A stretch of 64,000 nt of DNA, taken from Pirellulales bacterium. GTDB taxonomy: Bacteria; Planctomycetota; Planctomycetia; Pirellulales; Lacipirellulaceae. The DNA is taken from contig JAHBXQ010000004.1 of the NCBI GenBank assembly GCA_019636345.1, positions 62,001 to 126,000 on the forward strand, in the 5' to 3' direction. The notes below the pieces were generated by a model. The model searched no databases. It worked only from the letters and a program-made list of their open reading frames with translations, and was not told the DNA's origin. Both the position numbers and the translations under genes were made by a program. Position 1 is the stretch's first letter; each line of letters starts with the position of its first letter. Shown here piece after piece: positions 1 through 64,000 of the stretch.

Positions 1-815
1 GTCAACGGGTAGCAGCCGAGCGTGCGAAACCGAACCATCCGGACGCTCGGCGTCTCGCCGGGAAGGAGTCGCATCCGCTCGTCGTCGACGACGAGCAACT
101 CGCCGTCGCGATCGACGACGGGCCGCGGTTTGGCGAGGTAGAGAGGCACGATCGGAATTTGCTCTTGGAGGATGTACAGCCAGACGTCCGCCTCCGTCCA
201 ATTCGACAACGGAAAAACGCGGAAGCATTCGCCGCGGCGATGCCACGTGTTGTAGACGTTCCACAGTTCGGGACGTTGATTGCGGGGGTCCCAGCGGTGG
301 CGCCGATCGCGAAAGGAGAACACGCGTTCCTTGGCACGCGATCGCTCCTCGTCACGTCGCCCGCCGCCGATCGCAGCGTCGAACCGATGATCGTCCAGAG
401 CCTGCTTGAGCGGCTGCGTTCGCATGACGTCGGTGTAGGCCCCGCCGGCGTGATCGAACGGATTCACTCCCGCCCGGACCCCGTCCTCGTTGACGGCGAC
501 GATCACCTCGAGCCCCAGAGCGCGACGGACGTATTCCTCGCGAAACTCGATCATTTCGCGAAACTCCCACGTCGAGTCGACGTGGAGCAACGGAAATGGG
601 AGCGGAGCCGGGAAGAACGCCTTCCGCGCCAAGTGGAGAATGACCGAGGAGTCTTTGCCGATCGAGTACAGCAGCACGGGCTTCTCGAATTCGGCGACGA
701 CCTCGCGGAGGATATGAACGCTCTCCGCTTCCAAATGGCGCAGGTGATCGTCCCGGTGCGCGGGAGGCGTTCGTTCCGCAGCGGCGACGGAGGGAGCGGC
801 AAGCGGCGCTGTCAT
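1..815 (-). CDS. cysD: Sulfate adenylyltransferase subunit 2, C-terminus cut by window edge
   Basis: This is the small, ATP-pyrophosphatase subunit of ATP sulfurylase, which with the GTPase CysN makes adenosine 5'-phosphosulfate in cytosolic sulfate assimilation. About 271 codons are visible. The start reads MTAPLAAPS, followed by a [18 protein letters not shown]-type N-terminal helix. The PP-loop appears as YSIGKDSSV (about residue 50), and the family hallmarks [25 protein letters not shown] and [10 protein letters not shown] appear near the edge. Family members are about 300 residues, so roughly 30 residues are missing off the left edge. The start ATG at 815 lies 94 bp after dabA, so it could be transcribed with the dab genes; cysN would be expected just outside. 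Family assignment is firm. Confidence 0.93.
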
Positions 816-908
816 GGAGAATCGACCTTGAGCGGCGAGGGGAAGGAGCGGACGGCCGGCGAGCGGCCTGGGAGTCCGACGCGTCGGGACGCGGCGCGGC
901 GGAGCCGG

Positions 909-3518
909 TCACGAGCGGCCGGCGTCCGCGGGGGCGAGAGGTTCGTTCCGAAGTTCCATGGCGTGAGCGACTCGAATCGGCAGCCACGATCCCCGACGCG
1001 TGAAGCGGAAGAACCGACCCTCGTCGAGGGCGACCAGATGCAGCCAGCCGTTTGCGATTTGGGCTCGCAACGAGGCGTGCGCGGCAAGGATGCGCTCGAT
1101 CGCTTGCCGCGGCGCGGCGACGACGGCCTGGAGGCGCAACGGTTCGTGACGCCACCGCGTCCCGTCGTGGAGCGATTCCACGGGAAGTCCAGTGAGCAGG
1201 TCGCCGCCGCCCCCGGCGACGAGCCCGAAACGGCCGACGACGTTATGGGTCGTCTTGGTCCCGCACCCGTACTGAGCGTTGTCGACCGTCGAGGCGTAGT
1301 ACTGCAGGTTGATCCATTGGGCGACGACCAGCGGGGCGGTCATGATCAGCTCGAGCGTCGATCCGTCGAGGTCGGAGCGATGGTCGTAGTCATGAAGGAA
1401 GACCCGCCCGTCCAGGCGGGCTCCCCGGGTGAGTTCGCGGGGACCGATCACGAAGGCGGCGTTGCCGACGAGCCCCCATTCAGGCCGGACCTCCGACCAG
1501 TCCCGCCCCCGGCGGACCAGTTCGGCGTCATCGCGGCAGGCGAGCGTCGGCAAGCGTTCCTGCCGCGCTTTTCCGGCGGCGACATGGGCGACCGTCTGGA
1601 GCAATTGGACGTCCGCGGCGTGCGAATCGGGGACGTCGGCGAGGAAGAACGTGATCGCGTCGGTCGTCGTCTCATGGAGCGCAGCCAGGAAATGCGTGTC
1701 CGCAGGGACGTCGACGCCGCGCTCGGCCAGTCCTCGGCGAACGTCCGCGTCGTTGAGCAGCGCGGCTGCGAACTGCGCGTTCGCCTCCCCGCTGTGGCCG
1801 CCGCAGGCGCCGCATTCCAAGCCGGCTTGGAGCGGGTTGTTCGCGACGGCGGTACCGTGCCCGCAGAAGACGACGAGTCGCGGAAACTCGGTTGCGATCC
1901 CGGCGTTTCGCAGGATCGCGTGGGCCAAGTCGAGCCGGCGGGAAGGAGCAAGCCCCGGCGCATCGAGCCGGAAGCGACTCGGCCCCGAGGCGCCGCGCTC
2001 CGCGTTCGTCAGTCCGTCGCATCGACCGTCGTTCGGGCGGCCGCCGAACCCGAGCGTCCGCCGGAGCATCCGGACGCCGGCCCGCCAGCCGCTCGTCTCG
2101 ACGAATCCGAATCCGCCGATCGCCGAATTTTGAAAGGCTTTCTCGGCCCGTCGCACGGCGCGGACGAAGGCTCGCTTGGCGAGGAGCCCCGGCGCTTGTT
2201 TGTCGTCCGCCACGCGTTCGACGACTCGGATTTCGGGCGCGAGGAGGGCCGGAACGCGCGTCGAACCTTGCGTCGCGCCACACGGAAGGAATTCCATCGG
2301 GATGCCGAAAAAGCCCGCGAACCCGCTGGTCGCGATTTCGGCCGAGCAGGACTCCAGCGCACGCCGAATCCGTTCCGAGCGGACGTCGATGCAGAACACC
2401 AGCCGAGCGAGCTTTCGCGAGGGGTCGGCGCCGGCGGCGCGCGAGCTAGAGGGGGACGCGTCGCTCGCCAGCCGACTCAAGAGGTCGCGACGATAGGCGA
2501 TCTCGGCGGCGCGCAAGAGGCAATACCGCAGGAGCGCTCCGTCAGGACCGCCGTCGGTCGCGGGGGTCGAACAGGCGGCCAGAGTGCTCCAGGCGACTTC
2601 GATCCGATGTCGCTCCGAGACGGCCGCGTCGTACGCCAGCCGCATCGCCAGGAGACCGACGAAATCGTCGTTCTGTTCGCCGCGGCGTTCCCCCTGGAGG
2701 CGCTGGAACTTGGCCCAGGAGCTCCACCCGAGGACCGCATGCGCGGCGGCGAGGAGGACGAATTCCTGCAGGGAAGCCGGCACGCCAAGTCGCGCGAGCA
2801 ACGCCGCGACGGCGGACGTCGGATCGTCCGGAAGTCGTCGCACGAACGCGCGAAAGCCGGTCAGGCCCAGCAGCTCGACGCGTTTGTCGATGAGTGCGGC
2901 CGAACGCCACGCCTGATAGAGCGACCGTCGTTTCCACGGACTGACCCACGCCGACTGCCCCTGGTCGTAGTGAGCGGCACAATGCTTGCCGATCTCTTCC
3001 AGGAGGATTTGCGACCATTCGGTCCCGGCGTAACGATCGACGACGGCCGCCAGCGGCTCGAAGCGCGGATGGCGAGCCGACCCCGCCTCGTCGGCGGGGG
3101 GGTCGGACCACTGCGCCCGGCCCGTGAGCAGGGACCCGATCCAACACGACTCGAGCCGGCCCGCCCCCGGGACGCCGTCTCGCAAGAGTTCGTCGATCGC
3201 CGCGTCGACGTCGGCGAGGGTGAAGCGACCCTCTTGGAACTGAGTGCGGTAGTGTTCCAACGGCATCAGCAGTTCGCCGGCGGACACGCGCTGCAGATCG
3301 CGGCGCGCGGCGAGCCATTCCTCCGTGCCGTACCCTTGGTAGGGATTGACGGCGACATAGTCGGCCAGCGGCCAGACGGGGGCTATTTTCTCGATCACCC
3401 GCTCGAGGGTCGCCTCCAGATTCTCGTCGCAGGCCTCCGCAACTGGCGTCGAGAAAGGGGCGAGGGGGGCGTCGATCGCTCGAGGCGGAACGAGCTGCAA
3501 GTGGGATGCGACGGACAT
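909..3518 (-). CDS. dabA: Inorganic carbon transporter subunit DabA (UPF0753/DUF2309)
   Basis: The protein (869 aa) belongs to the DUF2309/DabA family. DabA is a zinc-dependent, beta-carbonic-anhydrase-like subunit that works with DabB to accumulate bicarbonate using the ion gradient. The N-terminus has the family signature APVWPLADYVAVNPYQG. The predicted metal and active-site residues are present with family spacing: Cys and Asp in VFCIDVRSE (about 376 and 378) and His and Cys in FCGHGT and LECGACGG (about 554 and 569). I chose the ATG at 3518 because GGAG sits 8 nt upstream. A longer reading from 3599 is possible but its first 27 residues look non-coding. dabB ends 90 bp upstream on the same strand. 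Confidence 0.92.
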   Translation of the reverse strand: MSVASHLQLVPPRAIDAPLAPFSTPVAEACDENLEATLERVIEKIAPVWPLADYVAVNPYQGYGTEEWLAARRDLQRVSAGELLMPLEHYRTQFQEGRFTLADVDAAIDELLRDGVPGAGRLESCWIGSLLTGRAQWSDPPADEAGSARHPRFEPLAAVVDRYAGTEWSQILLEEIGKHCAAHYDQGQSAWVSPWKRRSLYQAWRSAALIDKRVELLGLTGFRAFVRRLPDDPTSAVAALLARLGVPASLQEFVLLAAAHAVLGWSSWAKFQRLQGERRGEQNDDFVGLLAMRLAYDAAVSERHRIEVAWSTLAACSTPATDGGPDGALLRYCLLRAAEIAYRRDLLSRLASDASPSSSRAAGADPSRKLARLVFCIDVRSERIRRALESCSAEIATSGFAGFFGIPMEFLPCGATQGSTRVPALLAPEIRVVERVADDKQAPGLLAKRAFVRAVRRAEKAFQNSAIGGFGFVETSGWRAGVRMLRRTLGFGGRPNDGRCDGLTNAERGASGPSRFRLDAPGLAPSRRLDLAHAILRNAGIATEFPRLVVFCGHGTAVANNPLQAGLECGACGGHSGEANAQFAAALLNDADVRRGLAERGVDVPADTHFLAALHETTTDAITFFLADVPDSHAADVQLLQTVAHVAAGKARQERLPTLACRDDAELVRRGRDWSEVRPEWGLVGNAAFVIGPRELTRGARLDGRVFLHDYDHRSDLDGSTLELIMTAPLVVAQWINLQYYASTVDNAQYGCGTKTTHNVVGRFGLVAGGGGDLLTGLPVESLHDGTRWRHEPLRLQAVVAAPRQAIERILAAHASLRAQIANGWLHLVALDEGRFFRFTRRGSWLPIRVAHAMELRNEPLAPADAGRS

Positions 3519-3608
3519 CGATGCGACTCCGGTCAAGCTCAGGTCAGGGACGGGCTGGGACGACGAACGATCAGGGACCGAGGGGGGACGGGACCACACG
3601 CAAGACGA

Positions 3609-5180
3609 TCAGGTCGAGAACGACCGCAGGCCCCTGCGTGCGAACGCTTCCGCATAGAATCCGTTGAGGGCGTGCACGTAGAGCGCGTGCTGCCAGGGAA
3701 TCGTTCTGCCGCCGGCAATCCGCAACTCGCCCAGAAACAAGGCCCCGAACGCCGCCAGCAGGAGCGCCGCCGCCGCCCAGGTCGCGGGGGCGGAGCCGAC
3801 GGCCGGCACGCTGCCGGTCAGCGCGGCCTCCACGAGGAGGTAATTTGCCGCGTACGCGAGGCAGAGCCCGGTCGTCGAGAGGACGACGTACCCGCGCCGC
3901 CAAGGCGACTTGTGCTCGAGGAGGTGCCAGGCGCGACGGACGAGGGCGAGACAGAGCAGCCCGCCCAGAAGATGCCCTCCGGGCTTCGTCGTCGGCGAGA
4001 TTCCGCAGGCGGTCGTCGTCGCCAAGTAGGCGCCCAGGACGAGGCACGCGGCGATCGCAAGGCGCCTCGCGGGCGGGACCGCGGGAGATCGCTCCTGGTC
4101 GACCGGTTCCTGGGCCGTCGCGACGACGAGGACCTCCCCGCTGGCGAGAAAGGCGTAAGCCTTGTAAAGCGAGTGCGCGACAATGTGGAGCATCGCGGCG
4201 GCGAACGCTCCCAGGCCGCACTGGAACATCATGAATCCCATCTGAGCGATCGTCGAATAGGCGAGTGACCGTTTGACGCTGGTCTGGGCAAGCATCGCGA
4301 CTCCGCCGACCAGCGCCGTGACGACTCCGACGATCGCCAGCGTCGCCAGGGCCGTCGGGGCGGCGACGAGGACGGGACTCAGCCGCACGAGCGCATAGCC
4401 TCCGGCGTTGACGATTCCCGCATGCATCAACGCCGAGACAGGCGTAGGCGTGTCCAAGGTCTCCGGGAGCCAGAAGGAGAACGGAAACTGCGCGGACTTG
4501 ACCGCTGTGCCGAGGATCGCGAACCAGACGAACGCCGTCATGGCGGAGTCGACCTGCCCGGCGACGATGCGTTGCTCGCCGGCAGCGATGAGATCGGCGA
4601 GATTCAAGGTCCCGAACGCTTGCCAGGCGAGGAGCAGAGCGCCCGCCAGGAGCAGGTCCCCCAAGCGATCGACGACGAGCTTCATCTGCGCCCCGGCGGC
4701 GGCGACGGGGCGGCCCTTACGGTGGGTCAGCAGGCGGTGGAGGCTCGCGCAGGCCGCCGACCAAGCCCCGACCATGATCAGGAGATTCCCCGCCAGGGCC
4801 ATCAGGGCGGCGGCGCCGATCGTACCCCCGACGCGGCAAAAATAGGCTCCCTGGTCCGAGTCCCCGTCGAGATAGCGGGCGGAATACCGCGCGACGACCC
4901 AGCCGACGGCGCTGACGAGCGCCACCATGATCCACGCTCCCCCGGTCCAATACACGAGATCGACGGGCGCCTCTCCGGCGCCGATCGCGGCAAGCGGGCG
5001 CGGCTGGGTTCCCAACTCGATCCCGACGAGCATCGCGGCGAAGAAGACTCCGACTGCCAGTCGAGGGACCCACCGGACGGCCGCGATCGCGTAGCGATTC
5101 GCCAAGCGAGACGGCGCCAGACCGATTGCCAGCAGGGCGGCGACGGGGATCAGGATGAGCAGGGGGAGCGCGTCAGACAT
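3609..5180 (-). CDS. dabB: DabB, proton-conducting NuoL/MrpA-like membrane subunit
   Basis: The protein (523 aa) is hydrophobic and made of many membrane segments. It belongs to the proton-conducting complex I/Mrp antiporter family; motifs include QFPFSFWLPETLDTPTPVSALMHAG-type sequence (split here as QFPFSFWLP and TPVSALMHAG) and MLAQTSVKRSLAYSTIAQMG. Its position directly before dabA identifies it as the DabB partner, which is thought to couple cation influx to CO2 hydration in DabA. The start ATG has GAGG 7 nt upstream. Pathway context (carbon concentration or anaplerosis) cannot be decided from the window, because no Calvin-cycle RuBisCO is present. Confidence 0.9.
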   Translation of the reverse strand: MSDALPLLILIPVAALLAIGLAPSRLANRYAIAAVRWVPRLAVGVFFAAMLVGIELGTQPRPLAAIGAGEAPVDLVYWTGGAWIMVALVSAVGWVVARYSARYLDGDSDQGAYFCRVGGTIGAAALMALAGNLLIMVGAWSAACASLHRLLTHRKGRPVAAAGAQMKLVVDRLGDLLLAGALLLAWQAFGTLNLADLIAAGEQRIVAGQVDSAMTAFVWFAILGTAVKSAQFPFSFWLPETLDTPTPVSALMHAGIVNAGGYALVRLSPVLVAAPTALATLAIVGVVTALVGGVAMLAQTSVKRSLAYSTIAQMGFMMFQCGLGAFAAAMLHIVAHSLYKAYAFLASGEVLVVATAQEPVDQERSPAVPPARRLAIAACLVLGAYLATTTACGISPTTKPGGHLLGGLLCLALVRRAWHLLEHKSPWRRGYVVLSTTGLCLAYAANYLLVEAALTGSVPAVGSAPATWAAAALLLAAFGALFLGELRIAGGRTIPWQHALYVHALNGFYAEAFARRGLRSFST

Positions 5181-5225
5181 GACCGGTCCTCGGGGAGCGG
5201 GAACATGGCGAATGTGATAGCACGA

Positions 5226-5254
5226 AAAATAATGTACGAATTACATATCGTCAA
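5226..5254 (-). promoter_or_regulatory. Probable dabBA promoter with inverted repeat in the spacer
   Basis: On the minus strand there is a -35 TTGACG (5249-5254), a 17-bp spacer and a -10 TATTTT (5226-5231). The spacer contains the inverted repeat ATGTA-n5-TACAT (5232-5246). This AT-rich patch stands out in a GC-rich window. The repeat is well placed to be an operator, possibly for the divergent winged-helix regulator. Inferred by eye. Confidence 0.6.
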
Positions 5255-5364
5255 TAGAGAGTCGTGTTCTTGAGCGCGGATTTCTTGAGGACGGGGGGCG
5301 GCCCCGTCGCGAGGCCCCGGATCCGTGTGAACTCGGGCGCTGTTCCTGAATTCCCAGTCGCGAA

Positions 5365-5392
5365 TTGGACTTCCGAGGAACCGTGCTAGAAT
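5365..5392 (+). promoter_or_regulatory. Possible promoter of the divergent winged-helix regulator
   Basis: TTGGAC (5365-5370) and TAGAAT (5387-5392) are separated by 16 bp, about 40 bp upstream of the chosen ATG at 5430. If used, this promoter rules out the more upstream ATG at 5391 as the start. Confidence 0.45.
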
Positions 5393-5429
5393 GAGCAGGC
5401 TCCGTTCCCTATTCCCGCACAGGCGCGTC

Positions 5430-5792
5430 ATGCCCCGCTCCAAGCCCGGTTCTCGCTCCTCCTCCGCCCGAGCTTCCGGGCGATCGGAGCAGGCCCCCGC
5501 TCCCCCCGCAGCAGGGACTCCTCATCGCTGGACGTTTCTTACCAATCATGCCCACGTCCTGATCCTGCTCCACGCCCAGCCGCAGTTGGTGCTGCGACAG
5601 GTCGCGGCCCAGGTGGGGATCACGGAACGAGCGGTGCAGCGGATCGTGCAGGAACTCGAAGAGGCCGGCTTCATCGAGCGCGAACGGGTCGGACGGAAGA
5701 ACGAATATCGGGTGCTGACCGATCAGCCCCTGCGCCATCCGATCGAGGCTCACCGCCGAATCGGAGATCTGCTGAAATTGATCGTCGGCTGA
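5430..5792 (+). CDS. Winged-helix DNA-binding regulator (MarR/ArsR-like)
   Basis: This small protein (120 aa from ATG 5430) has a basic, Ser/Pro-rich N-terminal tail. A winged-helix domain follows, with [20 protein letters not shown], a recognition helix in [19 protein letters not shown] and a wing around [11 protein letters not shown]. It is divergent from dabBA, so it is the obvious candidate regulator of that operon, perhaps through the inverted repeat in the dabB promoter. No effector-binding domain is visible. The ATG at 5391 would give 133 aa, but it overlaps a likely -10 box. ATG 5430 has AGG 7 nt upstream. Confidence 0.75.
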
Positions 5793-6299
5793 CGCGAGCG
5801 ACGACGCGCCGAGAATCGACGCCCCCCAGGGGTCCTCGCCGACTGCGAGCGGCGTTCGCCGCGCGAAACGATGCAGGAACTCCTCGTCGGCGAGGGCGCC
5901 TGGACGGTCGGCGCCTCTCGGCCCTTGACGACGTGTCGCCAAGAAGTCGTGCGGGCTGGGCTCCGCTCCCGGCACTGCGCCGCCGCAGCCAGCGCCGGCG
6001 CATGCACTGGGGCCGATGCTGCCCGGTCGCCAGTCGCGGGGTTCCCGCTCCCTCGATCCTGCACCCGCATCCGAACGATCGCTTCTACGCCAATCGCCCG
6101 CAGCACGAGCCGCATGTGATGACGCCCCGCGCGCGGATCGCCGCGGGGGGCGGCTCCACAGGGCCGTCCCTTGTCGCGACCCTCTCGTGCAGTCGGTTGA
6201 AGAGTTCGGCCGCGGCTGCAGGCGGCTTCTCGCGGTTCGGCGACGTTGCCGGCGGAGGGCGTTTGTCGCCAAGCATGAAGCGCCCCCCTGAGGCGCCGC
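5793..6299. other. About 500 bp with no recognisable gene
   Basis: The stretch between the winged-helix regulator and the GH29 gene is GC-rich and contains only short, unrecognisable reading frames, for example 6085-6276 on the minus strand. I see no RNA gene or repeat in it. It may be decayed coding sequence. Confidence 0.4.
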
Positions 6300-7673
6300 C
6301 TAGCGAACGGCGTCAGGAGGCAGGGGACGGGTGATCTTGACGACGACTTGATTCGGCCACTTCCGATCGTTGTAGATCCGCTGGGCGCGCATCACCGAGA
6401 GTTCGACTCCGGCGGCGGTTTGTTTCGCAGTCGGCGTCGGATCCGCGTCGGGCTCGTATTCGAGGACTTGGCCGCCGTGGCCCAACACCGAGACTTCCGA
6501 TTCGTCGCTGAGCCGCAGGGACTTGAGACAGAGGGTTCGCCGCTCGCCGAGGGGCCACGCCTCTTCCCCGGAGAGCACTGCGTAGACGGCCTCGCCGTCC
6601 TTGGCTTGCGTGAACCAAGTGCGCCCCTCGCGGCTCACGTGCCAGGGGCGAACGTTGTAGATCGCTTCGCCGTTGATGAACAGCCACAAGCCAAGCTCGC
6701 GAAGCAACGCTTCTTGCTCGGGCGGGATTCGTCCGTAGGAGTCGGGGCCGACGTTCAAGAGCAGGTTGCCCCCGCGGGCTCGCGTTTCGACCAAGATTTG
6801 GATGAGCTGTCGGCCGGTCTTGTACGTCTCGTGGACGCCGCGGTACTGCCACTGGTCGCCCAGCGTGTAGCAGGCCTCCCACGGTTGTCCTGGCGGCACG
6901 TCGCCCAGATTCTGTTCCGGCGTGGACATCGCTCCGCGCGTGACCAGCGTGCGGGGGTTGCGATCCCACACCAGCTTCTTGAGCGCATCAGGGGGCTCCA
7001 AACTGTCGAAGAACCACAAATCGACCGGGTCGTAGGCGTCGCAGAGTTCCTCGATCTGTCGGCGGCAGTAGGCTTCGAGCTCCCTGTTCTGGCTGAGCTG
7101 GGTGTAGCCGCGCTCGATCGCCCGGGCCGGGACGCGGCCCTGGGCATGGAGCAGAGAGAAATCCTCGGGCGAAAAATAGAGCCCCGCTTTGAGTCCTTCG
7201 GCGCGGAACGCCTGCATGTACGGACCGACGACGTCCTTTCCGTAACGGGACGACTCGACGTCGAAGGTCGTGGTCGTCGTAGGAAAGAGACAGAAGCCGC
7301 TGTGATGCTTGGCGGTCAAGACGGCGTACTTGAACCCGCACGTGCGGGCCAGCGCCGCCCACCGGGCCGGGTCGTAGTCGCACGGATCGAACGTCTGCGG
7401 CAACTCGCGGAAGAATCGGTCGCGATAGGAATTGTCGGCCCCCACCAGCGAATGACTGATGACCGCGCCGTACTGGACGTCGAGCCCCCAGTGAATGAAC
7501 AGCCCCAGCCCCAAATCCAGGAAGGCCTCGACTTCGTCCGCGCGATTGCGGCTGTCCGAGGCGGGCGAGGTCCCTTCGGGCGGTTGTGCAAACGACCGGG
7601 ACGCGACCGTCCCGCCGACCACCAGGCAGGTCGCCGCAAACGTCGCCGAGCATGCTCTCACGTGGCGTCGCAT
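6300..7673 (-). CDS. Exported GH29-type alpha-L-fucosidase
   Basis: The protein (457 aa) starts with a signal peptide (basic MRRHVRACSATF, then a hydrophobic stretch to SFAQP). The GH29 (beta/alpha)8 features follow: GLFIHWGLDVQYG, DPARWAALARTCGFKYAVLTAKHHSGFCLF, and DPVDLWFFDSLEP, whose Asp after WF is the expected nucleophile. RGGNLLLNVGPDSYGRIP is the usual C-terminal marker of the catalytic domain. It should act in the periplasm or outside the cell on terminal alpha-L-fucose or a related sugar. It is the last gene of the long minus-strand glycan-degradation run. ATG 7673 is preferred over the TTG one codon upstream. Confidence 0.85.
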   Translation of the reverse strand: MRRHVRACSATFAATCLVVGGTVASRSFAQPPEGTSPASDSRNRADEVEAFLDLGLGLFIHWGLDVQYGAVISHSLVGADNSYRDRFFRELPQTFDPCDYDPARWAALARTCGFKYAVLTAKHHSGFCLFPTTTTTFDVESSRYGKDVVGPYMQAFRAEGLKAGLYFSPEDFSLLHAQGRVPARAIERGYTQLSQNRELEAYCRRQIEELCDAYDPVDLWFFDSLEPPDALKKLVWDRNPRTLVTRGAMSTPEQNLGDVPPGQPWEACYTLGDQWQYRGVHETYKTGRQLIQILVETRARGGNLLLNVGPDSYGRIPPEQEALLRELGLWLFINGEAIYNVRPWHVSREGRTWFTQAKDGEAVYAVLSGEEAWPLGERRTLCLKSLRLSDESEVSVLGHGGQVLEYEPDADPTPTAKQTAAGVELSVMRAQRIYNDRKWPNQVVVKITRPLPPDAVR

Positions 7674-7783
7674 CAATGATTTCCCAAGGGGTGACTTGCA
7701 AGCGTGAGTGAATTAGGAGCTGAAGCAAGCGGCGCGCGGGTTGCGGCAGGACCTGGGTCGTGAACGCACCGCGTCGCGGGTCG

Positions 7784-9082
7784 TTACTGCCACGTCGTCA
7801 GGCGGACTCGATCGCGCGCGTCAAGGCGCTCGAGCGCCTGGCGGAGCGCCGGCCGATCGGCGAACTTTGTTGCGGCACGGACCTGGAGCGCGTAAAGGCC
7901 CGTGGGAGGCCCTTGGCTGATTTCCTTGTAAGGCCAGACGGCGCCTGGTTCGCCGAACGGCGTCAGGTAGGCCAGCGCCCCGCGGATGCTCCCCCCCTGG
8001 GGACTTTCGTAGCCCCACAGATCGACCCCGACGGCGTCCCCCATGGAGGCCAGCATGATCAGCCCCCGGAGGTTCATGACGCAGTAGGACCAGCTTCGCG
8101 TGCGGCTCAACTCGTGCGGTTGTCGCCCGTCGCCCTGGACGTGGGCCGCGATTCGTTTTTCGGCCGCTTGTTCGAGGATCGTGCGGGCCGTCTCCGGTTG
8201 TCCGATGAACAAGGCGAACGCGGAGGCTTGAGCGTCGTGATAAGTGCCGTGGTTGTTGTGTTCGCGCGACTCCCTGCGCCCGAGCTCGCTTGACTGAATC
8301 CAGGCGAGGAAGTCGGCGAACCAAGCGCCGAGCCCCGCGCGGGACTCCGCACTCCAGGCCGGAGACGACTCCAGAAACGACATCGCCGCGACGACGTGGA
8401 TCAGCTCGCTCGATTCGATGAGTCCGTAGCAGCGACCCTCGGTGAGACCGGGAACCCCCTGGCCGTACTTCATGTGGGGATTCATCCGCGTCGCGGGGTC
8501 GAGAAACCAGATTCGCAGCAGTTGCGCCGCGCGCTGGGCGTATTTCTCGTCGTCGAAATAGTAGTAGCCCAAGGCGAGCGTCTCGACGGCCTGCGACATC
8601 GCTTGCAGCTCGCGCTCGTCGGAGATCGCGTAGTACTCGGGATTGACCACGCCGTCTCGCTTGACGTAGGGGAGCCCGTCTTGGGATTTGGGATCGGGCC
8701 ACCAGTAGGGGCCCTGGCTCATGTAGTCGTGCTTGTCGCCGCTCGGAGGGGACTGCTCTTTGTGCATCACCGAATAGGGGCCCAGCGCGAGCGCCTCGTC
8801 GGCCTCTTCGCGAAGCGCGGCCAGGGCGTCGGTCCAGGGGTGCTCCGACTCCGTCGAGGCGACCTGCTTGATGCGAGCCATGTCGTCGAGGCGCCACAGG
8901 ACGGCGCTGGCCTGGATCGACGACGGCGCTGCGCCGACAATCGAAGCGGCCGAGTCTGGTCCTTGGGCTCTGGCCGTCGCCTCGAGCGCGAGGCCGGCGA
9001 CGGCGCACCACGCCGCCCGGCGCCAGGAATTGGCGTGCAGGCCGGCCTGTCGCCGCAGCGGGCAATTCGGAGTTTGATTCAT
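7784..9082 (-). CDS. Exported alginate-lyase-fold protein (PF05426-like)
   Basis: The protein (432 aa) has an N-terminal export signal (RRAAWCAVAGLALEATARA) and then an all-alpha alginate-lyase-type domain. Landmarks are HDYMSQGPYWWPDP, a YWWP pattern shared by the family, then LLRIWFLDPATRMNPHMKYGQ, SRTRSWSYCVMNLRGL and NNHGTYHDAQ. These point to an (alpha/alpha) toroid lyase of the PL5/PL38-like superfamily acting on uronate-containing polysaccharide. The exact substrate cannot be read from sequence; alginate should not be assumed. It lies between the GH29 and beta-helix genes on the same strand. Confidence 0.78.
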   Translation of the reverse strand: MNQTPNCPLRRQAGLHANSWRRAAWCAVAGLALEATARAQGPDSAASIVGAAPSSIQASAVLWRLDDMARIKQVASTESEHPWTDALAALREEADEALALGPYSVMHKEQSPPSGDKHDYMSQGPYWWPDPKSQDGLPYVKRDGVVNPEYYAISDERELQAMSQAVETLALGYYYFDDEKYAQRAAQLLRIWFLDPATRMNPHMKYGQGVPGLTEGRCYGLIESSELIHVVAAMSFLESSPAWSAESRAGLGAWFADFLAWIQSSELGRRESREHNNHGTYHDAQASAFALFIGQPETARTILEQAAEKRIAAHVQGDGRQPHELSRTRSWSYCVMNLRGLIMLASMGDAVGVDLWGYESPQGGSIRGALAYLTPFGEPGAVWPYKEISQGPPTGLYALQVRAATKFADRPALRQALERLDARDRVRLTTWQ

Positions 9083-9163
9083 CGTGCGACTCTCGCCGGG
9101 GGGATGCGGATTGCCAAGCGCTTCGTGCGATCGCGCCGACCGGGTTCGGCGGACCGCGGGCCG

Positions 9164-11218
9164 TCATCGCGGGCCGATGCTGTGAAACGGAATGGTCCTG
9201 ACGACCGGGACGCGGTCGGCGAGGGACCGACGCGGCTGCAGCGTGAACTGGTCGTCCTCGACGACCCCGACTTCGTCAAGCTGGTCCGTCTCCAGTTGCA
9301 AGTTGTTGCGAAACGTCAAGAGGTCCATGTGCTGGTCCATGCCGTCGTTCACGTGAAGCCATTGGTCGCAACCGACGGCCACGTTGTGCTCGATGACGTT
9401 GCCCTTGGGAAGCATGGGGTCGTCCTCCATAATGCCATGAAGCAGCGGGTAACGCGTGCGCCATTGCTCTCCGCGGTAGCCGACGCGCTCCGCTTTCGCC
9501 AGCAGGTTCCAACTGTCGCGGGGATCGTCCCAGACCGTGCGCGTCAGTCCGCGAGCGTCGGCGTGAATCGCCTGTCGGCACGCGACGAAAACGTTGCCGC
9601 GGACGAGATTGTCGCGTCCGCCGCCGATGAACGTGGCCCGACTCGCGCGGTAGAAGACGTTCCCCGCAATCGTGTCGCCGCTGTCGCAGTCGTCGAGATA
9701 GACTCCCATGGCGCCGACCTGTCCGAAGCTGGTCAGGTGGTGAATGAAATTGTGACGGACGACGTTGCCGCGGCTCGCCCAATCGCGCCCGGTGTAGATC
9801 GCTCCGACGTCCGACGTCTCCAAGGCGACATGATGCACCTCGTTCAGTTCGATCACGTGCTCGTTGCCGCCGTAAATGACGGCCGAGTGGGGGGCGAAGG
9901 CGATTTCGTTGTGGGCGACGCGATTGCCGACGCCATGGAGACGCACGCCCGGGGCGTAGGTGCGCTGCAGGCGGCCGAATTCGCGGATGCGGCAATCGAG
10001 GACCGAGCAATTGCCGCAGACGAGCGTCTTGCGCACGCCGCAGTCGAGGTCGACCCCCCCGCGACCTAGCTGGTGCAACTGGCATCGCTCGATCCGGCAA
10101 TCGAACGAGTCGCGGACGACGGCTCCATACCCGCCCAGATTCCGGACCGTGCACTGGGCCACGACCACGTCGCGGCAACCTCGCACGTCGAATCCGTCGC
10201 CGTGGCCTCCTTCGAGCGTCAGGCCCCGCAGCGTGACGTGCGCGGCGCCGCGGACGGTAACGATCGGGGCGTCCAAGTCGGACAGCAGCGTTTCCTCTTC
10301 GGCGACGGATCCGGGCGGATAGAAGTAGAGGACGTTCGCCGTTCGGTCGAGCCACCACTCGCCGGGCGCGTCGAGTTCGGCCAGAACGTGCACCGCGTAG
10401 TATCGCCGGGGAAACCGCTTCAACCAGGCGTCCTCAGGGAAGTCAAAGCGATGTTTTGCCGCCAGCGCGAGCCGCTTCTTGGAGAGGTCGATTTCGGCGA
10501 TCTGAAGCACCTCGTCGGCCCAGTCGCGACTCCAATATCCGTGGAGCCACGCGCCGCGTTCGACGTTCCATCGGTCCGGGCGCGGGCCGGCGTAGACGAT
10601 CGTGCCGCCGGCGCCGCGCGAGGCGTCGACCGCATCGCGGCGGACGACTTCGTCGAATTCGGCCCAGCCCTCGTTCGGCCAGCGGGCGGGGGTCATCGGT
10701 TTGCCGCCGAAGTACAACTCCGGCGCCGGCCAAGCGCCGTGCCAGCTTGGCGGAAGTTCCGGAAGCGGCCCGACTCCCAACGCGGCGAGGTCGACTTGCA
10801 GCACGTGCGAACGAATCTCGTCGGCGATCTCCGCCGCGGGACCGCCGGCCGCAGGCCTCCAGGCCGACCCGGGGATCGTAGTCCCGGCGAGCAGCCGCAC
10901 GGGGCCCGGACCCTCCCGGCAGATCTCGACGCGCGAATGTCGGCCTCGCAATTCCACCGTCTGGCGAATCGGATAGTCGCCCGCAGTCAAGCGGATCGTC
11001 GCCACGGCGTCGATGTTCGATACGTCCGCTTGGCGCCAAGTGCGAAGCCGCTGCAGGGCCTCGTGCAGGCTCGCCAGCGGCGCGTCGGCCGTCCCGGCGG
11101 CACGGTCGTCCCCATGCGGAGCGAGGCGCCATTCACTCCCCGCCGCCTGCGTCGGGGCGAATCCGCACACGACCGCCGCGAGCAGGGCGCTTGGCAGGCT
11201 TAGCTTCAGGCGCTTCAT
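9164..11218 (-). CDS. Exported right-handed beta-helix protein, GH141-like
   Basis: The protein (684 aa) has a signal peptide (MKRLKLSLPSALLAAVV to TQAAG). A carbohydrate-active N-terminal part follows with LYFGGKPMTPARWPNEGW. A parallel beta-helix comes next, with turns such as VTVRGAAHVTLRGLTLEGG, CRDVVVAQCTVRNLGGYG and HEVIELNEV-like repeats. The pattern FGGKPMTxARWPNEGW followed by a beta-helix resembles GH141 (fucosidase/xylanase) and related families. GH141 is my best guess by memory, not by alignment. It is part of the minus-strand glycan run, and its stop lies 81 bp before the alginate-lyase-like gene. Confidence 0.65.
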   Translation of the reverse strand: MKRLKLSLPSALLAAVVCGFAPTQAAGSEWRLAPHGDDRAAGTADAPLASLHEALQRLRTWRQADVSNIDAVATIRLTAGDYPIRQTVELRGRHSRVEICREGPGPVRLLAGTTIPGSAWRPAAGGPAAEIADEIRSHVLQVDLAALGVGPLPELPPSWHGAWPAPELYFGGKPMTPARWPNEGWAEFDEVVRRDAVDASRGAGGTIVYAGPRPDRWNVERGAWLHGYWSRDWADEVLQIAEIDLSKKRLALAAKHRFDFPEDAWLKRFPRRYYAVHVLAELDAPGEWWLDRTANVLYFYPPGSVAEEETLLSDLDAPIVTVRGAAHVTLRGLTLEGGHGDGFDVRGCRDVVVAQCTVRNLGGYGAVVRDSFDCRIERCQLHQLGRGGVDLDCGVRKTLVCGNCSVLDCRIREFGRLQRTYAPGVRLHGVGNRVAHNEIAFAPHSAVIYGGNEHVIELNEVHHVALETSDVGAIYTGRDWASRGNVVRHNFIHHLTSFGQVGAMGVYLDDCDSGDTIAGNVFYRASRATFIGGGRDNLVRGNVFVACRQAIHADARGLTRTVWDDPRDSWNLLAKAERVGYRGEQWRTRYPLLHGIMEDDPMLPKGNVIEHNVAVGCDQWLHVNDGMDQHMDLLTFRNNLQLETDQLDEVGVVEDDQFTLQPRRSLADRVPVVRTIPFHSIGPR

Positions 11219-11239
11219 GGGAATTCTCGGAAAGCGCGG

Positions 11240-13003
11240 CTAACTCGAGACACGCGCAACAGCGCCCGCAGCGGCGGCTTGGCCGACGGCGACAAGCCGC
11301 AGACCCGCCGTCGCGAGCATCCCGAATGCGAGCGCCGCCAATGTCGCCGCAGGGGGCTCGGGGACAGGCTGCGTCGTCAGGCTCGTCGTCGCTGCGATCG
11401 CCCCTCCATAAGTGCGACCGAATCGGTCCCGCCACACGGCCAAGTCGGCGGCGTCGCCCGCCGCGAATCCGCCGTGGTTTCGCTGCCAAGCGAGGAAGTC
11501 GCGTCCGTCGACGACGTTGTCGCCGTCGAAGTCTCCCGCGAAGGAGGCCAAGTAGGTGCTTCCCGGCCCGACGTCGCTCACCGTGAGCGGGCGGAAATCA
11601 AGCTGCGCGCCAACCAGCGGAAACTGGCTCGATTCGCGGAAACCGACCGGATCGAGCACGAGTCCCGGATCGACGCCGACGCCGACTCCTGGCGGCGTAT
11701 AGCCCGGAGTCCCTGACCCGGTCGACCACACGACGTTGCCCGACCACTGATTCGAGACGTCGGGGGCGTTGTTCTCGCGGCGAATCGCTTGGCCCGCGTT
11801 GTTCACGATCAGGTTGTCGCGAATCTCGTTGCCGGAGGGGGGCGTGTCGATGAACGCTCCGCTGACGGTGCTGCCGTAGAACTGCCCGTAAATGAGGCTG
11901 AAGTCGCCCGTGTTGACGATCGTGTTGTTCGCCACCAGCGCGTCGCGGAACGGTTCGTAGGGGACCTCCGACTCTCTCCCGGCGCCGAGGATCATCCCCC
12001 CCTTGAGATTGCCTGTTTCCGGTCCGTAGAACCCCTCGAAGTAGTTGTTGGTGACGGTATGACCGGAGCCGTAGGCTCGGATCCCGCGGCCGTTAAGGAA
12101 GTAATTCGAGTCGACGACGTTGTCGTCGCCGGCGCGCAGGACGAGTTGGTCGTTATTGTGGTCGAACGTGTTGTAGCGGAACACGTTCTGCGAGCTCTTC
12201 GAGGAGACGAGCTCCGACGAACTGGCGTTGTCCTTCCACAGGTTGTGCTCCACGGTGGTCCGATACGCGACGTCGGCGGACGACCCCCAACTCAACTGCA
12301 ACGTCTCGAACCCGGCGTGACCGCTCCAGTAGTTGTACCGGAACAGATTGTCGGTGTTGTCGGGATCGGTCGCGCCGCCGCCGACGCGGACGACGATGTT
12401 CTTGTTGTTGTTCAGAAACTGGCTCCGTTCGACGACGTTGTTCTTCGATCCCAGGGTGAGATGGAGGAACATCGTGTTGTTCGACGCGTTGTCGGCGGGG
12501 TTCGGGCTGCTGAGACCGCAGTCGACGATCGTCAGATTGCGCAGCACGTTGTTGCTGGCTCCCCGAAGTCGGACGACCGTCATTTTGTCCGACGAGCTCG
12601 TGCCGGGGATTTTGACGTTGTCGAAGTTGAACCCGTCGAGCGTCCAGTAATCCCGTTCCAGCCGCAGCTTGGCGCTATCGCCGAGACTGCTGCCGGTGAA
12701 CGTCACCCCGCCGATCGACTCGGCCTGAAACGTGATCGGATTTGCGGCCGTGCCGTGCTTGCCGTTGATCCGCACGGGGAAGTCGTACGTGCCGTTCTTG
12801 ACGACGATGACGTCCCCCGGATTGGCGCCGGCGAGCGCGGCGTTGATCGTCGTTTGGCTGTCGACGTGCCACGTGGCGGCGGTCGACGGCTGTGCGCACG
12901 CGAGCGCCCAGGCCGTCGCCCCGACGATCGCGAGGCGCAGCCGCAGGGCGTCGGCCCGCTGGTCCGAGGGTCGAATCGTTTGCGGCGATGACGTCGTTTG
13001 CAT
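11240..13003 (-). CDS. PL6-family polysaccharide lyase with dockerin-like and PEP-CTERM tail
   Basis: The protein (587 aa) has an export signal ending near AQPSTAAT. A PL6/chondroitinase-B beta-helix follows, with the early signature NPGDVIVVKNGTY and the catalytic segment SSELVSSKSSQNVFRYNTF plus LVLRAGDDN, which supply the Lys and Arg expected in PL6. Near the C-terminus are a dockerin-like FDGDNVVDGRDFLAWQR and a PEP-CTERM sorting tail (VPEPPAATLAAL, hydrophobic, then basic). It is probably surface-anchored by exosortase. The ATG overlaps the stop of the RuBisCO-like gene by one base and has GAGAGG upstream, so the two are translationally coupled. Substrate is likely a uronate polymer. Confidence 0.85.
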   Translation of the reverse strand: MQTTSSPQTIRPSDQRADALRLRLAIVGATAWALACAQPSTAATWHVDSQTTINAALAGANPGDVIVVKNGTYDFPVRINGKHGTAANPITFQAESIGGVTFTGSSLGDSAKLRLERDYWTLDGFNFDNVKIPGTSSSDKMTVVRLRGASNNVLRNLTIVDCGLSSPNPADNASNNTMFLHLTLGSKNNVVERSQFLNNNKNIVVRVGGGATDPDNTDNLFRYNYWSGHAGFETLQLSWGSSADVAYRTTVEHNLWKDNASSSELVSSKSSQNVFRYNTFDHNNDQLVLRAGDDNVVDSNYFLNGRGIRAYGSGHTVTNNYFEGFYGPETGNLKGGMILGAGRESEVPYEPFRDALVANNTIVNTGDFSLIYGQFYGSTVSGAFIDTPPSGNEIRDNLIVNNAGQAIRRENNAPDVSNQWSGNVVWSTGSGTPGYTPPGVGVGVDPGLVLDPVGFRESSQFPLVGAQLDFRPLTVSDVGPGSTYLASFAGDFDGDNVVDGRDFLAWQRNHGGFAAGDAADLAVWRDRFGRTYGGAIAATTSLTTQPVPEPPAATLAALAFGMLATAGLRLVAVGQAAAAGAVARVSS

Positions 13004-14310
13004 CAAGTTGTCCTCTCTGTTTCACCAAGTCGCCCCTGAGCGGACGCGCCGGCTTTGCCAAATGCTTTCAGCGATTGCTGCAGTTCCGGATGGTTGCGGG
13101 CGTAGTCGGCGAGCGTGGCGCCGCTGACGGCGGCTTCCCAGGCTTGGCGAATAGCTCGACACCCCGCGGCGGGTCCGCCCGGATGAGCCATCACGCCCCC
13201 CCCCGCCAAGTACATCAGATCGACCGTCCCGGTGCGGGCGAAGGTCTCGGGCGCCTGCCCGCCCCACTGTCCCGACGACACGACCGGCATCGCCCGATCG
13301 TCGCCGAACATCGGCGTCAGGCACGCCTTGATCGAGCGCTCGACCGAGTCGTCCGACTCGCAGAACTTGTTCTGCAGGCCGTTGACGTGCAGGTGATCGA
13401 CCCCTGCCAAGCGCCAGATCTTCTGCCATGCTGCATACTCGACGCCGACGCCGGGGCTGCGCGAAAAGAGTCCCCACCCGTTGCGGTGCCCATGGATCGG
13501 CACCTGGGAACGCCGCCGCAGGGCCAGCGCTCCGGCCGGGCCGACGTGATGCATGCTGATCATGACGCAGGTCCCCCCGTGGGCGACGACCGCGTCGTGG
13601 TGACGGTACATTGCGTCGAGCTCGTCCGACACGTTGAAGGCGTACATCGCCTTGCGACCGTTCCGGTCGGCGAGTTCGTTGATCACGCGCATCACTGCTG
13701 CGACCCGTTCCGCCAGGGGCGAGTGCGGCGGGTTGGCCAGCAGTTCGTCGTCCTTGATGAAGTCGACCCCCGCCTCGACCAGCGTGCGAACCGTCGCGGC
13801 CGTTTCCGCGGGGCTGAGCCCCACGCTTGGTTTGACGATCGTGCCGATGAGCGGGCGAGCGAACGCTTCGGCCAATCGGCGGGTCCCTGCGACGCCGAAT
13901 TGCGGGCCGGGAAGCGCCGCAAACGCCTCGGGGAGTTCCAAGTCGAGCAGCCGCAGGCCGGTAAACTCGCGCAACTCGAACAAATTGCCCGTGACGGTCG
14001 CCAGCAACGTCGGCAGGTTGACGCCCATGTTCTCCAACGGGAATGCCAACACGAGCTCCGCTCGCTGATACTGCGGCGCTCCGCCGGCGAAAGGAGGCTG
14101 CGCCCCCCCGGGGAGCGTCGGCTTCTCGGCGACGTCCAGCGGCGTGATCCGCTCGACGTGCGCCAGATGCCGTCTGCGCAGTTCGTCCGTCTCGCCAGGC
14201 ACGCGCACGAACGTGCCGCATGACTGCTCGCCGGCGAGCGCCGCGACCGCTTGCTCCAGCGGATGCGGCGTCTCGATCCAGTAGGTTGCGCGGACGAACT
14301 CGCGAGCCAC
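13003..14310 (-). CDS. oiaX: RuBisCO-like protein, probable 3-oxo-isoapionate-4-phosphate transcarboxylase/hydrolase
   Basis: The protein (435 aa) is of RuBisCO large-chain type, with no signal peptide. Landmarks are GTFVRVPGE, LPTLLATVTGNLFEL, GTIVKPSVGLSPAET, VDFIKDDELLANPP (the carbamylated-Lys region), PIHGHRNGW, VDHLHVNGL and SSGQWGGQAP. Departures from true RuBisCO place it among RuBisCO-like (form IV) proteins. It closely resembles OiaX, which splits 3-oxo-isoapionate 4-phosphate into 3-phosphoglycerate and glycolate. The presence of apnO, oiaK, apsD and apnL 20 kb away supports this. It starts at GTG with AGGA 9 nt upstream. It is the only clearly cytosolic metabolic enzyme in this run of exported proteins. 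Other RuBisCO-like proteins act in methionine salvage, but no such genes are nearby. Confidence 0.8.
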   Translation of the reverse strand: MAREFVRATYWIETPHPLEQAVAALAGEQSCGTFVRVPGETDELRRRHLAHVERITPLDVAEKPTLPGGAQPPFAGGAPQYQRAELVLAFPLENMGVNLPTLLATVTGNLFELREFTGLRLLDLELPEAFAALPGPQFGVAGTRRLAEAFARPLIGTIVKPSVGLSPAETAATVRTLVEAGVDFIKDDELLANPPHSPLAERVAAVMRVINELADRNGRKAMYAFNVSDELDAMYRHHDAVVAHGGTCVMISMHHVGPAGALALRRRSQVPIHGHRNGWGLFSRSPGVGVEYAAWQKIWRLAGVDHLHVNGLQNKFCESDDSVERSIKACLTPMFGDDRAMPVVSSGQWGGQAPETFARTGTVDLMYLAGGGVMAHPGGPAAGCRAIRQAWEAAVSGATLADYARNHPELQQSLKAFGKAGASAQGRLGETERTT

Positions 14311-14337
14311 GGACGGGTTTCCTCAATGCACGGGGAA

Positions 14338-15831
14338 TTACGAACGACGAGCCTGGCGCTCGCCCATGGCGACGGTCGGCACTTCAAATCCTGGGCGATC
14401 TTGCCGGCGCAACAAAGCGTTCCCGGCTTCCGAACCGGGGCCGACGAATCGCTCGGACTGCGGATCGAAGGTCAGCACCGGACCGAGACGGAAGTCGCGC
14501 GCCGCCTGGGGACCGTCGTGAGCGACGGCCACGTTGCGCAGTTGCTCGACGAGCGCGACGGCTTTGTCGCCGCCGGCAAAAGCGCTCTGGATGTCGTCCA
14601 GGACGGCGGCGCGGTCGGACTCCTCGAGGGCGGCGCCAGCGCGATAGGCGACGTTGGCCAAGCTGCACCATTCGGTCGAGTTGTGCCCCGTCTCGGCCGG
14701 CGCTTTCAGTATGCTGGCGTCGCCGGTGCGCACGGCCTTGATAAAATTCGCTTGATGGCCGCCGCCGCCGTTGCCTGTGAACTCGCGGATCTTCTTGCCG
14801 GCCGCATCGAACGCGGCGCCTCGGCCGCGCTGGCCCTCGAGACGTCCGCCGGCGCAGAAGGCCGTGTAACCGCTGCCAGGGCCCGGCGTGGTGGGCGAAG
14901 ACTTGCTTCCTGGCTTCACCGCGACGTTGCAGACTCCGACGATCACCGGAATGGAGCCCGTATCGAGCACGGCCGCATGGACGTTGGGCGTGTTGCCCGC
15001 GTCGTGCCACGCGAATCTCCCGCCCCCGGCGACGATCCGGCGAGGCAGGGCGACGCGGTCCTGGAAGACGACGTTCCGCACGTCGTCGACGATATGAACG
15101 CCCCAATTGCCCATCTCGCCGGAGCCGGTGTTCCAGTCCCAATGCCAATCATAATGGAACTCCTTGCGGAAGATTGGCTCGTCCTGAGCCGGTCCCAGCC
15201 AAAGGTCGTAATCGAGCGTGGCGGGGGCTGCGAGGGGGGACGCGAGCTTGCCGATCGTTCCTCGCATGCCGAAGCGGCTGACTCGTACGGACTCGACGGG
15301 GCCGAGCGCGCGATCCTCGTGCAGAAACTGCTTGAGCTCGTCCTGCATCGGGTCGGACCTCTGCTGCGTTCCGACTTGGCAGATGCGATCGTAGCGGCGG
15401 GCGGCGTTGACGATCTGGCGGCCTTCCCAGTTGTAATGTCCCAGCGGTTTCTCGACGTAGACGTGCTTCCCGGCTTGCATCGCCCAAATCGCCGCCAGCG
15501 CGTGCCAGTGATTGCACGTGGCGATCGCCACGGCGTCGATCTCGGGCGAGTCGAGCATCGCCCGCAGGTCCTTCCAACGCTGCGAGCCGGGAACTTGTCC
15601 TGCGAGCTCGTCCAGCCGGGCTTCGTCGGGGTCGCAGAAGCCGGCGAACCGGACGCCCGAAATGCCTTTGAACGCGTTGAACAATTGCCCTCCCCGCCAG
15701 CCGCAGCCGACAAGGCCGAGATTCACTTGTCCGTCGCCGCCAGCGGCGCGGACGCGTCCGCCGGACAGAGTCGCCAGCGCCCCGGTTGCGGCGCCGCAGT
15801 ACAGGAAGGATCGTCGCGTGAGCTTGGACAT
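14338..15831 (-). CDS. Tat-exported Gfo/Idh/MocA-family oxidoreductase
   Basis: The protein (497 aa) begins MSKLTRRSFLYCGAATG, a twin-arginine signal. A Rossmann domain follows (NLGLVGCGWRGGQL), then the family motif AGKHVYVEKPLGHYNWEG and C-terminal features GEMGNWGVHIVDD and WLGPAQDEP. Such exported, NAD(P)-binding oxidoreductases are abundant in planctomycetes. They probably act on sugars or sugar acids in the periplasm, using a tightly bound cofactor; the substrate is unknown. I used ATG 15831, with AAGGA 9 nt upstream, because the 61 codons before it are Arg-rich and overlap the neighbour gene. Confidence 0.85.
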   Translation of the reverse strand: MSKLTRRSFLYCGAATGALATLSGGRVRAAGGDGQVNLGLVGCGWRGGQLFNAFKGISGVRFAGFCDPDEARLDELAGQVPGSQRWKDLRAMLDSPEIDAVAIATCNHWHALAAIWAMQAGKHVYVEKPLGHYNWEGRQIVNAARRYDRICQVGTQQRSDPMQDELKQFLHEDRALGPVESVRVSRFGMRGTIGKLASPLAAPATLDYDLWLGPAQDEPIFRKEFHYDWHWDWNTGSGEMGNWGVHIVDDVRNVVFQDRVALPRRIVAGGGRFAWHDAGNTPNVHAAVLDTGSIPVIVGVCNVAVKPGSKSSPTTPGPGSGYTAFCAGGRLEGQRGRGAAFDAAGKKIREFTGNGGGGHQANFIKAVRTGDASILKAPAETGHNSTEWCSLANVAYRAGAALEESDRAAVLDDIQSAFAGGDKAVALVEQLRNVAVAHDGPQAARDFRLGPVLTFDPQSERFVGPGSEAGNALLRRQDRPGFEVPTVAMGERQARRS

Positions 15832-15878
15832 AGTTGGCGGTCCTTGTTGGGTCGTTAGCGCAAGATCTCGAAGTCCGA

Positions 15879-18185
15879 TCAAATGCCGTGACCAAGTAGT
15901 GCGCGCAGCGCGACGACGGCGACGCCGATCGCGGTCAGCGCCGTCGAGGCGGGCTCGGGCACATTGTCGGCGCCGGCCATCGCGGCGATCGCGACGCCGA
16001 ACTGCCGCTGCCAAGTCAAAAAATCGGATCCGTCGAGATCGCCGCCGAACCGAGCGCCGAAGCCGTTGACAGGATCGATGAGATCGGCCGAACTCACTTG
16101 GCCGTCGCCGTTGAAGTCGCCCGGCAGCGTCGTCGCCGCCGCCAGGACGAGATTGTCCAAGTAAGCGGTCCCGGCGGTCGTGCCGTCGGGATCAAACAAG
16201 TAAAAGCGGAACTCCACCGGCTCCGTAAGCTCTTGAAACTCGTCTCCGATGAGACTGATGAAGTAGGTCTCGAAGCGATCGGAAGCGACGTCGTCCGCCG
16301 CGAGGTTGTTCGTGAAGCCGTCGATGCTCGAGCGAACGAAGTACCGGTCGTTCGCGCCGGAGTCGCTGGAGCGGCGCAGATCGTACGTCAAGTGCGACAG
16401 CGACAAGCTTGTTCCCGCAACGGGGGAGATCGTGAATCCCACGTAGTCGTCGGCCGCCACGGCTGCGGCTTGCGAGGCCGTGTTCGCGCTCGACAGCGCA
16501 ATCGCCAGCGAACCGGAGGGATTTCCCAGGCCGTTCTGCATCGCCGAGATCCCAGACCCCAGGGTCACGTTGCCAGCGACGGAGTTCGGGTGCGCATCGT
16601 TCGATTGCAGCCATGTCGCGCCGGCGGTGAACTGATATCGGGCGACCGTGACCGGATTGGCCGGCGCCCGGAAACTGCCCAGTTGCATCAGTCCTTCAGC
16701 CAAGTAACCGAATCCGTCCACGGCGTCGTAGCGATCTTCGCCGCCGTGGGTCCGGAACATGTCGCCGGTCCACAGCACGTGGATCGCCTCGTGGGCCAGT
16801 CGTTCGGCGTGCTTGCGATAGGCAGGGTCGTCGAGTCGATCGGCCGCTTTCAGCATAATCTGAATTGCGTGACCGTACGCCTCGGCGTAGGAACCGACGC
16901 CGTCTTTGGCGTTCAGAGCCGGTCGCTCTTCCATGATTCCGCGCGTCATCCGCTGAATATGCGTCTCCAGGAACGGCACGTCGGCCGGGAAGGCGGTTTC
17001 GCTCGCGTGGTGGAGATGGATCAGCGTCGCCGCGAGTCCCAAATAGTGGTCGTGCGACGGAATCTGCACGTTCCAGGGGCTGCTGTAGTCGAACGGCGCG
17101 TAGGGAGCTCCGGAATTGTCGAAGCTCGGCGAGCCGTCGTTGACGTTCACTTTGCCCCAGTAGCGCTCCGTCGGTTCGTGCCAAGCGTACTGCAGATAGG
17201 CGTGCACGCCGTCGCGCGCCATCGTGACGTAGTCCTGATCGCCGGAGTATTCGGCCGCGATGAGCAACTTGCCGGCCCATTCGCCGATCTCCGTCGTCGA
17301 CACCTTGTAGTCCCACCGCGACGTGTTGGGCATGTTGTTGCGGACCAGCCCGGTCGTGGCCCCGCGGGCCGTGTAGCTGTAGGTCGCGATCTTCTTGGCG
17401 TGGTCGAGATACTTCTGCTTCTCGACCTCGGGGACGAGTCGGGCGAGCCAAGTGAGCGACTCGACCAGCACGCCGCCGGCGTCGATGAAGGCGTGCGGCG
17501 AGTCGGTGAACGTGTCATGCCGGCTGAAGAACCCGGTCGTCGTGTCGTAGCCGTCCTGGACGTGATGCTCGCCGGCTAGATCAATGTGCGTCTTCGTCAT
17601 GTCGGGATCGAGCGCCCAAAAGAAGTCCCAGTTGGGCGTATAGGGCCGCATCTCGTGGTAACTCCCGGAGAACCCCATGTACCGATCGTTGTAGTAGTCG
17701 TTGACGGCGTCCGTCGGGCTGTCGAACGCGCGATAGAACCAGTGCTCGCCCCACTTCCACAATCCCGAGCGAGAAATGCGGCTGCCGTCGCGGCCGTTGC
17801 TGGGCGCCAGGTACGTTGCGGCGTACAGGTTGGCGGCGTCGTGATACTTCGAGTCCCCCGTGACGGTCGACAACGCCAGCGCGGCGTTGATCTGGGGGAT
17901 GTCAAAATAGAGCGTCGAACCCTTCGGCGCGGGATTTTCGCGATAGATCCGTTTGCCTGCCGCCGCGTAGTCGCTCGACGGATAGTTCTTGGTGTTGGTG
18001 TCCAGCGACGCCATCCACAGCGGGGTGTGGAGCGGTCCGTATCTGTCCAGACCGTACTGCAAGTAGACGTCGAAGTGTCCCTGCACCAGCGGCAGCAATT
18101 GCACCTCGGCCGCCGAGCCGGTCGCGGAGAGCCCCGTCGCGAGGATCGTCGCGAAGAACGCCGTTCGAATCGCAGTCATGTTCAT
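15879..18185 (-). CDS. Exported all-alpha protein with dockerin-like and PEP-CTERM tail (function unknown)
   Basis: I do not recognise a named family for this 768-aa protein. It has a signal peptide (ending GSAAE). A helical domain of about 460 residues follows, rich in Trp, Tyr and His (LQYGLDRYGPLHTPLWMASLD, WKWGEHWFYRAF, HDHYLGLAATLIHLHH, GGEDRYDAVDGFGYLAEGLM), suggesting an (alpha/alpha)6 toroid as in many lyases and unsaturated-glycan hydrolases. A beta-rich region, a dockerin-like GDFNGDGQVSSADLIDPVN and a PEP-CTERM anchor (VPEPASTALTAIG) follow. It is paralogous to the 21182-22765 gene. Its place among GH and PL genes suggests glycan cleavage, but that is inference. Confidence 0.75.
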   Translation of the reverse strand: MNMTAIRTAFFATILATGLSATGSAAEVQLLPLVQGHFDVYLQYGLDRYGPLHTPLWMASLDTNTKNYPSSDYAAAGKRIYRENPAPKGSTLYFDIPQINAALALSTVTGDSKYHDAANLYAATYLAPSNGRDGSRISRSGLWKWGEHWFYRAFDSPTDAVNDYYNDRYMGFSGSYHEMRPYTPNWDFFWALDPDMTKTHIDLAGEHHVQDGYDTTTGFFSRHDTFTDSPHAFIDAGGVLVESLTWLARLVPEVEKQKYLDHAKKIATYSYTARGATTGLVRNNMPNTSRWDYKVSTTEIGEWAGKLLIAAEYSGDQDYVTMARDGVHAYLQYAWHEPTERYWGKVNVNDGSPSFDNSGAPYAPFDYSSPWNVQIPSHDHYLGLAATLIHLHHASETAFPADVPFLETHIQRMTRGIMEERPALNAKDGVGSYAEAYGHAIQIMLKAADRLDDPAYRKHAERLAHEAIHVLWTGDMFRTHGGEDRYDAVDGFGYLAEGLMQLGSFRAPANPVTVARYQFTAGATWLQSNDAHPNSVAGNVTLGSGISAMQNGLGNPSGSLAIALSSANTASQAAAVAADDYVGFTISPVAGTSLSLSHLTYDLRRSSDSGANDRYFVRSSIDGFTNNLAADDVASDRFETYFISLIGDEFQELTEPVEFRFYLFDPDGTTAGTAYLDNLVLAAATTLPGDFNGDGQVSSADLIDPVNGFGARFGGDLDGSDFLTWQRQFGVAIAAMAGADNVPEPASTALTAIGVAVVALRALLGHGI

Positions 18186-18260
18186 TGTTGTCCGCCTCGT
18201 CTCGTGTTGCCTTGCCTGGATCGTGATCGCCCGACCGTTCGTCCGTTCCGCGACGGACGA

Positions 18261-19322
18261 CTACGTCGGCGCGCGGTTCTCAATTTGGAGGCGCTCGGCG
18301 CGCGCCATCGTGTCGGCGTACGTCTCCAATTCGAACTCGCGCAGAATGTCCGCCACTCGGACGTCGGGCGAGCGGCTCTCGATGATCGACCACTCCTCTT
18401 CGGCGTAGGTCGTGATCACGACGTCGCGGCCGTACTTGGACTGGATGTCGGGAAAGCGAGCGTTGAAGGGCCAAGTGTGGAGGAAGGTCTTCTCCAGGTT
18501 CACCGCGGCGCACGCCCAACGGTTCCAGCGGCTCGTCGCGGCAAGGGTTTCGCCCGTCACATCGACGATCTTCGACGTGTCTTTGCGCGTGCTCGACGCG
18601 ACGACCAGTTGGTTCTGACAAGCTCGCATGTTCACCGCTCGACCCGCGGCGAAGGCCGAAGGGAAACAAACGATCTCCGCCCCCGCGTCGCGCAGCCGCC
18701 GCCAGCCGTCGTGCCACTCGACGTCGAAGCAGATCTGAGCCCCGACTCGTCCGAAATCGGTCTCGAACACAGGCGGTTGCAACGGACCGGGGGAGACGCC
18801 GTACTCCATCTCGCCGACCGTCGGGTAGGTCTTGCGATACTCGCCGCACGGCCGGCCTTGGCGATCGATGATGACCACGGCGTTGTAGTACCGCCCCGCC
18901 TCGACCGTGTAGCCCGAATAGGCGACGTAACACTGGTGCGATTTCGCGAATGCGACGAATGGCGCGGCGAGCTCGCCCAGCGGGGCTTCGGCGATCTCGC
19001 GCACCGGCGGTCGGCTGCCGGCGCCGCCGGGAAAAAGGAACATCTCCGGCAGGCAGACGAGGTCCGGCTGTTGCGCAGCCGCCGCTTCCATTCGAGCGAG
19101 CGTCTCCCGCGTGAGGGCCGCAGGCGTGGTTCCCGTCATCCCGTCCTGAGCGATCGTGGCGATCCAGACTTCGCGCGGCAGTCGACTGGGACGCTCGGGA
19201 CGGGTCGCCGTCGACGCACAAGCGGCGCCGGGGGCCGTCGCTGCGGCTCCGGCGCTCAACGAAGCGACGGCCGACCGGCGGAGAAACGTGCGCCGCGCGA
19301 TTGCTGAAGGAATTGTGCTCAT
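18261..19322 (-). CDS. Tat-exported carbon-nitrogen hydrolase (nitrilase superfamily)
   Basis: The protein (353 aa) has a Tat-type signal (ARRTFLRRSAVASLSAGA). The nitrilase catalytic triad follows: Glu in DLVCLPEMFLF, Lys in GEYRKTYPTVGE and Cys in GAQICFDVEWHDGW. The family hydrolyses amides, nitriles or carbamoyl groups. Export of such an enzyme into a polysaccharide-degradation locus is unusual and hints at an amide substituent on the substrate or a partner. The start ATG at 19322 lies 12 bp after the GH140-like gene, so the two are likely co-transcribed. Confidence 0.82.
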   Translation of the reverse strand: MSTIPSAIARRTFLRRSAVASLSAGAAATAPGAACASTATRPERPSRLPREVWIATIAQDGMTGTTPAALTRETLARMEAAAAQQPDLVCLPEMFLFPGGAGSRPPVREIAEAPLGELAAPFVAFAKSHQCYVAYSGYTVEAGRYYNAVVIIDRQGRPCGEYRKTYPTVGEMEYGVSPGPLQPPVFETDFGRVGAQICFDVEWHDGWRRLRDAGAEIVCFPSAFAAGRAVNMRACQNQLVVASSTRKDTSKIVDVTGETLAATSRWNRWACAAVNLEKTFLHTWPFNARFPDIQSKYGRDVVITTYAEEEWSIIESRSPDVRVADILREFELETYADTMARAERLQIENRAPT

Positions 19323-19334
19323 GGCAGATCTCGT

Positions 19335-21110
19335 TCAGTCAGTCGTCGCTTGCCGGCGATGCGTCCGCAGCACAAACGTCCAATCCTCGTCGCCCGGAGT
19401 CGGCGGCGGCGGAACGCGCAGCCGCTTGCCTGAATACTCAAGGGAGGCGACGTCGTGCGAGTTTCCCGTGCGCGGATCGAACCAGCTGGCCGCGTACCGG
19501 CGCGGTTCCAGGTCGTTCAATTCCAAAAGCTTGCCCCCGTTGCCTCGCGGGAGGTAGACGACGTAACCTTCGCCGAGGATCGCAGCGCAAAGCGGCGGGC
19601 TGACGTCGTCGGCGCTCGGGATGCGGGTCTTCGCGCCGTTCACGAGCGCCATGTCGCGCCGCGGCTCCAGGCGGTTCCAGGAGAACTCGCGGAGCAAATC
19701 GACGGCGTGTCGCACTTGCGCCGAGCCCGGCATTTGCATCGCTTCGGGCCAGGGGATCGTCTCCGGCGAGGGCTTGCCGGTTTCGCCCTCCCGGTCGTCC
19801 GGGTCGTAGAACTGCCAGACGCCGAACGCCCCGTAGCCGTATCCCGCGGAACCGCTGAGATACGCCGCCCACGCTTGCCACCGTGCGTGATAGGCGCCCT
19901 GCGGATCGGAAGCGCGTTCGTAACAGGCTTCGCTGCAAAACACCGGCTTGACGGGCGACAAGGCCCGATTCTCGGCGGTCCTGCTGACGATGCGGAACAT
20001 CGACCGGACGTTCTGGCCTGTTTGCAGCCAGTTGTGATCGAGCCACGACTCGTGATGAAAGGGTCGTGACGATTGATGCTGAAAATGCTCGTCGCCGGCG
20101 ACGAGGCGACTGCTGGGGTGGATCGAGAGGGGAGTCCGGTAAGGATTATGCCGCTGTACGGCTTCGCCCAACGCGCTGAACTGCCGCGGCGTCCAACCGC
20201 AATCCGTCAGCGCGTACTGATACTCGCCCGACAGGGCCCACAGGGACGGGAACGCTCCGTACCGAACGGCGCAGTACTCGCTCAGCCTCCGCGCCGTGAC
20301 GAAATCGATCGGGCAGCGCTTCGTTTTCCCCCACCATGAGAACGGCGCGGCTGTGATCATGCCGGCCGAACGGATCGCCTCCATCCGGCGGTCAAGGAAT
20401 CGAAAGTATTCGGGGTTGAGACGCGTCAACTCGCGATCCAGAAACGCTCGCCCCCCTTCGTTGCGCTGGCCTTCGGGGTTGTTCGGCTCGTCCCCGAAGC
20501 CGTTCAGGAAGCGCATCAAGACCGTGTTGAACCCTTTGCTGCGCCGATCGGCGAGGTACTGATGAAACGGTCCGTCGGCTTGGTCGCCCAGCCCGCACCG
20601 CGCCGTGTTCCCCCCCCACAACGTGTCGGCCAGCAGCAGCACGGGAGAGCCGTCGGCGTACTGAAACGTCCTGCCGTCGGCGCTGATCCGAATCGCGCCG
20701 CGCAAGCCGGGATTGTCGACCAATTGTCCCGGTGCGGGAGCGATCGCTTCAATTTCGCCGCCGACGCCGGCAAGTCGCGAGTCGCTCGACTGCGTGCGAT
20801 AGCGCCATGTGCCGGCAGTCGGGGGAGCGAAGCGGACGAGCCATCGCCGCGGGCCGTCCCAGCATCCCTCGATCTTCAGCTCCTGGCCCGAATCGGCATG
20901 AACGAACGAGACGGCGACCGGGAACTCGTACCAAGGGTGCTCGGCGGCAGACGTCAGCGCGAGATCGATCGTCGTCCAAACCGCGCAGCTTCGGCGGGCA
21001 GACCCGTCGTCGACTGAACCGGTCGCCGAGAGCGCGACGCCGCCGATCGATCCCAGCGCGATGCTTGCGATCAAGACGGTCGTACGCATGATGGCCCGTG
21101 GCGCCTGCAT
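19335..21110 (-). CDS. Exported DUF5060-DUF4038 glycosidase, GH140-like apiosidase candidate
   Basis: The protein (591 aa) has a signal peptide (RTTVLIASIALGSIGG). A DUF5060-type beta domain follows (about residues 35-125; WYEFPVAVSFVH, GCWDGPRRWLVRFAPPTAGTWRYR). A DUF4038/apiosidase-like TIM barrel comes next (about 140-480), with DGSPVLLLADTLWGG, RSKGFNTVLMRFLNG, SLWALSGEYQY and AYLSGSAGYGYGAFGVWQFY. The last part is a collagen-binding-2-like beta domain (YVVYLPRGNGG, ASWFDPRTG). GH140 enzymes release apiose-containing oligosaccharides from rhamnogalacturonan II. Together with the apiose catabolic genes this makes apiosidase the leading hypothesis. ATG 21110 has GAGAGG upstream; ATG 21089 is an alternative start. 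Confidence 0.78.
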   Translation of the reverse strand: MQAPRAIMRTTVLIASIALGSIGGVALSATGSVDDGSARRSCAVWTTIDLALTSAAEHPWYEFPVAVSFVHADSGQELKIEGCWDGPRRWLVRFAPPTAGTWRYRTQSSDSRLAGVGGEIEAIAPAPGQLVDNPGLRGAIRISADGRTFQYADGSPVLLLADTLWGGNTARCGLGDQADGPFHQYLADRRSKGFNTVLMRFLNGFGDEPNNPEGQRNEGGRAFLDRELTRLNPEYFRFLDRRMEAIRSAGMITAAPFSWWGKTKRCPIDFVTARRLSEYCAVRYGAFPSLWALSGEYQYALTDCGWTPRQFSALGEAVQRHNPYRTPLSIHPSSRLVAGDEHFQHQSSRPFHHESWLDHNWLQTGQNVRSMFRIVSRTAENRALSPVKPVFCSEACYERASDPQGAYHARWQAWAAYLSGSAGYGYGAFGVWQFYDPDDREGETGKPSPETIPWPEAMQMPGSAQVRHAVDLLREFSWNRLEPRRDMALVNGAKTRIPSADDVSPPLCAAILGEGYVVYLPRGNGGKLLELNDLEPRRYAASWFDPRTGNSHDVASLEYSGKRLRVPPPPTPGDEDWTFVLRTHRRQATTD

Positions 21111-21181
21111 CAAACCTCTCGTCCTCGGTGCGACAGGCCGGAGCCGCGGTCCGACCGCTGCTCCCGGCGTCGCAGCGGCTG

Positions 21182-22765
21182 CTAGAAGTGAAAACCCTGC
21201 AACTCGCCGTCGTCGCCCGACTCCAATTCCATGAGCGCTAGAAACAGCACGCCCAGTCCATCGACGGCGTCGGCCACGTCCTCGCCGGGATGACTGCGAA
21301 ATGCGCCGATGTCGGCGATGTAGAGTCGCCCGACCGCCTCCTCGGCGACCTGTTCCGCCAACTGCCGATACTCCGGCTGGTTGAGTATCCGACCGGCCCG
21401 CGAGAGGAAATGAATCGCACGGCCGTAGCTGCTGGCAAACGCCCCGTCAATCATCGGGCCTGAGTGTCGCTCTTGCTGGTACTGGGCGGGCAAGCTGTTG
21501 CGGACATGCTCGGCCCACCGCTCGGCGCCGGCGCGGTATTCGCCCCGGCCGGTCTTCTCGTAAAAGTCGAGGCACGCCTCGGCCATTTCCATTGGATAAT
21601 CATGCGTCGGGAACAGCGGCTCCCAGACGTCCGAGTGCCTGGTCGGAGCAAACGGTTCCGAGGTGTTCGGCTTGCTCGGCTGGCCGTCCTCGACGTTGAC
21701 CGAGCCGAAGTACTTGCCCGCTTCGGCGTCCCAGCCGTAGCGGAGATAGGCGAGCATGCCCGGCTGCGGGATTTCGGCGAACTCCGCGTTGCCTGACAAT
21801 TCGCCGCAGCGCAGCAGCATGGCGCCCCACAGTCCGACTTCGGAGGAGGCGCTCTTGTAATCCCAGCGTCGCTGCACGGGCTGATTGCGGATAAGTCCGG
21901 TCGCCTCGCCCCGTTGTGCCGCGCTGTAGCGCGCGACCTTGAGGGCCGTTTCGATCAACGCGTCCTTGTCCTCCACGTCCTTGGCGGCCAGCCAGCAGAG
22001 CGATTCCGCGATCACGCCGCCCGCCTCGAGGAACGGATAGCTGGCCGCGACGTCCTTCTCGGTCGGTCGATACACGGCGACGGTCGTCTTGGCGTGGCGA
22101 TCGAAACTGCCCGTGGTCTGGTCGGTGACGTGGTGCGTGCCGAACGCGCGGATGCATCGCGCCGTTCGCTCAGGCGAGTTTCGCCAGAATGCTTCCCAGT
22201 TGATCGGCAACGGCCGGGCCTCGTGCGCGGGGTGACCGATCTTTTCCATCCGATCGTCGAAGACGTGATACCAGAGGTGATTGCCCCACAAGAACAAACC
22301 GTTCTCCTGGGAGACGCAACGAGCGAAAAAGTCGTTGATGTACGCGTCGCAGGCGGCGGCGTACTTGGGATCTCCCGTCTTCTCGCTCAACTGATACGCG
22401 GCGACGAGCGTCGGGAGGTCCCAGTAAAGATTGCTGCCTCGCGGGGCGTGAATCCGCCGATAGACGCGGCGACTTGCGTTGTCGACCTTTTCGTTTTGTC
22501 CGCCGTTCGCCAAATCGATCGAAGCCAGCCAGAGCGAGTTCTTGTCCTTGCCGTAGCGATCAAGGCCCGTCGCCAGGACGCGGTCGAAGTGGCGTTGGAC
22601 CAGTTGCTGGTAACGACCTTCGCCGCGGGGAACTGCGACGGAGCCGGCTTCGGCGGCCAGAACCGCCGCGGGAATTGCCGCCGCCAGCGCCCCGCAACCG
22701 AGGATTCGAGTCCAAGGCATGGCCGGTCGCCGGCAAGTCGCCCGTTGCTGCGAGCTGACATTCAT
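21182..22765 (-). CDS. Exported all-alpha protein, paralogue of the 15879-18185 product (function unknown)
   Basis: The protein (527 aa) has a signal peptide (PWTRILGCGALAAAIPAAVLAAEAG). A helical domain follows, collinear with the 768-aa protein: LATGLDRYGKDKNSLWLASID, LYWDLPTLVAAYQLSEKTGDPKY, FLWGNHLWYHVFDD, GTHHVTDQTTG, RRWDYKSASSEVGLWG and EDVADAVDGLGVLFLALME. It lacks the beta domain, dockerin-like repeat and PEP-CTERM tail. Its conserved aromatic and His clusters suggest an (alpha/alpha) toroid glycan-processing enzyme. I cannot name a family. The start was set at ATG 22765, with GGAA 7 nt upstream; the longer frame to 22873 looks non-coding. Confidence 0.75.
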   Translation of the reverse strand: MNVSSQQRATCRRPAMPWTRILGCGALAAAIPAAVLAAEAGSVAVPRGEGRYQQLVQRHFDRVLATGLDRYGKDKNSLWLASIDLANGGQNEKVDNASRRVYRRIHAPRGSNLYWDLPTLVAAYQLSEKTGDPKYAAACDAYINDFFARCVSQENGLFLWGNHLWYHVFDDRMEKIGHPAHEARPLPINWEAFWRNSPERTARCIRAFGTHHVTDQTTGSFDRHAKTTVAVYRPTEKDVAASYPFLEAGGVIAESLCWLAAKDVEDKDALIETALKVARYSAAQRGEATGLIRNQPVQRRWDYKSASSEVGLWGAMLLRCGELSGNAEFAEIPQPGMLAYLRYGWDAEAGKYFGSVNVEDGQPSKPNTSEPFAPTRHSDVWEPLFPTHDYPMEMAEACLDFYEKTGRGEYRAGAERWAEHVRNSLPAQYQQERHSGPMIDGAFASSYGRAIHFLSRAGRILNQPEYRQLAEQVAEEAVGRLYIADIGAFRSHPGEDVADAVDGLGVLFLALMELESGDDGELQGFHF

Positions 22766-22872
22766 GACTGTTCCGCAAGTGTGTGAATAGAATGAAAATA
22801 TGAATAGAAGACGTGGGCGGTCGCCTGCCGTCAGAGCGCACGCGACCGCGCTCAGCCCGAACGGCGGGCGCA

Positions 22873-23292
22873 TTATCGGCTAAGATCGAAGTTCGCCTGG
22901 TCGGTGCCCCCCGGCGGGACGGCGAACGTGAGCGTAGTTCGGGAGTTGTATTGAGCCGGGATCGTCTCGCGCGACAGCACCTTTTCGTTGTCGTCGACGA
23001 CGCGCGTCGTAATCATCACGCGATTCAGTCCGACTGCGGCGCCCTCCGGGCCGCGGAACACGGTCAGCGAGTATCGACCTTGTTCGTCGGTTTCACCCAT
23101 GGCCAGTTGCTTGACCGCCTCGGGATCCTCCTGCGGCGCCGGCATGAATCGCACTTTGGCCTTCGGAACCGGCTTGCCGTTCAAGGTCACTACCCCGGAG
23201 ACCGGCGAGATCTCCACCCGCGACCCGCAGCCGACCGTCGCAGCCAGTCCGAGCAGCAGCCACGCGCAGGATCGTGTCGACGCCTTCACCAT
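22873..23292 (-). CDS. Small lipoprotein with carboxypeptidase-regulatory-like fold
   Basis: The protein (139 aa) has a lipoprotein signal (MVKASTRSCAWLLLGLAATVGCGS, lipobox TVGC at about 19-22). One beta-sandwich domain follows, starting PVSGVVTLNGKPVPKAKVRFMP and including GETDEQGRYSLTV. This is the common planctomycete carboxypeptidase-regulatory-like lipoprotein, usually encoded beside DUF1559 proteins, as here. The function is unknown. Confidence 0.85.
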   Translation of the reverse strand: MVKASTRSCAWLLLGLAATVGCGSRVEISPVSGVVTLNGKPVPKAKVRFMPAPQEDPEAVKQLAMGETDEQGRYSLTVFRGPEGAAVGLNRVMITTRVVDDNEKVLSRETIPAQYNSRTTLTFAVPPGGTDQANFDLSR

Positions 23293-23349
23293 GGCGATCG
23301 CCTCGAGAGCTTGTTGAAACCGGAAAAGACGCTTTTGATGCGCGTCGTG

Positions 23350-24402
23350 TTATCGAACGCCGGAGACGGTCTCGCCTCCCTCGATCGTCGACATATCCGC
23401 CAGGACGTAGACGTCCGCTGAGTTCGAGATGCCGTGAACCGAGCCGTCGCAGAACAGAAAGTTCATGACGCCGCCGGAATGCACCGACGAGAAGACGCGC
23501 TGACAAGGCGCCTTCGAGATCCCCTCGAGCGTCGCTTCGCACAGATCGAAATCCGGCGCAAACGGCAGATTGCCGATCTCGGGGATAATCGTGCCCATGT
23601 TGTAGCCAAAGAACGAATACGCCCAGAGGGCGCTTCGCTGCGGTCGCGTGATCGTGGCGTACTCGCCGACCATGAGCGTGTTCGACGTCCCGTCGGTGAT
23701 GTTCTTGATCCCCTCGGGCTGCAGACTGTGCTTCAGCTCGCCGCTGGTCCCGCGGCTGGCGAGGATCGTGCGTTGAGCGGGGTAGGGGCTCTTGGGCGTC
23801 GTCACCACGTGCAACGGTCCGCGCCAGTGCCACGGCACGTGATCGACGCCGTCTCCGACCTGGACGCGAAAATCGTTGAAGAAGCCCGCCGTGCCGCTCT
23901 GGGCGGTCGTAATCGCGCCGCGCCCCATGTTTCCCTTATACGATCCCGGCGCCCACTCGTACCCGCCGCTCGAACCGCTCGCCGGCTGAATCAGGTTCTG
24001 CTGATTCGAATCCGCCGGGCAACTCATCGACGACAACTGAGTCTGCGCGACGATTTGGTGATTGGCGTGGCTGTTCTGAAGATTGAAATCGTAAGCGTCT
24101 GCCAGGGTCTGCTGTTCCATGTACGGCAGCAGGCACACGGCCCAGTTTTCCCACACGTTCGACGCGGTGTTCTCGTTCCCCAGCGCGATCTTTCCCGGCG
24201 GAAAGGCGTTCTTCGCGCTGTGGTGATTCTGCATGGCCAGACCGATCTGCTTGAGATTGTTCGTGCATTGCATGCGTCGCGCCGCGTCGCGAGCCGCTTG
24301 AACGGCGGGCAGCAGCAGGGCGACCAACACGCCGATGATGGCGATCACTACGAGCAATTCCACGAGCGTGAAACCTCTGCGAGTCCGCGATACGGAAACC
24401 AT
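23350..24402 (-). CDS. DUF1559 prepilin-like protein
   Basis: The protein (350 aa) has a type IV prepilin N-terminus ([19 protein letters not shown]), cleaved after the Gly of RRG, and the planctomycete DUF1559 body ([36 protein letters not shown]). It ends with the H-x-DG type tail ([12 protein letters not shown]). These proteins are massively duplicated in planctomycetes and often sit at the head of glycan operons; they may form surface fibres that help take up large substrates. The ATG at 24402 has GGAG 6 nt upstream. The small lipoprotein gene follows 57 bp downstream. Confidence 0.92.
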
Positions 24403-24597
24403 GGCGCACTCCGGTTTGCAAATAACGGAAAGAGATGTCGAGATGAGCGACAGCACGATTGGAATGGAGAAGAGCCGGGACCCGTCGGCGCAACGCCTCG
24501 CCGCCAGACCGCTCGCAGACGGCGAGCCCCTGGCGCGATTGCCGAGCGCTTGGCGGCGACGTCGGACGGAACCGACGACTCGGACGTAACGTGTTCG

Positions 24598-25299
24598 TTA
24601 GGAATTGCGCGACGCGCCGTCGTCCCGACGGAACGACAGCATGAAGTCGCGACCGTATTCTAAGTGACGCCGCATCAATTCTGCCGCGGCATCCTTGTCG
24701 CCGGCGAACGCCTGCTCGGCGATCGCGACGTGTTCCGACTGGTTGGCGATCATCCGCGACGGGTTCCGCTGCATATGCCGCGTAAAGACCATCAGCATCT
24801 TGTCGCGCAACTGATTGATGACGCGCAGAATCTCGTGGTTGCCCAGGCACTTGCAGAACTCCAGGTGGAATTCCAAGTCGAGCGACACGCTGCTTTCAAT
24901 ATCCTCGGCCATGGCGGCCAAGTACTGCTGCGAGAGCAGCGATTCGATTGCGGATCGCTGCTGTGCGGTCAGCTTGCCGGTGATCGTGCGAATCGTATAG
25001 CTTTCGAGAATCAAGCGGATTTCGAACAGATCCGCAATTTCGTGAATCGACAACTCGCGCACGAAGACCCCCTGTTGGGGCGAGATCGCCACGAGCCCCT
25101 CGCTGTCAAGCCGCTCCAGCGCCATCCGAATGGGCGTCTTGCTCATCTCGAGCCGGTCGGAGAGTTGACGCTCCGACAACGCCGCCCCCGGCGAGCACTC
25201 GCCGGACAGGATCATCCGTTTGATCTTCGCGTAGGCCTCGTTCCGCAGCAGCTGGCGCGGTGCAGCGGGCTCTGGCGCCTGGGGCAAGTCGATGCTCAA
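24598..25299 (-). CDS. GntR-family (FCD/FadR-type) transcription regulator
   Basis: The protein (233 aa) has an N-terminal GntR winged helix (AYAKIKRMILSGECSPG, LSERQLSDRLEMSKTPIRMA, ERLDSEGLV) and an FCD effector domain (IADLFEIRLILESYTIRTI, FHLEFCKCLGNHEI, QSEHVAIAEQAFAGD). FCD regulators usually sense small carboxylic acids such as sugar acids. The start is TTG 25299, with AGGAG 6 nt upstream. A 14-bp palindrome sits inside its own promoter and recurs before the neighbouring plus-strand operon and, degenerate, before the importer operon. It is therefore the probable regulator of this locus, with an apionate-pathway intermediate as a plausible ligand (inference). Confidence 0.9.
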   Translation of the reverse strand: MSIDLPQAPEPAAPRQLLRNEAYAKIKRMILSGECSPGAALSERQLSDRLEMSKTPIRMALERLDSEGLVAISPQQGVFVRELSIHEIADLFEIRLILESYTIRTITGKLTAQQRSAIESLLSQQYLAAMAEDIESSVSLDLEFHLEFCKCLGNHEILRVINQLRDKMLMVFTRHMQRNPSRMIANQSEHVAIAEQAFAGDKDAAAELMRRHLEYGRDFMLSFRRDDGASRNS

Positions 25300-25411
25300 G
25301 AGAGGCTCCTAAATGAGAATCGTCATCGCCTTGGAAGGGCGAATCGGGATGCATGTCCGAGGGGAGTCACCCCCCCGAGACGGGATGAGATCGCTCAAGA
25401 GACTATACGGC

Positions 25412-25439
25412 ATTCTACTGAGATCTCAGTTAAATTCAA
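25412..25439 (-). promoter_or_regulatory. gntR promoter with palindromic operator in spacer
   Basis: On the minus strand there is -35 TTGAAT (25434-25439), a 16-bp spacer and -10 TAGAAT (25412-25417). The perfect palindrome ACTGAGATCTCAGT (25417-25430) fills the spacer. This predicts autorepression of gntR. Confidence 0.7.
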
Positions 25440-25473
25440 GTCTTTCGCCGCGCCTTTTTACGGAAAGTCCGAA

Positions 25474-27000
25474 TTACTTGCCGACTTGCTCAGGAAATGC
25501 CTCCAGACGCTCGTTCAGCTCTCGATTCAACGTTGCCAGCACCTCTTGATGATCAGGGGAGCCGGCAAGGTTCTCCCACTGATTTGCGTCAGCGGCCGCA
25601 TACAACTCCTGGCTGTCGTCGCGATAGCGGATGAAGTGCCATTCGGAACCGATCAGGGCGTAATTCCCGCGATCCCGGACGCACAGAACCGGAGCGACCG
25701 AGGACGCAGCCCCGCTCTCGCGCAGCTCGGGCAGCAGCGACCGTCCGTCCAGCCCGGCCCGCGGCGGCAGTCGACAGGCGTCCAACAGCGTGGGATAGAC
25801 GTCGAGCAAACTCACCGGCCGATCGCTGCCGACCCCTTCGCGCCCGCGGGGCAGTGCGATAACCAGCGGAACTCGCGTTGCGGTGCGCCACAGCGTCCAC
25901 TTTCCCCAGTGCTGCTTCTCTCCTAAGTGCCAGCCGTGGTCGCTCATTAACACGACGATTGTCGACTGTCCGTGGGGCCCGGCGTCGAGCGCGTCCAACA
26001 GTTTTCCCACCTGGGAGTCGACGAAGGACACGCAGGCCAAGTACCCGCGGGTCGCCGCCCGCCATTGGTCGTGCCGAAGCACGCTCGCGTGCAAGCCGGC
26101 CGTGTCCGCCTCCAGCGCGATCTCGCGGGCGAAAGCCGGCAAATCGTCAAGATCGTCGGCCGGCGAATGGGGCAAGACGACTGTCTCTTCCGGCAAGCGG
26201 TCGAAGTACTGCTGCGGCGCGAACAAAGGGATATGAGGTCGATAGAACCCCACCGCCAGGAAGAAGGGCTTGTCGCGCGGCTCGCGCAACCGAGCGGCCG
26301 CCCATTCGGCAATTTGGCCGTCGCCCATGTCCCGATCGGTCACGGGGAGAGGGCCCCAATCGAACGACTCGCCCTGGGGAGAGCCGCGGAGTCGGTCGCT
26401 GGGCATCCCGTTCAAGGGGAGTGAGATCGTTTGGCCCTTCAGCGTGGCTTGATGTCGCTGGGCCAGCGTGCCTTTGCTCGGCAATTCGGCGTCCGAATAG
26501 CGAACGTCTCCGGGCGAGAAAGGGCTCCAACGCAAGTGCGGAAACGACCCCTTTTGGAACAATCCGCGACTTGATTGATGCAGCAACTTGCCGGCGCCGA
26601 GCGTCTCGTAGCCGGCCGCTGCAAAATGCTCGGGAAGGAGCACCAGTTCGGGAGCCGCGCTGCGGATGTCCTGTTCGTCGTTGGCAAGAACGCCGGTCCG
26701 CAGCGGGTGACAGCCGGAGAAGATCGCCGCCCGCGACGGGTTGCACAGAGGCGCTGCGCAGTGGGCGTTGGTGAATCGAACCCCCCGGCGAGCCAGTCGA
26801 TCGAGATTGGGCGTCTCGGCCTGGGGGTGGCCGTCATAGCAGCCGATCCAGTCGTTCAGATCGTCGACCATGATCAACAGGACGTTGGGTCGGTCCGCCT
26901 CGACAATTCGGCCAAGAGCCGTCCCCCAGGAGGCAACGAGCCCGAGGATGGCTGCCCGAAGGCATGAGCCGCGACACAGTGAGGTCATGGGAGGAGGCAT
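25474..27000 (-). CDS. Exported type I sulfatase (iduronate-2-sulfatase-like)
   Basis: The protein (508 aa) has a signal peptide (CLRAAILGLVASWGTALG). The sulfatase N-terminal signature is RPNVLLIMVDDLNDWIGCY, with metal-binding Asp-Asp. The formylglycine site is CNPSR at Cys86, in the form C-x-P-S-R. The second metal site is VVLMSDHGWHLGEKQHWGKW. It resembles iduronate-2-sulfatase-type enzymes. It should remove sulfate esters from the target polysaccharide outside the cytoplasm, after activation by a formylglycine-generating system not seen here. It lies between gntR and the palindrome at 27093. Neither candidate ATG (27000 or 26988) has a good ribosome-binding site. Confidence 0.92.
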   Translation of the reverse strand: MPPPMTSLCRGSCLRAAILGLVASWGTALGRIVEADRPNVLLIMVDDLNDWIGCYDGHPQAETPNLDRLARRGVRFTNAHCAAPLCNPSRAAIFSGCHPLRTGVLANDEQDIRSAAPELVLLPEHFAAAGYETLGAGKLLHQSSRGLFQKGSFPHLRWSPFSPGDVRYSDAELPSKGTLAQRHQATLKGQTISLPLNGMPSDRLRGSPQGESFDWGPLPVTDRDMGDGQIAEWAAARLREPRDKPFFLAVGFYRPHIPLFAPQQYFDRLPEETVVLPHSPADDLDDLPAFAREIALEADTAGLHASVLRHDQWRAATRGYLACVSFVDSQVGKLLDALDAGPHGQSTIVVLMSDHGWHLGEKQHWGKWTLWRTATRVPLVIALPRGREGVGSDRPVSLLDVYPTLLDACRLPPRAGLDGRSLLPELRESGAASSVAPVLCVRDRGNYALIGSEWHFIRYRDDSQELYAAADANQWENLAGSPDHQEVLATLNRELNERLEAFPEQVGK

Positions 27001-27083
27001 GGGCGAGGAGTGCTTGGGAAACCGGGAGGAAACAGCCGGCGGGAAAAAGAGCGTCTGAAGACGCCATTTTACAGAAATATTGA

Positions 27084-27112
27084 TTGCATTTCACTGAGAT
27101 CTCAGTTAATAT
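27084..27112 (+). promoter_or_regulatory. Promoter of the PEP-CTERM operon with palindromic operator in spacer
   Basis: There is -35 TTGCAT (27084-27089), a 17-bp spacer and -10 TAATAT (27107-27112). The same perfect palindrome, ACTGAGATCTCAGT, occupies 27093-27106. The region also lies upstream of the divergent sulfatase, so both directions could be controlled. The spacing is close to ideal for a sigma-70 promoter. Confidence 0.72.
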
Positions 27113-27244
27113 ACCCTTCAGTTGACCTATTCGAAACAGTCGTTTCGACCGCTTTTCTCGATCATTCCTTGGCTTTTCGCTCACTCGGCCGCTTCTGGCC
27201 GGTCAATCACTCGTTCCTTATCGCTCTAGCAACTGGGGGGTCTC

Positions 27245-28078
27245 ATGAGTCGGACCAATTGGTGGTACGTCGCGATCGGCATCGTGGCCTGGTATCTGTC
27301 CGCCCCGGCCGCCTCGGCCGCGCTTGTTCCTTACGTCGAGAATTTCGACGACGACGTTCTGGGGACTTCGGCCCCCGCCGAAGGGGGCGCCGAAAACGGC
27401 ATCTTCCTGCCGCAGGGTCCCTCCCACGTCAGCGGCGTCTCTGCGTGGGAAGTCGTCGCTGGCAGCGACTACGCCGGCGATCAAGAATACCAAGTGACGA
27501 ACACTCGCAACGGCAGCAACAACAACGCCAACTCGGCGCTCGACTTCGCAGGCAGCATCGGCAACGGGTTGACGAGCAGTTACACAGTTTCGGTCGATTT
27601 TCGACTTCTGGCCTCGAACAACAACAACTCGACGATTGGACTTGTCCTGTTCGGCGATTCCCCGGTGTTCAATGACGGATATCTCGCCGACATATCGATC
27701 GGCGGCACGCTTCGGCTCTTTAATCTCAGCGCCGGTTCCGCAATCACGAGCACGCCGACGGCCGCCTTGGCGACTGACAAGCTGTATCGGTTGCGGACGA
27801 GCGCCGAATACGACCTGGGCGCCGGCGTGATGCGGCTTGCCTTGGAACTCGACAACCTGACGGACAACACGTCGTTCGCCACTGGAATCCCATCGATCCC
27901 GCTCGCGGCGGTGAAAACTGGAACCTTCGTCGGCTTCCGCACGCGGACGCTCAACACCAACGGATCGCTCATCGTGGCTTTTGACAATTTTAGCGTCGTG
28001 CCCGAAGCGGGCGCGATGAGTTTGGTTGCGGTCGCAGCAACCTTGGCATTCGCGGCTCGGAGGCGGCTTGGCCGCTAG
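27245..28078 (+). CDS. PEP-CTERM-anchored exported protein
   Basis: The protein (277 aa) has a signal peptide (WWYVAIGIVAWYLSAPAASA). A beta-rich domain follows, starting PYVENFDDD and resembling jelly-roll lectin or LamG-like surface proteins. The C-terminal sorting signal VPEAGAMSLVAVAATLAFAARRR has Ala in place of the second Pro of the usual VPEP. It may bind or display glycans on the surface; no catalytic motif is seen. It is the first gene of the plus-strand operon, about 125 nt after the predicted transcription start, with a G-rich ribosome-binding site 4 nt before the ATG. Confidence 0.8.
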   Translation: MSRTNWWYVAIGIVAWYLSAPAASAALVPYVENFDDDVLGTSAPAEGGAENGIFLPQGPSHVSGVSAWEVVAGSDYAGDQEYQVTNTRNGSNNNANSALDFAGSIGNGLTSSYTVSVDFRLLASNNNNSTIGLVLFGDSPVFNDGYLADISIGGTLRLFNLSAGSAITSTPTAALATDKLYRLRTSAEYDLGAGVMRLALELDNLTDNTSFATGIPSIPLAAVKTGTFVGFRTRTLNTNGSLIVAFDNFSVVPEAGAMSLVAVAATLAFAARRRLGR

Positions 28079-28198
28079 ACAACGACGTCGCGAATTGTGC
28101 AGGGGCGCTTGCGCTTGCCGTTCCTGCAACTATGTTCCATGCGCGAACGGCCGAGCTTGCAGCAGGCCGTCCGACTCTTCTCTAACAAGGTGGCTAAG

Positions 28199-29281
28199 AT
28201 GAAGCACAGGACTTCGAATCGGGCCCGAATCTCGGCTTGGTCGCGCGGCGCCGCCCTGGCAGTCGTCGCGACTGCGGGGCAGGCCGCTCAGGCCGTTACG
28301 GCGCCGTATTACAACGACTTCACCTCCGACATCAACGACGTCACGACCTACGTCCAGCCGAACGATCCCTTGGCCGATCCGCTGGTGTACGACGGCGAAT
28401 GGGTCCTCAACACGACCGACGGCGTGCTCAAAAATCGCACCGGTCTTGCCGGCGGTTCTCAGCGGACGAACGGCGCCTGGGTCGACGTCGACAACGCCGC
28501 CGGCGCCAACGTGACCGTCAGCACCGACTTTAAGATTCTCAACACCGGCTTCTCGGCGAACACGACGCTCGGGTTGCTCGGCATGTTCGACGGACTCGAT
28601 CCGGTGAACGGCTCGTATTATTTCTTCGACTTTCGTCCGCGCACCGGTTTGATGCGGCTGTTTGAAGTGAACAGCGGCGCGTCCAATCTGCTCGCTTCGG
28701 GCAATCTGGGCGGCTTGGCCACGGGCGTTCTCGACATCCTCGACGAGTCGACCGGCGAATTTCGCGTCTTCAGCATGAGCTTCGAACTCCTGCATACGAC
28801 GGCCGACGACGGAATGGGGGGGGCGGTTCCCGCGATGCATCTCAAAGGAACGCTCACCGGTTGGGCTCCCAACGGCAACAGCAATAACGGCGATCCGGTC
28901 GATACCTACACGACGACGATCGAAGCGATCGACGCGGTCGCCCCCCTTACGACAGGCAATGTCTTCGGCCTTCGAAACCGCGGGGGCGGCAATACGGCCG
29001 TGTACGAAGTCGACTATCTTGACTTCGCCGTCGATGTCGCGGCCGCGCCCCTGGCAGGGGACTTCACCGGCGACGGCATGGTCGACGGAGACGATCTGAC
29101 CAACGCCACATCGGGCTGGCAGGCCCGCTACGGCGCGGACTTGGACGGAGACGATTTTCTCGTGTGGCAACGGAACTACGGCGCCGGCGTTCCGGCGGCC
29201 GTCGGCGTCGTCCCGGAACCGGCTACGCTCGTGCTGGCGGCATTGTTCGTCGCGACGTTCGCGTTGCGGCGCAGGCGTTAG
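28199..29281 (+). CDS. PEP-CTERM protein with dockerin-like repeat
   Basis: The protein (360 aa) has a signal peptide (SAWSRGAALAVVATAGQAAQA). A jelly-roll-like beta domain begins APYYNDFTSD, similar in plan to the product of the preceding gene. A dockerin-like calcium repeat GDFTGDGMVDGDDLTNATSGW with a second half DLDGDDFLVWQRNYG follows, then a PEP-CTERM tail (VVPEPATLVLAALFV, RRRR). It is a probable surface-anchored, glycan-binding protein; no enzyme motif is seen. ATG 28199 has AAGG 8 nt upstream and is preferred over the longer frame from 28097. Confidence 0.8.
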   Translation: MKHRTSNRARISAWSRGAALAVVATAGQAAQAVTAPYYNDFTSDINDVTTYVQPNDPLADPLVYDGEWVLNTTDGVLKNRTGLAGGSQRTNGAWVDVDNAAGANVTVSTDFKILNTGFSANTTLGLLGMFDGLDPVNGSYYFFDFRPRTGLMRLFEVNSGASNLLASGNLGGLATGVLDILDESTGEFRVFSMSFELLHTTADDGMGGAVPAMHLKGTLTGWAPNGNSNNGDPVDTYTTTIEAIDAVAPLTTGNVFGLRNRGGGNTAVYEVDYLDFAVDVAAAPLAGDFTGDGMVDGDDLTNATSGWQARYGADLDGDDFLVWQRNYGAGVPAAVGVVPEPATLVLAALFVATFALRRRR

Positions 29282-29543
29282 CTCCAACTCGAATGCGGGG
29301 CAGTGTGTCCGCCTTCAGCGGTCCTTCAGGCTCGATGCGTCGAAGAGGTCAATCCGGTTTCCAGGCGAAGGCGCTTGGGAACGGAGCAGTCTCTGCGGGG
29401 GCAGGGGATTGCTCGCGGGGAGAACGTCCAAGCGCATCGCTCTCCTGGAGGTCCGCTGGGCGGGCGTCGGCGGTCAAGGTCCGTCCGCCGTTGCGGTCAA
29501 CTGCCGCCATGTCGACGAGTCCCATTCACGGAGGCAATCGCTC
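29282..29543. other. Intergenic stretch, no gene seen
   Basis: This 260-bp gap separates the second PEP-CTERM gene from the oxidoreductase. It contains no clear terminator, promoter or small gene; only the GGAGG ribosome-binding site near 29530 is recognisable. Confidence 0.4.
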
Positions 29544-30911
29544 ATGTCCGCGCCCAGCCGTCTCGGCTCATCTCGCCGCCAGTTTCTGAAGCGGGCTTCG
29601 ACGTTGGTCGCGGCCGCTGGCGCTCCGTACTTTGTGCCGGCCTCGGCGTTTGGCGCGAATGCCCCCAGCAATCGCATCACGATGGGCTTCATTGGCACGG
29701 GCAACCAAGGGACGCCGATCATGCAGAAGTTCCTGGCGCACCCGACGTGCCAAGGAATTGCGGTGTGCGACGTCAATGTCGGCAGCTACGGCTATCGAGG
29801 CGAACGTGATTTCTACGGCCGCGAGCCGGCCCAAGCGATCGTCAACGAACACTATGCCGAGCGGCGCAGTTCGGGGAGCTACCGCGGTTGCGACGCCTAT
29901 CGAGATTTTCGCGACCTTCTCGCGCGCGACGACATCGACGCGGTGACAATCTGCACCCCCGACCATTGGCACGCTCCCATGGCGTTGCTGGCGGCCGAGG
30001 CGGGCAAGGACATGTATTGCGAGAAACCCCTCAGCCTTACGATCGCCCAGGGGCGGACGATGGTTGCAGCGGCCGAGCGACATCGTCGCGTTCTGCAGAC
30101 GGGCAGTCACGAACGTTCCAACCCGGTGGTGCGTCAGGCGTGCGAGCTGGCGCGGAACGGCTACATCGGCGAGGTGAAGTCGATCCTCACGCACGTCGGG
30201 GAGCACAATATGATCGGCCCCGGGCCGGGCTGGCAGCCGATGCCCGTACCCGAGGGATTCGATTACGACATGTGGCTCGGGCCTGCGCCGGCGGTCCCGT
30301 ATCACCAGGACCGGTGTCTCTATCGGTTCCGATTCAATTACGATTACTCGGGGGGCCAGGTCACGAACTTCGGCGCCCACTCGCTCGACATGGCCCAGTG
30401 GGGGCTGGGGATGGACGACTCGGGTCCTGTCGAAGTCGAGTACGTCGACGCCAAATACCTGCCCGAGGGGAGCCTCTTCACGGCCGCGACCCACACGACG
30501 TTCAAGTGCCGGTACGCGACGGGCGTCGAACTGACCTGCACCACGGCCATGCCCCCCGTGAAGATTGTCTTTGAAGGGTCCGAGGGACGCATCTCCGTCG
30601 AGCACGGAGGCCTCGGCTTCGTCACGGAACCGGCCAGTCTGGCTGACGTGAAGCTTCGGGACGACCAGCTTCTCTCGACGAGCGTTGATCATCAGCTCGA
30701 CTTCCTGAACTCCGTGAGGACGCGCGAGAAGCCCTGCGCGACCGGCGAGATCGGCCACCGCAGCGCTAGCCTGTGCCACCTTGGCAATATTGCCATCAAG
30801 CTGAAGACGACGGTGAAGTGGGACCCGGCAGCCGAGCGGTTCATCGGCTCCGCCGCCGCCAATGAACTGCTCGACCGCCCCAGCCGCAACGATTGGCGCG
30901 GCGTGGCTTGA
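29544..30911 (+). CDS. Tat-exported Gfo/Idh/MocA-family oxidoreductase
   Basis: The protein (455 aa) begins MSAPSRLGSSRRQFLKRAST, a twin-arginine signal. A Rossmann motif (MGFIGTGNQG), TICTPDHWHAPMALLAAEAG, the family motif DMYCEKPLSLTIAQGR, DYSGGQVTNFGAHSLDMAQW and a C-terminal NELLDRPSRNDW follow. It is a typical planctomycete exported oxidoreductase of unknown sugar specificity. GGAGG lies 9 nt before the ATG. It is followed at 56 bp by a TIM-barrel isomerase-like gene, a pairing often seen in sugar and inositol catabolism. Confidence 0.87.
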   Translation: MSAPSRLGSSRRQFLKRASTLVAAAGAPYFVPASAFGANAPSNRITMGFIGTGNQGTPIMQKFLAHPTCQGIAVCDVNVGSYGYRGERDFYGREPAQAIVNEHYAERRSSGSYRGCDAYRDFRDLLARDDIDAVTICTPDHWHAPMALLAAEAGKDMYCEKPLSLTIAQGRTMVAAAERHRRVLQTGSHERSNPVVRQACELARNGYIGEVKSILTHVGEHNMIGPGPGWQPMPVPEGFDYDMWLGPAPAVPYHQDRCLYRFRFNYDYSGGQVTNFGAHSLDMAQWGLGMDDSGPVEVEYVDAKYLPEGSLFTAATHTTFKCRYATGVELTCTTAMPPVKIVFEGSEGRISVEHGGLGFVTEPASLADVKLRDDQLLSTSVDHQLDFLNSVRTREKPCATGEIGHRSASLCHLGNIAIKLKTTVKWDPAAERFIGSAAANELLDRPSRNDWRGVA

Positions 30912-30966
30912 CGAGCGAATCGCTCGAAGCCGCGACGACCTCCGCAACGTACGCGTTCAAGTCGGC

Positions 30967-31860
30967 ATGTCTCCACCCCTGAAAATCGATCGGCGCGCTT
31001 GGCTCAAAGCCGCCGCGGCTCCGCTGGCTTTGTCCGCGCTGGGAACCCAAGCCGCCGACAACTCGTCCGCGGTTTCCCTCTGCGCATTTGAGAAGTTCAT
31101 TCAACGGCTGAGCTGCCGTGAACTCGCCGACGCGTTGGCCGAGATCGGCTTTGCCGGCGTCGAGGCGACCGTTCGCCGAGGGGGCCGCATCGAGCCCGAG
31201 AAAGTCGAGGACGAATTGCCGCGACTCGTCGAGGCGCTCGGCAAACGCGACTTGGAGGTCGCGATCGCCACGACCGACGTTCTCGATGCCGACGATCCCG
31301 CGGGCCGCAAAGTGCTGGAGACCTGCGCCGCGTACGGCATCAGGCGGTATCGCATGAGCCACTACCGCTACGATCGGCGGCGCGACATCCCCGCGCAGCT
31401 CGCCGAGTTGAAGCCCAAGTTCGCTGCGCTGGCCGAACTCAATCGTGAGTTGGGACTTGTCGGACTCTACCAAAATCACTCCGGGTTCGGCTTCGTCGGC
31501 GCGACGGTGTGGGACCTCTACGAACTGATCAAAGACCTTCCGCCCGGCAATCTGGCGATGGCGTTCGACATCCGTCACGCCACTGTCGAGGCGGGACTCT
31601 CCTGGGACGTCCTGTACCAACTGATGCGACCGCAGATTGGAGCCGTCTTCGTCAAGGACTTCCGCTGGCAGGGACGCGTCGCTGAGAACGCCCCGCTGGG
31701 GAGTTCGATCGATCCGGCTTTCTTCCGACTCCTCCGCCAAGACGCGTTCTCCGGCCCCGTCTCGCTGCACGTCGAATATCTTCCGGATGCAGGAGTCGCG
31801 GAGAACTTGCAAGCCCTCCGTCGCGACTACGCCTTGCTGGCCAAGTGGCTGGCCGCCTGA
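30967..31860 (+). CDS. Exported sugar phosphate isomerase/epimerase-like TIM barrel
   Basis: The protein (297 aa) has an N-terminal Tat-like signal (KIDRRAWLKAAAAPLALSALG) and an AP-endonuclease-2/xylose-isomerase-like TIM barrel. Likely metal ligands lie in NHSGFGFVG, MAFDIRHATVEAGLSW, IGAVFVKDFRW and LHVEYL. The family isomerises, epimerises or dehydrates sugars and polyols. It is the last gene of the plus-strand operon and converges on the clan GH-A gene. The substrate is not assignable. Confidence 0.8.
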   Translation: MSPPLKIDRRAWLKAAAAPLALSALGTQAADNSSAVSLCAFEKFIQRLSCRELADALAEIGFAGVEATVRRGGRIEPEKVEDELPRLVEALGKRDLEVAIATTDVLDADDPAGRKVLETCAAYGIRRYRMSHYRYDRRRDIPAQLAELKPKFAALAELNRELGLVGLYQNHSGFGFVGATVWDLYELIKDLPPGNLAMAFDIRHATVEAGLSWDVLYQLMRPQIGAVFVKDFRWQGRVAENAPLGSSIDPAFFRLLRQDAFSGPVSLHVEYLPDAGVAENLQALRRDYALLAKWLAA

Positions 31861-31916
31861 CCCACTGCTCAGGAGTCGGTCGACCCGAACGGGCGTACGA
31901 GCGGCTCGCCGCTCCC

Positions 31917-33446
31917 TCAGTCTCCCGTGCGGAGGAGTTTGAGCGCCACGTCGGCTGCGAACGGCGGAGTCTCCAGTTCGCGAGTTCCGCCGGAGTGCGA
32001 GAACGATTCGCTGTGATCGATCGCTCCGGTTCGCGGGTTGAGCCAGTCGACTTGGTATGCGCCAGGAGGGAGCCTGAGCGTTATCGGCTCGACCCGCTCG
32101 ATCTGCTCGAACTGCTGCGGGTCGTCCGGCTTGAAGGGGAGTCGGGCGTGAAGATAGACGGCGTACGCTTTGCTCGGCTCGGAGAGGGTTCGCGCCACGA
32201 GGTCCGCGGAGACCGATTGCACCGTCTCGTCGTCCGGACGCATGCTCGTGAAATCGAAGCTCTCGATGAATCGTTTGAGGATTCCCAACTGCGTCCGCAG
32301 TTCAGGGCTCCCGCCGCCCGGCGACTGGTACTGCCGAAAATCTCCGGCCGGGCGGTCGACCGTGAACGAGTAGTCGAGATTGTTGTAGATCGCCCCGCCG
32401 GCGAGGATGAAGTCCCAGCCCTCGGTGCGATACAAGACGTCCTCTTTTCCTCGGAACCCCGTCTCGTTCTCGCCGATCGGCCGGTCGAGATGGTCGTTGT
32501 CCCGCACGGCGTCAGGGGGCGTGCAATAGTGGAAGTTGAACACCGCCGTCGCGGGATGGGGATCGACGATCCGCTTGGTCTTGTTGGCGACGTTCTGCGA
32601 GATCAAGTGCCGGCTCGGAAGCCTGCGCTCCGTAGCAACGATCTCGTCGATGATGCGTCGTTCCCATGCGTCAGGGACGTCGCGGGCGTACGGCTCGTTG
32701 CAAATCTCCAGAATCACGTTGTCGAACCTCTGCAGCGCCGTCGTCAATTTGCGGACCGCCGCCAACTGCACGGCGAGCAGGCGATCGTGCTTCAGCGAAA
32801 GCGCTTCGCTCTTGTCGCCGTGGCCGACGTCGTTGACGTTGTTCGCCCCGTTGAGCGGCGAGATCCGCCAGAGGTCGTCCTCGTACAAGGGGCAAAACAG
32901 CGTGAACTCGACGACGATCCCGTGATCGCTCGCCTGCTGCATGTAGTCGTCGAGTCGTCGGAAGTATCGCTCGTCCCAGACGGCGAGATCGAACTTGTTG
33001 CCGCCGTCGTTAGCTCCAGGGACGGAGCTGCGAGCCCATGGCGCCAAGTACGCGTCGGCGGCCGGGGCGAGCGTGTTGGCTGTAATGCCGAACGACGCGG
33101 CCGTTTCGCGATAAATCCCCGAGAAGGTCCGCGTGTGATTGAGACCGTCTTTGGCTAGAGTCTGAAAGTAGCGGCCGTAATCGAACTTGGCGTTGCAGAG
33201 CGAACCGTAGTGCTCGCCCGAAGTGATCAAGATCGCAGGCTTGCCCCGCCACAGAAAGTAGCGCGGATTGTCTGGGTGCAGCGCGATCGGGCGCGGGGGC
33301 CCCGTCGTCTCAGGCGCAGCGTTTTCCCCGCTGGCAATCCAGCACGTGCCGCACGTCAGCGCGAGCAGTCCGTCGCGAAGCGCCCTGCGGAGGAAGCCCC
33401 TGCGCGCCGCGCGACCCTGGCCGTCAAAGCGGATGAACAAGTTCAA
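31917..33446 (-). CDS. Exported clan GH-A (cellulase-like) glycoside hydrolase
   Basis: The protein (509 aa) starts at TTG 33446, with GGAGAG 8 nt upstream, and has a Tat-like signal (RRGFLRRALRDGLLALTCG). The TIM barrel begins HPDNPRYFLWRGKP and ITSGEHYGSL. The expected acid/base Glu is in NVILEICNEPYA and the nucleophile Glu in PIGENETGFRG, the clan GH-A layout. A C-terminal beta domain (LPPGAYQVDWLNPRTG) follows. It ends the importer-apiose operon, 75 bp after apnO. This suggests it feeds that pathway, perhaps releasing apiose or an apiosyl oligosaccharide; that is inference. An alternative TTG start at 33524 overlaps the apnO stop. Confidence 0.78.
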   Translation of the reverse strand: MNLFIRFDGQGRAARRGFLRRALRDGLLALTCGTCWIASGENAAPETTGPPRPIALHPDNPRYFLWRGKPAILITSGEHYGSLCNAKFDYGRYFQTLAKDGLNHTRTFSGIYRETAASFGITANTLAPAADAYLAPWARSSVPGANDGGNKFDLAVWDERYFRRLDDYMQQASDHGIVVEFTLFCPLYEDDLWRISPLNGANNVNDVGHGDKSEALSLKHDRLLAVQLAAVRKLTTALQRFDNVILEICNEPYARDVPDAWERRIIDEIVATERRLPSRHLISQNVANKTKRIVDPHPATAVFNFHYCTPPDAVRDNDHLDRPIGENETGFRGKEDVLYRTEGWDFILAGGAIYNNLDYSFTVDRPAGDFRQYQSPGGGSPELRTQLGILKRFIESFDFTSMRPDDETVQSVSADLVARTLSEPSKAYAVYLHARLPFKPDDPQQFEQIERVEPITLRLPPGAYQVDWLNPRTGAIDHSESFSHSGGTRELETPPFAADVALKLLRTGD

Positions 33447-33520
33447 GGCGGTTTCTCTCCAAGGGGCTGCGTCGTCGACCGGCGCGCGGGACTCGCTCCG
33501 CCGCACCGTCGCCGGCGCTG

Positions 33521-34393
33521 TCAAGACGCCTCGCCGTTGCCCCGATGTTCGGCGGCGAGATCAAGCGACGTAATCCGCTGCACGCTCGCCATCACCTCGT
33601 CGTCGGAGAAGATCCCTTCCCAGTCGTCGCGGAACAATCGTCGGCGGGCCAGTTTCATCGCCTCCTGGGCGCCGGCCGAAAACTTCCAGTCGATTTCGTC
33701 GAACAGGATGGCAAGCTCGATGTTGATATGCCCCATGATGAAGTCCCGAGCCGCTTCGGCCGGCACGCCCCGCTCGACGGCGATGTCCAGTCCTCGCCGG
33801 ATGACCGACAGGCAGGTCGCGGCCAGCGTCTCGGAAAGAGCCGGCTCGAGGATCGCCATCTGCTCGACGGTCACGCGATGCGATCGCAGCACGGGACCGA
33901 ACATCTTCTTGGCGATCGCTTCGCCGCGTGCGAAATCTTCGTTCGAGCCCTGCATCAAAGCCGACACCACGGCCTGCTTCGCCAGCCCGCTGCCGAAGAA
34001 ATCGCGGCGGCTGGTCATGTCCTCCTCGTCGTTGAACACGGGAGGATGAGCCGGGTGGGTGACGAAATAGCTCAGATCGGAACGAACCGCCAGCCGGCCG
34101 GCGTGGGGCGCTGCCGGATCGAGGCAAATGACCATCGCCCCCGGCTTCATCTTCGGAACCAATTCCGCGGAGGCCGAACCGATCAGCCGGTCGGGGACCG
34201 CAAGCAACACGACGTCCGCCTGCGGGGCTGCGGTCGCCGCGTCGGTGACCTCGATCCCCAACTCGTGCAGCCGTCGGCGTCCCGCTTCCCCCGTTTCGAC
34301 GTACAAAAGTCGATACTCGGGATCGTTGCCAAGTCGCGCGCAGGCGCGGGCGCCCATGTTGCCTGCCGCTCCGATAATTGCGATGGTGATCAA
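33521..34393 (-). CDS. apnO: D-apionate oxidoisomerase (probable)
   Basis: The protein (290 aa) has an N-terminal NAD-binding fold (ITIAIIGAAGNMGARACARL) and a phosphogluconate-dehydrogenase-like C-terminal helical domain (FIMGHINIELAILFDEIDWKFS, SDDEVMASVQRI). It matches the family of ApnO, which converts D-apionate to 3-oxo-isoapionate with NAD. The flanking oiaK, apsD and apnL make this assignment strong. Start TTG 34393 has GGAG 8 nt upstream, and the gene lies 22 bp after oiaK. Confidence 0.83.
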   Translation of the reverse strand: MITIAIIGAAGNMGARACARLGNDPEYRLLYVETGEAGRRRLHELGIEVTDAATAAPQADVVLLAVPDRLIGSASAELVPKMKPGAMVICLDPAAPHAGRLAVRSDLSYFVTHPAHPPVFNDEEDMTSRRDFFGSGLAKQAVVSALMQGSNEDFARGEAIAKKMFGPVLRSHRVTVEQMAILEPALSETLAATCLSVIRRGLDIAVERGVPAEAARDFIMGHINIELAILFDEIDWKFSAGAQEAMKLARRRLFRDDWEGIFSDDEVMASVQRITSLDLAAEHRGNGEAS

Positions 34394-34414
34394 GGGACGT
34401 TCTCCGGGCTAGGT

Positions 34415-35953
34415 TCATCTCCGTGCGGCAGATGCCGACGACGGAGTCGGGGAATCAACAGGGGACGCCGAGCCGCGAGGCTCGACGAGAGGCGAGCAGA
34501 CGCGTCCGTCACGGACGCGAACCAAATAGTCCGCGTAGCCGACTTGGCCGCCCTTGAAGGCGATCTCCAGTCCCGTCGCCAACGTGTCGTCAGATCGACC
34601 ATGCGCCCGACAAATCGGCGAACCTGGCGCCACTGGGGCGAGGTATTCCAGCGATTCGATGCCGAGCTGTCGGGCGACGTAGCCCGACGTATCGCCGCCG
34701 GTCACGGCCACGCGCTGCAGCGAGGTCTGCTTGACGATCTGTCGCAAGATCTGGCCCAAATGCGAGCCGATGATCTCCGCGGCGCTGAGCCCGTCGGTGC
34801 TCAATGCTCTGCGCTTGGCGAACTGCTTGATGCGTGCGTCGTCGGGGCCGCGGCTGGTGTGCAGCACGACGCTGACGCCGGCGGAGAGAAGCGCCGTCGC
34901 GTCAGCGACGACGTCACGCACCACGTCGCGACTGTTCTCGGCAAGAAGTTGCGACGGATCGACCGGATAGTCGACGAAGCCATGCGCCAGGGCGAACTCG
35001 ATCTGACGAGCCGTCACCGGCGAGCAGCTTCCCGAGACGCAGACGATCTGCTTCACGGCCTGAGCGGACGTCGGCGCGGGCTGCGGACTCAACAGACCTG
35101 TCTCGATCCAGTGCGCCGTCAGAGCGTACTCGACCCCCGAGGAACCCACGACAAACAGCGGCAATGGCGCCCGGGCGCCGCTCGGCGGGACGACCGCCGC
35201 CATCGCGGCCTCGCCGGCGAGGTCCCAGACGACTTGCCCGACGACCGGCAAATGGCTCGGTTCGACCGAGTCGAACACCACCGCTTCGGCCCCGTCGCGC
35301 GACGCTCGATCGAACTCGGCCCGAGCCGCCGTCGCGCCGCCGGAAACGTGCGAGACGTCCGCCAATCCGATCCGCATCGTCGTCTCGCGCGCGAGCAGCA
35401 ACCGGACGTCGCTCTCGTGGATCGGAGTCGTGGGATGGCACGACATCGTGGGGTGCCGATCGAGCCGATAAACCGGGCTCTCGAGACCCGACCGCGCGAA
35501 CACGTTGCCGAACGCGCAGTAGCGGCCCAAGATCGGCGCCCCGACGACGATGGGCGTGGCGATTGTGCTGAAGCGTTCTCGAGCGAGTTCCAGCGCCCGC
35601 CCGATGCTGCCGACTGCGGGCGAAGAGTCGAACGTCGAGCAGACCTTGTAGTGCACCAGCGGGGCGCCCAGCCGTCCCAATGCGTCGAACGCCGCCGGCA
35701 GCGCCGCATCCATCTGGGCGGGCGTCATGGAGCGGCTGACCCCCGCGACGCCCACCGCGCGCGCGTGAGGATGCCTCGCGAGCATTTCCGGCGTGGGAGG
35801 TTCCAAAAACAACACCGCAGGCAGGCCGGCGTTGGCGAGCGCCTCCATCACGTCGGCGCTGCCCGTGAAGTCGTCGCCGTAGTAGGCGAGCGTCAACGGC
35901 GGCAGCGGGACGCGACGAACGGCGTTCACCCCCGGTCCGGGCTTGGTTTCCAT
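34415..35953 (-). CDS. oiaK: 3-oxo-isoapionate kinase (DUF1537 four-carbon acid sugar kinase family)
   Basis: The protein (512 aa) shows the DUF1537 N-terminal signature LAYYGDDFTGSADVMEAL, then HYKVCSTFDSSPAVGSIGRA, FVVGSSGVEYAL and CVSGSCSPVTARQIEFAL. The C-terminal nucleotide-binding segment is VAVTGGDTSGYVARQLGIE. DUF1537 kinases phosphorylate four-carbon or branched acid sugars. In apionate pathways OiaK makes 3-oxo-isoapionate 4-phosphate, the substrate of OiaX. The start ATG has GGAGGAG upstream and lies 4 bp after the apsD stop, so it is tightly coupled. Other DUF1537 kinases (DtnK, LtnK, OtnK) act on threonate or erythronate, but the neighbours favour OiaK. Confidence 0.85.
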   Translation of the reverse strand: METKPGPGVNAVRRVPLPPLTLAYYGDDFTGSADVMEALANAGLPAVLFLEPPTPEMLARHPHARAVGVAGVSRSMTPAQMDAALPAAFDALGRLGAPLVHYKVCSTFDSSPAVGSIGRALELARERFSTIATPIVVGAPILGRYCAFGNVFARSGLESPVYRLDRHPTMSCHPTTPIHESDVRLLLARETTMRIGLADVSHVSGGATAARAEFDRASRDGAEAVVFDSVEPSHLPVVGQVVWDLAGEAAMAAVVPPSGARAPLPLFVVGSSGVEYALTAHWIETGLLSPQPAPTSAQAVKQIVCVSGSCSPVTARQIEFALAHGFVDYPVDPSQLLAENSRDVVRDVVADATALLSAGVSVVLHTSRGPDDARIKQFAKRRALSTDGLSAAEIIGSHLGQILRQIVKQTSLQRVAVTGGDTSGYVARQLGIESLEYLAPVAPGSPICRAHGRSDDTLATGLEIAFKGGQVGYADYLVRVRDGRVCSPLVEPRGSASPVDSPTPSSASAARR

Positions 35954-35957
35954 TTGC

Positions 35958-36998
35958 TTACTCCTCCTCCGCGTCCGAACGGAGCTTGACGCTGCAGCCT
36001 GTCGCCGCTGATTCGTACGCCGCCTCCACGAGCTCGAGCGTGCGCAGATTGTCGGCCGCGGTCGTCTCCGCGGGCGCCGTGGAGCGCAGGTCGGCGGTCA
36101 GATTCTGCAAGCACGGGACGATGCTCGCGTGAACCACGTCGTAATCGCGGTCGGCCCAGGGATACTGGTACGGCGCGTGACGTTTGACGTCGGTCAACTC
36201 CGACGTGGTCGTTCGCACCCAATAGTCGGGGCCGAGTTCGATCGATCCGCGTTCCCCCTCGATCAGCAGGAAGGTTTGCGGGAAGCGTTCGTTCTCCAGC
36301 CGGCTGGCGTAGCTCATTTCGCAATTCACCGTCGCCCCGCCGACGGTCCGGAGCATGACTGTTGCGACGTCTTCGCCGCGGATGCCCTGGTGAACCCGGC
36401 ACGTCTGGCAATACGCCGACTCGAATTCCCCGAACAGGAACCGCGCCGCATCGAGGACGTGCGTTCCGATGTCCATCAGCAGGAAACGTTCGAGACTTCT
36501 CAAAAACGGCTGGTTGTCAAAAACGGGGAAGCTGTTGCTGTACTGAATCCGGGCGCGAAACACCTTGCCGACGGCATTCGCATCGAGCGCCGCCTTCACC
36601 GCGCGCAGCGGGGTTTGCCAGCGCCAGTTTTCGTGGACCAGCAACCTTGTTCCCGCCTCGCGGCATGCGGCGATCATCGCTCGCACGTCGGCGGTCGACT
36701 CCGCCAGCGGTTTCTGGCAGATTGCGTCGAGCTTGTGCTTTGCGACGAGTTCGACGAAGCGCCGATGCGTGCCGACGTCGGTGACGACGTCGATGAAATC
36801 GAACTCCTCCGCGGCCAGCATCGTCTCGACGTCGTCGTAAGTCGCCGGCACGTCGAATTCTGCTGCCAGTCGATCGGCCTTGCCCCGCGTGCGATTCGCG
36901 ATGGCTGTGCAGCGGACTCCAGGAACGTGGCCCCACGCGGCCAACTGGTACTTGGCCCAGAATCCGGCGCCGATCATCCCGAATCGAAGCGTCTTCAT
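35958..36998 (-). CDS. apsD: D-apiose dehydrogenase (Gfo/Idh/MocA family)
   Basis: The protein (346 aa) has no signal peptide, unlike the other Gfo/Idh/MocA proteins of this window. The Rossmann start is RFGMIGAGFWAKYQLAAWG. The family catalytic motif is CQKPLAES, and HENWRWQTPLRA and LMDIGTHVLDAARFLFGE match my recollection of ApsD proteins. ApsD oxidises D-apiose to D-apionolactone with NAD. The gene sits between apnL (2-bp gap) and oiaK (4-bp gap), giving near-direct evidence of a shared pathway. Confidence 0.87.
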   Translation of the reverse strand: MKTLRFGMIGAGFWAKYQLAAWGHVPGVRCTAIANRTRGKADRLAAEFDVPATYDDVETMLAAEEFDFIDVVTDVGTHRRFVELVAKHKLDAICQKPLAESTADVRAMIAACREAGTRLLVHENWRWQTPLRAVKAALDANAVGKVFRARIQYSNSFPVFDNQPFLRSLERFLLMDIGTHVLDAARFLFGEFESAYCQTCRVHQGIRGEDVATVMLRTVGGATVNCEMSYASRLENERFPQTFLLIEGERGSIELGPDYWVRTTTSELTDVKRHAPYQYPWADRDYDVVHASIVPCLQNLTADLRSTAPAETTAADNLRTLELVEAAYESAATGCSVKLRSDAEEE

Positions 36999-37000
36999 GC

Positions 37001-38947
37001 TTAAGCATCCTCGCCGATGAGGTCGAACGTCGCGACGCCGTAGGGACCGATCGTCGTCGGGCGATCGACGGCGAAGCGGCTCCAGCGGTTGCGAAACTCC
37101 GCCGGTTGCCTCGCCGCCGACTCGGCCGTCCCTTCGTCGAGAAAACGACTCCGCACCATTCCAGCCTCAGCCGGAATTGCGTCGGTGAGATGAACGAGCG
37201 CGTCTCGCGGGCGCAGGTTGGCGACGATGAGTCGCTGCCGCATACAGCGCCGCAGGGCAAGGGCGTACAACTGCATCGGACTGCCGATCGACGTCGCGGC
37301 GAACTCGGCTCCTGCGAATTCGCCGATGTCGGCCAGCACGTGATACGCCGGAAACACGGCGCCAGGTTGCGAGGGGAACTTCTGCGGAAGCGGCGAGCCC
37401 GTCGCTCGTTCCATGAGCCCCCGCCAGCCGATCGTTTCGAAGTAAGTCAAGCGATCGGCGCCAGCGGCGGCCAACTCCCCGACGCTCGCCACGGTCCAGG
37501 CTGCGGCGAACGGCATGCGCTGACGCGGGTCGACAGAATCCGGAAGTTCCCCGGGCTGAGTCTGCCCATCCGTCGCTGTTGCGTTGGGATTGAACCGCGG
37601 CCGCAGGGTAATCGGCCCGACGACGATCGGCAACCCGCCGCTGAACGCCGCGGCGCTGCCGACGGTCGCTCCCTGCGCCTCGAGCGTCTCCATCAGCGAG
37701 GCGTCGTCGCATGCGTGCACTTGCGGATTGATCGAATAGCAGACCCCGTCCACCAGACGGAGATCGGGGCGCTCGCGATTCAGCTCGGCGAAGTACGCAT
37801 CCGTTCCGCCCAGGATCCGAGCGCCAGGCGCAAGCGGGCGCAAGTGCCGCCGCGCCGCCTCAAGGCACGTGGCCGGGCTCGCTTTCGAGCCTGAGCGGAG
37901 GATCAGCCAATTGGCGATCGACGACGGACGCGCCTGACAAGTCGCGGCCAAATCGGCAAGTTCCGCCTCGAAGTCGTTCGTCAAGACGATCGCGAGGTCG
38001 AGCGGAGTCTGGAGCGATTCCGACAGCTCGTGTGCCGTTCGCAGCCGCTCTGTCCAGTCTGCGTTCGTCATCGCGACTGCGTGTCGCAAGTGCCCTGGCC
38101 GAAGTTGCCGCAAGCGCCCGACCTCGTCGGCCGAATGCCCCGGAACGTCATCAGTGGTGCACAACCCGAGCGACGGCAGGCGGCGCCCGTCGAACCGCAG
38201 CGAGGGCAACCGCTCGCCCCGAGAGTGGACGTCCGCAGCGATCCGAGTCGGCGTCGCATGACGGCGGAGATCGCGGACAGTGATCCGCACCCTTTGCTCG
38301 ATCGTGCTTCCCGCCTCGACGACGACGGGAAACGGAAGCTCCAGCGGCGTGCAATAAGTCTTGTAGGACGCATCGGTCCAGTTTCGCTGATCTTCCATCT
38401 CAAACACGTCGCCGGCCAACGCGATTTCCACTTCGACTCCGCTGGGCAACGCATGGCGCAGCGCGGCGAATCCCCGCATCGGCTGGTGAGGAGAGATCGA
38501 CACGGGGAAGACGAACTCGGTTTCCCGCCCGTCGACCAGCAGCACGCGACACGTCTGTCCGGCGCATTCTCGCACCGGATGGAGCACGCAGAACCCGATG
38601 CGATTCTTGAGAAAGGTGCGCTCTGCACGCCCTTGCATGCGATACTCAATCTCTCCTCCGGCGCTTCCGACGATCCGGCCCGACCAGCGAAAGTCGATCT
38701 CCTCGGCCCGGCACTCCGCGTCGAACGTCGCTGTGAACGATCCGCCGTATTCCGTATTCTGCTGGTCGACGACCAGATTGGCGATTCGCGGCTCGATCGT
38801 TCCCCAATTCCGATCGCGCACCGCGACGTAGACGCCGCGGACGACCTCTTCGTCGCCGCAGCGCACGTAGCGCAGGCAACCGCTGGCAGTCTCGAAATGT
38901 GCCTGCAGCGGTCCCGCATTCAGTTGTCGTGTCGGGGCGGAGCTCAT
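37001..38947 (-). CDS. apnL: D-apionolactonase (probable)
   Basis: The protein (648 aa) has no signal peptide. The N-terminal beta domain begins LNAGPLQAHFETASGCLRYV and GVYVAVRDRNWGTI. A central TIM-barrel-like part includes ARILGGTDAYFAELNRERP and GVCYSINPQVHACDD, and a C-terminal beta domain follows. This size and plan fit ApnL, which opens D-apionolactone to D-apionate. It is placed between the ABC permease and apsD. I am confident of the assignment from context and N-terminal pattern, but I have not aligned it. Confidence 0.82.
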   Translation of the reverse strand: MSSAPTRQLNAGPLQAHFETASGCLRYVRCGDEEVVRGVYVAVRDRNWGTIEPRIANLVVDQQNTEYGGSFTATFDAECRAEEIDFRWSGRIVGSAGGEIEYRMQGRAERTFLKNRIGFCVLHPVRECAGQTCRVLLVDGRETEFVFPVSISPHQPMRGFAALRHALPSGVEVEIALAGDVFEMEDQRNWTDASYKTYCTPLELPFPVVVEAGSTIEQRVRITVRDLRRHATPTRIAADVHSRGERLPSLRFDGRRLPSLGLCTTDDVPGHSADEVGRLRQLRPGHLRHAVAMTNADWTERLRTAHELSESLQTPLDLAIVLTNDFEAELADLAATCQARPSSIANWLILRSGSKASPATCLEAARRHLRPLAPGARILGGTDAYFAELNRERPDLRLVDGVCYSINPQVHACDDASLMETLEAQGATVGSAAAFSGGLPIVVGPITLRPRFNPNATATDGQTQPGELPDSVDPRQRMPFAAAWTVASVGELAAAGADRLTYFETIGWRGLMERATGSPLPQKFPSQPGAVFPAYHVLADIGEFAGAEFAATSIGSPMQLYALALRRCMRQRLIVANLRPRDALVHLTDAIPAEAGMVRSRFLDEGTAESAARQPAEFRNRWSRFAVDRPTTIGPYGVATFDLIGEDA

Positions 38948-39016
38948 GAGGTCATGGCAGGCGTCAGGGGAGATCTCGGGGCAATTGCTGCAATTCGGAT
39001 TCGGGATCGGCGTCGT

Positions 39017-40030
39017 TCAGGAGCGGACCTCTCCGGGGCGAATCAGGGGGCGTCGTCCCCGATCGAGCCAAGCGGTTCGCATGCTGTCGGTCATCACTGC
39101 CGCGAAGATGATCGCGCTGGTGACGAGCGGGTAAGCGTATTCGCTGATTTCGAGATCGAAGCTCGGATCGGCGTCCAGGGCGTTCAGTCCGCTGTAGATC
39201 GTCTGCAGGAAGACGGCGCCCAGCACGGCCCCCAGCGCGCCGCCGCGCCCGCCGAACAGGCTCACGCCTCCCAACACGGCCGCGGCGATTGCCGTCAGTT
39301 CGCGTCCTTCGCCCAGCGACGGAGACACCGCATTGAGCTGTGACAGCGTGATCACGCCGCCCAACGCCGCAAACGCGCCGCAAATCGTGTGCGCCAAGAC
39401 GATGTTTCTCGTGACGTCGATCCCCGCCTCGCGGGCGCTTCGGGCGTTCTCGCCGATGGCGTACAACTGTCGACCGAAGGGCGTCCGTGTCAGCACGCCA
39501 TGGGCCAGCACGACGGCGATCAGCATGATCCCAATCGGGATTGGAATCCCGGCAATCGTTTCGGCGCCGATGACTCGAAACTCGTCAGGCAGCGCCATCG
39601 GTCGAGTACGGGTGATCCATAGCCCCGCGCCCCGTCCGACGAACAGCAGAGCAAGCGTCACGATGAACGGCGTCATCCGCAGACGCGTGATCAGCGTTCC
39701 GGCGATGGCGCCCCAGGACGCCCCGACAACGACCATCGTTGCAGCCGCGACCAAAGTCGTTCCCCCGCCGAGCAGCCACTGTCCCCCGATTGCCGCGGCC
39801 AGCAGCATCACGGCTCCGACCGACAGGTCGATTCCCGCGGCGATCAGCACGAACGTCATGCCGATCGCCGTGATCGCGTTCGACGAAGCGTGAGCAAGGA
39901 TCCGCGCCACATTGTCGGGAGTGCCAAACTGCGGCGACGCGGCGCAAAACGCTCCCCACAGCGCCACGAGCAGCAGCGCCGGCAGGACTCCGGAGCGGAA
40001 CGTCGATCGCAGCGCGGCGCGCTTGGTCAT
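39017..40030 (-). CDS. Ribose-type ABC transporter permease (RbsC family), second copy
   Basis: The protein (337 aa) is hydrophobic, with about 8-10 membrane segments, and is of the BPD_transp_2/RbsC type. Motifs include GIDLSVGAVMLLAA, TRNIVLAHTICGAFAALGG and ELTAIAAAVLGGVSLFGGRG. It forms part of an inner-membrane importer with the ATPase and the other permease. Its ATG overlaps the ATPase stop (ATGA), so translation is coupled. The C-terminus is somewhat extended (LDRGRRPLIRPGEVRS). Context suggests apiose or an apiosyl sugar as cargo. Confidence 0.9.
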   Translation of the reverse strand: MTKRAALRSTFRSGVLPALLLVALWGAFCAASPQFGTPDNVARILAHASSNAITAIGMTFVLIAAGIDLSVGAVMLLAAAIGGQWLLGGGTTLVAAATMVVVGASWGAIAGTLITRLRMTPFIVTLALLFVGRGAGLWITRTRPMALPDEFRVIGAETIAGIPIPIGIMLIAVVLAHGVLTRTPFGRQLYAIGENARSAREAGIDVTRNIVLAHTICGAFAALGGVITLSQLNAVSPSLGEGRELTAIAAAVLGGVSLFGGRGGALGAVLGAVFLQTIYSGLNALDADPSFDLEISEYAYPLVTSAIIFAAVMTDSMRTAWLDRGRRPLIRPGEVRS

Positions 40031-41544
40031 GTCAGCCGCTCCTCCCCGAACGCGACTCGCAGCAGTCGCTCGCGATCAAACTCGTCGCGCCGGGCTTCGC
40101 CGCGGACCTCCCCCGCGGCCATGACCAACAACCGATCGCAAAGGCCGATCAACTCCTCAAGTTCCGACGACACGACCAGCACCGCCGCGCCTCCCGCGGC
40201 CAGTTCGTGAATTTGCCGATAGATGTCCGTCTTGACGCCGACGTCGACTCCCCGCGTCGGTTCGTCCAACAAGATGACGCGGGGCCGAGCGAGCAGCCAT
40301 TTGGCGAGAACGACCTTCTGCTGGTTGCCTCCGCTTAGAGTCCGAACCGGTTGATTGGTCGTCGACTGAGCGCGGAGCTGCAAACTCTGCAGGACCGAGT
40401 TGCAGGCGGCGGTCGCTTTGTCTTGCCGATACCAGCCCAATCCGCGAGAACCGAAGCGGGGCAAGGCGACCAGCGACGCGTTGGCTACGGCCGAAGAATC
40501 CAGCAACAGCCCGTCGTCGCGGCGACTCTCAGTAACCAACGCCATGCCGGCGGCGATGCTGTGTCGCGGGCTTCGGGCCGCCGGGCGCCCGAACAACAGC
40601 ACCTCGCCCGACTGATGCGGCTCCAGCCCGAACAGAATCCGTAACAGTTCCGTTCGGCCCGAGCCCATGAGGCCCGAGACGCCGACGATTTCGCCCTGCC
40701 GCAATGTGAAGCTCACGTCGTGCACTACGCCCGGCTGCGTGAGATGCTTGACTTCGAGCGCAGTGTCGCCGAACTGCAGGGCGGTCCGCCGCGGGAACAC
40801 GGCGTCGATCGAGCGCCCGACCATCATCGAGATCATCCGATCGAGCGAGAACTCGGCGACAGGGCCGACTCCCTGCAACTCGCCGTCGCGCAGCACGGCC
40901 GTCGAGTCGCACAACCGACGCACGTCGGCCAGATTGTGCGAGATGTAGACGACCGCGACCCCGTCGCGCCGTAACGCATCGATGATGCCGAACAGCGTTT
41001 CGCATTCCGCCGCCGCCAAGGACGTCGTCGGTTCGTCGAGCAGGATCAACCGGGGGCGAGATTGCAGCGCCTTGGCGATCTCCAGGAGCTGCCGCTCGCC
41101 CGGCGTCAGCCGACCCGCCAGTCGGTCGACCGAGACGCGCAGTCCGACTCGCTCCAGAGCCGCCGTCGCCTGGCGTCGCAGTTCGCGGCGATCGACGACG
41201 ACGCGCCCCATTCCTCGGCGCACGGGGAAGTTGGCCAATCGCAGGTTCTCAGCCACCGAGAGATTGGCGAACAGATTCAGTTCCTGCCGGACGATCGCCA
41301 CTCCGGCGTGACTGGCGTCTGCGGCGGACTGCGGAGCGAACGGCTCGCCTCCCAAGTGCATCGATCCGCCGTCAGGGCTGAGCACGCCGCTGACGATGTT
41401 CATCAACGTCGATTTGCCGGCGCCGTTCTCGCCGACAAGTCCCAGCACCTCGCCGCGGCTGACGCCGAGCGTCACCCCGCGCAGCACCGGCACGCCAAAG
41501 AATTGCTTGTCGATTCCGTCAAGTTGCAGCGCCCAATCGGTCAT
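40027..41544 (-). CDS. Ribose-type ABC transporter ATPase (RbsA family, two ATPase domains)
   Basis: The protein (505 aa) carries two ATPase domains, as in RbsA/XylG. The first has Walker A VGENGAGKSTLMN, signature LTPGERQLLEIAK and Walker B LILLDEPTTSL. The second has the usual degenerate P-loop GLMGSGRTELLR, signature LSGGNQQKVVLAKWL and VILLDEPTRGVDVG. It powers sugar uptake by the two permeases. Its true start is ATG 41544, overlapping the upstream permease stop (ATGA). An open frame runs on to 42210, but this is the antisense-free shadow of that permease. Confidence 0.93.
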   Translation of the reverse strand: MTDWALQLDGIDKQFFGVPVLRGVTLGVSRGEVLGLVGENGAGKSTLMNIVSGVLSPDGGSMHLGGEPFAPQSAADASHAGVAIVRQELNLFANLSVAENLRLANFPVRRGMGRVVVDRRELRRQATAALERVGLRVSVDRLAGRLTPGERQLLEIAKALQSRPRLILLDEPTTSLAAAECETLFGIIDALRRDGVAVVYISHNLADVRRLCDSTAVLRDGELQGVGPVAEFSLDRMISMMVGRSIDAVFPRRTALQFGDTALEVKHLTQPGVVHDVSFTLRQGEIVGVSGLMGSGRTELLRILFGLEPHQSGEVLLFGRPAARSPRHSIAAGMALVTESRRDDGLLLDSSAVANASLVALPRFGSRGLGWYRQDKATAACNSVLQSLQLRAQSTTNQPVRTLSGGNQQKVVLAKWLLARPRVILLDEPTRGVDVGVKTDIYRQIHELAAGGAAVLVVSSELEELIGLCDRLLVMAAGEVRGEARRDEFDRERLLRVAFGEERLT

Positions 41545-42533
41545 GCGGCGTGTCCTCCCCGCAGTCCGGCGCGGTACGACTCCAGCGCGGCGACAAGCAG
41601 GATCAACGCCCCCTTGATCGTCAGGACGTGCCAGATTTGCAGATTGCCGAACAGATTGAGACTGTTGCCGACGAGCGTCAGAAACAGCGCGCCGAACGCC
41701 GCCCCGCGGACGCTGCCAGAGCCCCCTCTCAGGCTCGCGCCTCCGATCACGACCGCGGCAATGCAGTCCAGCAGGACGCTGGCCCCCACGAGGTCGGGCT
41801 TGCCGGTTTCGAGCCGCAACATGTAGATCACGGTCGCCACGGCGGCCATCAGGCCGCTGACAAGATAGGCGACCACGATCGTGCGCGTGACGGGAACCCC
41901 CGAAACCCGCGCCGTCGCCGCGTTTTGGCCGACAGCGTACAACTGACGCCCGTACACGGTGTGGGCGAGGAGCAGGTGAGCTGCGCCGCCGGCGACCGCT
42001 GCGACGACCACTGGCGCGGGAACGCCCAGCCACCGCGCAAAGCCCGCGTCGATGAAGCTTGCCGGAAGATTGCCGATCGGCTGCGACCGGGTTTGCCACT
42101 CGGCCAATCCGTCTAGGAACATCAGCGACGCGAGGGTGACGAGAAACGCCGGCATCTTGCCCCACGCAACGCTCGCCCCGTGTACTGCGCCGACAACCAG
42201 CCCTGTGCACGCCATGGCCAACAGCCCCGCCAGTACGCTCCCCCCCGGTTCGCTCGACGTTCCCGTCATCACCGTGGCGCCGACGACGCTGGCGTAGGAG
42301 ACCAGGGCGGTGAGCGACAGATCAATGCCGCCTGCGATTACGACGAACGTCTGCCCGATTGCCAGTACGGCCAATGGCGCCGCGCTGACGACGACGTCGT
42401 TCAAATTGTCCGCCGACAGGACCTCCGGCCGAAACGCTGCGACGACCGCCACGTAGGCGACGACCAGCTGCAACGCCAGCAGCGGCGAGGCCGCCTGTCG
42501 CCGAACGTACGCTTTGGCTGACGCATGGAGCAT
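41541..42533 (-). CDS. Ribose-type ABC transporter permease (RbsC family), first copy
   Basis: The protein (330 aa) is an RbsC-type membrane permease, with VIAGGIDLSLTALVSYASVVG, TRTIVVAYLVSGLMAAVAT and LDCIAAVVIGGASLRGGSG. Two different permeases in one operon suggest a heterodimer. It follows the binding-protein gene by 34 bp and overlaps the ATPase gene by 4 bp (ATGA). Confidence 0.9.
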   Translation of the reverse strand: MLHASAKAYVRRQAASPLLALQLVVAYVAVVAAFRPEVLSADNLNDVVVSAAPLAVLAIGQTFVVIAGGIDLSLTALVSYASVVGATVMTGTSSEPGGSVLAGLLAMACTGLVVGAVHGASVAWGKMPAFLVTLASLMFLDGLAEWQTRSQPIGNLPASFIDAGFARWLGVPAPVVVAAVAGGAAHLLLAHTVYGRQLYAVGQNAATARVSGVPVTRTIVVAYLVSGLMAAVATVIYMLRLETGKPDLVGASVLLDCIAAVVIGGASLRGGSGSVRGAAFGALFLTLVGNSLNLFGNLQIWHVLTIKGALILLVAALESYRAGLRGGHAA

Positions 42534-42567
42534 GGATGGAACCCCCTGAGAGACGGCGGGTCGTCGA

Positions 42568-43554
42568 TCAGGCTGAACTGGCCCCCCACATCCTCGTTTT
42601 GAGTTGGTCGAGGTTGCGCTGGTGGGCTACGAAACCCTCGTCGCGAATGAGCGTGGCCGCGTCGCGATCAGAGTCGAAGTTCAAGATCGCCGCCACCGAC
42701 TCGGCGCACTCGAAATACAGATCTTGCACGCCGTCCGCATCGAGGTACCCGTCGACGAGCATTCGGTACGCGGTCGAGTCGCCGTCGAACCCTCCCAAGA
42801 TGACATGCTCGGGATGGCCGATCCTGTGGTATTTGCCGACTGAACGCAGGGCCGAAACAAGCGACGGGAACAAGAAGTCCGACGAACTGAAAATGAAGTT
42901 GATTCCCGGATTCGCCGCCAGCGCAGCGGTTGCGCCTGCTTGGGCCTTCTCTTGATTCCAATCCGTCGGCACGCGGGCGACGACTTCGATCGCATCGGCG
43001 TGTGGCTTCAGCGCCGCGTCGAATCCGTCGCGACGCCCCACGGCGTTCATGTCGCCCAAATCTCCCAGCAGGATCATCGCTTGCGTTCGGATTCCGCGCG
43101 CGCGGGCGAGTTCGGCCATGTGAGTCACGGTGGTCTCGGCGATCGCCGCGTTGTCGGCCAATACCGCCGTGTACCGTCCCGCATTTTCAGCTGGCGGCCG
43201 GTTGTAAAAAACAATGGGAACCCCCGCACGATTCGCATGCTTGACCAGCGGCACGGCCGTGGTGGAGTCTTTCGGCGCCACAATAATCCCGCTCGCTCCG
43301 CGGCGGATGAAAGCCAGCACTTGGTCGAGTTGCCGACTGGCGTCCCCGTCCGCCACGGCTTCCAGGGCAGCCTGCCCCTGCTTCCTCAATTCCTGAAGAA
43401 AGATCCGAAAACTCGTCTCCCAGTACTCGGTCTGCAGCGTCTCGAAGGAAAGCCCGATCGTCGATTCGCTCGATCCCTTGAGCGGGTTGCCGCACCCAGC
43501 CAAACAGGTGGCGGCTAGACCGTGGACGAGCGCCGTTCGTCGAGTGATTGGCAT
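42568..43554 (-). CDS. Lipoprotein sugar-binding protein of the ABC importer (periplasmic-binding type 1)
   Basis: The protein (328 aa) has a lipoprotein/Tat-like signal (PITRRTALVHGLAATCLAGCGN; lipobox LAGC). The ribose-binding type-1 fold follows: QTEYWETSFRIFLQELRKQGQAA, FIRRGASGIIVAPKDSTTAV, ANRAGVPIVFYNRPP and ILGGFDGDSTAYRMLVDG. It is the first gene of the importer-apiose operon, 44 bp after the degenerate palindrome, so it should be GntR-controlled. Cargo is inferred to be apiose or an apiosyl sugar. ATG 43554 was chosen because it opens the signal peptide; no strong ribosome-binding site is seen. Confidence 0.9.
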   Translation of the reverse strand: MPITRRTALVHGLAATCLAGCGNPLKGSSESTIGLSFETLQTEYWETSFRIFLQELRKQGQAALEAVADGDASRQLDQVLAFIRRGASGIIVAPKDSTTAVPLVKHANRAGVPIVFYNRPPAENAGRYTAVLADNAAIAETTVTHMAELARARGIRTQAMILLGDLGDMNAVGRRDGFDAALKPHADAIEVVARVPTDWNQEKAQAGATAALAANPGINFIFSSSDFLFPSLVSALRSVGKYHRIGHPEHVILGGFDGDSTAYRMLVDGYLDADGVQDLYFECAESVAAILNFDSDRDAATLIRDEGFVAHQRNLDQLKTRMWGASSA

Positions 43555-43597
43555 ACCAAGTGACGGAAGAGAATTGGCCGGGAAGAGGTAGCGTCTA

Positions 43598-43653
43598 ACT
43601 GAGATGCCAGTAGACTGTGGCTGCATTCTAGGCGGGATTCGCCGCGCTCGCAA
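43598..43653 (-). promoter_or_regulatory. Importer-apiose operon promoter with degenerate palindrome downstream
   Basis: On the minus strand there is -35 TTGCGA (43648-43653), a 17-bp spacer and -10 TAGAAT (43625-43630). About 8 bp past the predicted start lies ACTGGCATCTCAGT (43598-43611), which keeps the outer arms of the palindrome found at gntR. An operator just downstream of the start would block elongation or open-complex formation. Confidence 0.6.
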
Positions 43654-44367
43654 GAACTTACGGCCGATTACCAGGGCCGATCAGTCAGATTTTTCGGGTC
43701 AAGGCCGTGAGAAAAACAATTCGCCTCGCCTGGGAATGGCATTCGAAAAGTGCCCCCTCCGGCGCAGAAATCGCCCAGCGCGAGTCGGATGAGGGCATGA
43801 AACCAAGCCTCCCCGCGTCGCCTCATGGGTTTCCGCGGTGCTTTGGGATTGTCGCCGGCTGCAGTCGTCCTGGCGTCAATCGCATGCGCCGGTCTCTTCG
43901 AGGCTGCGGCAGCGGGAACGAGTTGGTCGAGGGCGCCCCGGATCGCGTCCCGTTCCCGACAACAGGCAAGTCCGACTGCAGTACGGTTGCGTCTCTCCGA
44001 TAGCCAAGAACTGCCCCCGGCCTCACAGGGGGGCAGTTCCTCGGCGAGGAGGTTCGCCGCCAAGTCGGCGGCGACGGGAACCCCGCGGGTCGGGAAACAG
44101 AAAGGCATGACGCAAACGCACCCTGCCGACGCCGGGCCGCCAGGGTGCGAGAGGTCTTGAACGATTGCGAGGGTTCAGGCGGTTCGCCCGCCGCGACAGT
44201 GAATGCGGAGTGACGTCGTCCAAATAGTCGCCCTGCCAATTCCTCGCCTCAAGTCGCACATTTCTCAGGCCGCTTGCCCCAGCTTCCCCCTGCACCGTTG
44301 AATGATGAAAGTCGAACGCCTCCAACCTGCCATCGACCGTAAGCCGCCCCGGATGCAACGTTCACTG
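43654..44367. other. About 700 bp with no recognisable gene; one strong hairpin
   Basis: Apart from the importer promoter at its left edge, I find no gene here. Reading frames on both strands are short and low in plausible protein features. A hairpin with AACTGCCCCC and GGGGGCAGTT arms lies at 44009-44038. It has no T-run on the plus strand, so its role is unclear. Confidence 0.4.
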
Positions 44368-45786
44368 CTAAGCGACGTGGCGTAGAGTCTGCTCGGTCGC
44401 AGGGGTGCAAGACGGTTCTTGTTCGTCGTACCAAGCGACCGCCGCTCGCCGGTAGCTTCGTCCGACCCCGAGCCATTGCAGCTTCGGCCACAGCAGGTGG
44501 GCGTTGGCGAACAGATACGGCCAGCGCGTGTAGTAGCTGGTGAAGCATTTGGCGTGCAGCTGGTGCACCTCGTCGGCCGTCAGATGCTCGTAAGCCAGCA
44601 CTGGGGTGTACATGTCGTAACGGCGCCACGGCGCCGACGTGCGGGCTGCAGACGACTCGTCGTAAAACGGAGTGCCGGGATAGGGGGTGACGATGTTGAA
44701 GTTCGCATAGGTCGGGTTGAGCCGTTTCGCGTACCGCAGAACGCTCAAGATCGACTCTCGCGTATCGCTGGGGAACCCGATCATAAACCCCGCCGCAGTC
44801 CGCACGCCGAGTTGGCGGCAGGTCTCGAGGAATTGGTGCTGACGGTCGTCGGCGATCGGCTTTCGCTTGTAATTGCGGAGGGTCGTTTCGCTGGGGGTCT
44901 CCACCCCGACCGTGACGCTCGTCAGCCCCACGTCGCGCAAGTCGCGGAGCCGAGTCCGTCGCATGAGATCGATTCGCGTCTCGATCGAGAATTGGATCTT
45001 CTGCGGCAGTCGGGCGATCCCCTCGATTAGCCCCGTCACGTCGCGCCAATTGAGCCCGAACAGCGGATCGCGAAATTTGAACGATCGAAAGCCCCACGTC
45101 TTCATCCCGTAGCGGATTTCCTCGACGACCGCCTCGGCGGAGCGGAACCGCGTACGATTCTCCATGAGAATGTACGGGCAGTAATTGCAGGTGAAGACGC
45201 AGCCGCGACTCCGCTGGATCAGTGCGGTCGGAAAGCGGGTGAAGTCGTACCCGATGCGAAATCCCCGCGGTCGAAACGGCGACCAGTCGGGAAACGGGAG
45301 GGCGTCCAAATCGGCGATCATGCCGAGATCGACCGGCCCCGGGCCGTGGGCGACGACTTCGTCCCACCGCCACAGGAGTTGCTCCGGCTCGCCGCGGACG
45401 ACGGTCGCCCCGACGACCGCGAACTGCTCGGGCATGGCGTAGGCCACCGGCCCTGTGACGACGAGCGTCGCGCGGGGCTCGGCGGCCCGGATCGCCGCCA
45501 TGGCCTGCAATTCCAGATCGAGCGTCGCCAACGCGGGGTGAAACAGATAGGCGTCGGCCCCCGCGGGGACGGCGTCGACGACGTACTCGACGGAGTGCCC
45601 GAGCCTCGCAAAGATCGCCGCCAGGCAGGCGTACGCCAGCGCAACCGGTCGGCGATCACGCAGATACCGCCGCCGCAGCCACCGGCCGCGGAAGCCTCCC
45701 AGGCCGTGGTAGGCCCCCATGCCGAATCCGCCGCCGAAATCCTTGGTGACGTGGCGCGAGTGCGAGTCCCAGAGTACGACTTTCAT
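44368..45786 (-). CDS. B12-binding radical SAM protein
   Basis: The protein (472 aa) has a cobalamin-binding-like N-terminal half (ARLGHSVEYVVDAVPAGADAYLF, TLVVTGPVAYAMP). A radical SAM domain follows, with cluster motif CVFTCNYC (C-x3-C-x2-C) and GVETPSETTLRNYKRK. It resembles the HpnJ/BchE-like group that acts on lipids or other complex molecules. The start ATG has AGGAGGGG just upstream. A glycosyltransferase gene is 25 bp upstream on the same strand, so the pair probably modifies and decorates one molecule, possibly a lipid (inference). Confidence 0.85.
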   Translation of the reverse strand: MKVVLWDSHSRHVTKDFGGGFGMGAYHGLGGFRGRWLRRRYLRDRRPVALAYACLAAIFARLGHSVEYVVDAVPAGADAYLFHPALATLDLELQAMAAIRAAEPRATLVVTGPVAYAMPEQFAVVGATVVRGEPEQLLWRWDEVVAHGPGPVDLGMIADLDALPFPDWSPFRPRGFRIGYDFTRFPTALIQRSRGCVFTCNYCPYILMENRTRFRSAEAVVEEIRYGMKTWGFRSFKFRDPLFGLNWRDVTGLIEGIARLPQKIQFSIETRIDLMRRTRLRDLRDVGLTSVTVGVETPSETTLRNYKRKPIADDRQHQFLETCRQLGVRTAAGFMIGFPSDTRESILSVLRYAKRLNPTYANFNIVTPYPGTPFYDESSAARTSAPWRRYDMYTPVLAYEHLTADEVHQLHAKCFTSYYTRWPYLFANAHLLWPKLQWLGVGRSYRRAAVAWYDEQEPSCTPATEQTLRHVA

Positions 45787-45810
45787 GGTCCCCTCCTTGT
45801 CAGCGTCGTG

Positions 45811-47136
45811 TCAGGCGGCGCGCCGGGGGCGGCCAGTCCCTGCGTTCGGTCGGACGGCGCTCTCGGCGGACTCGTCGCAAGTTGCCGCGTGCGCGCCTGC
45901 CGGTTGCAACGCGAGGACGACAGGCGTCTCGTCGTCCCGCGCCAGGATTGCCGTGCGTCCCGCGGGGAGCAACTGATAGGCAATCCCCCGCCAAGTCGTA
46001 CGGCGAGCGCCGATCGTGCTGACGATCGCCAGCCAATTCACGAGGGCGGACAGCGGCGCAAGCCACGGATCGCAGCGGGTCGCGCCGCTCATCTCGTCGA
46101 ACCGGCGGGGAAAATACATCGCGGCCAGATCGGTTCGCAGCGCTGCCTTCGCGGCGTTGATGGCGTACCAAGCTGCGGCGACGCCCACCGTGGCTCCCCC
46201 CCAGGCGTTTCCCGTCGCGAGCGCGACCAAGCCGATCGCCAAGGATCCCCAGAACGCCGCGACCGACATGACGCCAGCCACAAGCGCAAGCGTCCACCAC
46301 CGGCGGACGTAATGCCGGCCGATGAGATACTGCCGGCGGAGAAAGGCGAACGTCTCCCGCGGCGTCATGTCGACCGGCGAGGCGATCATGCAGGCGGGCT
46401 CGAATTCGACATGCAGGCCGGCCGACTGGACGACATTGGTGACGACCAAGTCGTCGGTGAGCTTGTCGCGCCACGCCGCTGCGACGTCGAGCTGTTCGAA
46501 CAGATCGCGGCGCATCGCCCAACTCCCTCCCCAGATCGGCTGAAACGACTTGGGCGTGTAGAGCGAAGCGGCAGTCGCGTTGATGCTGTAAAGCAGGTAA
46601 TTCGCGAGCGTCGGTCGGCGCGGCAGGAACCAGCGATAGCCGGTCGCCGCCCCGACGCCGGGCTGCGCAAGTCGTTGGACGAGGGAACGGAGCCAATCGG
46701 CCCCGGGACGAGCGTCGGAATCGACGAACGCCAGCGTCGTCACCGCAGGCGGGAGGTTCGCCACGCCGGCCAACAGGTTGTGAACCTTTTGACAAGCCCC
46801 GCGCGACCGGCCGGCGAAAACGATCGTCGCTTCCACGCCGCGATGCCGGCGGATCAGATCGTCGATGACGGGGACCGCTTGATCGCGAACGTCTTCGACG
46901 ACGAACGCGATCTGGTAATCAACGTTGCGCTGCGCGAACAGCGACTGCAGATTCTCGCGGAGCTCGAGATCGCAACCCTTGCAAGGGGCGATCAGGGCGA
47001 TTTGTCCCGCCGGGGGGGCGCAGGGCGGAGACGCCAACCGTCGCCGAGCGCGACGCCGGTGCTCCCACGCCTGACACCCCAGCAGGAACGTCTCCAGCAA
47101 AGCAACCGTCAACGCGATGACCATGATGGTCGTCAT
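45811..47136 (-). CDS. Membrane glycosyltransferase, GT2/ceramide-glucosyltransferase-like (HpnI-like)
   Basis: The protein (441 aa) has an N-terminal membrane segment (MVIALTVALLETFLLG). The GT-A domain follows, with IALIAPCKGCDLELRENLQSL, an Asp-x-Asp site in AFVDSDARPG, WAMRRDLFEQLD, DDLVVTN and FLRRQYLIGRHY. Further membrane segments follow. It resembles the HpnI/ceramide glucosyltransferase type, using a nucleotide sugar at the membrane. Start ATG 47136 has AGG 6 nt upstream; ATG 47172 is an alternative. It likely works with the neighbouring radical SAM protein. Confidence 0.83.
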   Translation of the reverse strand: MTTIMVIALTVALLETFLLGCQAWEHRRRARRRLASPPCAPPAGQIALIAPCKGCDLELRENLQSLFAQRNVDYQIAFVVEDVRDQAVPVIDDLIRRHRGVEATIVFAGRSRGACQKVHNLLAGVANLPPAVTTLAFVDSDARPGADWLRSLVQRLAQPGVGAATGYRWFLPRRPTLANYLLYSINATAASLYTPKSFQPIWGGSWAMRRDLFEQLDVAAAWRDKLTDDLVVTNVVQSAGLHVEFEPACMIASPVDMTPRETFAFLRRQYLIGRHYVRRWWTLALVAGVMSVAAFWGSLAIGLVALATGNAWGGATVGVAAAWYAINAAKAALRTDLAAMYFPRRFDEMSGATRCDPWLAPLSALVNWLAIVSTIGARRTTWRGIAYQLLPAGRTAILARDDETPVVLALQPAGAHAATCDESAESAVRPNAGTGRPRRAA

Positions 47137-47172
47137 GAGGGACCTGTCGAGGCTGTTCGCCGGCCGCGCCAT

Positions 47173-47591
47173 GAACGGAGCAGGGAACTTTCCTTCCGTC
47201 CGGCAATCCTGCTCGCGACGGAGTCGATTGCGGATAGTATCGTCCCGCTTCGCTCAAGGCGATCATTGATTCAGCGCGGGATCCGCCTGCGGAGACGTCA
47301 CGAACCTGGCTGTGCGATTGCGGCCCATGCCAGCGTGCGATCCGAGGGCCGGCGCACACCGTCGGCAAACGGGGACAGCGCGATCGTTCTTGCTTCGACA
47401 GACTTTGTTGCGCGAGATTCCACGACGCAACAGCGCGTTGCATGCTCACGATCAGCGACCGGGAGGCGGTCTATCTGATTCAGTTCGTTGACAATTTTCC
47501 GGATCCGCGGTCGGGCGTCCTTCGGCATGCTCTTCAGGCTCGACCTTTGAGTCTTCGCCGCCGCGTCCAGCTCAAGTAGACGCGATGCGTA
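47173..47591. other. About 420 bp with no recognisable gene
   Basis: No known gene is found between the glycosyltransferase and the symporter. One short minus-strand frame at 47298-47528 could encode 76 residues but matches nothing I recognise. TTGACA at about 47489 has no convincing -10. Confidence 0.4.
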
Positions 47592-49430
47592 CTATGACGC
47601 CCCTGTTTCGATCGCGTCGAGCACGGGCTCGGCCGACTGGAATTCCCGCTCGCTGAGGCGGTCGTACCATGTTCGCTTGAGAATCGCCGTGGCGCCGACG
47701 GTCACGGCCAGCGCGATCGCTGCGTGATGCCACTGTTGAATGACCGCGTAGATCGGCATCGCGATCAGCGACGTTTGCCAAACGATGCCGACCGCCACGT
47801 TGAACAGGTCGCGCGGCAGCGCGCGGTTGGGGACGAACGAAGGATCGGCGGCGATCGTGGCCTGTGCGACCGGCTTCCACAGGCCCCATGGACGAGTGCG
47901 GCGGTAGAACTCGTGGAGTACGGCGGGCGTTTGCCGATGGGTGGCCAGACTGCCTGCGACGGAACCGGCGGCGGAGATCGCCAGCAGCAGCGGAAACGCC
48001 TGCAGCGGCTTGACGGCCGGGAACGCCAACAGCGTCACGGCGCCGGCCAGTCCGGTCGTCATCCCCCAGAAGTATCCGTGACCGTTCATCCGCCACCAGT
48101 ACCACTTCAGGACGTTCGGCGCCGCATAACCGCCCCACAAGGCGGCGACGATCCACTCGGTCGCCTTGCTGACCGACGGGGTCAGGCGTCCGGCCGCGCA
48201 GCCGACGACCACCAACGCGAGCGACGCGACGTAGCTGGCGCGAATGTACTGCCGCTCGGTCCCGCCGGGGTTCCAGTACCGGCGGTAGACGTCGTTGACC
48301 AGGTATGCGGCCGCGGAGTTCACCGTGCCGGCGAACGTGGACATGAACGCGGCGATCAATCCGGCGATCATCAGGCCGGTCAGGCCAATCGGAACGAAGT
48401 CGCGGATCACGATCGGCAACACGGCTTCCAAGTCGAGCTTGTCGCCGGCGGTGACTTGCGGCCCCAATCGCACCAAGGCCAGCACCGTGATGCCGGCGAT
48501 CATCAGGTACCGGGGGATGAACAAAACGACCGACACCATGCCGCTGACCAAGGAGGCTTCGCGGGGCGACCGCGCAGCGAGGATCCGCTGCATGTCGTAA
48601 TTGGGCGCCGGCCCCGCGGCGCTGACCAACACTCCCTTAAAGACCATCATCAGGAAGAAGGCGCCGAACATCTCGAAGCCGTCGTCGTCGATGCGGTCCT
48701 GCACCGCCGGCAGCAGGTCGGACCAGCGCAGGTCGAGTTGCCAGGAGAAGGCGATCTCGTCCCAGCCCGCCGGGGTCGCCGCGGCGAGTTGGTCGGGGGC
48801 GACCTGCGTGACGGCCAGCCACGCCAAGGCCAAGCTGCAGCAAACCATGATGGTGAATTGGATGAGATCGGTAATCACCACGCTGTACAGCCCTCCGAGC
48901 GACGTGTACAGCGTGGTCACGGCGATCAGCATCAGCGCGTAGCTGTCGGGAGGAATGCCGGCAGGGAGAAACTCGGCCGCGAATTTCGACAGCCCGACGA
49001 ATGCGTACCCGGTGAAGCCGACGACGCTGACCAGGGCGAACAGCACGACGCTGATCCGCGACGCCTCGGCCCCCAGGTCGGAGCCGAAGCGGAGGGTGAT
49101 CCAATCGCCGCCGGTGAGCGCCCCCGAACGCCGCAGCCATGCCGACAGGTAGACCATCAGGAACACCTGGTTGAACACCGGCCACAGCCAGGGCATGAAC
49201 ACGCTTTTCAGGCCGTAGGCGAACAGCAAATAGACCAGCCACATCGTCCCCGAGATGTCGAACATCGACGCGGCGTTCGACATGCTCAAGGCCCACCACG
49301 GCAGCTTGTTGGCGCCGAGGAAGTAGTGGCTCATTCCCAGTCGGGCCCGGCGTTTGACGACCAGCCCCACGACGACCATCGTCGTCAGATAGGCGATCAG
49401 CACCGCGAGGTCGACCCAGTGGAGCTTCAT
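47592..49430 (-). CDS. Sodium:solute symporter (SSS family)
   Basis: The protein (612 aa) has about 13-15 membrane segments of the SSS/SGLT fold: MSHYFLGANKLPWWALSMSN, YTSLGGLYSVVITDLIQF (the family QTD-like site), GLMIAGLIAAFMSTFAGTVNSAAAYLVNDVY and GYAAPNVLKWYWWRMNG. It imports a sugar, amino acid or carboxylate with sodium. It lies 61 bp after the GH9 gene on the same strand, so a sugar released by that enzyme is a plausible cargo. The C-terminal extra segments resemble those of planctomycete sugar symporters. Confidence 0.9.
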   Translation of the reverse strand: MKLHWVDLAVLIAYLTTMVVVGLVVKRRARLGMSHYFLGANKLPWWALSMSNAASMFDISGTMWLVYLLFAYGLKSVFMPWLWPVFNQVFLMVYLSAWLRRSGALTGGDWITLRFGSDLGAEASRISVVLFALVSVVGFTGYAFVGLSKFAAEFLPAGIPPDSYALMLIAVTTLYTSLGGLYSVVITDLIQFTIMVCCSLALAWLAVTQVAPDQLAAATPAGWDEIAFSWQLDLRWSDLLPAVQDRIDDDGFEMFGAFFLMMVFKGVLVSAAGPAPNYDMQRILAARSPREASLVSGMVSVVLFIPRYLMIAGITVLALVRLGPQVTAGDKLDLEAVLPIVIRDFVPIGLTGLMIAGLIAAFMSTFAGTVNSAAAYLVNDVYRRYWNPGGTERQYIRASYVASLALVVVGCAAGRLTPSVSKATEWIVAALWGGYAAPNVLKWYWWRMNGHGYFWGMTTGLAGAVTLLAFPAVKPLQAFPLLLAISAAGSVAGSLATHRQTPAVLHEFYRRTRPWGLWKPVAQATIAADPSFVPNRALPRDLFNVAVGIVWQTSLIAMPIYAVIQQWHHAAIALAVTVGATAILKRTWYDRLSEREFQSAEPVLDAIETGAS

Positions 49431-49490
49431 AGCCTGATGCGGCGCCGATGAGAGCGGGCGTTCCCGAGGAGTCGCGGCCGAGGCGATCCG

Positions 49491-51269
49491 CTACTTGTTC
49501 GCTCGCGCGAGGTCGAACGTGTCGGGCTCGACCAGCGGAGCCAATGCGTAGACAAGCGCTCCGTTCCAGTTGATCGCAATCTCGTTCGTCCGATAGTTCG
49601 CTTCCTCGTCCCGCCAATCGGTCGCCTTCGGCCAGCCGCCGCCGACGAGATACCCGGGCCAGGGGCGATTGGCGCCGCCGATGCTGTTGCGACGGTCGTG
49701 CGGGCGGCGCGGCGGGTCGAACCCCAACCCCGTGACGAAGCAGCGCCCATAGTAATTGCGGCCGAACAGATAGTCGAGCGACCGCAACTGCGCCGCGCGG
49801 TAACGGGGGTCGGGAGCAATGCGACGGGCCGCTTCCAGCGTCAGCGCCGTGCGGGCGACGCCGCCGTTGCAGCCCCAGTAGTAACGCTCGCCCAGGGGAC
49901 GCCCGTAACCGTGGGCGAGACTGCGGGCCGCCAATTCGTCGGCCGTTCGCACCACGTCCCGCCGCACGCGCTCGACCAGCCGCGGGTCTCGTTCGGGTCG
50001 GTCCGACAGAGCGTAACCGTAGAGCCCCAGGTTGCGGACGTTGCTCCAGTCCCAGTCAAAATCGACGACCGAGCCCTCCGGCCCGGCGCGGTCGGCCAGG
50101 GCGCCAATCCGCTCCTCCGCTTCCCGCAGGTACGCCTCCTCGCCAGTCGTGCGCCACAGTTCGACCGCGGCCCACAGGCGGTCGTCGGCGTCGTCGGTCT
50201 GATACGTGCCCGTCGAGAAGCCCGTGAGATCCGCCGGGCGGTTCTCGGGGCTGCGAGCGAGAAACCGGTGACTCGCGCGCGCCGCAGCAAGGCATCGGGC
50301 GGCGAACTCGGCGTCGTACGGGGCGAACGCCCGACTGGCCCACGCCCCAAGCGCCGCCAGATCGGCCGTCGCCGCACTGCTACACGGGGCGAAGAACCGC
50401 GGCGTGGTCTCCTCCTCGGGCGGAATGAACGGGCCGAACGCCTTTGTCGACAGCTTGTGCAGTACGCTGCCGTCCGCCTGTTGGCATGTGAGCACCCAGT
50501 CCAGCTCCCAGCGAATCTCGTCGAGATAATCGGGGACCTCGTCGCCCGACTCGGGGACGTCGAGCGCGAGCCCCGCCAGCCGATCGCCGAAATGATCCCA
50601 CGCCTGAAGCATCATCCCGACCGTCACTCCGGCGTTGACGACGTACTTGTTGTAGTCCCCCGCGTCGTGCCAGCCGCCGGCGCCGTCCTTCACGACGCCG
50701 GCTTGGCCGGCAACCTCGGCCTTCGCATCTTGCTGATGGCACGCGGCATGGGCGAACGTCTCGCCCCGATGGCGACCCGACACGGCCGCACCGCACCGCC
50801 ACAAGGTCATGCCTCGCATCACCGTGTAGAACGGCGCGTTATACGCCGACCGGTCGATGCAAAACTCCGGCGAGGCGCCGATCCCCTCGACGTGAACGCG
50901 ATAGACGCCGCTTTCGGCAAGTTCCGAGAAATTGACCGTGGAGAGCCGCTCGCCGGTGTCGTTGTTGAGCACCGCGACGCTCGACTGTCCCGCGAGCACC
51001 GTTCGCTCGTCGGTCGTGCGGACGACCCGAAACGGGGCCGCCTCGCCGGGGAAGCTGGCTAGCTTCGCGGCGTCGGGCAAGTAGCCCACGGTGTTCAGTC
51101 GCACAGGTCTCGAACCGCGATCGTCGGGCTCGGGGGCAGCGGACGGGACTGCCGACGGCCCGGCGACTTCGTCCCCCCGAGCAGCCGCAACCATCGTCGC
51201 CAGGGCTGCGCCCCAAACGACCGCCGCGCCCCTCCGGCGGAGAGAACTGACTTGCCGGCTGCTCGACAT
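49491..51269 (-). CDS. Exported GH9 endoglucanase-like glycoside hydrolase
   Basis: The protein (592 aa) has a signal peptide (RRRGAAVVWGAALATMVAAARG). An Ig-like CelD N-terminal domain follows (RPVRLNTVGYLPDAAK, ESGVYRVHVEG), then a GH9 (alpha/alpha)6 barrel. Catalytic Asp pairs appear in GGWHDAGDYNKYV, and the acid Glu in RTNEIAINWNGALVYAL. GH9 enzymes cleave beta-1,4-glucans or related glycans. Start ATG 51269 has GGAA 8 nt upstream; the frame extending to 51467 looks non-coding. It is encoded upstream of the symporter. Confidence 0.9.
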   Translation of the reverse strand: MSSSRQVSSLRRRGAAVVWGAALATMVAAARGDEVAGPSAVPSAAPEPDDRGSRPVRLNTVGYLPDAAKLASFPGEAAPFRVVRTTDERTVLAGQSSVAVLNNDTGERLSTVNFSELAESGVYRVHVEGIGASPEFCIDRSAYNAPFYTVMRGMTLWRCGAAVSGRHRGETFAHAACHQQDAKAEVAGQAGVVKDGAGGWHDAGDYNKYVVNAGVTVGMMLQAWDHFGDRLAGLALDVPESGDEVPDYLDEIRWELDWVLTCQQADGSVLHKLSTKAFGPFIPPEEETTPRFFAPCSSAATADLAALGAWASRAFAPYDAEFAARCLAAARASHRFLARSPENRPADLTGFSTGTYQTDDADDRLWAAVELWRTTGEEAYLREAEERIGALADRAGPEGSVVDFDWDWSNVRNLGLYGYALSDRPERDPRLVERVRRDVVRTADELAARSLAHGYGRPLGERYYWGCNGGVARTALTLEAARRIAPDPRYRAAQLRSLDYLFGRNYYGRCFVTGLGFDPPRRPHDRRNSIGGANRPWPGYLVGGGWPKATDWRDEEANYRTNEIAINWNGALVYALAPLVEPDTFDLARANK

Positions 51270-51610
51270 GCGTTCGCTTCCCACGACATGGCCGCCAAGG
51301 CGGTCGAACCGACGACCGTCTCGCCGCTCGCCCCGACGAACGCCTCCGCGGCCCGACGGATCTTCCCCTGAAATCCAGCGTAAAGCGTACCAGCAGCCCC
51401 GGCAATCGTTCCCGCCGAAAGTCTGCATGGCGAGCCAATTCTCCCGCGAGCGGCGCTCGATTGACACCTATCGGGCTCGCTCGTAAGATCGAAGGCCCGC
51501 CGAACGAGGCCTTCTAGCCGCCTGGAGACAGGACCGGCGGACGGCCCGTTCGCAACCTCGCACCACGCTCGGTCGCCCCCGCAAGTGCACGGGACCGTGC
51601 GACATCCCGC

Positions 51611-51684
51611 GGCGGAGTAGCTCAGTCGGTTAGAGCAGCGGAATCATAATCCGCGTGTCGGGGGTTCGAATCCCTCCTCCGCTA
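51611..51684 (+). tRNA. tRNA-Met (CAU anticodon)
   Basis: The cloverleaf folds fully: a 7-bp acceptor stem GGCGGAG/CTCCGCT (one G-U pair), a D arm GCTC...GAGC, an anticodon stem GCGGA/TCCGC with loop ATCATAA (CAU), and a T arm with TTCGAAT. CCA is not encoded. CAU could also be the lysidine tRNA-Ile2, but the body resembles elongator tRNA-Met. A terminator hairpin lies 12 bp downstream. Confidence 0.95.
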
Positions 51685-51695
51685 CCTCGCGTTGA

Positions 51696-51735
51696 AGCCA
51701 GAAACTCTTGTGGCGACAAGGGTTTCTGGCTTTTT
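51696..51735 (+). terminator. Rho-independent terminator of tRNA-Met
   Basis: AGCCAGAAAC and GTTTCTGGCT arms (with an inner CTTGT/ACAAG pairing) form a long stem followed by TTTT. It is a near-perfect intrinsic terminator just after the tRNA. Confidence 0.85.
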
Positions 51736-51824
51736 GTGCGCATCGCGCTCCACGGCGTCGAAGGGTTCAAGTCGTCAGAAATGGTCGGTTTGCCCCCTGG
51801 TGCGCACACCGTCTGGGCTGCGCT

Positions 51825-52372
51825 GCCCAGACGGTGCCGGGTCATCCGGACGGCGCCCCAGGCGCCCAATCAAAATGCGTTCATCGAGCGGTGGGTGAGG
51901 TCGATCGGCGACGAGTGCCTCAACCACTTTCTTGTCTTCGGCAAGAAGCATTTCGACTTCTTGGTCTCTTCCTACTTGAGCCATTACAACGGATTCAGGC
52001 CGCACCAGGGCGAGGGCATCGACAACAAACCGCTCGCCGGAAAGTGGTCCAAGATCGACGAGCCGCTCGCCGCCGGCGAGCAGGTCGTTTGCATCGTATC
52101 GCTTGGCGGGGTCCTTAAACGGTATGAGCGACGCGCGGCGTGAGGTCGTGCTCGACTCGCCTTCTTGGCCACGCTCGCCATGCCATGAGCAAACGGCGAC
52201 GCTGCGCGCATCTCTCGGCTTTCTCGTTTGCAGTGCCTTCGGCGAAGTCATTGGGGCTTGGGCGGCGACAATTGAGAGGGCCGTTCCGGGGTGCTTGAGG
52301 GGGATTTCAGGCTGGGATTGGCGGAGGTTTCCGGCGACGCGACTATTTGCACCCCACGGCGGGCGACGTTGC
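51825..52372 (+). mobile_element. Truncated IS copy (same IS as 53602-54962)
   Basis: From about 51825 the DNA matches the 3' half of the intact IS at 53602-54962, including about 220 bp past the transposase stop and the right inverted end (TTTGCACCCCACGGCGG). The 5' half is missing. The homology starts just inside the transposase C-terminal region (about residue 258 of 358). Confidence 0.85.
51838..52143 (+). pseudogene. Transposase C-terminal fragment
   Basis: This piece encodes the last 100 or so residues of the IS transposase, including the third catalytic residue Glu in NQNAFIERWVRSIGDE. The first two Asp residues of the DDE triad are lost, so it cannot be active. It is highly similar to the intact copy (NHF-VFGKKHFDFLVSSYLS shared). 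Confidence 0.85.
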
Positions 52373-52398
52373 CGCGGGCGTCGCGAGATGCTAACATT

Positions 52399-52408
52399 GT
52401 GATATCAC
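52399..52408. promoter_or_regulatory. Palindrome upstream of the antitoxin gene
   Basis: GTGATATCAC is a perfect 10-bp palindrome about 37 bp before the antitoxin start. It is a candidate site for autoregulation by the VapBC-type complex. Evidence is by eye only. Confidence 0.4.
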
Positions 52409-52444
52409 TTTCCCCTGCACGCATACGGCATAAGGAGTTCCGCC

Positions 52445-52675
52445 GTGGGCCAGATTCTCGTTCGCGGACTTGAAGACGACGTCGTGACGCGATTGAAAGA
52501 TCGCGCCGCATCGCACGGACGCTCCCTGGAGAGCGAGGCGCGATCCATCCTGGAGACCGCCGCCGGGTTTTCCGTCGAGGACGCGCGCCGCGTTATCGGC
52601 GGCTGGCAGCGCCGTCTGGCCGATCGTCCGTTCACCGACAGCGTGGAACTGATCCGCGAGGACCGCCAGCGATGA
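52445..52675 (+). CDS. FitA/VapB-like ribbon-helix-helix antitoxin
   Basis: The protein (76 aa) begins at GTG with AAGGAG 7 nt upstream. The Arc-type DNA-binding segment is GQILVRGLEDDVVTRLKDRA, HGRSLESEARSIL. The charged C-terminal tail should wrap around the toxin. The gene overlaps the PIN toxin start by 4 bp (ATGA), as is usual in VapBC pairs. It sits between two IS copies. Confidence 0.85.
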   Translation: MGQILVRGLEDDVVTRLKDRAASHGRSLESEARSILETAAGFSVEDARRVIGGWQRRLADRPFTDSVELIREDRQR

Positions 52676-53094
52676 CGACGCTCGTGGTCGACGCCAGCGT
52701 CGTCGCCAAGTGGTTCTTCCCGGAAGTCCATGCAGCCGAGGCGAGACGCTTCCTCTCCTCGCGGTATGAGCTCGTCGTTCCGTCGCTGCTCTGGTGCGAA
52801 GTCGGCAACATGATCTGGAAGCGGGTGCGACGCGGGGAACTCGCCGCCGACGAGGCCATCGAGTTGTCCAGCGACCTCGGACGGATGCCGCTGCAGGTTG
52901 CGGACGTCCAACCGCTGCTCGCCTCCGCCCTGGAACTGGCGATCGCCACCGATCGCACCGTTTACGACTGCACCTACTTGGCGCTCGCCCTGGAGCGCCA
53001 TTGCCGCTTGATCACCGCCGACGACCGGTTCTTCAATGCGTTGGCCTCGACGCCGCTGGCGAAGCACATCCGACACGTCACGCGACTTCGCTGA
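52672..53094 (+). CDS. VapC-like PIN-domain toxin (RNase)
   Basis: The protein (140 aa) has the PIN fold with acidic residues Asp in TTLVVDASVVAKWFF, Glu in LLWCEVGNMIW, Asp in TDRTVYDCTYLALA and Asp in LITADDRFF. These bind the metal needed for RNA cleavage. It is translationally coupled to its antitoxin. The toxin probably stabilises the mobile segment or the region. Confidence 0.88.
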   Translation: MTTLVVDASVVAKWFFPEVHAAEARRFLSSRYELVVPSLLWCEVGNMIWKRVRRGELAADEAIELSSDLGRMPLQVADVQPLLASALELAIATDRTVYDCTYLALALERHCRLITADDRFFNALASTPLAKHIRHVTRLR

Positions 53095-53139
53095 CGCGCC
53101 CTGATTGTTCTTCCCGGCGTGCTGAGATGCTGAGCATGT

Positions 53140-53317
53140 TCATCGCATCTGCTCCTCGCGCGGCTTCATCGGGATCGGCGATTCGCCCGTCCGCTGGAGC
53201 ACGGCCGAGTACTGAATGGCGCGCACGGCCAGCTCAACCGGCTTTTCGGTGAGGTGAACCATCGACTGCGGATTGACCTTCTTCAGGTGCCACAGGTCGA
53301 AGTCCGGCACCGAAAAT
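53140..53317 (-). pseudogene. Remnant of a DNA methyltransferase C-terminus
   Basis: Reading the minus strand gives PDFDLWHLKKVNPQ, then HLTEKPVELAVRAIQYS and a stop at 53140. HxTxKPVEL is the signature of N4/N6 DNA methylases of the site-specific class, but the catalytic parts are missing. It is probably what remains of a phage- or island-borne methylase gene. Confidence 0.45.
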
Positions 53318-53341
53318 CCTGCATATGCAGAGTGAAAACGC

Positions 53342-53374
53342 CACAGGCCCGCCGATGTGATCGGCGGGCCTGTG
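53342..53374. terminator. Strong GC-rich hairpin, possible terminator
   Basis: ACACAGGCCCGCCGA-type arms pair with TCGGCGGGCCTGTGT around a 5-nt loop (TGTGA). A short T-rich run follows on the plus strand. It lies after the VapC gene and methylase remnant. A perfect CTGCATATGCAG palindrome lies just to the left at about 53319-53330. Confidence 0.55.
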
Positions 53375-53404
53375 TTGCTTTGAGACGGGTTCGAAAACTC
53401 CGTC

Positions 53405-53420
53405 AGTGGAGGCGGCGGGA
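53405..53420. repeat. Direct repeat of the tmRNA 3' end (possible attachment site)
   Basis: AGTGGAGGCGGCGGGA here exactly matches 57750-57765, which is the tmRNA 3' end and its first downstream bases. In both copies the orientation is the same. Such a distal copy is what a site-specific integrase leaves when an element inserts in ssrA. Confidence 0.6.
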
Positions 53421-53601
53421 TGGACTCGCAACTGGTCTCACTTGGGTCTCTGTGAGAAAAGCCCTGGTTTTCCAGGGTCTCTCGCCCTTTGGACGCGCGG
53501 CCGCGATCTCAGAGGGCTGCCAGACGGGCGGGGTGCGAGGTCGATCTCCTGTCCAAGTTGATGTCGAGATGGCGGGAATTAGGATGGCAGGATTTCCCCC
53601 G
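53421..53601. other. Short intergenic stretch, small hairpin
   Basis: Between the repeat and the IS left end I see only a perfect CCCTGG-TTTT-CCAGGG hairpin at about 53462-53477 and no coding sequence. Confidence 0.4.
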
Positions 53602-54962
53602 CACACAGCAGGGGTGCAAAAAGATTGTCGCCCCCGATTCTTCCCGTTTGTCCAGGCTTTGTAACCGATGACCGGCTGGTTTGCACCGTTCATTTTCTAC
53701 TTGGCACGCTGCACTGAGAACGAGCTGCGCCGGCAGGTGGAGCTGCTCAAGGCCGAGAATGAGATTCTCAGAAAGCGGGTCCCCAAGAAGCGGATCTTCC
53801 TGGCCAAGGAAGAGCGGGACTTGCTCGTGAAACTCGGCACGGCCATCGGCCCCGGCGCTTCGAAGCTCGTGACGGTCGTTCACCAGCGGACCTACCAGCG
53901 ATGGATTCGCGAGAAGAACCTCGGCAGGCCCGCTCGGAAGATGGGCCGCCCCAAGACGGTAGAATCTGTGAAGGAGATCATCATCCGGATCGCCAAGGAG
54001 ACTTCCTGGGGCTACGCTCGGATTGTCGGCGAGTTGCGAAAACTCACCATCCGCTCCGTCTCGGTCGGGACCGTGAAGAACATCCTCAAGGAAGCGGGAG
54101 TGAAGCCGGGGCCGAACCGCGGGCCGGGCAGCGGGACCTGGAATGAGTTTCTCAAGGCCCACGTCGACTCGCTCTGGCAGGTCGACTTCTTCAACAAGAT
54201 GATCTGGACGCCGACGGGCCTGCGGCAGGCGTTTGTGCTGTCGTTCCTGCACGTCGGGACGCGGCGGGTGTTCTGTTCGCCCTGCAGCTTCGCGCCCGGC
54301 GGGAAGTGGATGGTCGGTCAGGCCCACGCCGCCGTCGAGCAGGCCCGGGAAGCGGGGTTGGAGATGCGCTACCTCATCCGCGACCGCGACGGGATGTACG
54401 TCAAGGAGTTTGACCAGGTCTTTAAGGACGCCCAGTGCCGCGTCATCCGGACGGCGCCGCAGGCGCCGAATCAGAACGCCTTCATCGAGCGGTGGGTGAG
54501 GTCGATTGGCGATGAGTGTCTCAATCACTTTATCGTATTCGGCAAGAAGCACTTCGACTTCTTGGTCTCTTCCTATTTGAGCCATTACAACGGATTCCGT
54601 CCGCACCAAGGATCCAGCATCGGCAACCGGCCTCTCACCGGCAGTTGGCCCGAGATCGACGACCCGCTCGCCCCTGGCGAAGAGATCGTCTGCTTCGAAG
54701 AACTCGGCGGAGTGCTCAAACGGTACGAGCGACGCGCGGCTTGAGGGCGCGCTCGATTCGCTATCTTGTTGACGCTTGCCAAGCCGCGAGCGAACGGCCC
54801 AGCTGCGCGCATCGCTCGCTTCTCTCTTCAGGGCTGGCTTCGGCGGTGTCATTAGTAGTTGGGCAGCGACATTGGAAGGGCTGTTTCGGGGTGGTTGAGG
54901 GTGATTTCAGCCTGGGATTCTCGGTGGGTCTTGGCAGCGCGAATATTTGTACCTCACGGCGG
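53602..54962 (+). mobile_element. Intact insertion sequence encoding a DDE transposase
   Basis: The element is about 1.36 kb. Left end: GCAGGGGTGCAAAAAGATTG (about 53608-53627). The right end, read backwards, has GGTACAAATATTCGC-like sequence (about 54936-54962). The truncated copy has the better-preserved GGGGTGCAAATAGTCGC. These give imperfect inverted repeats, with the exact ends uncertain. It carries one transposase gene. The right end abuts the stop codon of the PEP-CTERM repeat gene (54967), so it inserted directly behind that gene. Confidence 0.8.
53668..54744 (+). CDS. Transposase with HTH and rve-type integrase core (DDE)
   Basis: The protein (358 aa) has an N-terminal coiled-coil/helix region (ENELRRQVELLKAENEIL), a helix-turn-helix (SWGYARIVGELRKL) and the catalytic core. 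The DDE residues are Asp in LWQVDFFNK, Asp in YLIRDRDGMY and Glu in NQNAFIERWVRSI. Unlike the fragment at 51838 it is complete. The IS family cannot be settled without a database, though it is of the IS3/IS481-like rve class. The start is ATG 53668. Confidence 0.88.
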   Translation: MTGWFAPFIFYLARCTENELRRQVELLKAENEILRKRVPKKRIFLAKEERDLLVKLGTAIGPGASKLVTVVHQRTYQRWIREKNLGRPARKMGRPKTVESVKEIIIRIAKETSWGYARIVGELRKLTIRSVSVGTVKNILKEAGVKPGPNRGPGSGTWNEFLKAHVDSLWQVDFFNKMIWTPTGLRQAFVLSFLHVGTRRVFCSPCSFAPGGKWMVGQAHAAVEQAREAGLEMRYLIRDRDGMYVKEFDQVFKDAQCRVIRTAPQAPNQNAFIERWVRSIGDECLNHFIVFGKKHFDFLVSSYLSHYNGFRPHQGSSIGNRPLTGSWPEIDDPLAPGEEIVCFEELGGVLKRYERRAA

Positions 54963-54966
54963 AAGG

Positions 54967-56826
54967 CTAATGGATCGTCGAACATCTGCGGTTGATCAGG
55001 CACTGCAGCAGCAGGGTTGTTAACACGAGACCCGCCAAGGCTATCGTACCAGGCTCGGGGACAGCCGCCGTACCAGGTGTCGCCGAGTCGACGCCAAAGT
55101 TCGCCCGCCACAACGCGAGGTCCTCGGGGCTGTTCGGTGTCGGCGAACTCCCGCGTTGCCAAGCCAAAAAATCAGCACCATCGACATCGCCGTCGAAATT
55201 GAAGTCGCCAGGGTGCGGCAGCGTTCCGACGGTAAGCAGCGTGAAACCGGCCAGGTCGCCGATGTCTTGATATTGTAAGTGGTAGTCAATGCCGAGAGTG
55301 CCGGCGGTCAGCGGCACCCATTCGACGAGGTCCGCGTCCCAGTAGCGAATCAAATCCGTGCCGGCGACCAAATCGAGGAACTGCAAGGGCGAGTCGTCGG
55401 CGTCCCCCCAGAGAGCGAGCATTCCTCCCGTTGATAAATTGACGGAGCTGTCTCCGTCGCCGTTAAAATCGATCGTGAGCGTCCCCCGCACGCTGACCAA
55501 TGCACCCAATTCGACGCGCAGCTCGCCGCTGCCGAACCGTCCAACGTAGAGATCTCCATCGTTGGCCCAGCTAGACCCGACGCCGGTGATCTTCGCCGTG
55601 CCTATCGAATTCGACGCGTTGCCCAAAAAGCCAGCGACATTTGTGACTAGCCCTCCCGCTTCCACGTTTAGCTCGCCACTGCCGGCATCGCCAATATAGA
55701 GCCAAATATCGTTGTTCCACGAAGAGCCGGCTCCCGTGATAGTCGCAGTACCGTTCGAGCCGGACTGGAAGCCTACTTTGCCAGAGTAGCTATTAACTTG
55801 CCCCCCCGACTCGACGTGGAGCGTACCACTGCCAGAACGTCCCACAGTGAGATATGAACTGCTGTTCCACTTCGCCCCCGCGCCTGTGACGGTCGCAATG
55901 CCCGTCGAACCAGCGTTGTAACCTAGGTAGCCTCCGGTGTCGCTAACTTGCCCTCCGGCTTCTACCTGCAGTGCTCCTTGCCCAGAAAGACCGACACGGA
56001 GCTCTGAACTGCTGGTCCACTCGGAACCAGCTCCAGAGATCGTCGCCGTGCCCGTCGAACCAGTGTAGAAACCCAAGTAGCCGCTCGAACCGACGACCGA
56101 CACTCCGTTGAGAATTGACAAACTTCCGATGCCTTTGTAACCCGCACCCAAGCCGCCACCTGCTCCCGTCACCGTCAGCGTGCCTCCTGAGCCAAACTCA
56201 ACGACTGCCTGCGCGGCGTCAAACTGCAAGTAGGCGTCGAGGATCGCACCAGTGGTGGCTGCAATCGTACCATTGCCGTGAAGATCGCTCAGCGATGCGT
56301 AGAGAGTGCCGGCAGTGACGTGCCCTCCGTTCTCGACCGTTAGCATGCCACTTCCAAGGTAGCCAACGAAAAGGGCGGAACTACTCGTCCACTCGGACCC
56401 GGTGCCGGTGATCGTCGCCGTACCTAACGAGCCTGAATCGTATCCCAGGAAGCCATATGTGTCACTGACGAGCCCCCCCGCTTCTACTTGGAGTGCTCCT
56501 TGCCCAGAAAGACCGACACGGAGCTCTGAATTGTTGGTCCACGTGGCACCAGTACCAGTAATTGTCGCTGTACCCGTCGAACCGACGCTAGAACCGAGTG
56601 TGCCTGACTTGGATACGAGCTGACTACCTCCGTCAACGGTTAGCGTTCCGTCGCCGGAAGCCCCGATTCTGGCGGTTGTAGTCGCGTCCCAAGGTAACGA
56701 CGGCACGATGTCGCCGGAGATAACGGCGGCGGCCGGGACCCGCGGGGCGAGCATCACGGCGACGATGATAGGCAACGCAGTATACCGCCAGTCGCTTCCA
56801 TTCTGTAAAAGTCGAAGGCGATGCAT
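54967..56826 (-). CDS. Exported T5SS/PEP-CTERM-associated repeat protein with dockerin-like and PEP-CTERM tail
   Basis: The protein (619 aa) has a signal-like N-terminus (YTALPIIVAVMLAPRVPAAA). It is built from about eight repeats of some 50 residues, each reading like GTATITGxGSxWxxxxxLxVGxxGxGxLxVExGGxV. They are typical of T5SS/PEP-CTERM-associated repeats, forming a beta-helical surface protein. The tail has a dockerin-like GDFNFDGDVDGADFLAWQR and an AVPEPGTIALAGL sorting signal. It is probably an adhesin or surface structure. ATG 56826 has GGA 7 nt upstream; ATG 56913 is an alternative. The IS sits immediately after its stop. Confidence 0.83.
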   Translation of the reverse strand: MHRLRLLQNGSDWRYTALPIIVAVMLAPRVPAAAVISGDIVPSLPWDATTTARIGASGDGTLTVDGGSQLVSKSGTLGSSVGSTGTATITGTGATWTNNSELRVGLSGQGALQVEAGGLVSDTYGFLGYDSGSLGTATITGTGSEWTSSSALFVGYLGSGMLTVENGGHVTAGTLYASLSDLHGNGTIAATTGAILDAYLQFDAAQAVVEFGSGGTLTVTGAGGGLGAGYKGIGSLSILNGVSVVGSSGYLGFYTGSTGTATISGAGSEWTSSSELRVGLSGQGALQVEAGGQVSDTGGYLGYNAGSTGIATVTGAGAKWNSSSYLTVGRSGSGTLHVESGGQVNSYSGKVGFQSGSNGTATITGAGSSWNNDIWLYIGDAGSGELNVEAGGLVTNVAGFLGNASNSIGTAKITGVGSSWANDGDLYVGRFGSGELRVELGALVSVRGTLTIDFNGDGDSSVNLSTGGMLALWGDADDSPLQFLDLVAGTDLIRYWDADLVEWVPLTAGTLGIDYHLQYQDIGDLAGFTLLTVGTLPHPGDFNFDGDVDGADFLAWQRGSSPTPNSPEDLALWRANFGVDSATPGTAAVPEPGTIALAGLVLTTLLLQCLINRRCSTIH

Positions 56827-56913
56827 GTTTTGGTCCGAGTCAATAGATTCTTTGCCGGCGACTTCACATCGAGCATTGATCGCGGCGTTGACGGCGAAGC
56901 TGGAGTAGAACAT

Positions 56914-57688
56914 TCACTGTACTATTCTCACTCGCAGCGGCAGATTCTGCAACGTTCAAGGAATCGTACTGCGTCGAGTACCCTCGCTGTGCTACTCGGT
57001 CCACAGGGAGAACCGGTCGCGTGAAGACGCAAGAGAGCCGAAAAAACCAAGTGGCCCAGCCGGAATCGAGCAAGGTTTGGCAGAGTAAAATCGCTGCGGT
57101 CGCACTACCGCCTGCAATTCGACGCATCTCCTCGCTGCAGCGGTTGGACCACCTGCGTTGAGTTGCGTCCGATGCCAACTCACAGAGGTGTCCCTTTCAA
57201 TGACACACCTCGTGCAGTTTCGCACTTTCCTCCGCAGCGTCGGCGTGCCCAGCCGCCGTCTATTTGCCGAGGCTCGAAGCTGCGTCGGTGAACATCACCG
57301 CGGGCAAAGTGGCGGCGGACTGAGTCGCTGAGAAGGTTCGGGCCGCTCGAAACAACTGCGCGCCCGCAACGCTTCAGCTGTTGCGGGCCGGGCGCGCGCC
57401 GCATCGAATCCCCCAGTGAAGTCCCTTTGACGCGTGGGAGACGTATTGCACCTGCTCAAAGACAAGTGATCCCCGGTAAAACTCCCGTTTCGCGACGATC
57501 GCGTAACGTCTTGCAATCGCTGCGGTTGCGGCGGCGGGATACACAGGGGGCGTATCACGTCGATTTGAGACTTTCGGGGCGTTTTGAGACTCTTGGGGAC
57601 TCCCGGGCGGAGAGGTGTATCACGCGATCTCCGCGACGCACTCGGCGCCACACAGCGAAAACCCCGCCACACCGGGGCGAAACGCAAT
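56914..57688. other. About 775 bp with no recognisable gene
   Basis: Between the surface-repeat gene and the tmRNA terminator I find only short frames on both strands with no plausible product. The base composition is slightly more AT-rich than that of the neighbouring genes near 56900. No integrase gene is present. Confidence 0.4.
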
Positions 57689-57716
57689 GGGCCCGCTGGC
57701 ATGTGCCGGCGGGCCC
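57689..57716 (-). terminator. Hairpin downstream of tmRNA, probable terminator
   Basis: GGGCCCGCTGGC and GCCGGCGGGCCC arms form a stable stem around a 4-nt loop, about 36 bp beyond the tmRNA 3' end. A poly-T run is weak on the minus strand, so this may be a pause or processing structure. Confidence 0.5.
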
Positions 57717-57749
57717 AAAAGGCGTTGAGGCGGTTTGACTCGCCTGGTT

Positions 57750-57765
57750 AGTGGAGGCGGCGGGA
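57750..57765. repeat. tmRNA 3'-end copy of the 16-bp direct repeat (possible attachment site)
   Basis: AGTGGAGGCGGCGGGA covers the acceptor stem and the first bases beyond tmRNA. The exact copy at 53405-53420 bounds a 4.3-kb segment. Confidence 0.6.
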
Positions 57766-58113
57766 ATCGAACCCGCGTGCCGAGATATCTCCGCGTAAAC
57801 TTCTACGTGCGTGTTCGGCGAGATTTGGTTTCGCTCGCGACGCGCCTCGCCGACAGGGCTCGTCGCGAACTAGCCGGGAACTTTGATTCGCCGTCGGCGT
57901 ACCTGGCGGTGACCGACGACTAGTTGGAATTGGTGACGGGCGTCCGGGCCGATCCAACATCAGCCCCTGGCCCGGGATGCCTATTTAACTAGGCAGCCAA
58001 AGCGTAGGAACCTTCGGCAATTGAAGGTTGTGATCAGCTTTTAACGTGGCCCACTGATCAACCACGGCACGCCGCTTACGCTTCGCCTATCCGGTCGAAA
58101 CCTGTTCGCCCCC
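57752..58113 (-). ncRNA. ssrA: tmRNA (transfer-messenger RNA)
   Basis: The gene is about 362 nt. The 5' end GGGGGCG pairs with CGCCTCC at the 3' end to form the acceptor stem. GGTTTCGACCGGATAG follows the 5' stem as in other tmRNAs, and the T arm reads CGGGTTCGATTCCCG. The tag reading frame ends in the residues GSYALAA followed by a stop (TAG), a typical proteolysis tag. The resume codon could not be fixed with certainty. It rescues stalled ribosomes together with SmpB. Confidence 0.92.
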
Positions 58114-58356
58114 GGGAGCGACGATCGCTCGGGCCGGCGCCGGTGAGGACGCGTACCCGGGCGATGCGCAGCATGGCATTATATCCGGCGCCTCGCGGGC
58201 GGGAAATGAGCCGATTTCGGCCGAATTAGCGAGTTTGCGTCGCGCCGGCGGGGTCGATTGGATCGGGGCCGGCGATTCGGGTATCATCGGCCTTCGCGGC
58301 GGCGAGCGATGCCCACGATCGTGCTTCCCCCAGCGATAGCAGGAGATTCACCAGCC

Positions 58357-58707
58357 ATGGCCAAGAAGAAAGCCGCCGCTGACGCGGCGCCCCCCTCGCC
58401 GAAAGCGATCGCCAAGCCCGTCGCGACCAAGAAACCCGTCGCGACCAAGAAGCCCGTTGCGACCACTTCCGCTTCGTCCGCCGCGACCGCTGAGAAGGCG
58501 CCGGCCTTGTCGATCGAGGAGATCGGGCACGCCGCGGGGGCCGTTTGGCAAGCGCTCGATGCAAACGGGGGGCTGAGCGTGGCCGCGCTCAAGAAGGCGA
58601 GCGGGTGTTCGGCGGATTTGACGATGGCGGCGGTGGGCTGGCTGGCCCGCGAGGGGAAGTTGGTCGTGACCGCCAACGGGCGAAGCTCGCAGATTGAATT
58701 ATGCTGA
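58357..58707 (+). CDS. Small winged-helix protein with low-complexity N-terminus
   Basis: The protein (116 aa) begins MAKKKAAADAAPPSPK. A Lys/Pro/Val/Thr repeat (KPVATKKPVATKKPVATT) follows, then a C-terminal winged-helix-like domain (GAVWQALDANGGLSVAALKK, LTMAAVGWLAREGKLVV) of the DUF2582 type. The flexible basic tail suggests nucleic-acid binding. ATG 58357 has AGGAG 11 nt upstream, more distant than usual. It is adjacent to, and divergent from, ssrA. Confidence 0.7.
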   Translation: MAKKKAAADAAPPSPKAIAKPVATKKPVATKKPVATTSASSAATAEKAPALSIEEIGHAAGAVWQALDANGGLSVAALKKASGCSADLTMAAVGWLAREGKLVVTANGRSSQIELC

Positions 58708-58819
58708 GCGACGCTCGTCCGCGATCACCGGTGAAGCGGGGACGGGCGTGACTAGGGAACGCCGCTTGCGGCGGGCGACTGCGGTTCGTCCGCGCGCCAG
58801 TCCCTGTGACAACATCCCG

Positions 58820-59275
58820 CTACAAGTCGAAGCTGCGCATCGTTTGGCGGGCGAGGAGCCGTTCCTCCTGTTTTTGCTGGTCGACGAACGACTGCAGAAT
58901 TTGCCGGACTCGTTCCGGTTCGCAGCAATCCGCGCAGTCCTGCAGTACGGTTGCGAGTTGCTCGTCAAGTTCGATCCCCAGTTGCAGCAGATCTTCGACG
59001 GCCGAATCGGGGGCGAGCTGCGGCTCGGGCAGCGTCAACGAATCGCCGGAGCCGGAGCGCAACTGCACCCACGTCCCCAGCACTTGGTTCGGAGCCGCGG
59101 CGAGGTATTCGCCGAGGGCTTCGGCGAGCCTCCGCTCGTGCTGGCTCATCGCATCGAGCACAAGCTTGGCCCGCGGTTGCGTCATTCGCTCAGCGAGTCT
59201 GTGGAAGAGTTCCGATTCGCGCTGGTGAAATAGCCGGACGTTCGCCAGCACCGTTCCGACTTGTTCGTAGGGCAT
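58820..59275 (-). CDS. Small all-alpha protein of unknown function
   Basis: The protein (151 aa) starts at ATG 59275, with GAGGAG 6 nt upstream, which is much better than the upstream start at 59500. It is predicted to be helical and rich in Gln, Glu and Leu (VGTVLANVRLFHQRESELFHR, QHERRLAEALGEYLAAA, ELDEQLATVLQDCADCC, FVDQQKQEERLLARQ). The layout recalls a four-helix or ferritin-like bundle, but I see no metal-binding motif. The function is unknown. Confidence 0.72.
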   Translation of the reverse strand: MPYEQVGTVLANVRLFHQRESELFHRLAERMTQPRAKLVLDAMSQHERRLAEALGEYLAAAPNQVLGTWVQLRSGSGDSLTLPEPQLAPDSAVEDLLQLGIELDEQLATVLQDCADCCEPERVRQILQSFVDQQKQEERLLARQTMRSFDL

Positions 59276-59584
59276 GACAAGCTCCTCGACGAGGGCCGCC
59301 GGACAACTCGTCACGGAGCGCCCGACGAGTGTCCAGGGTGCAAACGCCGGACCAATCCGCGCTTGCGAAGCGCTGGGAACATCGTTGGCGTCGTCGTCGG
59401 CTTGGCTTGCCGAGCGACGAGTCGCCAAATCCCAATCTGGGGGCTTTTCTGCGCCATGACCCCGGCCACGCGGTCCGCAGGCGCCGGCCGAAGAAGCCAC
59501 GAGCGGCGAACCGCTCGCGGCGGATGTGTCGTGATCGCACAGCGGAGTTGATCGCTGCAGACCGCCGCGGGAACTCCCGCCGAA

Positions 59585-61600
59585 CTACGCCCGCAGGGCC
59601 CCGCCGACCTGCCGGCCCAGCGCCGCGACGATCCAGTCGCGCACCCCGTCGGCTTCCTCGTTGGTGAGCGTGCCGCTGGAGGAGCGAAGCTGCACGCGGA
59701 ACAGCAGGCTTTTCTTGCCGGGTCCGAGACGTTTTTCGTCGCGGTAGGTTTCCTGGTAGGCGATCGTCTCGACGAACTCGCCGCCGACTGCGCGGGTGAT
59801 CGCTTCCACTGCCGACCAGCGAACCGCTTCATCGACGACGATATTCAGGTCCCGCCCCACGGGGGGATACGGGGAGAGCGGCGTCGTCGTCGCGCGAAGC
59901 TGAGCCGCCGCGATTAACGCTTCCAGATTCAGCTCGAACACGGTCGCGGGATTGCGGAGCTCGAACTGCTGACGTCCCGCGGCGCTGACCTCGCCGATGA
60001 CGCCCAGCGGCTCGCTGTCGCTGACGACGAGGCATTGCCGGACCGGATCGAGCAGCGGCAGCGCGGCCGGTTCAATGGCGAACTCCATATTCGGGGCGAC
60101 CGCGTGAACGACGGCCTCGACGATCCCCTTGGCGGCGAGAAAGTCTCCCCCGGTCGTCACGCTGAGCATTCGGAGTTCGCGGGGCAGGGCGCCGGGCTGG
60201 GGCAGGTACGCCTTGGCGATCTCGAACAGTTCGATGACCGGGTTCGACAGTTTCTCGTTGTGTCGACGAGCGGCCAGCAGGCTTGGCACAAGCGTTTGCC
60301 GGAGCCGATCCGCCCGCCGCAGCACGGGCGTCGACGCCGCCAGCGGTTCGGCCGTCGACCAGGGGCGAAACGCGCCGGACCAAGCGGCGTCGACCGCGCT
60401 CAGCGTATACGCCTCGTTGAATCCCGCTGCGACCATCACCCCGCGCACTTTGTCGAGCACGCGGTCGACGCGAGTGCGGGTCGACGCGGCCATTTTCACC
60501 CCGGCGTCCTCCGGGATCTTGTCGTAGCCGTGAATCCGCGCGACTTCTTCGATGAGATCGATCTCGCGCGTCAGGTCGGCGCGCCAACTCGGCGGGACGA
60601 CCTTGACGCAATGGCCGCACGCATGGGTTTCCTCGCACCCGAGCGCAACGAGAATCCTCTGCACTTCCTCGGCAGGCACGTCGATGCCAAGGACGCGAGG
60701 AATTTGCTCGAATCGCAGTTTGACGACGGGCCGCTCGGGCCGCTTGGCGCCGACGTCGATCACGCCTTCGCACAGTTCGCCGCCGGCAAGTTCCAGGATG
60801 AGTTCGCATGCCCGGCGACTGGCCCAGTCGACGCCAGCCGGGTCGACGCCGCGCTCGAACCGATAGGACGACGGACTGTGGAGATTGAGCGCCCGAGCCG
60901 TGCCGCGGACGCTCATGCACTCGAAGTCGCCCGACTCGATCAACACGTCGACCGTCGATTCGGAAACCTCGGTCTCGGCTCCCCCCATCACGCCGGCAAG
61001 GGCGATCGCCCGTGCGCCGTCGGCGATGACGCACGTTCCGGCGGGGAGTTCGTATTCCTGATGGTTGATCGCCAGGAACTTTTCGCCCGGCCGCGAGGCG
61101 CGGACGATGATCTTGCCGCCGGCAAGCTTAGCGAAGTCGAACGCGTGGAGCGGCTGGCCGCATTCCATCATCACGTAATTCGTGACGTCGACGACATTGT
61201 TGATGACCGCTATGCCGAGGGTGCGCAAGCGGTCGGCGAGCCATGCAGGACTGGGGCCGATCTTCACCCCGCGAAGCACGCGGGCCGTGTACTGGCCGCA
61301 CAACTCCGGCGCATCAATCGTGACCGACGCGATCTGCGAAACGGGCTTGCCGTTCGCTTGCGGAACAGCCGCGGGTATGCTTAGACCTTTGCCAAACAAC
61401 ACCGCGGTCTCGCGGGCGATCCCAATATGCCCTAGACAATCGGGGCGGTTGCTGGTGACTTCGAGGTCGACCGCCGTGTCGTCGCCGATCGGCGACACCG
61501 ACTCGAGATTGAGCCCCGCGAACATCAGCCGTTCGGTCAAATCGTCGACCGACATCGGGAGCGCGACGTACTCTTTGAGCCACTCGAGCGAAACGATCAT
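59585..61600 (-). CDS. pheT: Phenylalanine--tRNA ligase beta subunit
   Basis: The protein (671 aa) begins MIVSLEWLKEYVALPMSVDDLTERL. It shows VTSNRPDCLGHIGIARETAVLFG, VVDVTNYVMMECGQPLHAFDFAKL, PSYRFERGVDPAG (B3/B4 editing region), EIDLIEEVARIHGYDKIPE (B5) and a C-terminal anticodon-binding FDX-ACB domain (AYQETYRDEKRLGPGKKSLLFRV). It pairs with PheS for Phe charging. The gene lacks the N-terminal OB-fold tRNA-binding domain typical of E. coli PheT. It follows pheS by 103 bp, a gap filled by an inverted repeat. Confidence 0.95.
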   Translation of the reverse strand: MIVSLEWLKEYVALPMSVDDLTERLMFAGLNLESVSPIGDDTAVDLEVTSNRPDCLGHIGIARETAVLFGKGLSIPAAVPQANGKPVSQIASVTIDAPELCGQYTARVLRGVKIGPSPAWLADRLRTLGIAVINNVVDVTNYVMMECGQPLHAFDFAKLAGGKIIVRASRPGEKFLAINHQEYELPAGTCVIADGARAIALAGVMGGAETEVSESTVDVLIESGDFECMSVRGTARALNLHSPSSYRFERGVDPAGVDWASRRACELILELAGGELCEGVIDVGAKRPERPVVKLRFEQIPRVLGIDVPAEEVQRILVALGCEETHACGHCVKVVPPSWRADLTREIDLIEEVARIHGYDKIPEDAGVKMAASTRTRVDRVLDKVRGVMVAAGFNEAYTLSAVDAAWSGAFRPWSTAEPLAASTPVLRRADRLRQTLVPSLLAARRHNEKLSNPVIELFEIAKAYLPQPGALPRELRMLSVTTGGDFLAAKGIVEAVVHAVAPNMEFAIEPAALPLLDPVRQCLVVSDSEPLGVIGEVSAAGRQQFELRNPATVFELNLEALIAAAQLRATTTPLSPYPPVGRDLNIVVDEAVRWSAVEAITRAVGGEFVETIAYQETYRDEKRLGPGKKSLLFRVQLRSSSGTLTNEEADGVRDWIVAALGRQVGGALRA

Positions 61601-61617
61601 GGGTAGACTCGCGCAAA

Positions 61618-61698
61618 GGCGCTAAGTCGCAAAGCGAGTTCGCCAAGTCCCATTCGCAAGACGACTGCGAGCACTTGGCGTCTTTGCGACTTGGCGCC
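61618..61698. repeat. Inverted repeat between pheS and pheT
   Basis: GGCGCTAAGTCGCAAAG (61618-61634) and CTTTGCGACTTGGCGCC (61682-61698) are 17-nt arms with one mismatch around a 47-nt loop. It could form an RNA hairpin in the pheST transcript. Short repeats of the style AAGTCGCAAAG are common, dispersed planctomycete elements (from memory). Confidence 0.75.
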
Positions 61699-61703
61699 AG
61701 ATT

Positions 61704-62768
61704 TCAAAACTGCTCCAAGAACCGCACGTCGTTTTCGTAGAGGGCGCGGATGTCGGTGATGCCGTGTTGGCGCATGCAGATCCGTTCGACCCCCAGGCCG
61801 AAAGCGAAGCCGGTGACCTCCTCGGGGTCGTAGCCGACGGCCCGCAACACGTTGGGGTCGACCATGCCGGCGCCCCCCATTTCGAGCCAACCCTGCTCGC
61901 CGGCGGCGTTGGTCCAGCTCATGTCGACCTCGACGCTCGGCTCGGTGAACGGGAAGAACGACGGCCGGAACCGCACATGCACGTCCTGTCCCCCCGACGC
62001 GCCGCTGCCGAAGTAGCTTTGGCAAAAAAGCCGCAGCACGCTTTTCAAATCGGCCATCGTGACGCCGCGATCGACCAACAACCCCTCGATCTGGTGAAAC
62101 ATGGGGTAATGCGTCGCGTCGGCCGTATCGGGTCGATAGACGCGCCCCAGCGAGATAATCCGCACGGGCGGAGGCGTGCTCTCCATCACGCGGATTTGCA
62201 CGGTCGAGGTCTGGGAACGCAACAGCAGCGGTATTGCGCCCCCCCGCTTTGCCCCCGGCGATTCGCCGGAGACTAAGTAGAAATTGTCGAGCGGGTCGCG
62301 CGCCGGGTGCGAGCGCGGGATGTTGAGCGCCTCGAAGTTGTGCCAGTCGTCTTCGATCTCGGGCCCCTCGACCGCCGTGAAGCCGAGCCGGCCCATGATG
62401 TCCTTCATCTCGGCGATCGTCTGCGTGACGGGGTGCAAACGCCCCAATCGCACCGCCCGGCCGGGAAGGGTGACGTCGAAGGCCTCGCGGGCGGCCGAAG
62501 CGCCGCCCGACTGTTGTCGCTCTTGAGCCGCGGCGAACGCCGCCTCGATTGCCTGCTTGACTTCGTTGAAGCGTTTGCCAGCCGCGGGCTTGTCGGCCTT
62601 GTCGACCTTGCCCAGTCCAGCCTGGACGTCCTTGAGTCGGCCCGACTTGGCCCCCAGGAACTCCACGCGCGCCGCTTCGAGCGCAGCGGCGTCACCGGCG
62701 CTAGCGAAGGCGCCCGCTGCGGCGGCGCCGAGCGAATCGAGATCGGCAAGAAATTCGGCCAGGGCCAC
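61704..62768 (-). CDS. pheS: Phenylalanine--tRNA ligase alpha subunit
   Basis: The protein (354 aa) has the N-terminal coiled-coil-like helical arm ([28 protein letters not shown]). The catalytic class II signatures are [31 protein letters not shown] in motif 2/3 and [13 protein letters not shown] and [14 protein letters not shown] at the C-terminus. It makes the Phe-adenylate and charges tRNA-Phe with PheT. It follows rplT by 23 bp on the minus strand. Confidence 0.96.
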
Positions 62769-62791
62769 GGTGCTGCACCCCCGCTGGCGCG

Positions 62792-63148
62792 TTAGGCCGA
62801 GAGGGCTTCGCGAGCCTTTTCCACCACCGCGTCAAAGGCGGCGGTATCGTTGACGGCCATCTCGGCGAGCGTCTTGCGGTCGAGTTCGAGCGCGGCCTTT
62901 TTCAGCCCGGCGATCAGCTCGCTGTAGCGCAAGCCGCGCTCGCGGGCCGCAGCGTTGATGCGGATGATCCACAACTTGCGGAACTCGCGTTTCCGCACCC
63001 GACGGTCCCGGAACGCAAACGCCTCGGCCCGGACGAGCGTTTCCTTGGCGGTCCGCAGCAGCGAGCCCCGCCCGCCGGTGTAGCCTTTGACCTTTTTGAA
63101 GAGGCGATTCTTCGCCCGATTGCGGGCGCTGCCCTTGGTGGTACGCAT
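62792..63148 (-). CDS. rplT: 50S ribosomal protein L20
   Basis: The protein (118 aa) matches L20 along its whole length: [40 protein letters not shown] and [12 protein letters not shown]. It binds 23S rRNA early in large-subunit assembly. The usual order rpmI-rplT-pheS-pheT is kept. In many bacteria L20 represses its own operon through the leader. Confidence 0.97.
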
Positions 63149-63322
63149 GCGAGGCGAACCCCTTGCTCAAACGATTCTCGCGCCCAGGCCCCTGCTTGCG
63201 TCGGCAGGCGTTGTTTGCCCGGCGTGGTTGACTGTGTGGGTCAGGCTTTTCTCCTGACAGGTCGATCCAGCTTGACTGGTCGACCGGCCTCGGCGACAGG
63301 CCGAACGCCTGACGAACTGGCC

Positions 63323-63526
63323 TTAATAGCTGTGGCCGTTGAGGGCCTGCGCGATCGTCTTCGACGTCACGACCGAAGCGGCGCTCGTGCCGCGGAGTTG
63401 ACGCTTGCGCTTTTGGCTCATCCGGGCGGCCAAGTGGCTGGTGCCTGCCGAGCGATGCATCGCCTTGCCGGTGGCCGACAGGCGGAACCGCTTCTTGGTC
63501 CCTTTGTGGGTCTTTTGCTTGGGCAT
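63323..63526 (-). CDS. rpmI: 50S ribosomal protein L35
   Basis: The protein (67 aa) begins MPKQKTHKGTKKRFRLSATG and continues GKAMHRSAGTSHLAARMSQKRKRQL, matching L35. The start ATG 63526 is the family-conserved one. The frame runs on upstream to 63787, but that extension is not part of the protein. infC, normally next upstream in this operon, is not seen here. Confidence 0.96.
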   Translation of the reverse strand: MPKQKTHKGTKKRFRLSATGKAMHRSAGTSHLAARMSQKRKRQLRGTSAASVVTSKTIAQALNGHSY

Positions 63527-63837
63527 GACAGTGGTTCCGTCGCTAGCAGTCGTTATGGCTTGGTACCGCCGCACGGGCCAATTCGCCCGCGCCGGCCATG
63601 TTGTGGGGCGTGTCTGGCGAGCTTGCGACCCGCAGGCCGGCTCCCGAGGAGAACGGCAAGTCCCGCAGAATAGCACGGTTTCCGGCCAGCGGAAAGGGGA
63701 CCGTGGCGGCAATTTCGAGCGATTGAGGCGGGAGTGATCTTCCCCGGCGGACTGACCGGAGGTACGATTCGCAGCCCTCCGACGCAAGGAAGCGTCGTCA
63801 TCGCCGGCTGTGCGAAACCCTGGGAAAGGACTCCCGT

Positions 63838-64000
63838 ATGGCGATCACCTTGGTCGAAATGGCCCGACTAGTGGGGGGGCGACTCCAAGGTTCCGGCGAG
63901 ACGCTGCTCGTAGGCGCCGCGACGATTGAAGTCGCCCAGCCGGGTGAATTGACGCTGGCCGACCACCCCGACCGGGCCGCCGCCCTGGCCAAGAGCCCCG
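63838..64000 (+). CDS. lpxD: UDP-3-O-acylglucosamine N-acyltransferase, N-terminus only
   Basis: The visible 54 residues (MAITLVEMARLVGGRLQGSG, PGELTLADHPDRAAALAKS) match the N-terminal uridine-binding domain of LpxD, which adds the second acyl chain in lipid A synthesis. AAGGA lies 7 nt before the ATG. The hexapeptide-repeat body is beyond the right edge. It is divergent from rpmI. Confidence 0.75.
   Translation, partial: MAITLVEMARLVGGRLQGSGETLLVGAATIEVAQPGELTLADHPDRAAALAKSP

What the first reader, a model, noticed from the sequence alone, without database searches (positions are those of the whole stretch)
19335..21110. GH140-like apiosidase candidate in the same locus as the apiose pathway
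A DUF5060-DUF4038-collagen-binding-like protein of the apiosidase type would release the very sugar the pathway consumes. With a sulfatase, GH29, PL6 and a GH141-like protein nearby, the substrate may be a sulfated, apiose-bearing pectin such as seagrass apiogalacturonan or rhamnogalacturonan II. That part is inference.
Basis: inference. Interest (0 to 1): 0.8.

Follow-up and report, generated by a model that had tools for sequence, protein, structure and literature searches.

The report
Divergent apiosidase-like enzyme beside apiose pathway
A bacterium carries, in one gene cluster, the genes to burn the rare plant sugar apiose together with a probably secreted enzyme distantly related to the known apiose-releasing enzymes; it may free that sugar from a plant acidic polysaccharide, but its active site differs from that of proven apiosidases, so this needs a bench test.

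Summary
It is the only PF13204 gene found in the genome and is second in a tight row of ten same-strand genes: PL2-like, this gene, nitrilase, PL2-like, oxidoreductase, OiaX, PL6, beta-helix protein, PL38-like, GH29. ApnO, OiaK, ApdH and ApnL homologues and a sugar ABC transporter lie 12-23 kb upstream. The link to apiose is strong.

It is not a typical GH140. In four free tree searches the clade holding both characterised apiosidases excludes it; AU tests do not reject grouping it with that clade. The nucleophile Glu is kept, the acid/base is Glu where GH140 has Asp, and two nearly invariant positions (Gln, His) are changed. No relative above 35% identity was found.

A second, unrelated-looking TIM-barrel glycosidase (31917-33524) overlaps ApnO and is a rival for apiose release.

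"Sulfated seagrass pectin" is weak: the sulfatase lies outside the row, the genome has few sulfatases for its order, and two lyases belong to alginate-lyase-type families. Best reading (0.45): an apiose-releasing glycosidase of a new DUF4038 branch, acting on an unidentified apiose-bearing polyuronide.

The parts
19335..21110 (-). Candidate apiose-releasing glycosidase: signal-peptide-like start, DUF5060, PF13204 (DUF4038) domain with E297 (acid/base position) and E395 (nucleophile), Collagen_bind_2
21182..22873 (-). PL2-like protein (PF06917, 46.5 bits; PDB 6ojk E 2e-5 over residues 90-263 only), first gene of the row
18261..19322 (-). Carbon-nitrogen hydrolase (PF00795) with Tat-like leader, 12 bp downstream of the candidate
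15879..18185 (-). Second PL2-like protein (PF06917 25.0 bits, below cut-off 26.6)
14338..15831 (-). GFO/IDH/MocA oxidoreductase, Tat-like leader; 116 bits to NCBIfam BT_2158_fam glycoside 3-dehydrogenase (cut-off 750); the mechanical ORF starts at 16014, the first Met is at 15831
13003..14310 (-). OiaX homologue (3-oxo-isoapionate-4-phosphate decarboxylase, RuBisCO-like)
   Evidence: NF042437 517 bits, cut-off 700; 69% to L032, 65% to L119
11240..13006 (-). PL6-family lyase; the Lys and Arg of the aligned SxKS and LRxG motifs are kept
9164..11218 (-). Right-handed beta-helix protein, weak similarity to GH141 BT_1002 (E 6e-6, residues 25-98)
7784..9082 (-). PF05426 alginate-lyase family (PL38-like, label recalled), 291 bits; PDB 3nfv 294 bits, 8bdq 201 bits
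6300..7676 (-). GH29 alpha-L-fucosidase-like, last gene of the row
31917..33524 (-). Rival glycosidase: DUF6298 20.4 bits (below cut-off 28.1), NEP and ENETG motifs of a GH-A-type barrel, C-terminal part like the DUF4038 proteins; overlaps ApnO by 4 bp
33521..34393 (-). ApnO-like (apionate oxidoisomerase; PF16896)
34415..35953 (-). OiaK homologue (3-oxo-isoapionate kinase)
   Evidence: NF042436 461.7 bits, cut-off 700
35958..36998 (-). ApdH-like dehydrogenase (GFO/IDH), 56% to the gene of L119
37001..38947 (-). ApnL homologue (apionate lactonase)
   Evidence: NF049900 344 bits, cut-off 750
39017..43653 (-). Sugar ABC transporter: permease 39017-40030, ATPase 40027-42210, binding protein 42568-43653
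25474..27000 (-). Sulfatase; outside the tight gene row

Best explanation
A secreted, retaining exo-glycosidase with a DUF4038 TIM barrel (nucleophile E395, acid/base E297) that cuts D-apiose, or an apiose-bearing side chain, off a polyuronide whose backbone is opened by the lyases of the same gene row. Freed apiose is imported by the ABC transporter and oxidised and decarboxylated by ApdH, ApnL, ApnO, OiaK and OiaX. Shown: the gene, its domains, the gene order, the kept nucleophile, the outlying tree position. Inferred: secretion, co-transcription, the retaining mechanism, the apiose specificity, the transporter's sugar, the polymer.
For: Ten consecutive minus-strand genes, neighbours at most about 110 bp apart or overlapping, hold the candidate and OiaX (coordinates; families). 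Only PF13204 gene found in the genome. OiaX above 500 bits is in 2 of 392 sampled genomes of the phylum, and both have a PF13204 gene within 8 kb of it. Of 50 genomes reached through 50 of the 80 OiaX loci, 26 have PF13204; in at least 5 it lies within 30 kb of OiaX against 0.58 expected. PDB hits include 8t9w 'Apiosidase' (71.5 bits) and 3kzs/5msy (31.2 bits), which I recall to be BT1012; BT1012 is the beta-apiosidase of RG-II (PMC7939467, passages).
Against: Outside the apiosidase clade in four free tree searches; acid/base Glu instead of Asp; Gln (3kzs chain position 70) is Leu199 and His (222) is Gln367, where 71 of 74 aligned rows keep each. Gene linkage shows shared use, not which enzyme frees apiose, and a second barrel glycosidase overlaps ApnO. 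In three of the five linked genomes the linked PF13204 genes are weak members (best 62-71 bits). No usable model: AlphaFold2 with a three-row alignment gave mean pLDDT 33.
Confidence: 0.45

Rival explanations
1. The enzyme serves the same apiose-bearing polymer but cuts another bond; apiose is freed by another gene of the locus, first of all the barrel glycosidase at 31917-33524 that overlaps ApnO by 4 bp.
For: Active-site changes at positions kept by 71 of 74 DUF4038 rows; position among branches with no characterised member known to me. The 31917-33524 protein has a leader-like start, NEP and ENETG motifs (read by eye) and a C-terminal stretch like the DUF4038 proteins (25 bits), and lies in the pathway block; a full DUF6298 protein also lies at the genome's second OiaX locus.
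Against: A homologue of the 31917-33524 protein was found at none of the other OiaX loci compared (E 1e-8, 40% coverage), while homologues of the candidate were found at three (L049, L054, L119). No gene of the row other than the candidate belongs to a family known to me to release apiose.
Confidence: 0.35
2. Ordinary GH140 function with drift: an RG-II apiosidase whose sequence has diverged fast, acid/base Glu replacing Asp with the same chemistry.
For: AU tests do not reject grouping with GH140; the FHxxxWLDxNxxQ and VWQFY stretches resemble GH140; six GH28 matches in the genome and a second OiaX locus with GH127 fit pectin or RG-II use.
Against: The GH140 clade stays closed to it with full support in each free tree; it keeps 56 of 101 GH140-conserved columns, no more than the other DUF4038 branches (52-62); no GH78, GH106, GH95, GH2 or GH33 among the 40 window ORFs scanned with Pfam; PL1 matches in the genome are weak.
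Confidence: 0.15
3. Coincidence: an unrelated secreted glycosidase next to an apiose pathway fed by free apiosides.
For: PF13204 is common in the order (72 of 246 genomes over cut-off).
Against: Placement three genes from OiaX in one tight row; linkage above expectation.
Confidence: 0.05

Closest known systems
GH140 beta-apiosidase BT1012 of Bacteroides thetaiotaomicron (PDB 3kzs, 5msy; that these are BT1012 is recalled) and the apiosidase 8t9w
   Same: PF13204-type barrel; alignment with 8t9w runs on through the C-terminal region; nucleophile Glu; many barrel motifs
   Different: Extra N-terminal DUF5060; Glu for Asp at the acid/base; Leu for Gln and Gln for His at two nearly invariant positions; outside their clade
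DUF5060-DUF4038 proteins (PDB 4n0r; genome hits such as L002-L026 and L010-L030), no characterised member known to me
   Same: The DUF5060 region is covered by the alignment with 4n0r and, wholly or in part, by the best genome hits (DUF5060 itself was not scanned in them); acid/base Glu in the L002-type group
   Different: At most 35% identity; the L002- and L010-type groups keep the Gln and His that this protein lacks
D-apiose oxidative pathway with OiaX (Carter et al. 2018, Nat Chem Biol; not read, known through PMC6302742 passages, and recall)
   Same: ApdH, ApnL, ApnO, OiaK, OiaX homologues and a sugar ABC transporter
   Different: OiaX sits apart, inside a polysaccharide-lyase row; scores below the curated equivalog cut-offs

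Membership tests
GH140 (apiosidase) | PF13204 catalytic domain over its cut-off | tested here: met
   187.3 bits, cut-off 26.5
GH140 (apiosidase) | Falls inside the clade that holds the characterised apiosidases BT1012 and 8t9w | tested here: not met
   Clade closed to it at 100/100, 100/100, SH-aLRT 100. Grouping it with the clade is not rejected (AU 0.09, 0.12, 0.57); the forced tree scored better than the free quick search, and the test does not tell whether it then sits beside or inside the clade
GH140 (apiosidase) | Catalytic nucleophile Glu (BT1012 E284, number recalled; chain position 264) | tested here: met
   E395; E in 74 of 74 rows
GH140 (apiosidase) | Acid/base Asp (BT1012 D187, number recalled; chain position 167) | tested here: not met
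   E297; 13 of 13 canonical rows have D
GH140 (apiosidase) | CAZy family assignment (dbCAN profile) | not testable with these tools
   No CAZy profiles on hand
GH140 (apiosidase) | Release of apiose | not testable with these tools
   Needs an enzyme assay
D-apiose oxidative pathway, OiaX branch | OiaX, OiaK and ApnL over the NCBIfam equivalog cut-offs | tested here: not met
   Best hits but 517/700, 461.7/700, 344/750 bits
D-apiose oxidative pathway, OiaX branch | ApnO, ApdH, ApnL, OiaK, OiaX together in one locus | tested here: met
   Five homologues at 13003-14310 and 33521-38947; the same set in L119
Sulfated apiose-bearing pectin degradation locus | Sulfatase co-located with the apiosidase and lyases | tested here: inconclusive

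The most novel reading that the evidence does not exclude
A new glycoside hydrolase family, related to GH140, with a Glu/Glu pair and a rebuilt sugar-binding site, that frees apiose from an apiose-bearing polyuronide not yet described: the row's PL6- and PL38-type lyases belong to families characterised on alginate, dermatan or glucuronan rather than on pectin (PDB names for alginate and chondroitinase B; the rest recalled), so the backbone may not be galacturonan at all.
Probability: 0.12. Interest if true: 0.7.

Novelty: new variant of a known kind. Interest (0 to 1): 0.42.

Why it matters
Bacterial apiose pathways are known, but my searches of the open library listed nothing on how bacteria outside gut Bacteroides obtain apiose from plant polymers by a linked gene row (titles and starts of abstracts only). 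A row that joins OiaX with a DUF4038 enzyme and polyuronide lyases offers a testable source polymer, and a test of how far apiosidase activity spreads across the DUF4038 superfamily.

Tried and rejected
Structure: AlphaFold2 on the candidate with two other admissible sequences (L049, L054) gave mean pLDDT 33.2; no fold search was run on it.

L057 (Planctobacterium marinum) first looked like another linked DUF4038 gene (57.5 bits) but lacks the motifs and its genome has no PF13204 match: left out of the trees.

Minus-strand ORFs 27218-28129, 28130-29287, 29568-30947, 30841-31812 and 7821-9167 had no Pfam hit and are probably antisense or out-of-frame shadows; ORFs with Pfam hits there are on the plus strand at 28097-29281, 29409-30911, 30862-31860 and on the minus strand at 7784-9082.

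Sulfation, tested by counting sulfatases: 9 in the genome; 9 of 40 sampled genomes of the order (own included) have 9 or fewer.

Rows dropped: L057 from the trees; L057, L142, L049, L054, 4n0r and L126; L057, L142, L054 and 4n0r; those plus L172 (same protein as L049), L153 and L154. The OiaX tree used 63 of 83 rows (20 rows of related Proteobacteria left out by hand). The 30 kb linkage count is a lower bound: contig lengths were fetched for one stretch in each of 14 of the 26 PF13204-bearing genomes, and 'same contig' is inferred from equal contig length; the 10 kb count (2 of 80 loci, L049 and L054) covers the DNA held and the reach of my profile.

Promoter-like and terminator-like sites were near chance level (3 against 1.9; 19 against 14.4). 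Polymer, habitat and species name could not be determined here.

It also mended the candidate's place in the row (second), the distance to the pathway block, the bit range of the weak linked genes and the wording on AU tests.

Full report
The observation. The minus-strand ORF 19335-21113 (592 aa from TTG, 591 from the ATG at 21110, with AGAGG upstream) is present at the stated coordinates. NCBIfam gave no match for it. The assembly (5.18 Mb, 15 contigs, 95.9% complete) has one PF13204 match, this one. The phylum is not told; planctomycete-type domains (DUF1559 in the window, PSCyt/PSD1 in L118; the link to planctomycetes is partly recalled) suggest Planctomycetota.

The surroundings. From 22873 down to 6300, ten minus-strand genes follow each other with gaps of at most about 110 bp: PL2-like, the candidate, a carbon-nitrogen hydrolase, a second PL2-like protein, a GFO/IDH oxidoreductase, OiaX, PL6, a beta-helix protein, a PF05426 (PL38-like) protein and GH29. 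Three genes separate the candidate from OiaX. On the same strand, at 33.5-43.7 kb, lie ApnO-, OiaK-, ApdH- and ApnL-like genes and an ABC transporter. Between the two blocks is a plus-strand group (PEP-CTERM protein, GFO/IDH, xylose-isomerase-like), so one operon over the whole locus is unlikely. OiaX, OiaK and ApnL are the best hits of their NCBIfam models but below the curated cut-offs; I therefore call them homologues. The PL6 protein keeps the aligned Lys and Arg of known PL6 lyases (that these are catalytic is recalled). The PF05426 protein matches PDB 3nfv at 294 bits and 8bdq at 201 bits, both named alginate lyase or alginate lyase family (the PL38 label is recalled).

A second glycosidase. 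The protein at 31917-33524 overlaps ApnO by 4 bp. Pfam gives it only DUF6298 at 20.4 bits, below cut-off. Read by eye it has an NEP motif and an ENETG motif, as expected of a GH-A barrel (recalled), and its C-terminal part matches that of the DUF4038 proteins (25 bits with a profile built without the candidate). No homologue was found at the other OiaX loci compared. It is a real rival for the release of apiose.

Is linkage of PF13204 and OiaX more than chance? In 392 sampled genomes of the phylum OiaX above 500 bits occurs in two, the own genome (two copies) and G485; three more genomes have only remote matches of 221-251 bits. In G485 the five pathway genes lie together and a canonical PF13204 gene (413 bits) lies about 7.5 kb from OiaX on the other strand. 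PF13204 as such is not rare: 72 of 246 genomes of the order over cut-off. Of 50 genomes reached through 50 of the 80 OiaX loci, 26 have it. It lies within 10 kb of OiaX in 2 (0.19 expected, P 0.017) and within 30 kb in at least 5 (0.58 expected, P 0.0003) (the P values ignore relatedness of the genomes). In three of those five the linked genes are weak PF13204 members of at most 62-71 bits. So linkage is real but loose; the tight case is the window itself.

Is it a GH140 apiosidase? Four maximum-likelihood trees were made. With 56 rows the clade of BT1012, 8t9w and 11 genome sequences has support 100/100 and excludes the candidate, which sits on a branch of 1.72 next to other long branches. 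With long rows removed (51 rows) the clade again closes at 100/100 without it. With 74 and 71 rows it again closes with SH-aLRT 100. Forcing the candidate and that clade to one side of a branch is not rejected (p-AU 0.091, 0.124, 0.574); in the last the forced tree was 4.4 log units better than the free quick search. So it was not found inside the proven clade, and whether it is nearest to it is open. The closest relatives in 297 genomes of the class and 392 of the phylum reach 35% identity at most; one genome of the same genus (72% complete) has no PF13204 match.

Active site. On the alignment, chain positions 167 (D) and 264 (E) of 3kzs, which with a 20-residue offset correspond to the D187 and E284 that I recall as BT1012's catalytic pair, fall on E297 and E395 of the candidate. 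The nucleophile is E in 74 of 74 rows; the acid/base is D in 46 and E in 28, E being the rule in one large group (19 of 19 rows). At position 70 Gln is kept by 71 of 74 rows and is Leu199 here; at position 222 His is kept by 71 of 74 and is Gln367 here. Of 101 columns conserved in GH140 it keeps 56, like the other two large branches (52-58 and 53-62). A Glu/Glu pair is standard for clan GH-A enzymes (recalled), so activity is expected; the changed Gln and His make an unchanged specificity less certain.

Which polymer? Four lyase-like genes argue for a polyuronide. The two PL2-like proteins fit galacturonan but are partial matches, one of them below cut-off. PL6 and PL38 families are known to me on alginate, dermatan and glucuronan. 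The genome holds six GH28 matches and only two weak PL1-type matches. The seagrass review describes apiogalacturonan without sulfate in the passages I saw (PMC7644952). So apiose-bearing polyuronide: likely. Sulfated or seagrass: not supported. RG-II: open, but the usual RG-II families were not among the 40 window ORFs scanned.

Literature. Searches for apiosidase (20 papers), apiose with planctomycetes (1, which names apiose only as a RuBisCO form IV role), GH140 with apiose (0), DUF5060 (1, on Lactobacillus jensenii), apiogalacturonan with glycoside hydrolase (4), isoapionate (1), and apiose with seagrass and bacteria (13) listed no title or start of abstract describing this arrangement. Passages of four papers were read, none in full. 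Carter et al. 2018 is not held and is cited from recall and from PMC6302742.

Verdict. Real, well placed and worth an assay; a plausible but atypical apiosidase of a new DUF4038 branch.

Noticed in passing
L118 (same genome, contig C6:168000-187999), OiaX at 9494-10852: A second OiaX-OiaK pair (56-57% and 42% identical to the window's) with no ApnO, ApdH or ApnL homologue in the 20 kb held, but with a PF01177 racemase-family gene, GH127, an SBF-type transporter, DUF6298 and DUF3826.
   Followed up: partly
L033-L067 (25 of the 80 genome contigs OiaX loci): A recurring OiaX-OiaK-PF01177 racemase set; GH127 homologues in 11 and GH78 homologues in 15 of the 80 loci. Of these 25 loci one has ApnO and none ApnL or ApdH; 22 of 80 loci have at least two of those three instead (flanks differ in length). 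It may serve another branched sugar acid, for example aceric acid of RG-II (hypothesis only).
   Followed up: partly
31917-33524 (-) and L118:14307-17471: DUF6298-type proteins at both OiaX loci of this genome, the only two matches in it (21 bits, below cut-off, in the window; 616 bits on C6); the window one looks like a GH-A barrel with a DUF4038-like C-terminal part.
   Followed up: partly
909-5180 (-): DabA plus a proton-antiporter-type subunit: an inorganic-carbon uptake pair (pairing recalled).
   Followed up: no
57749-58113 (-): tmRNA gene, near phenylalanyl-tRNA synthetase subunits at 59585-62768.
   Followed up: no
40027-42210 (-): The ABC ATPase ORF is 727 aa, but the family matches begin near residue 226; the true start is probably later or there is an extra N-terminal region.
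   Followed up: no
18261-19322 (-): A Tat-leader carbon-nitrogen hydrolase inside the gene row; a homologue (34%) also lies near OiaX in L041. Its role is unexplained.
   Followed up: no
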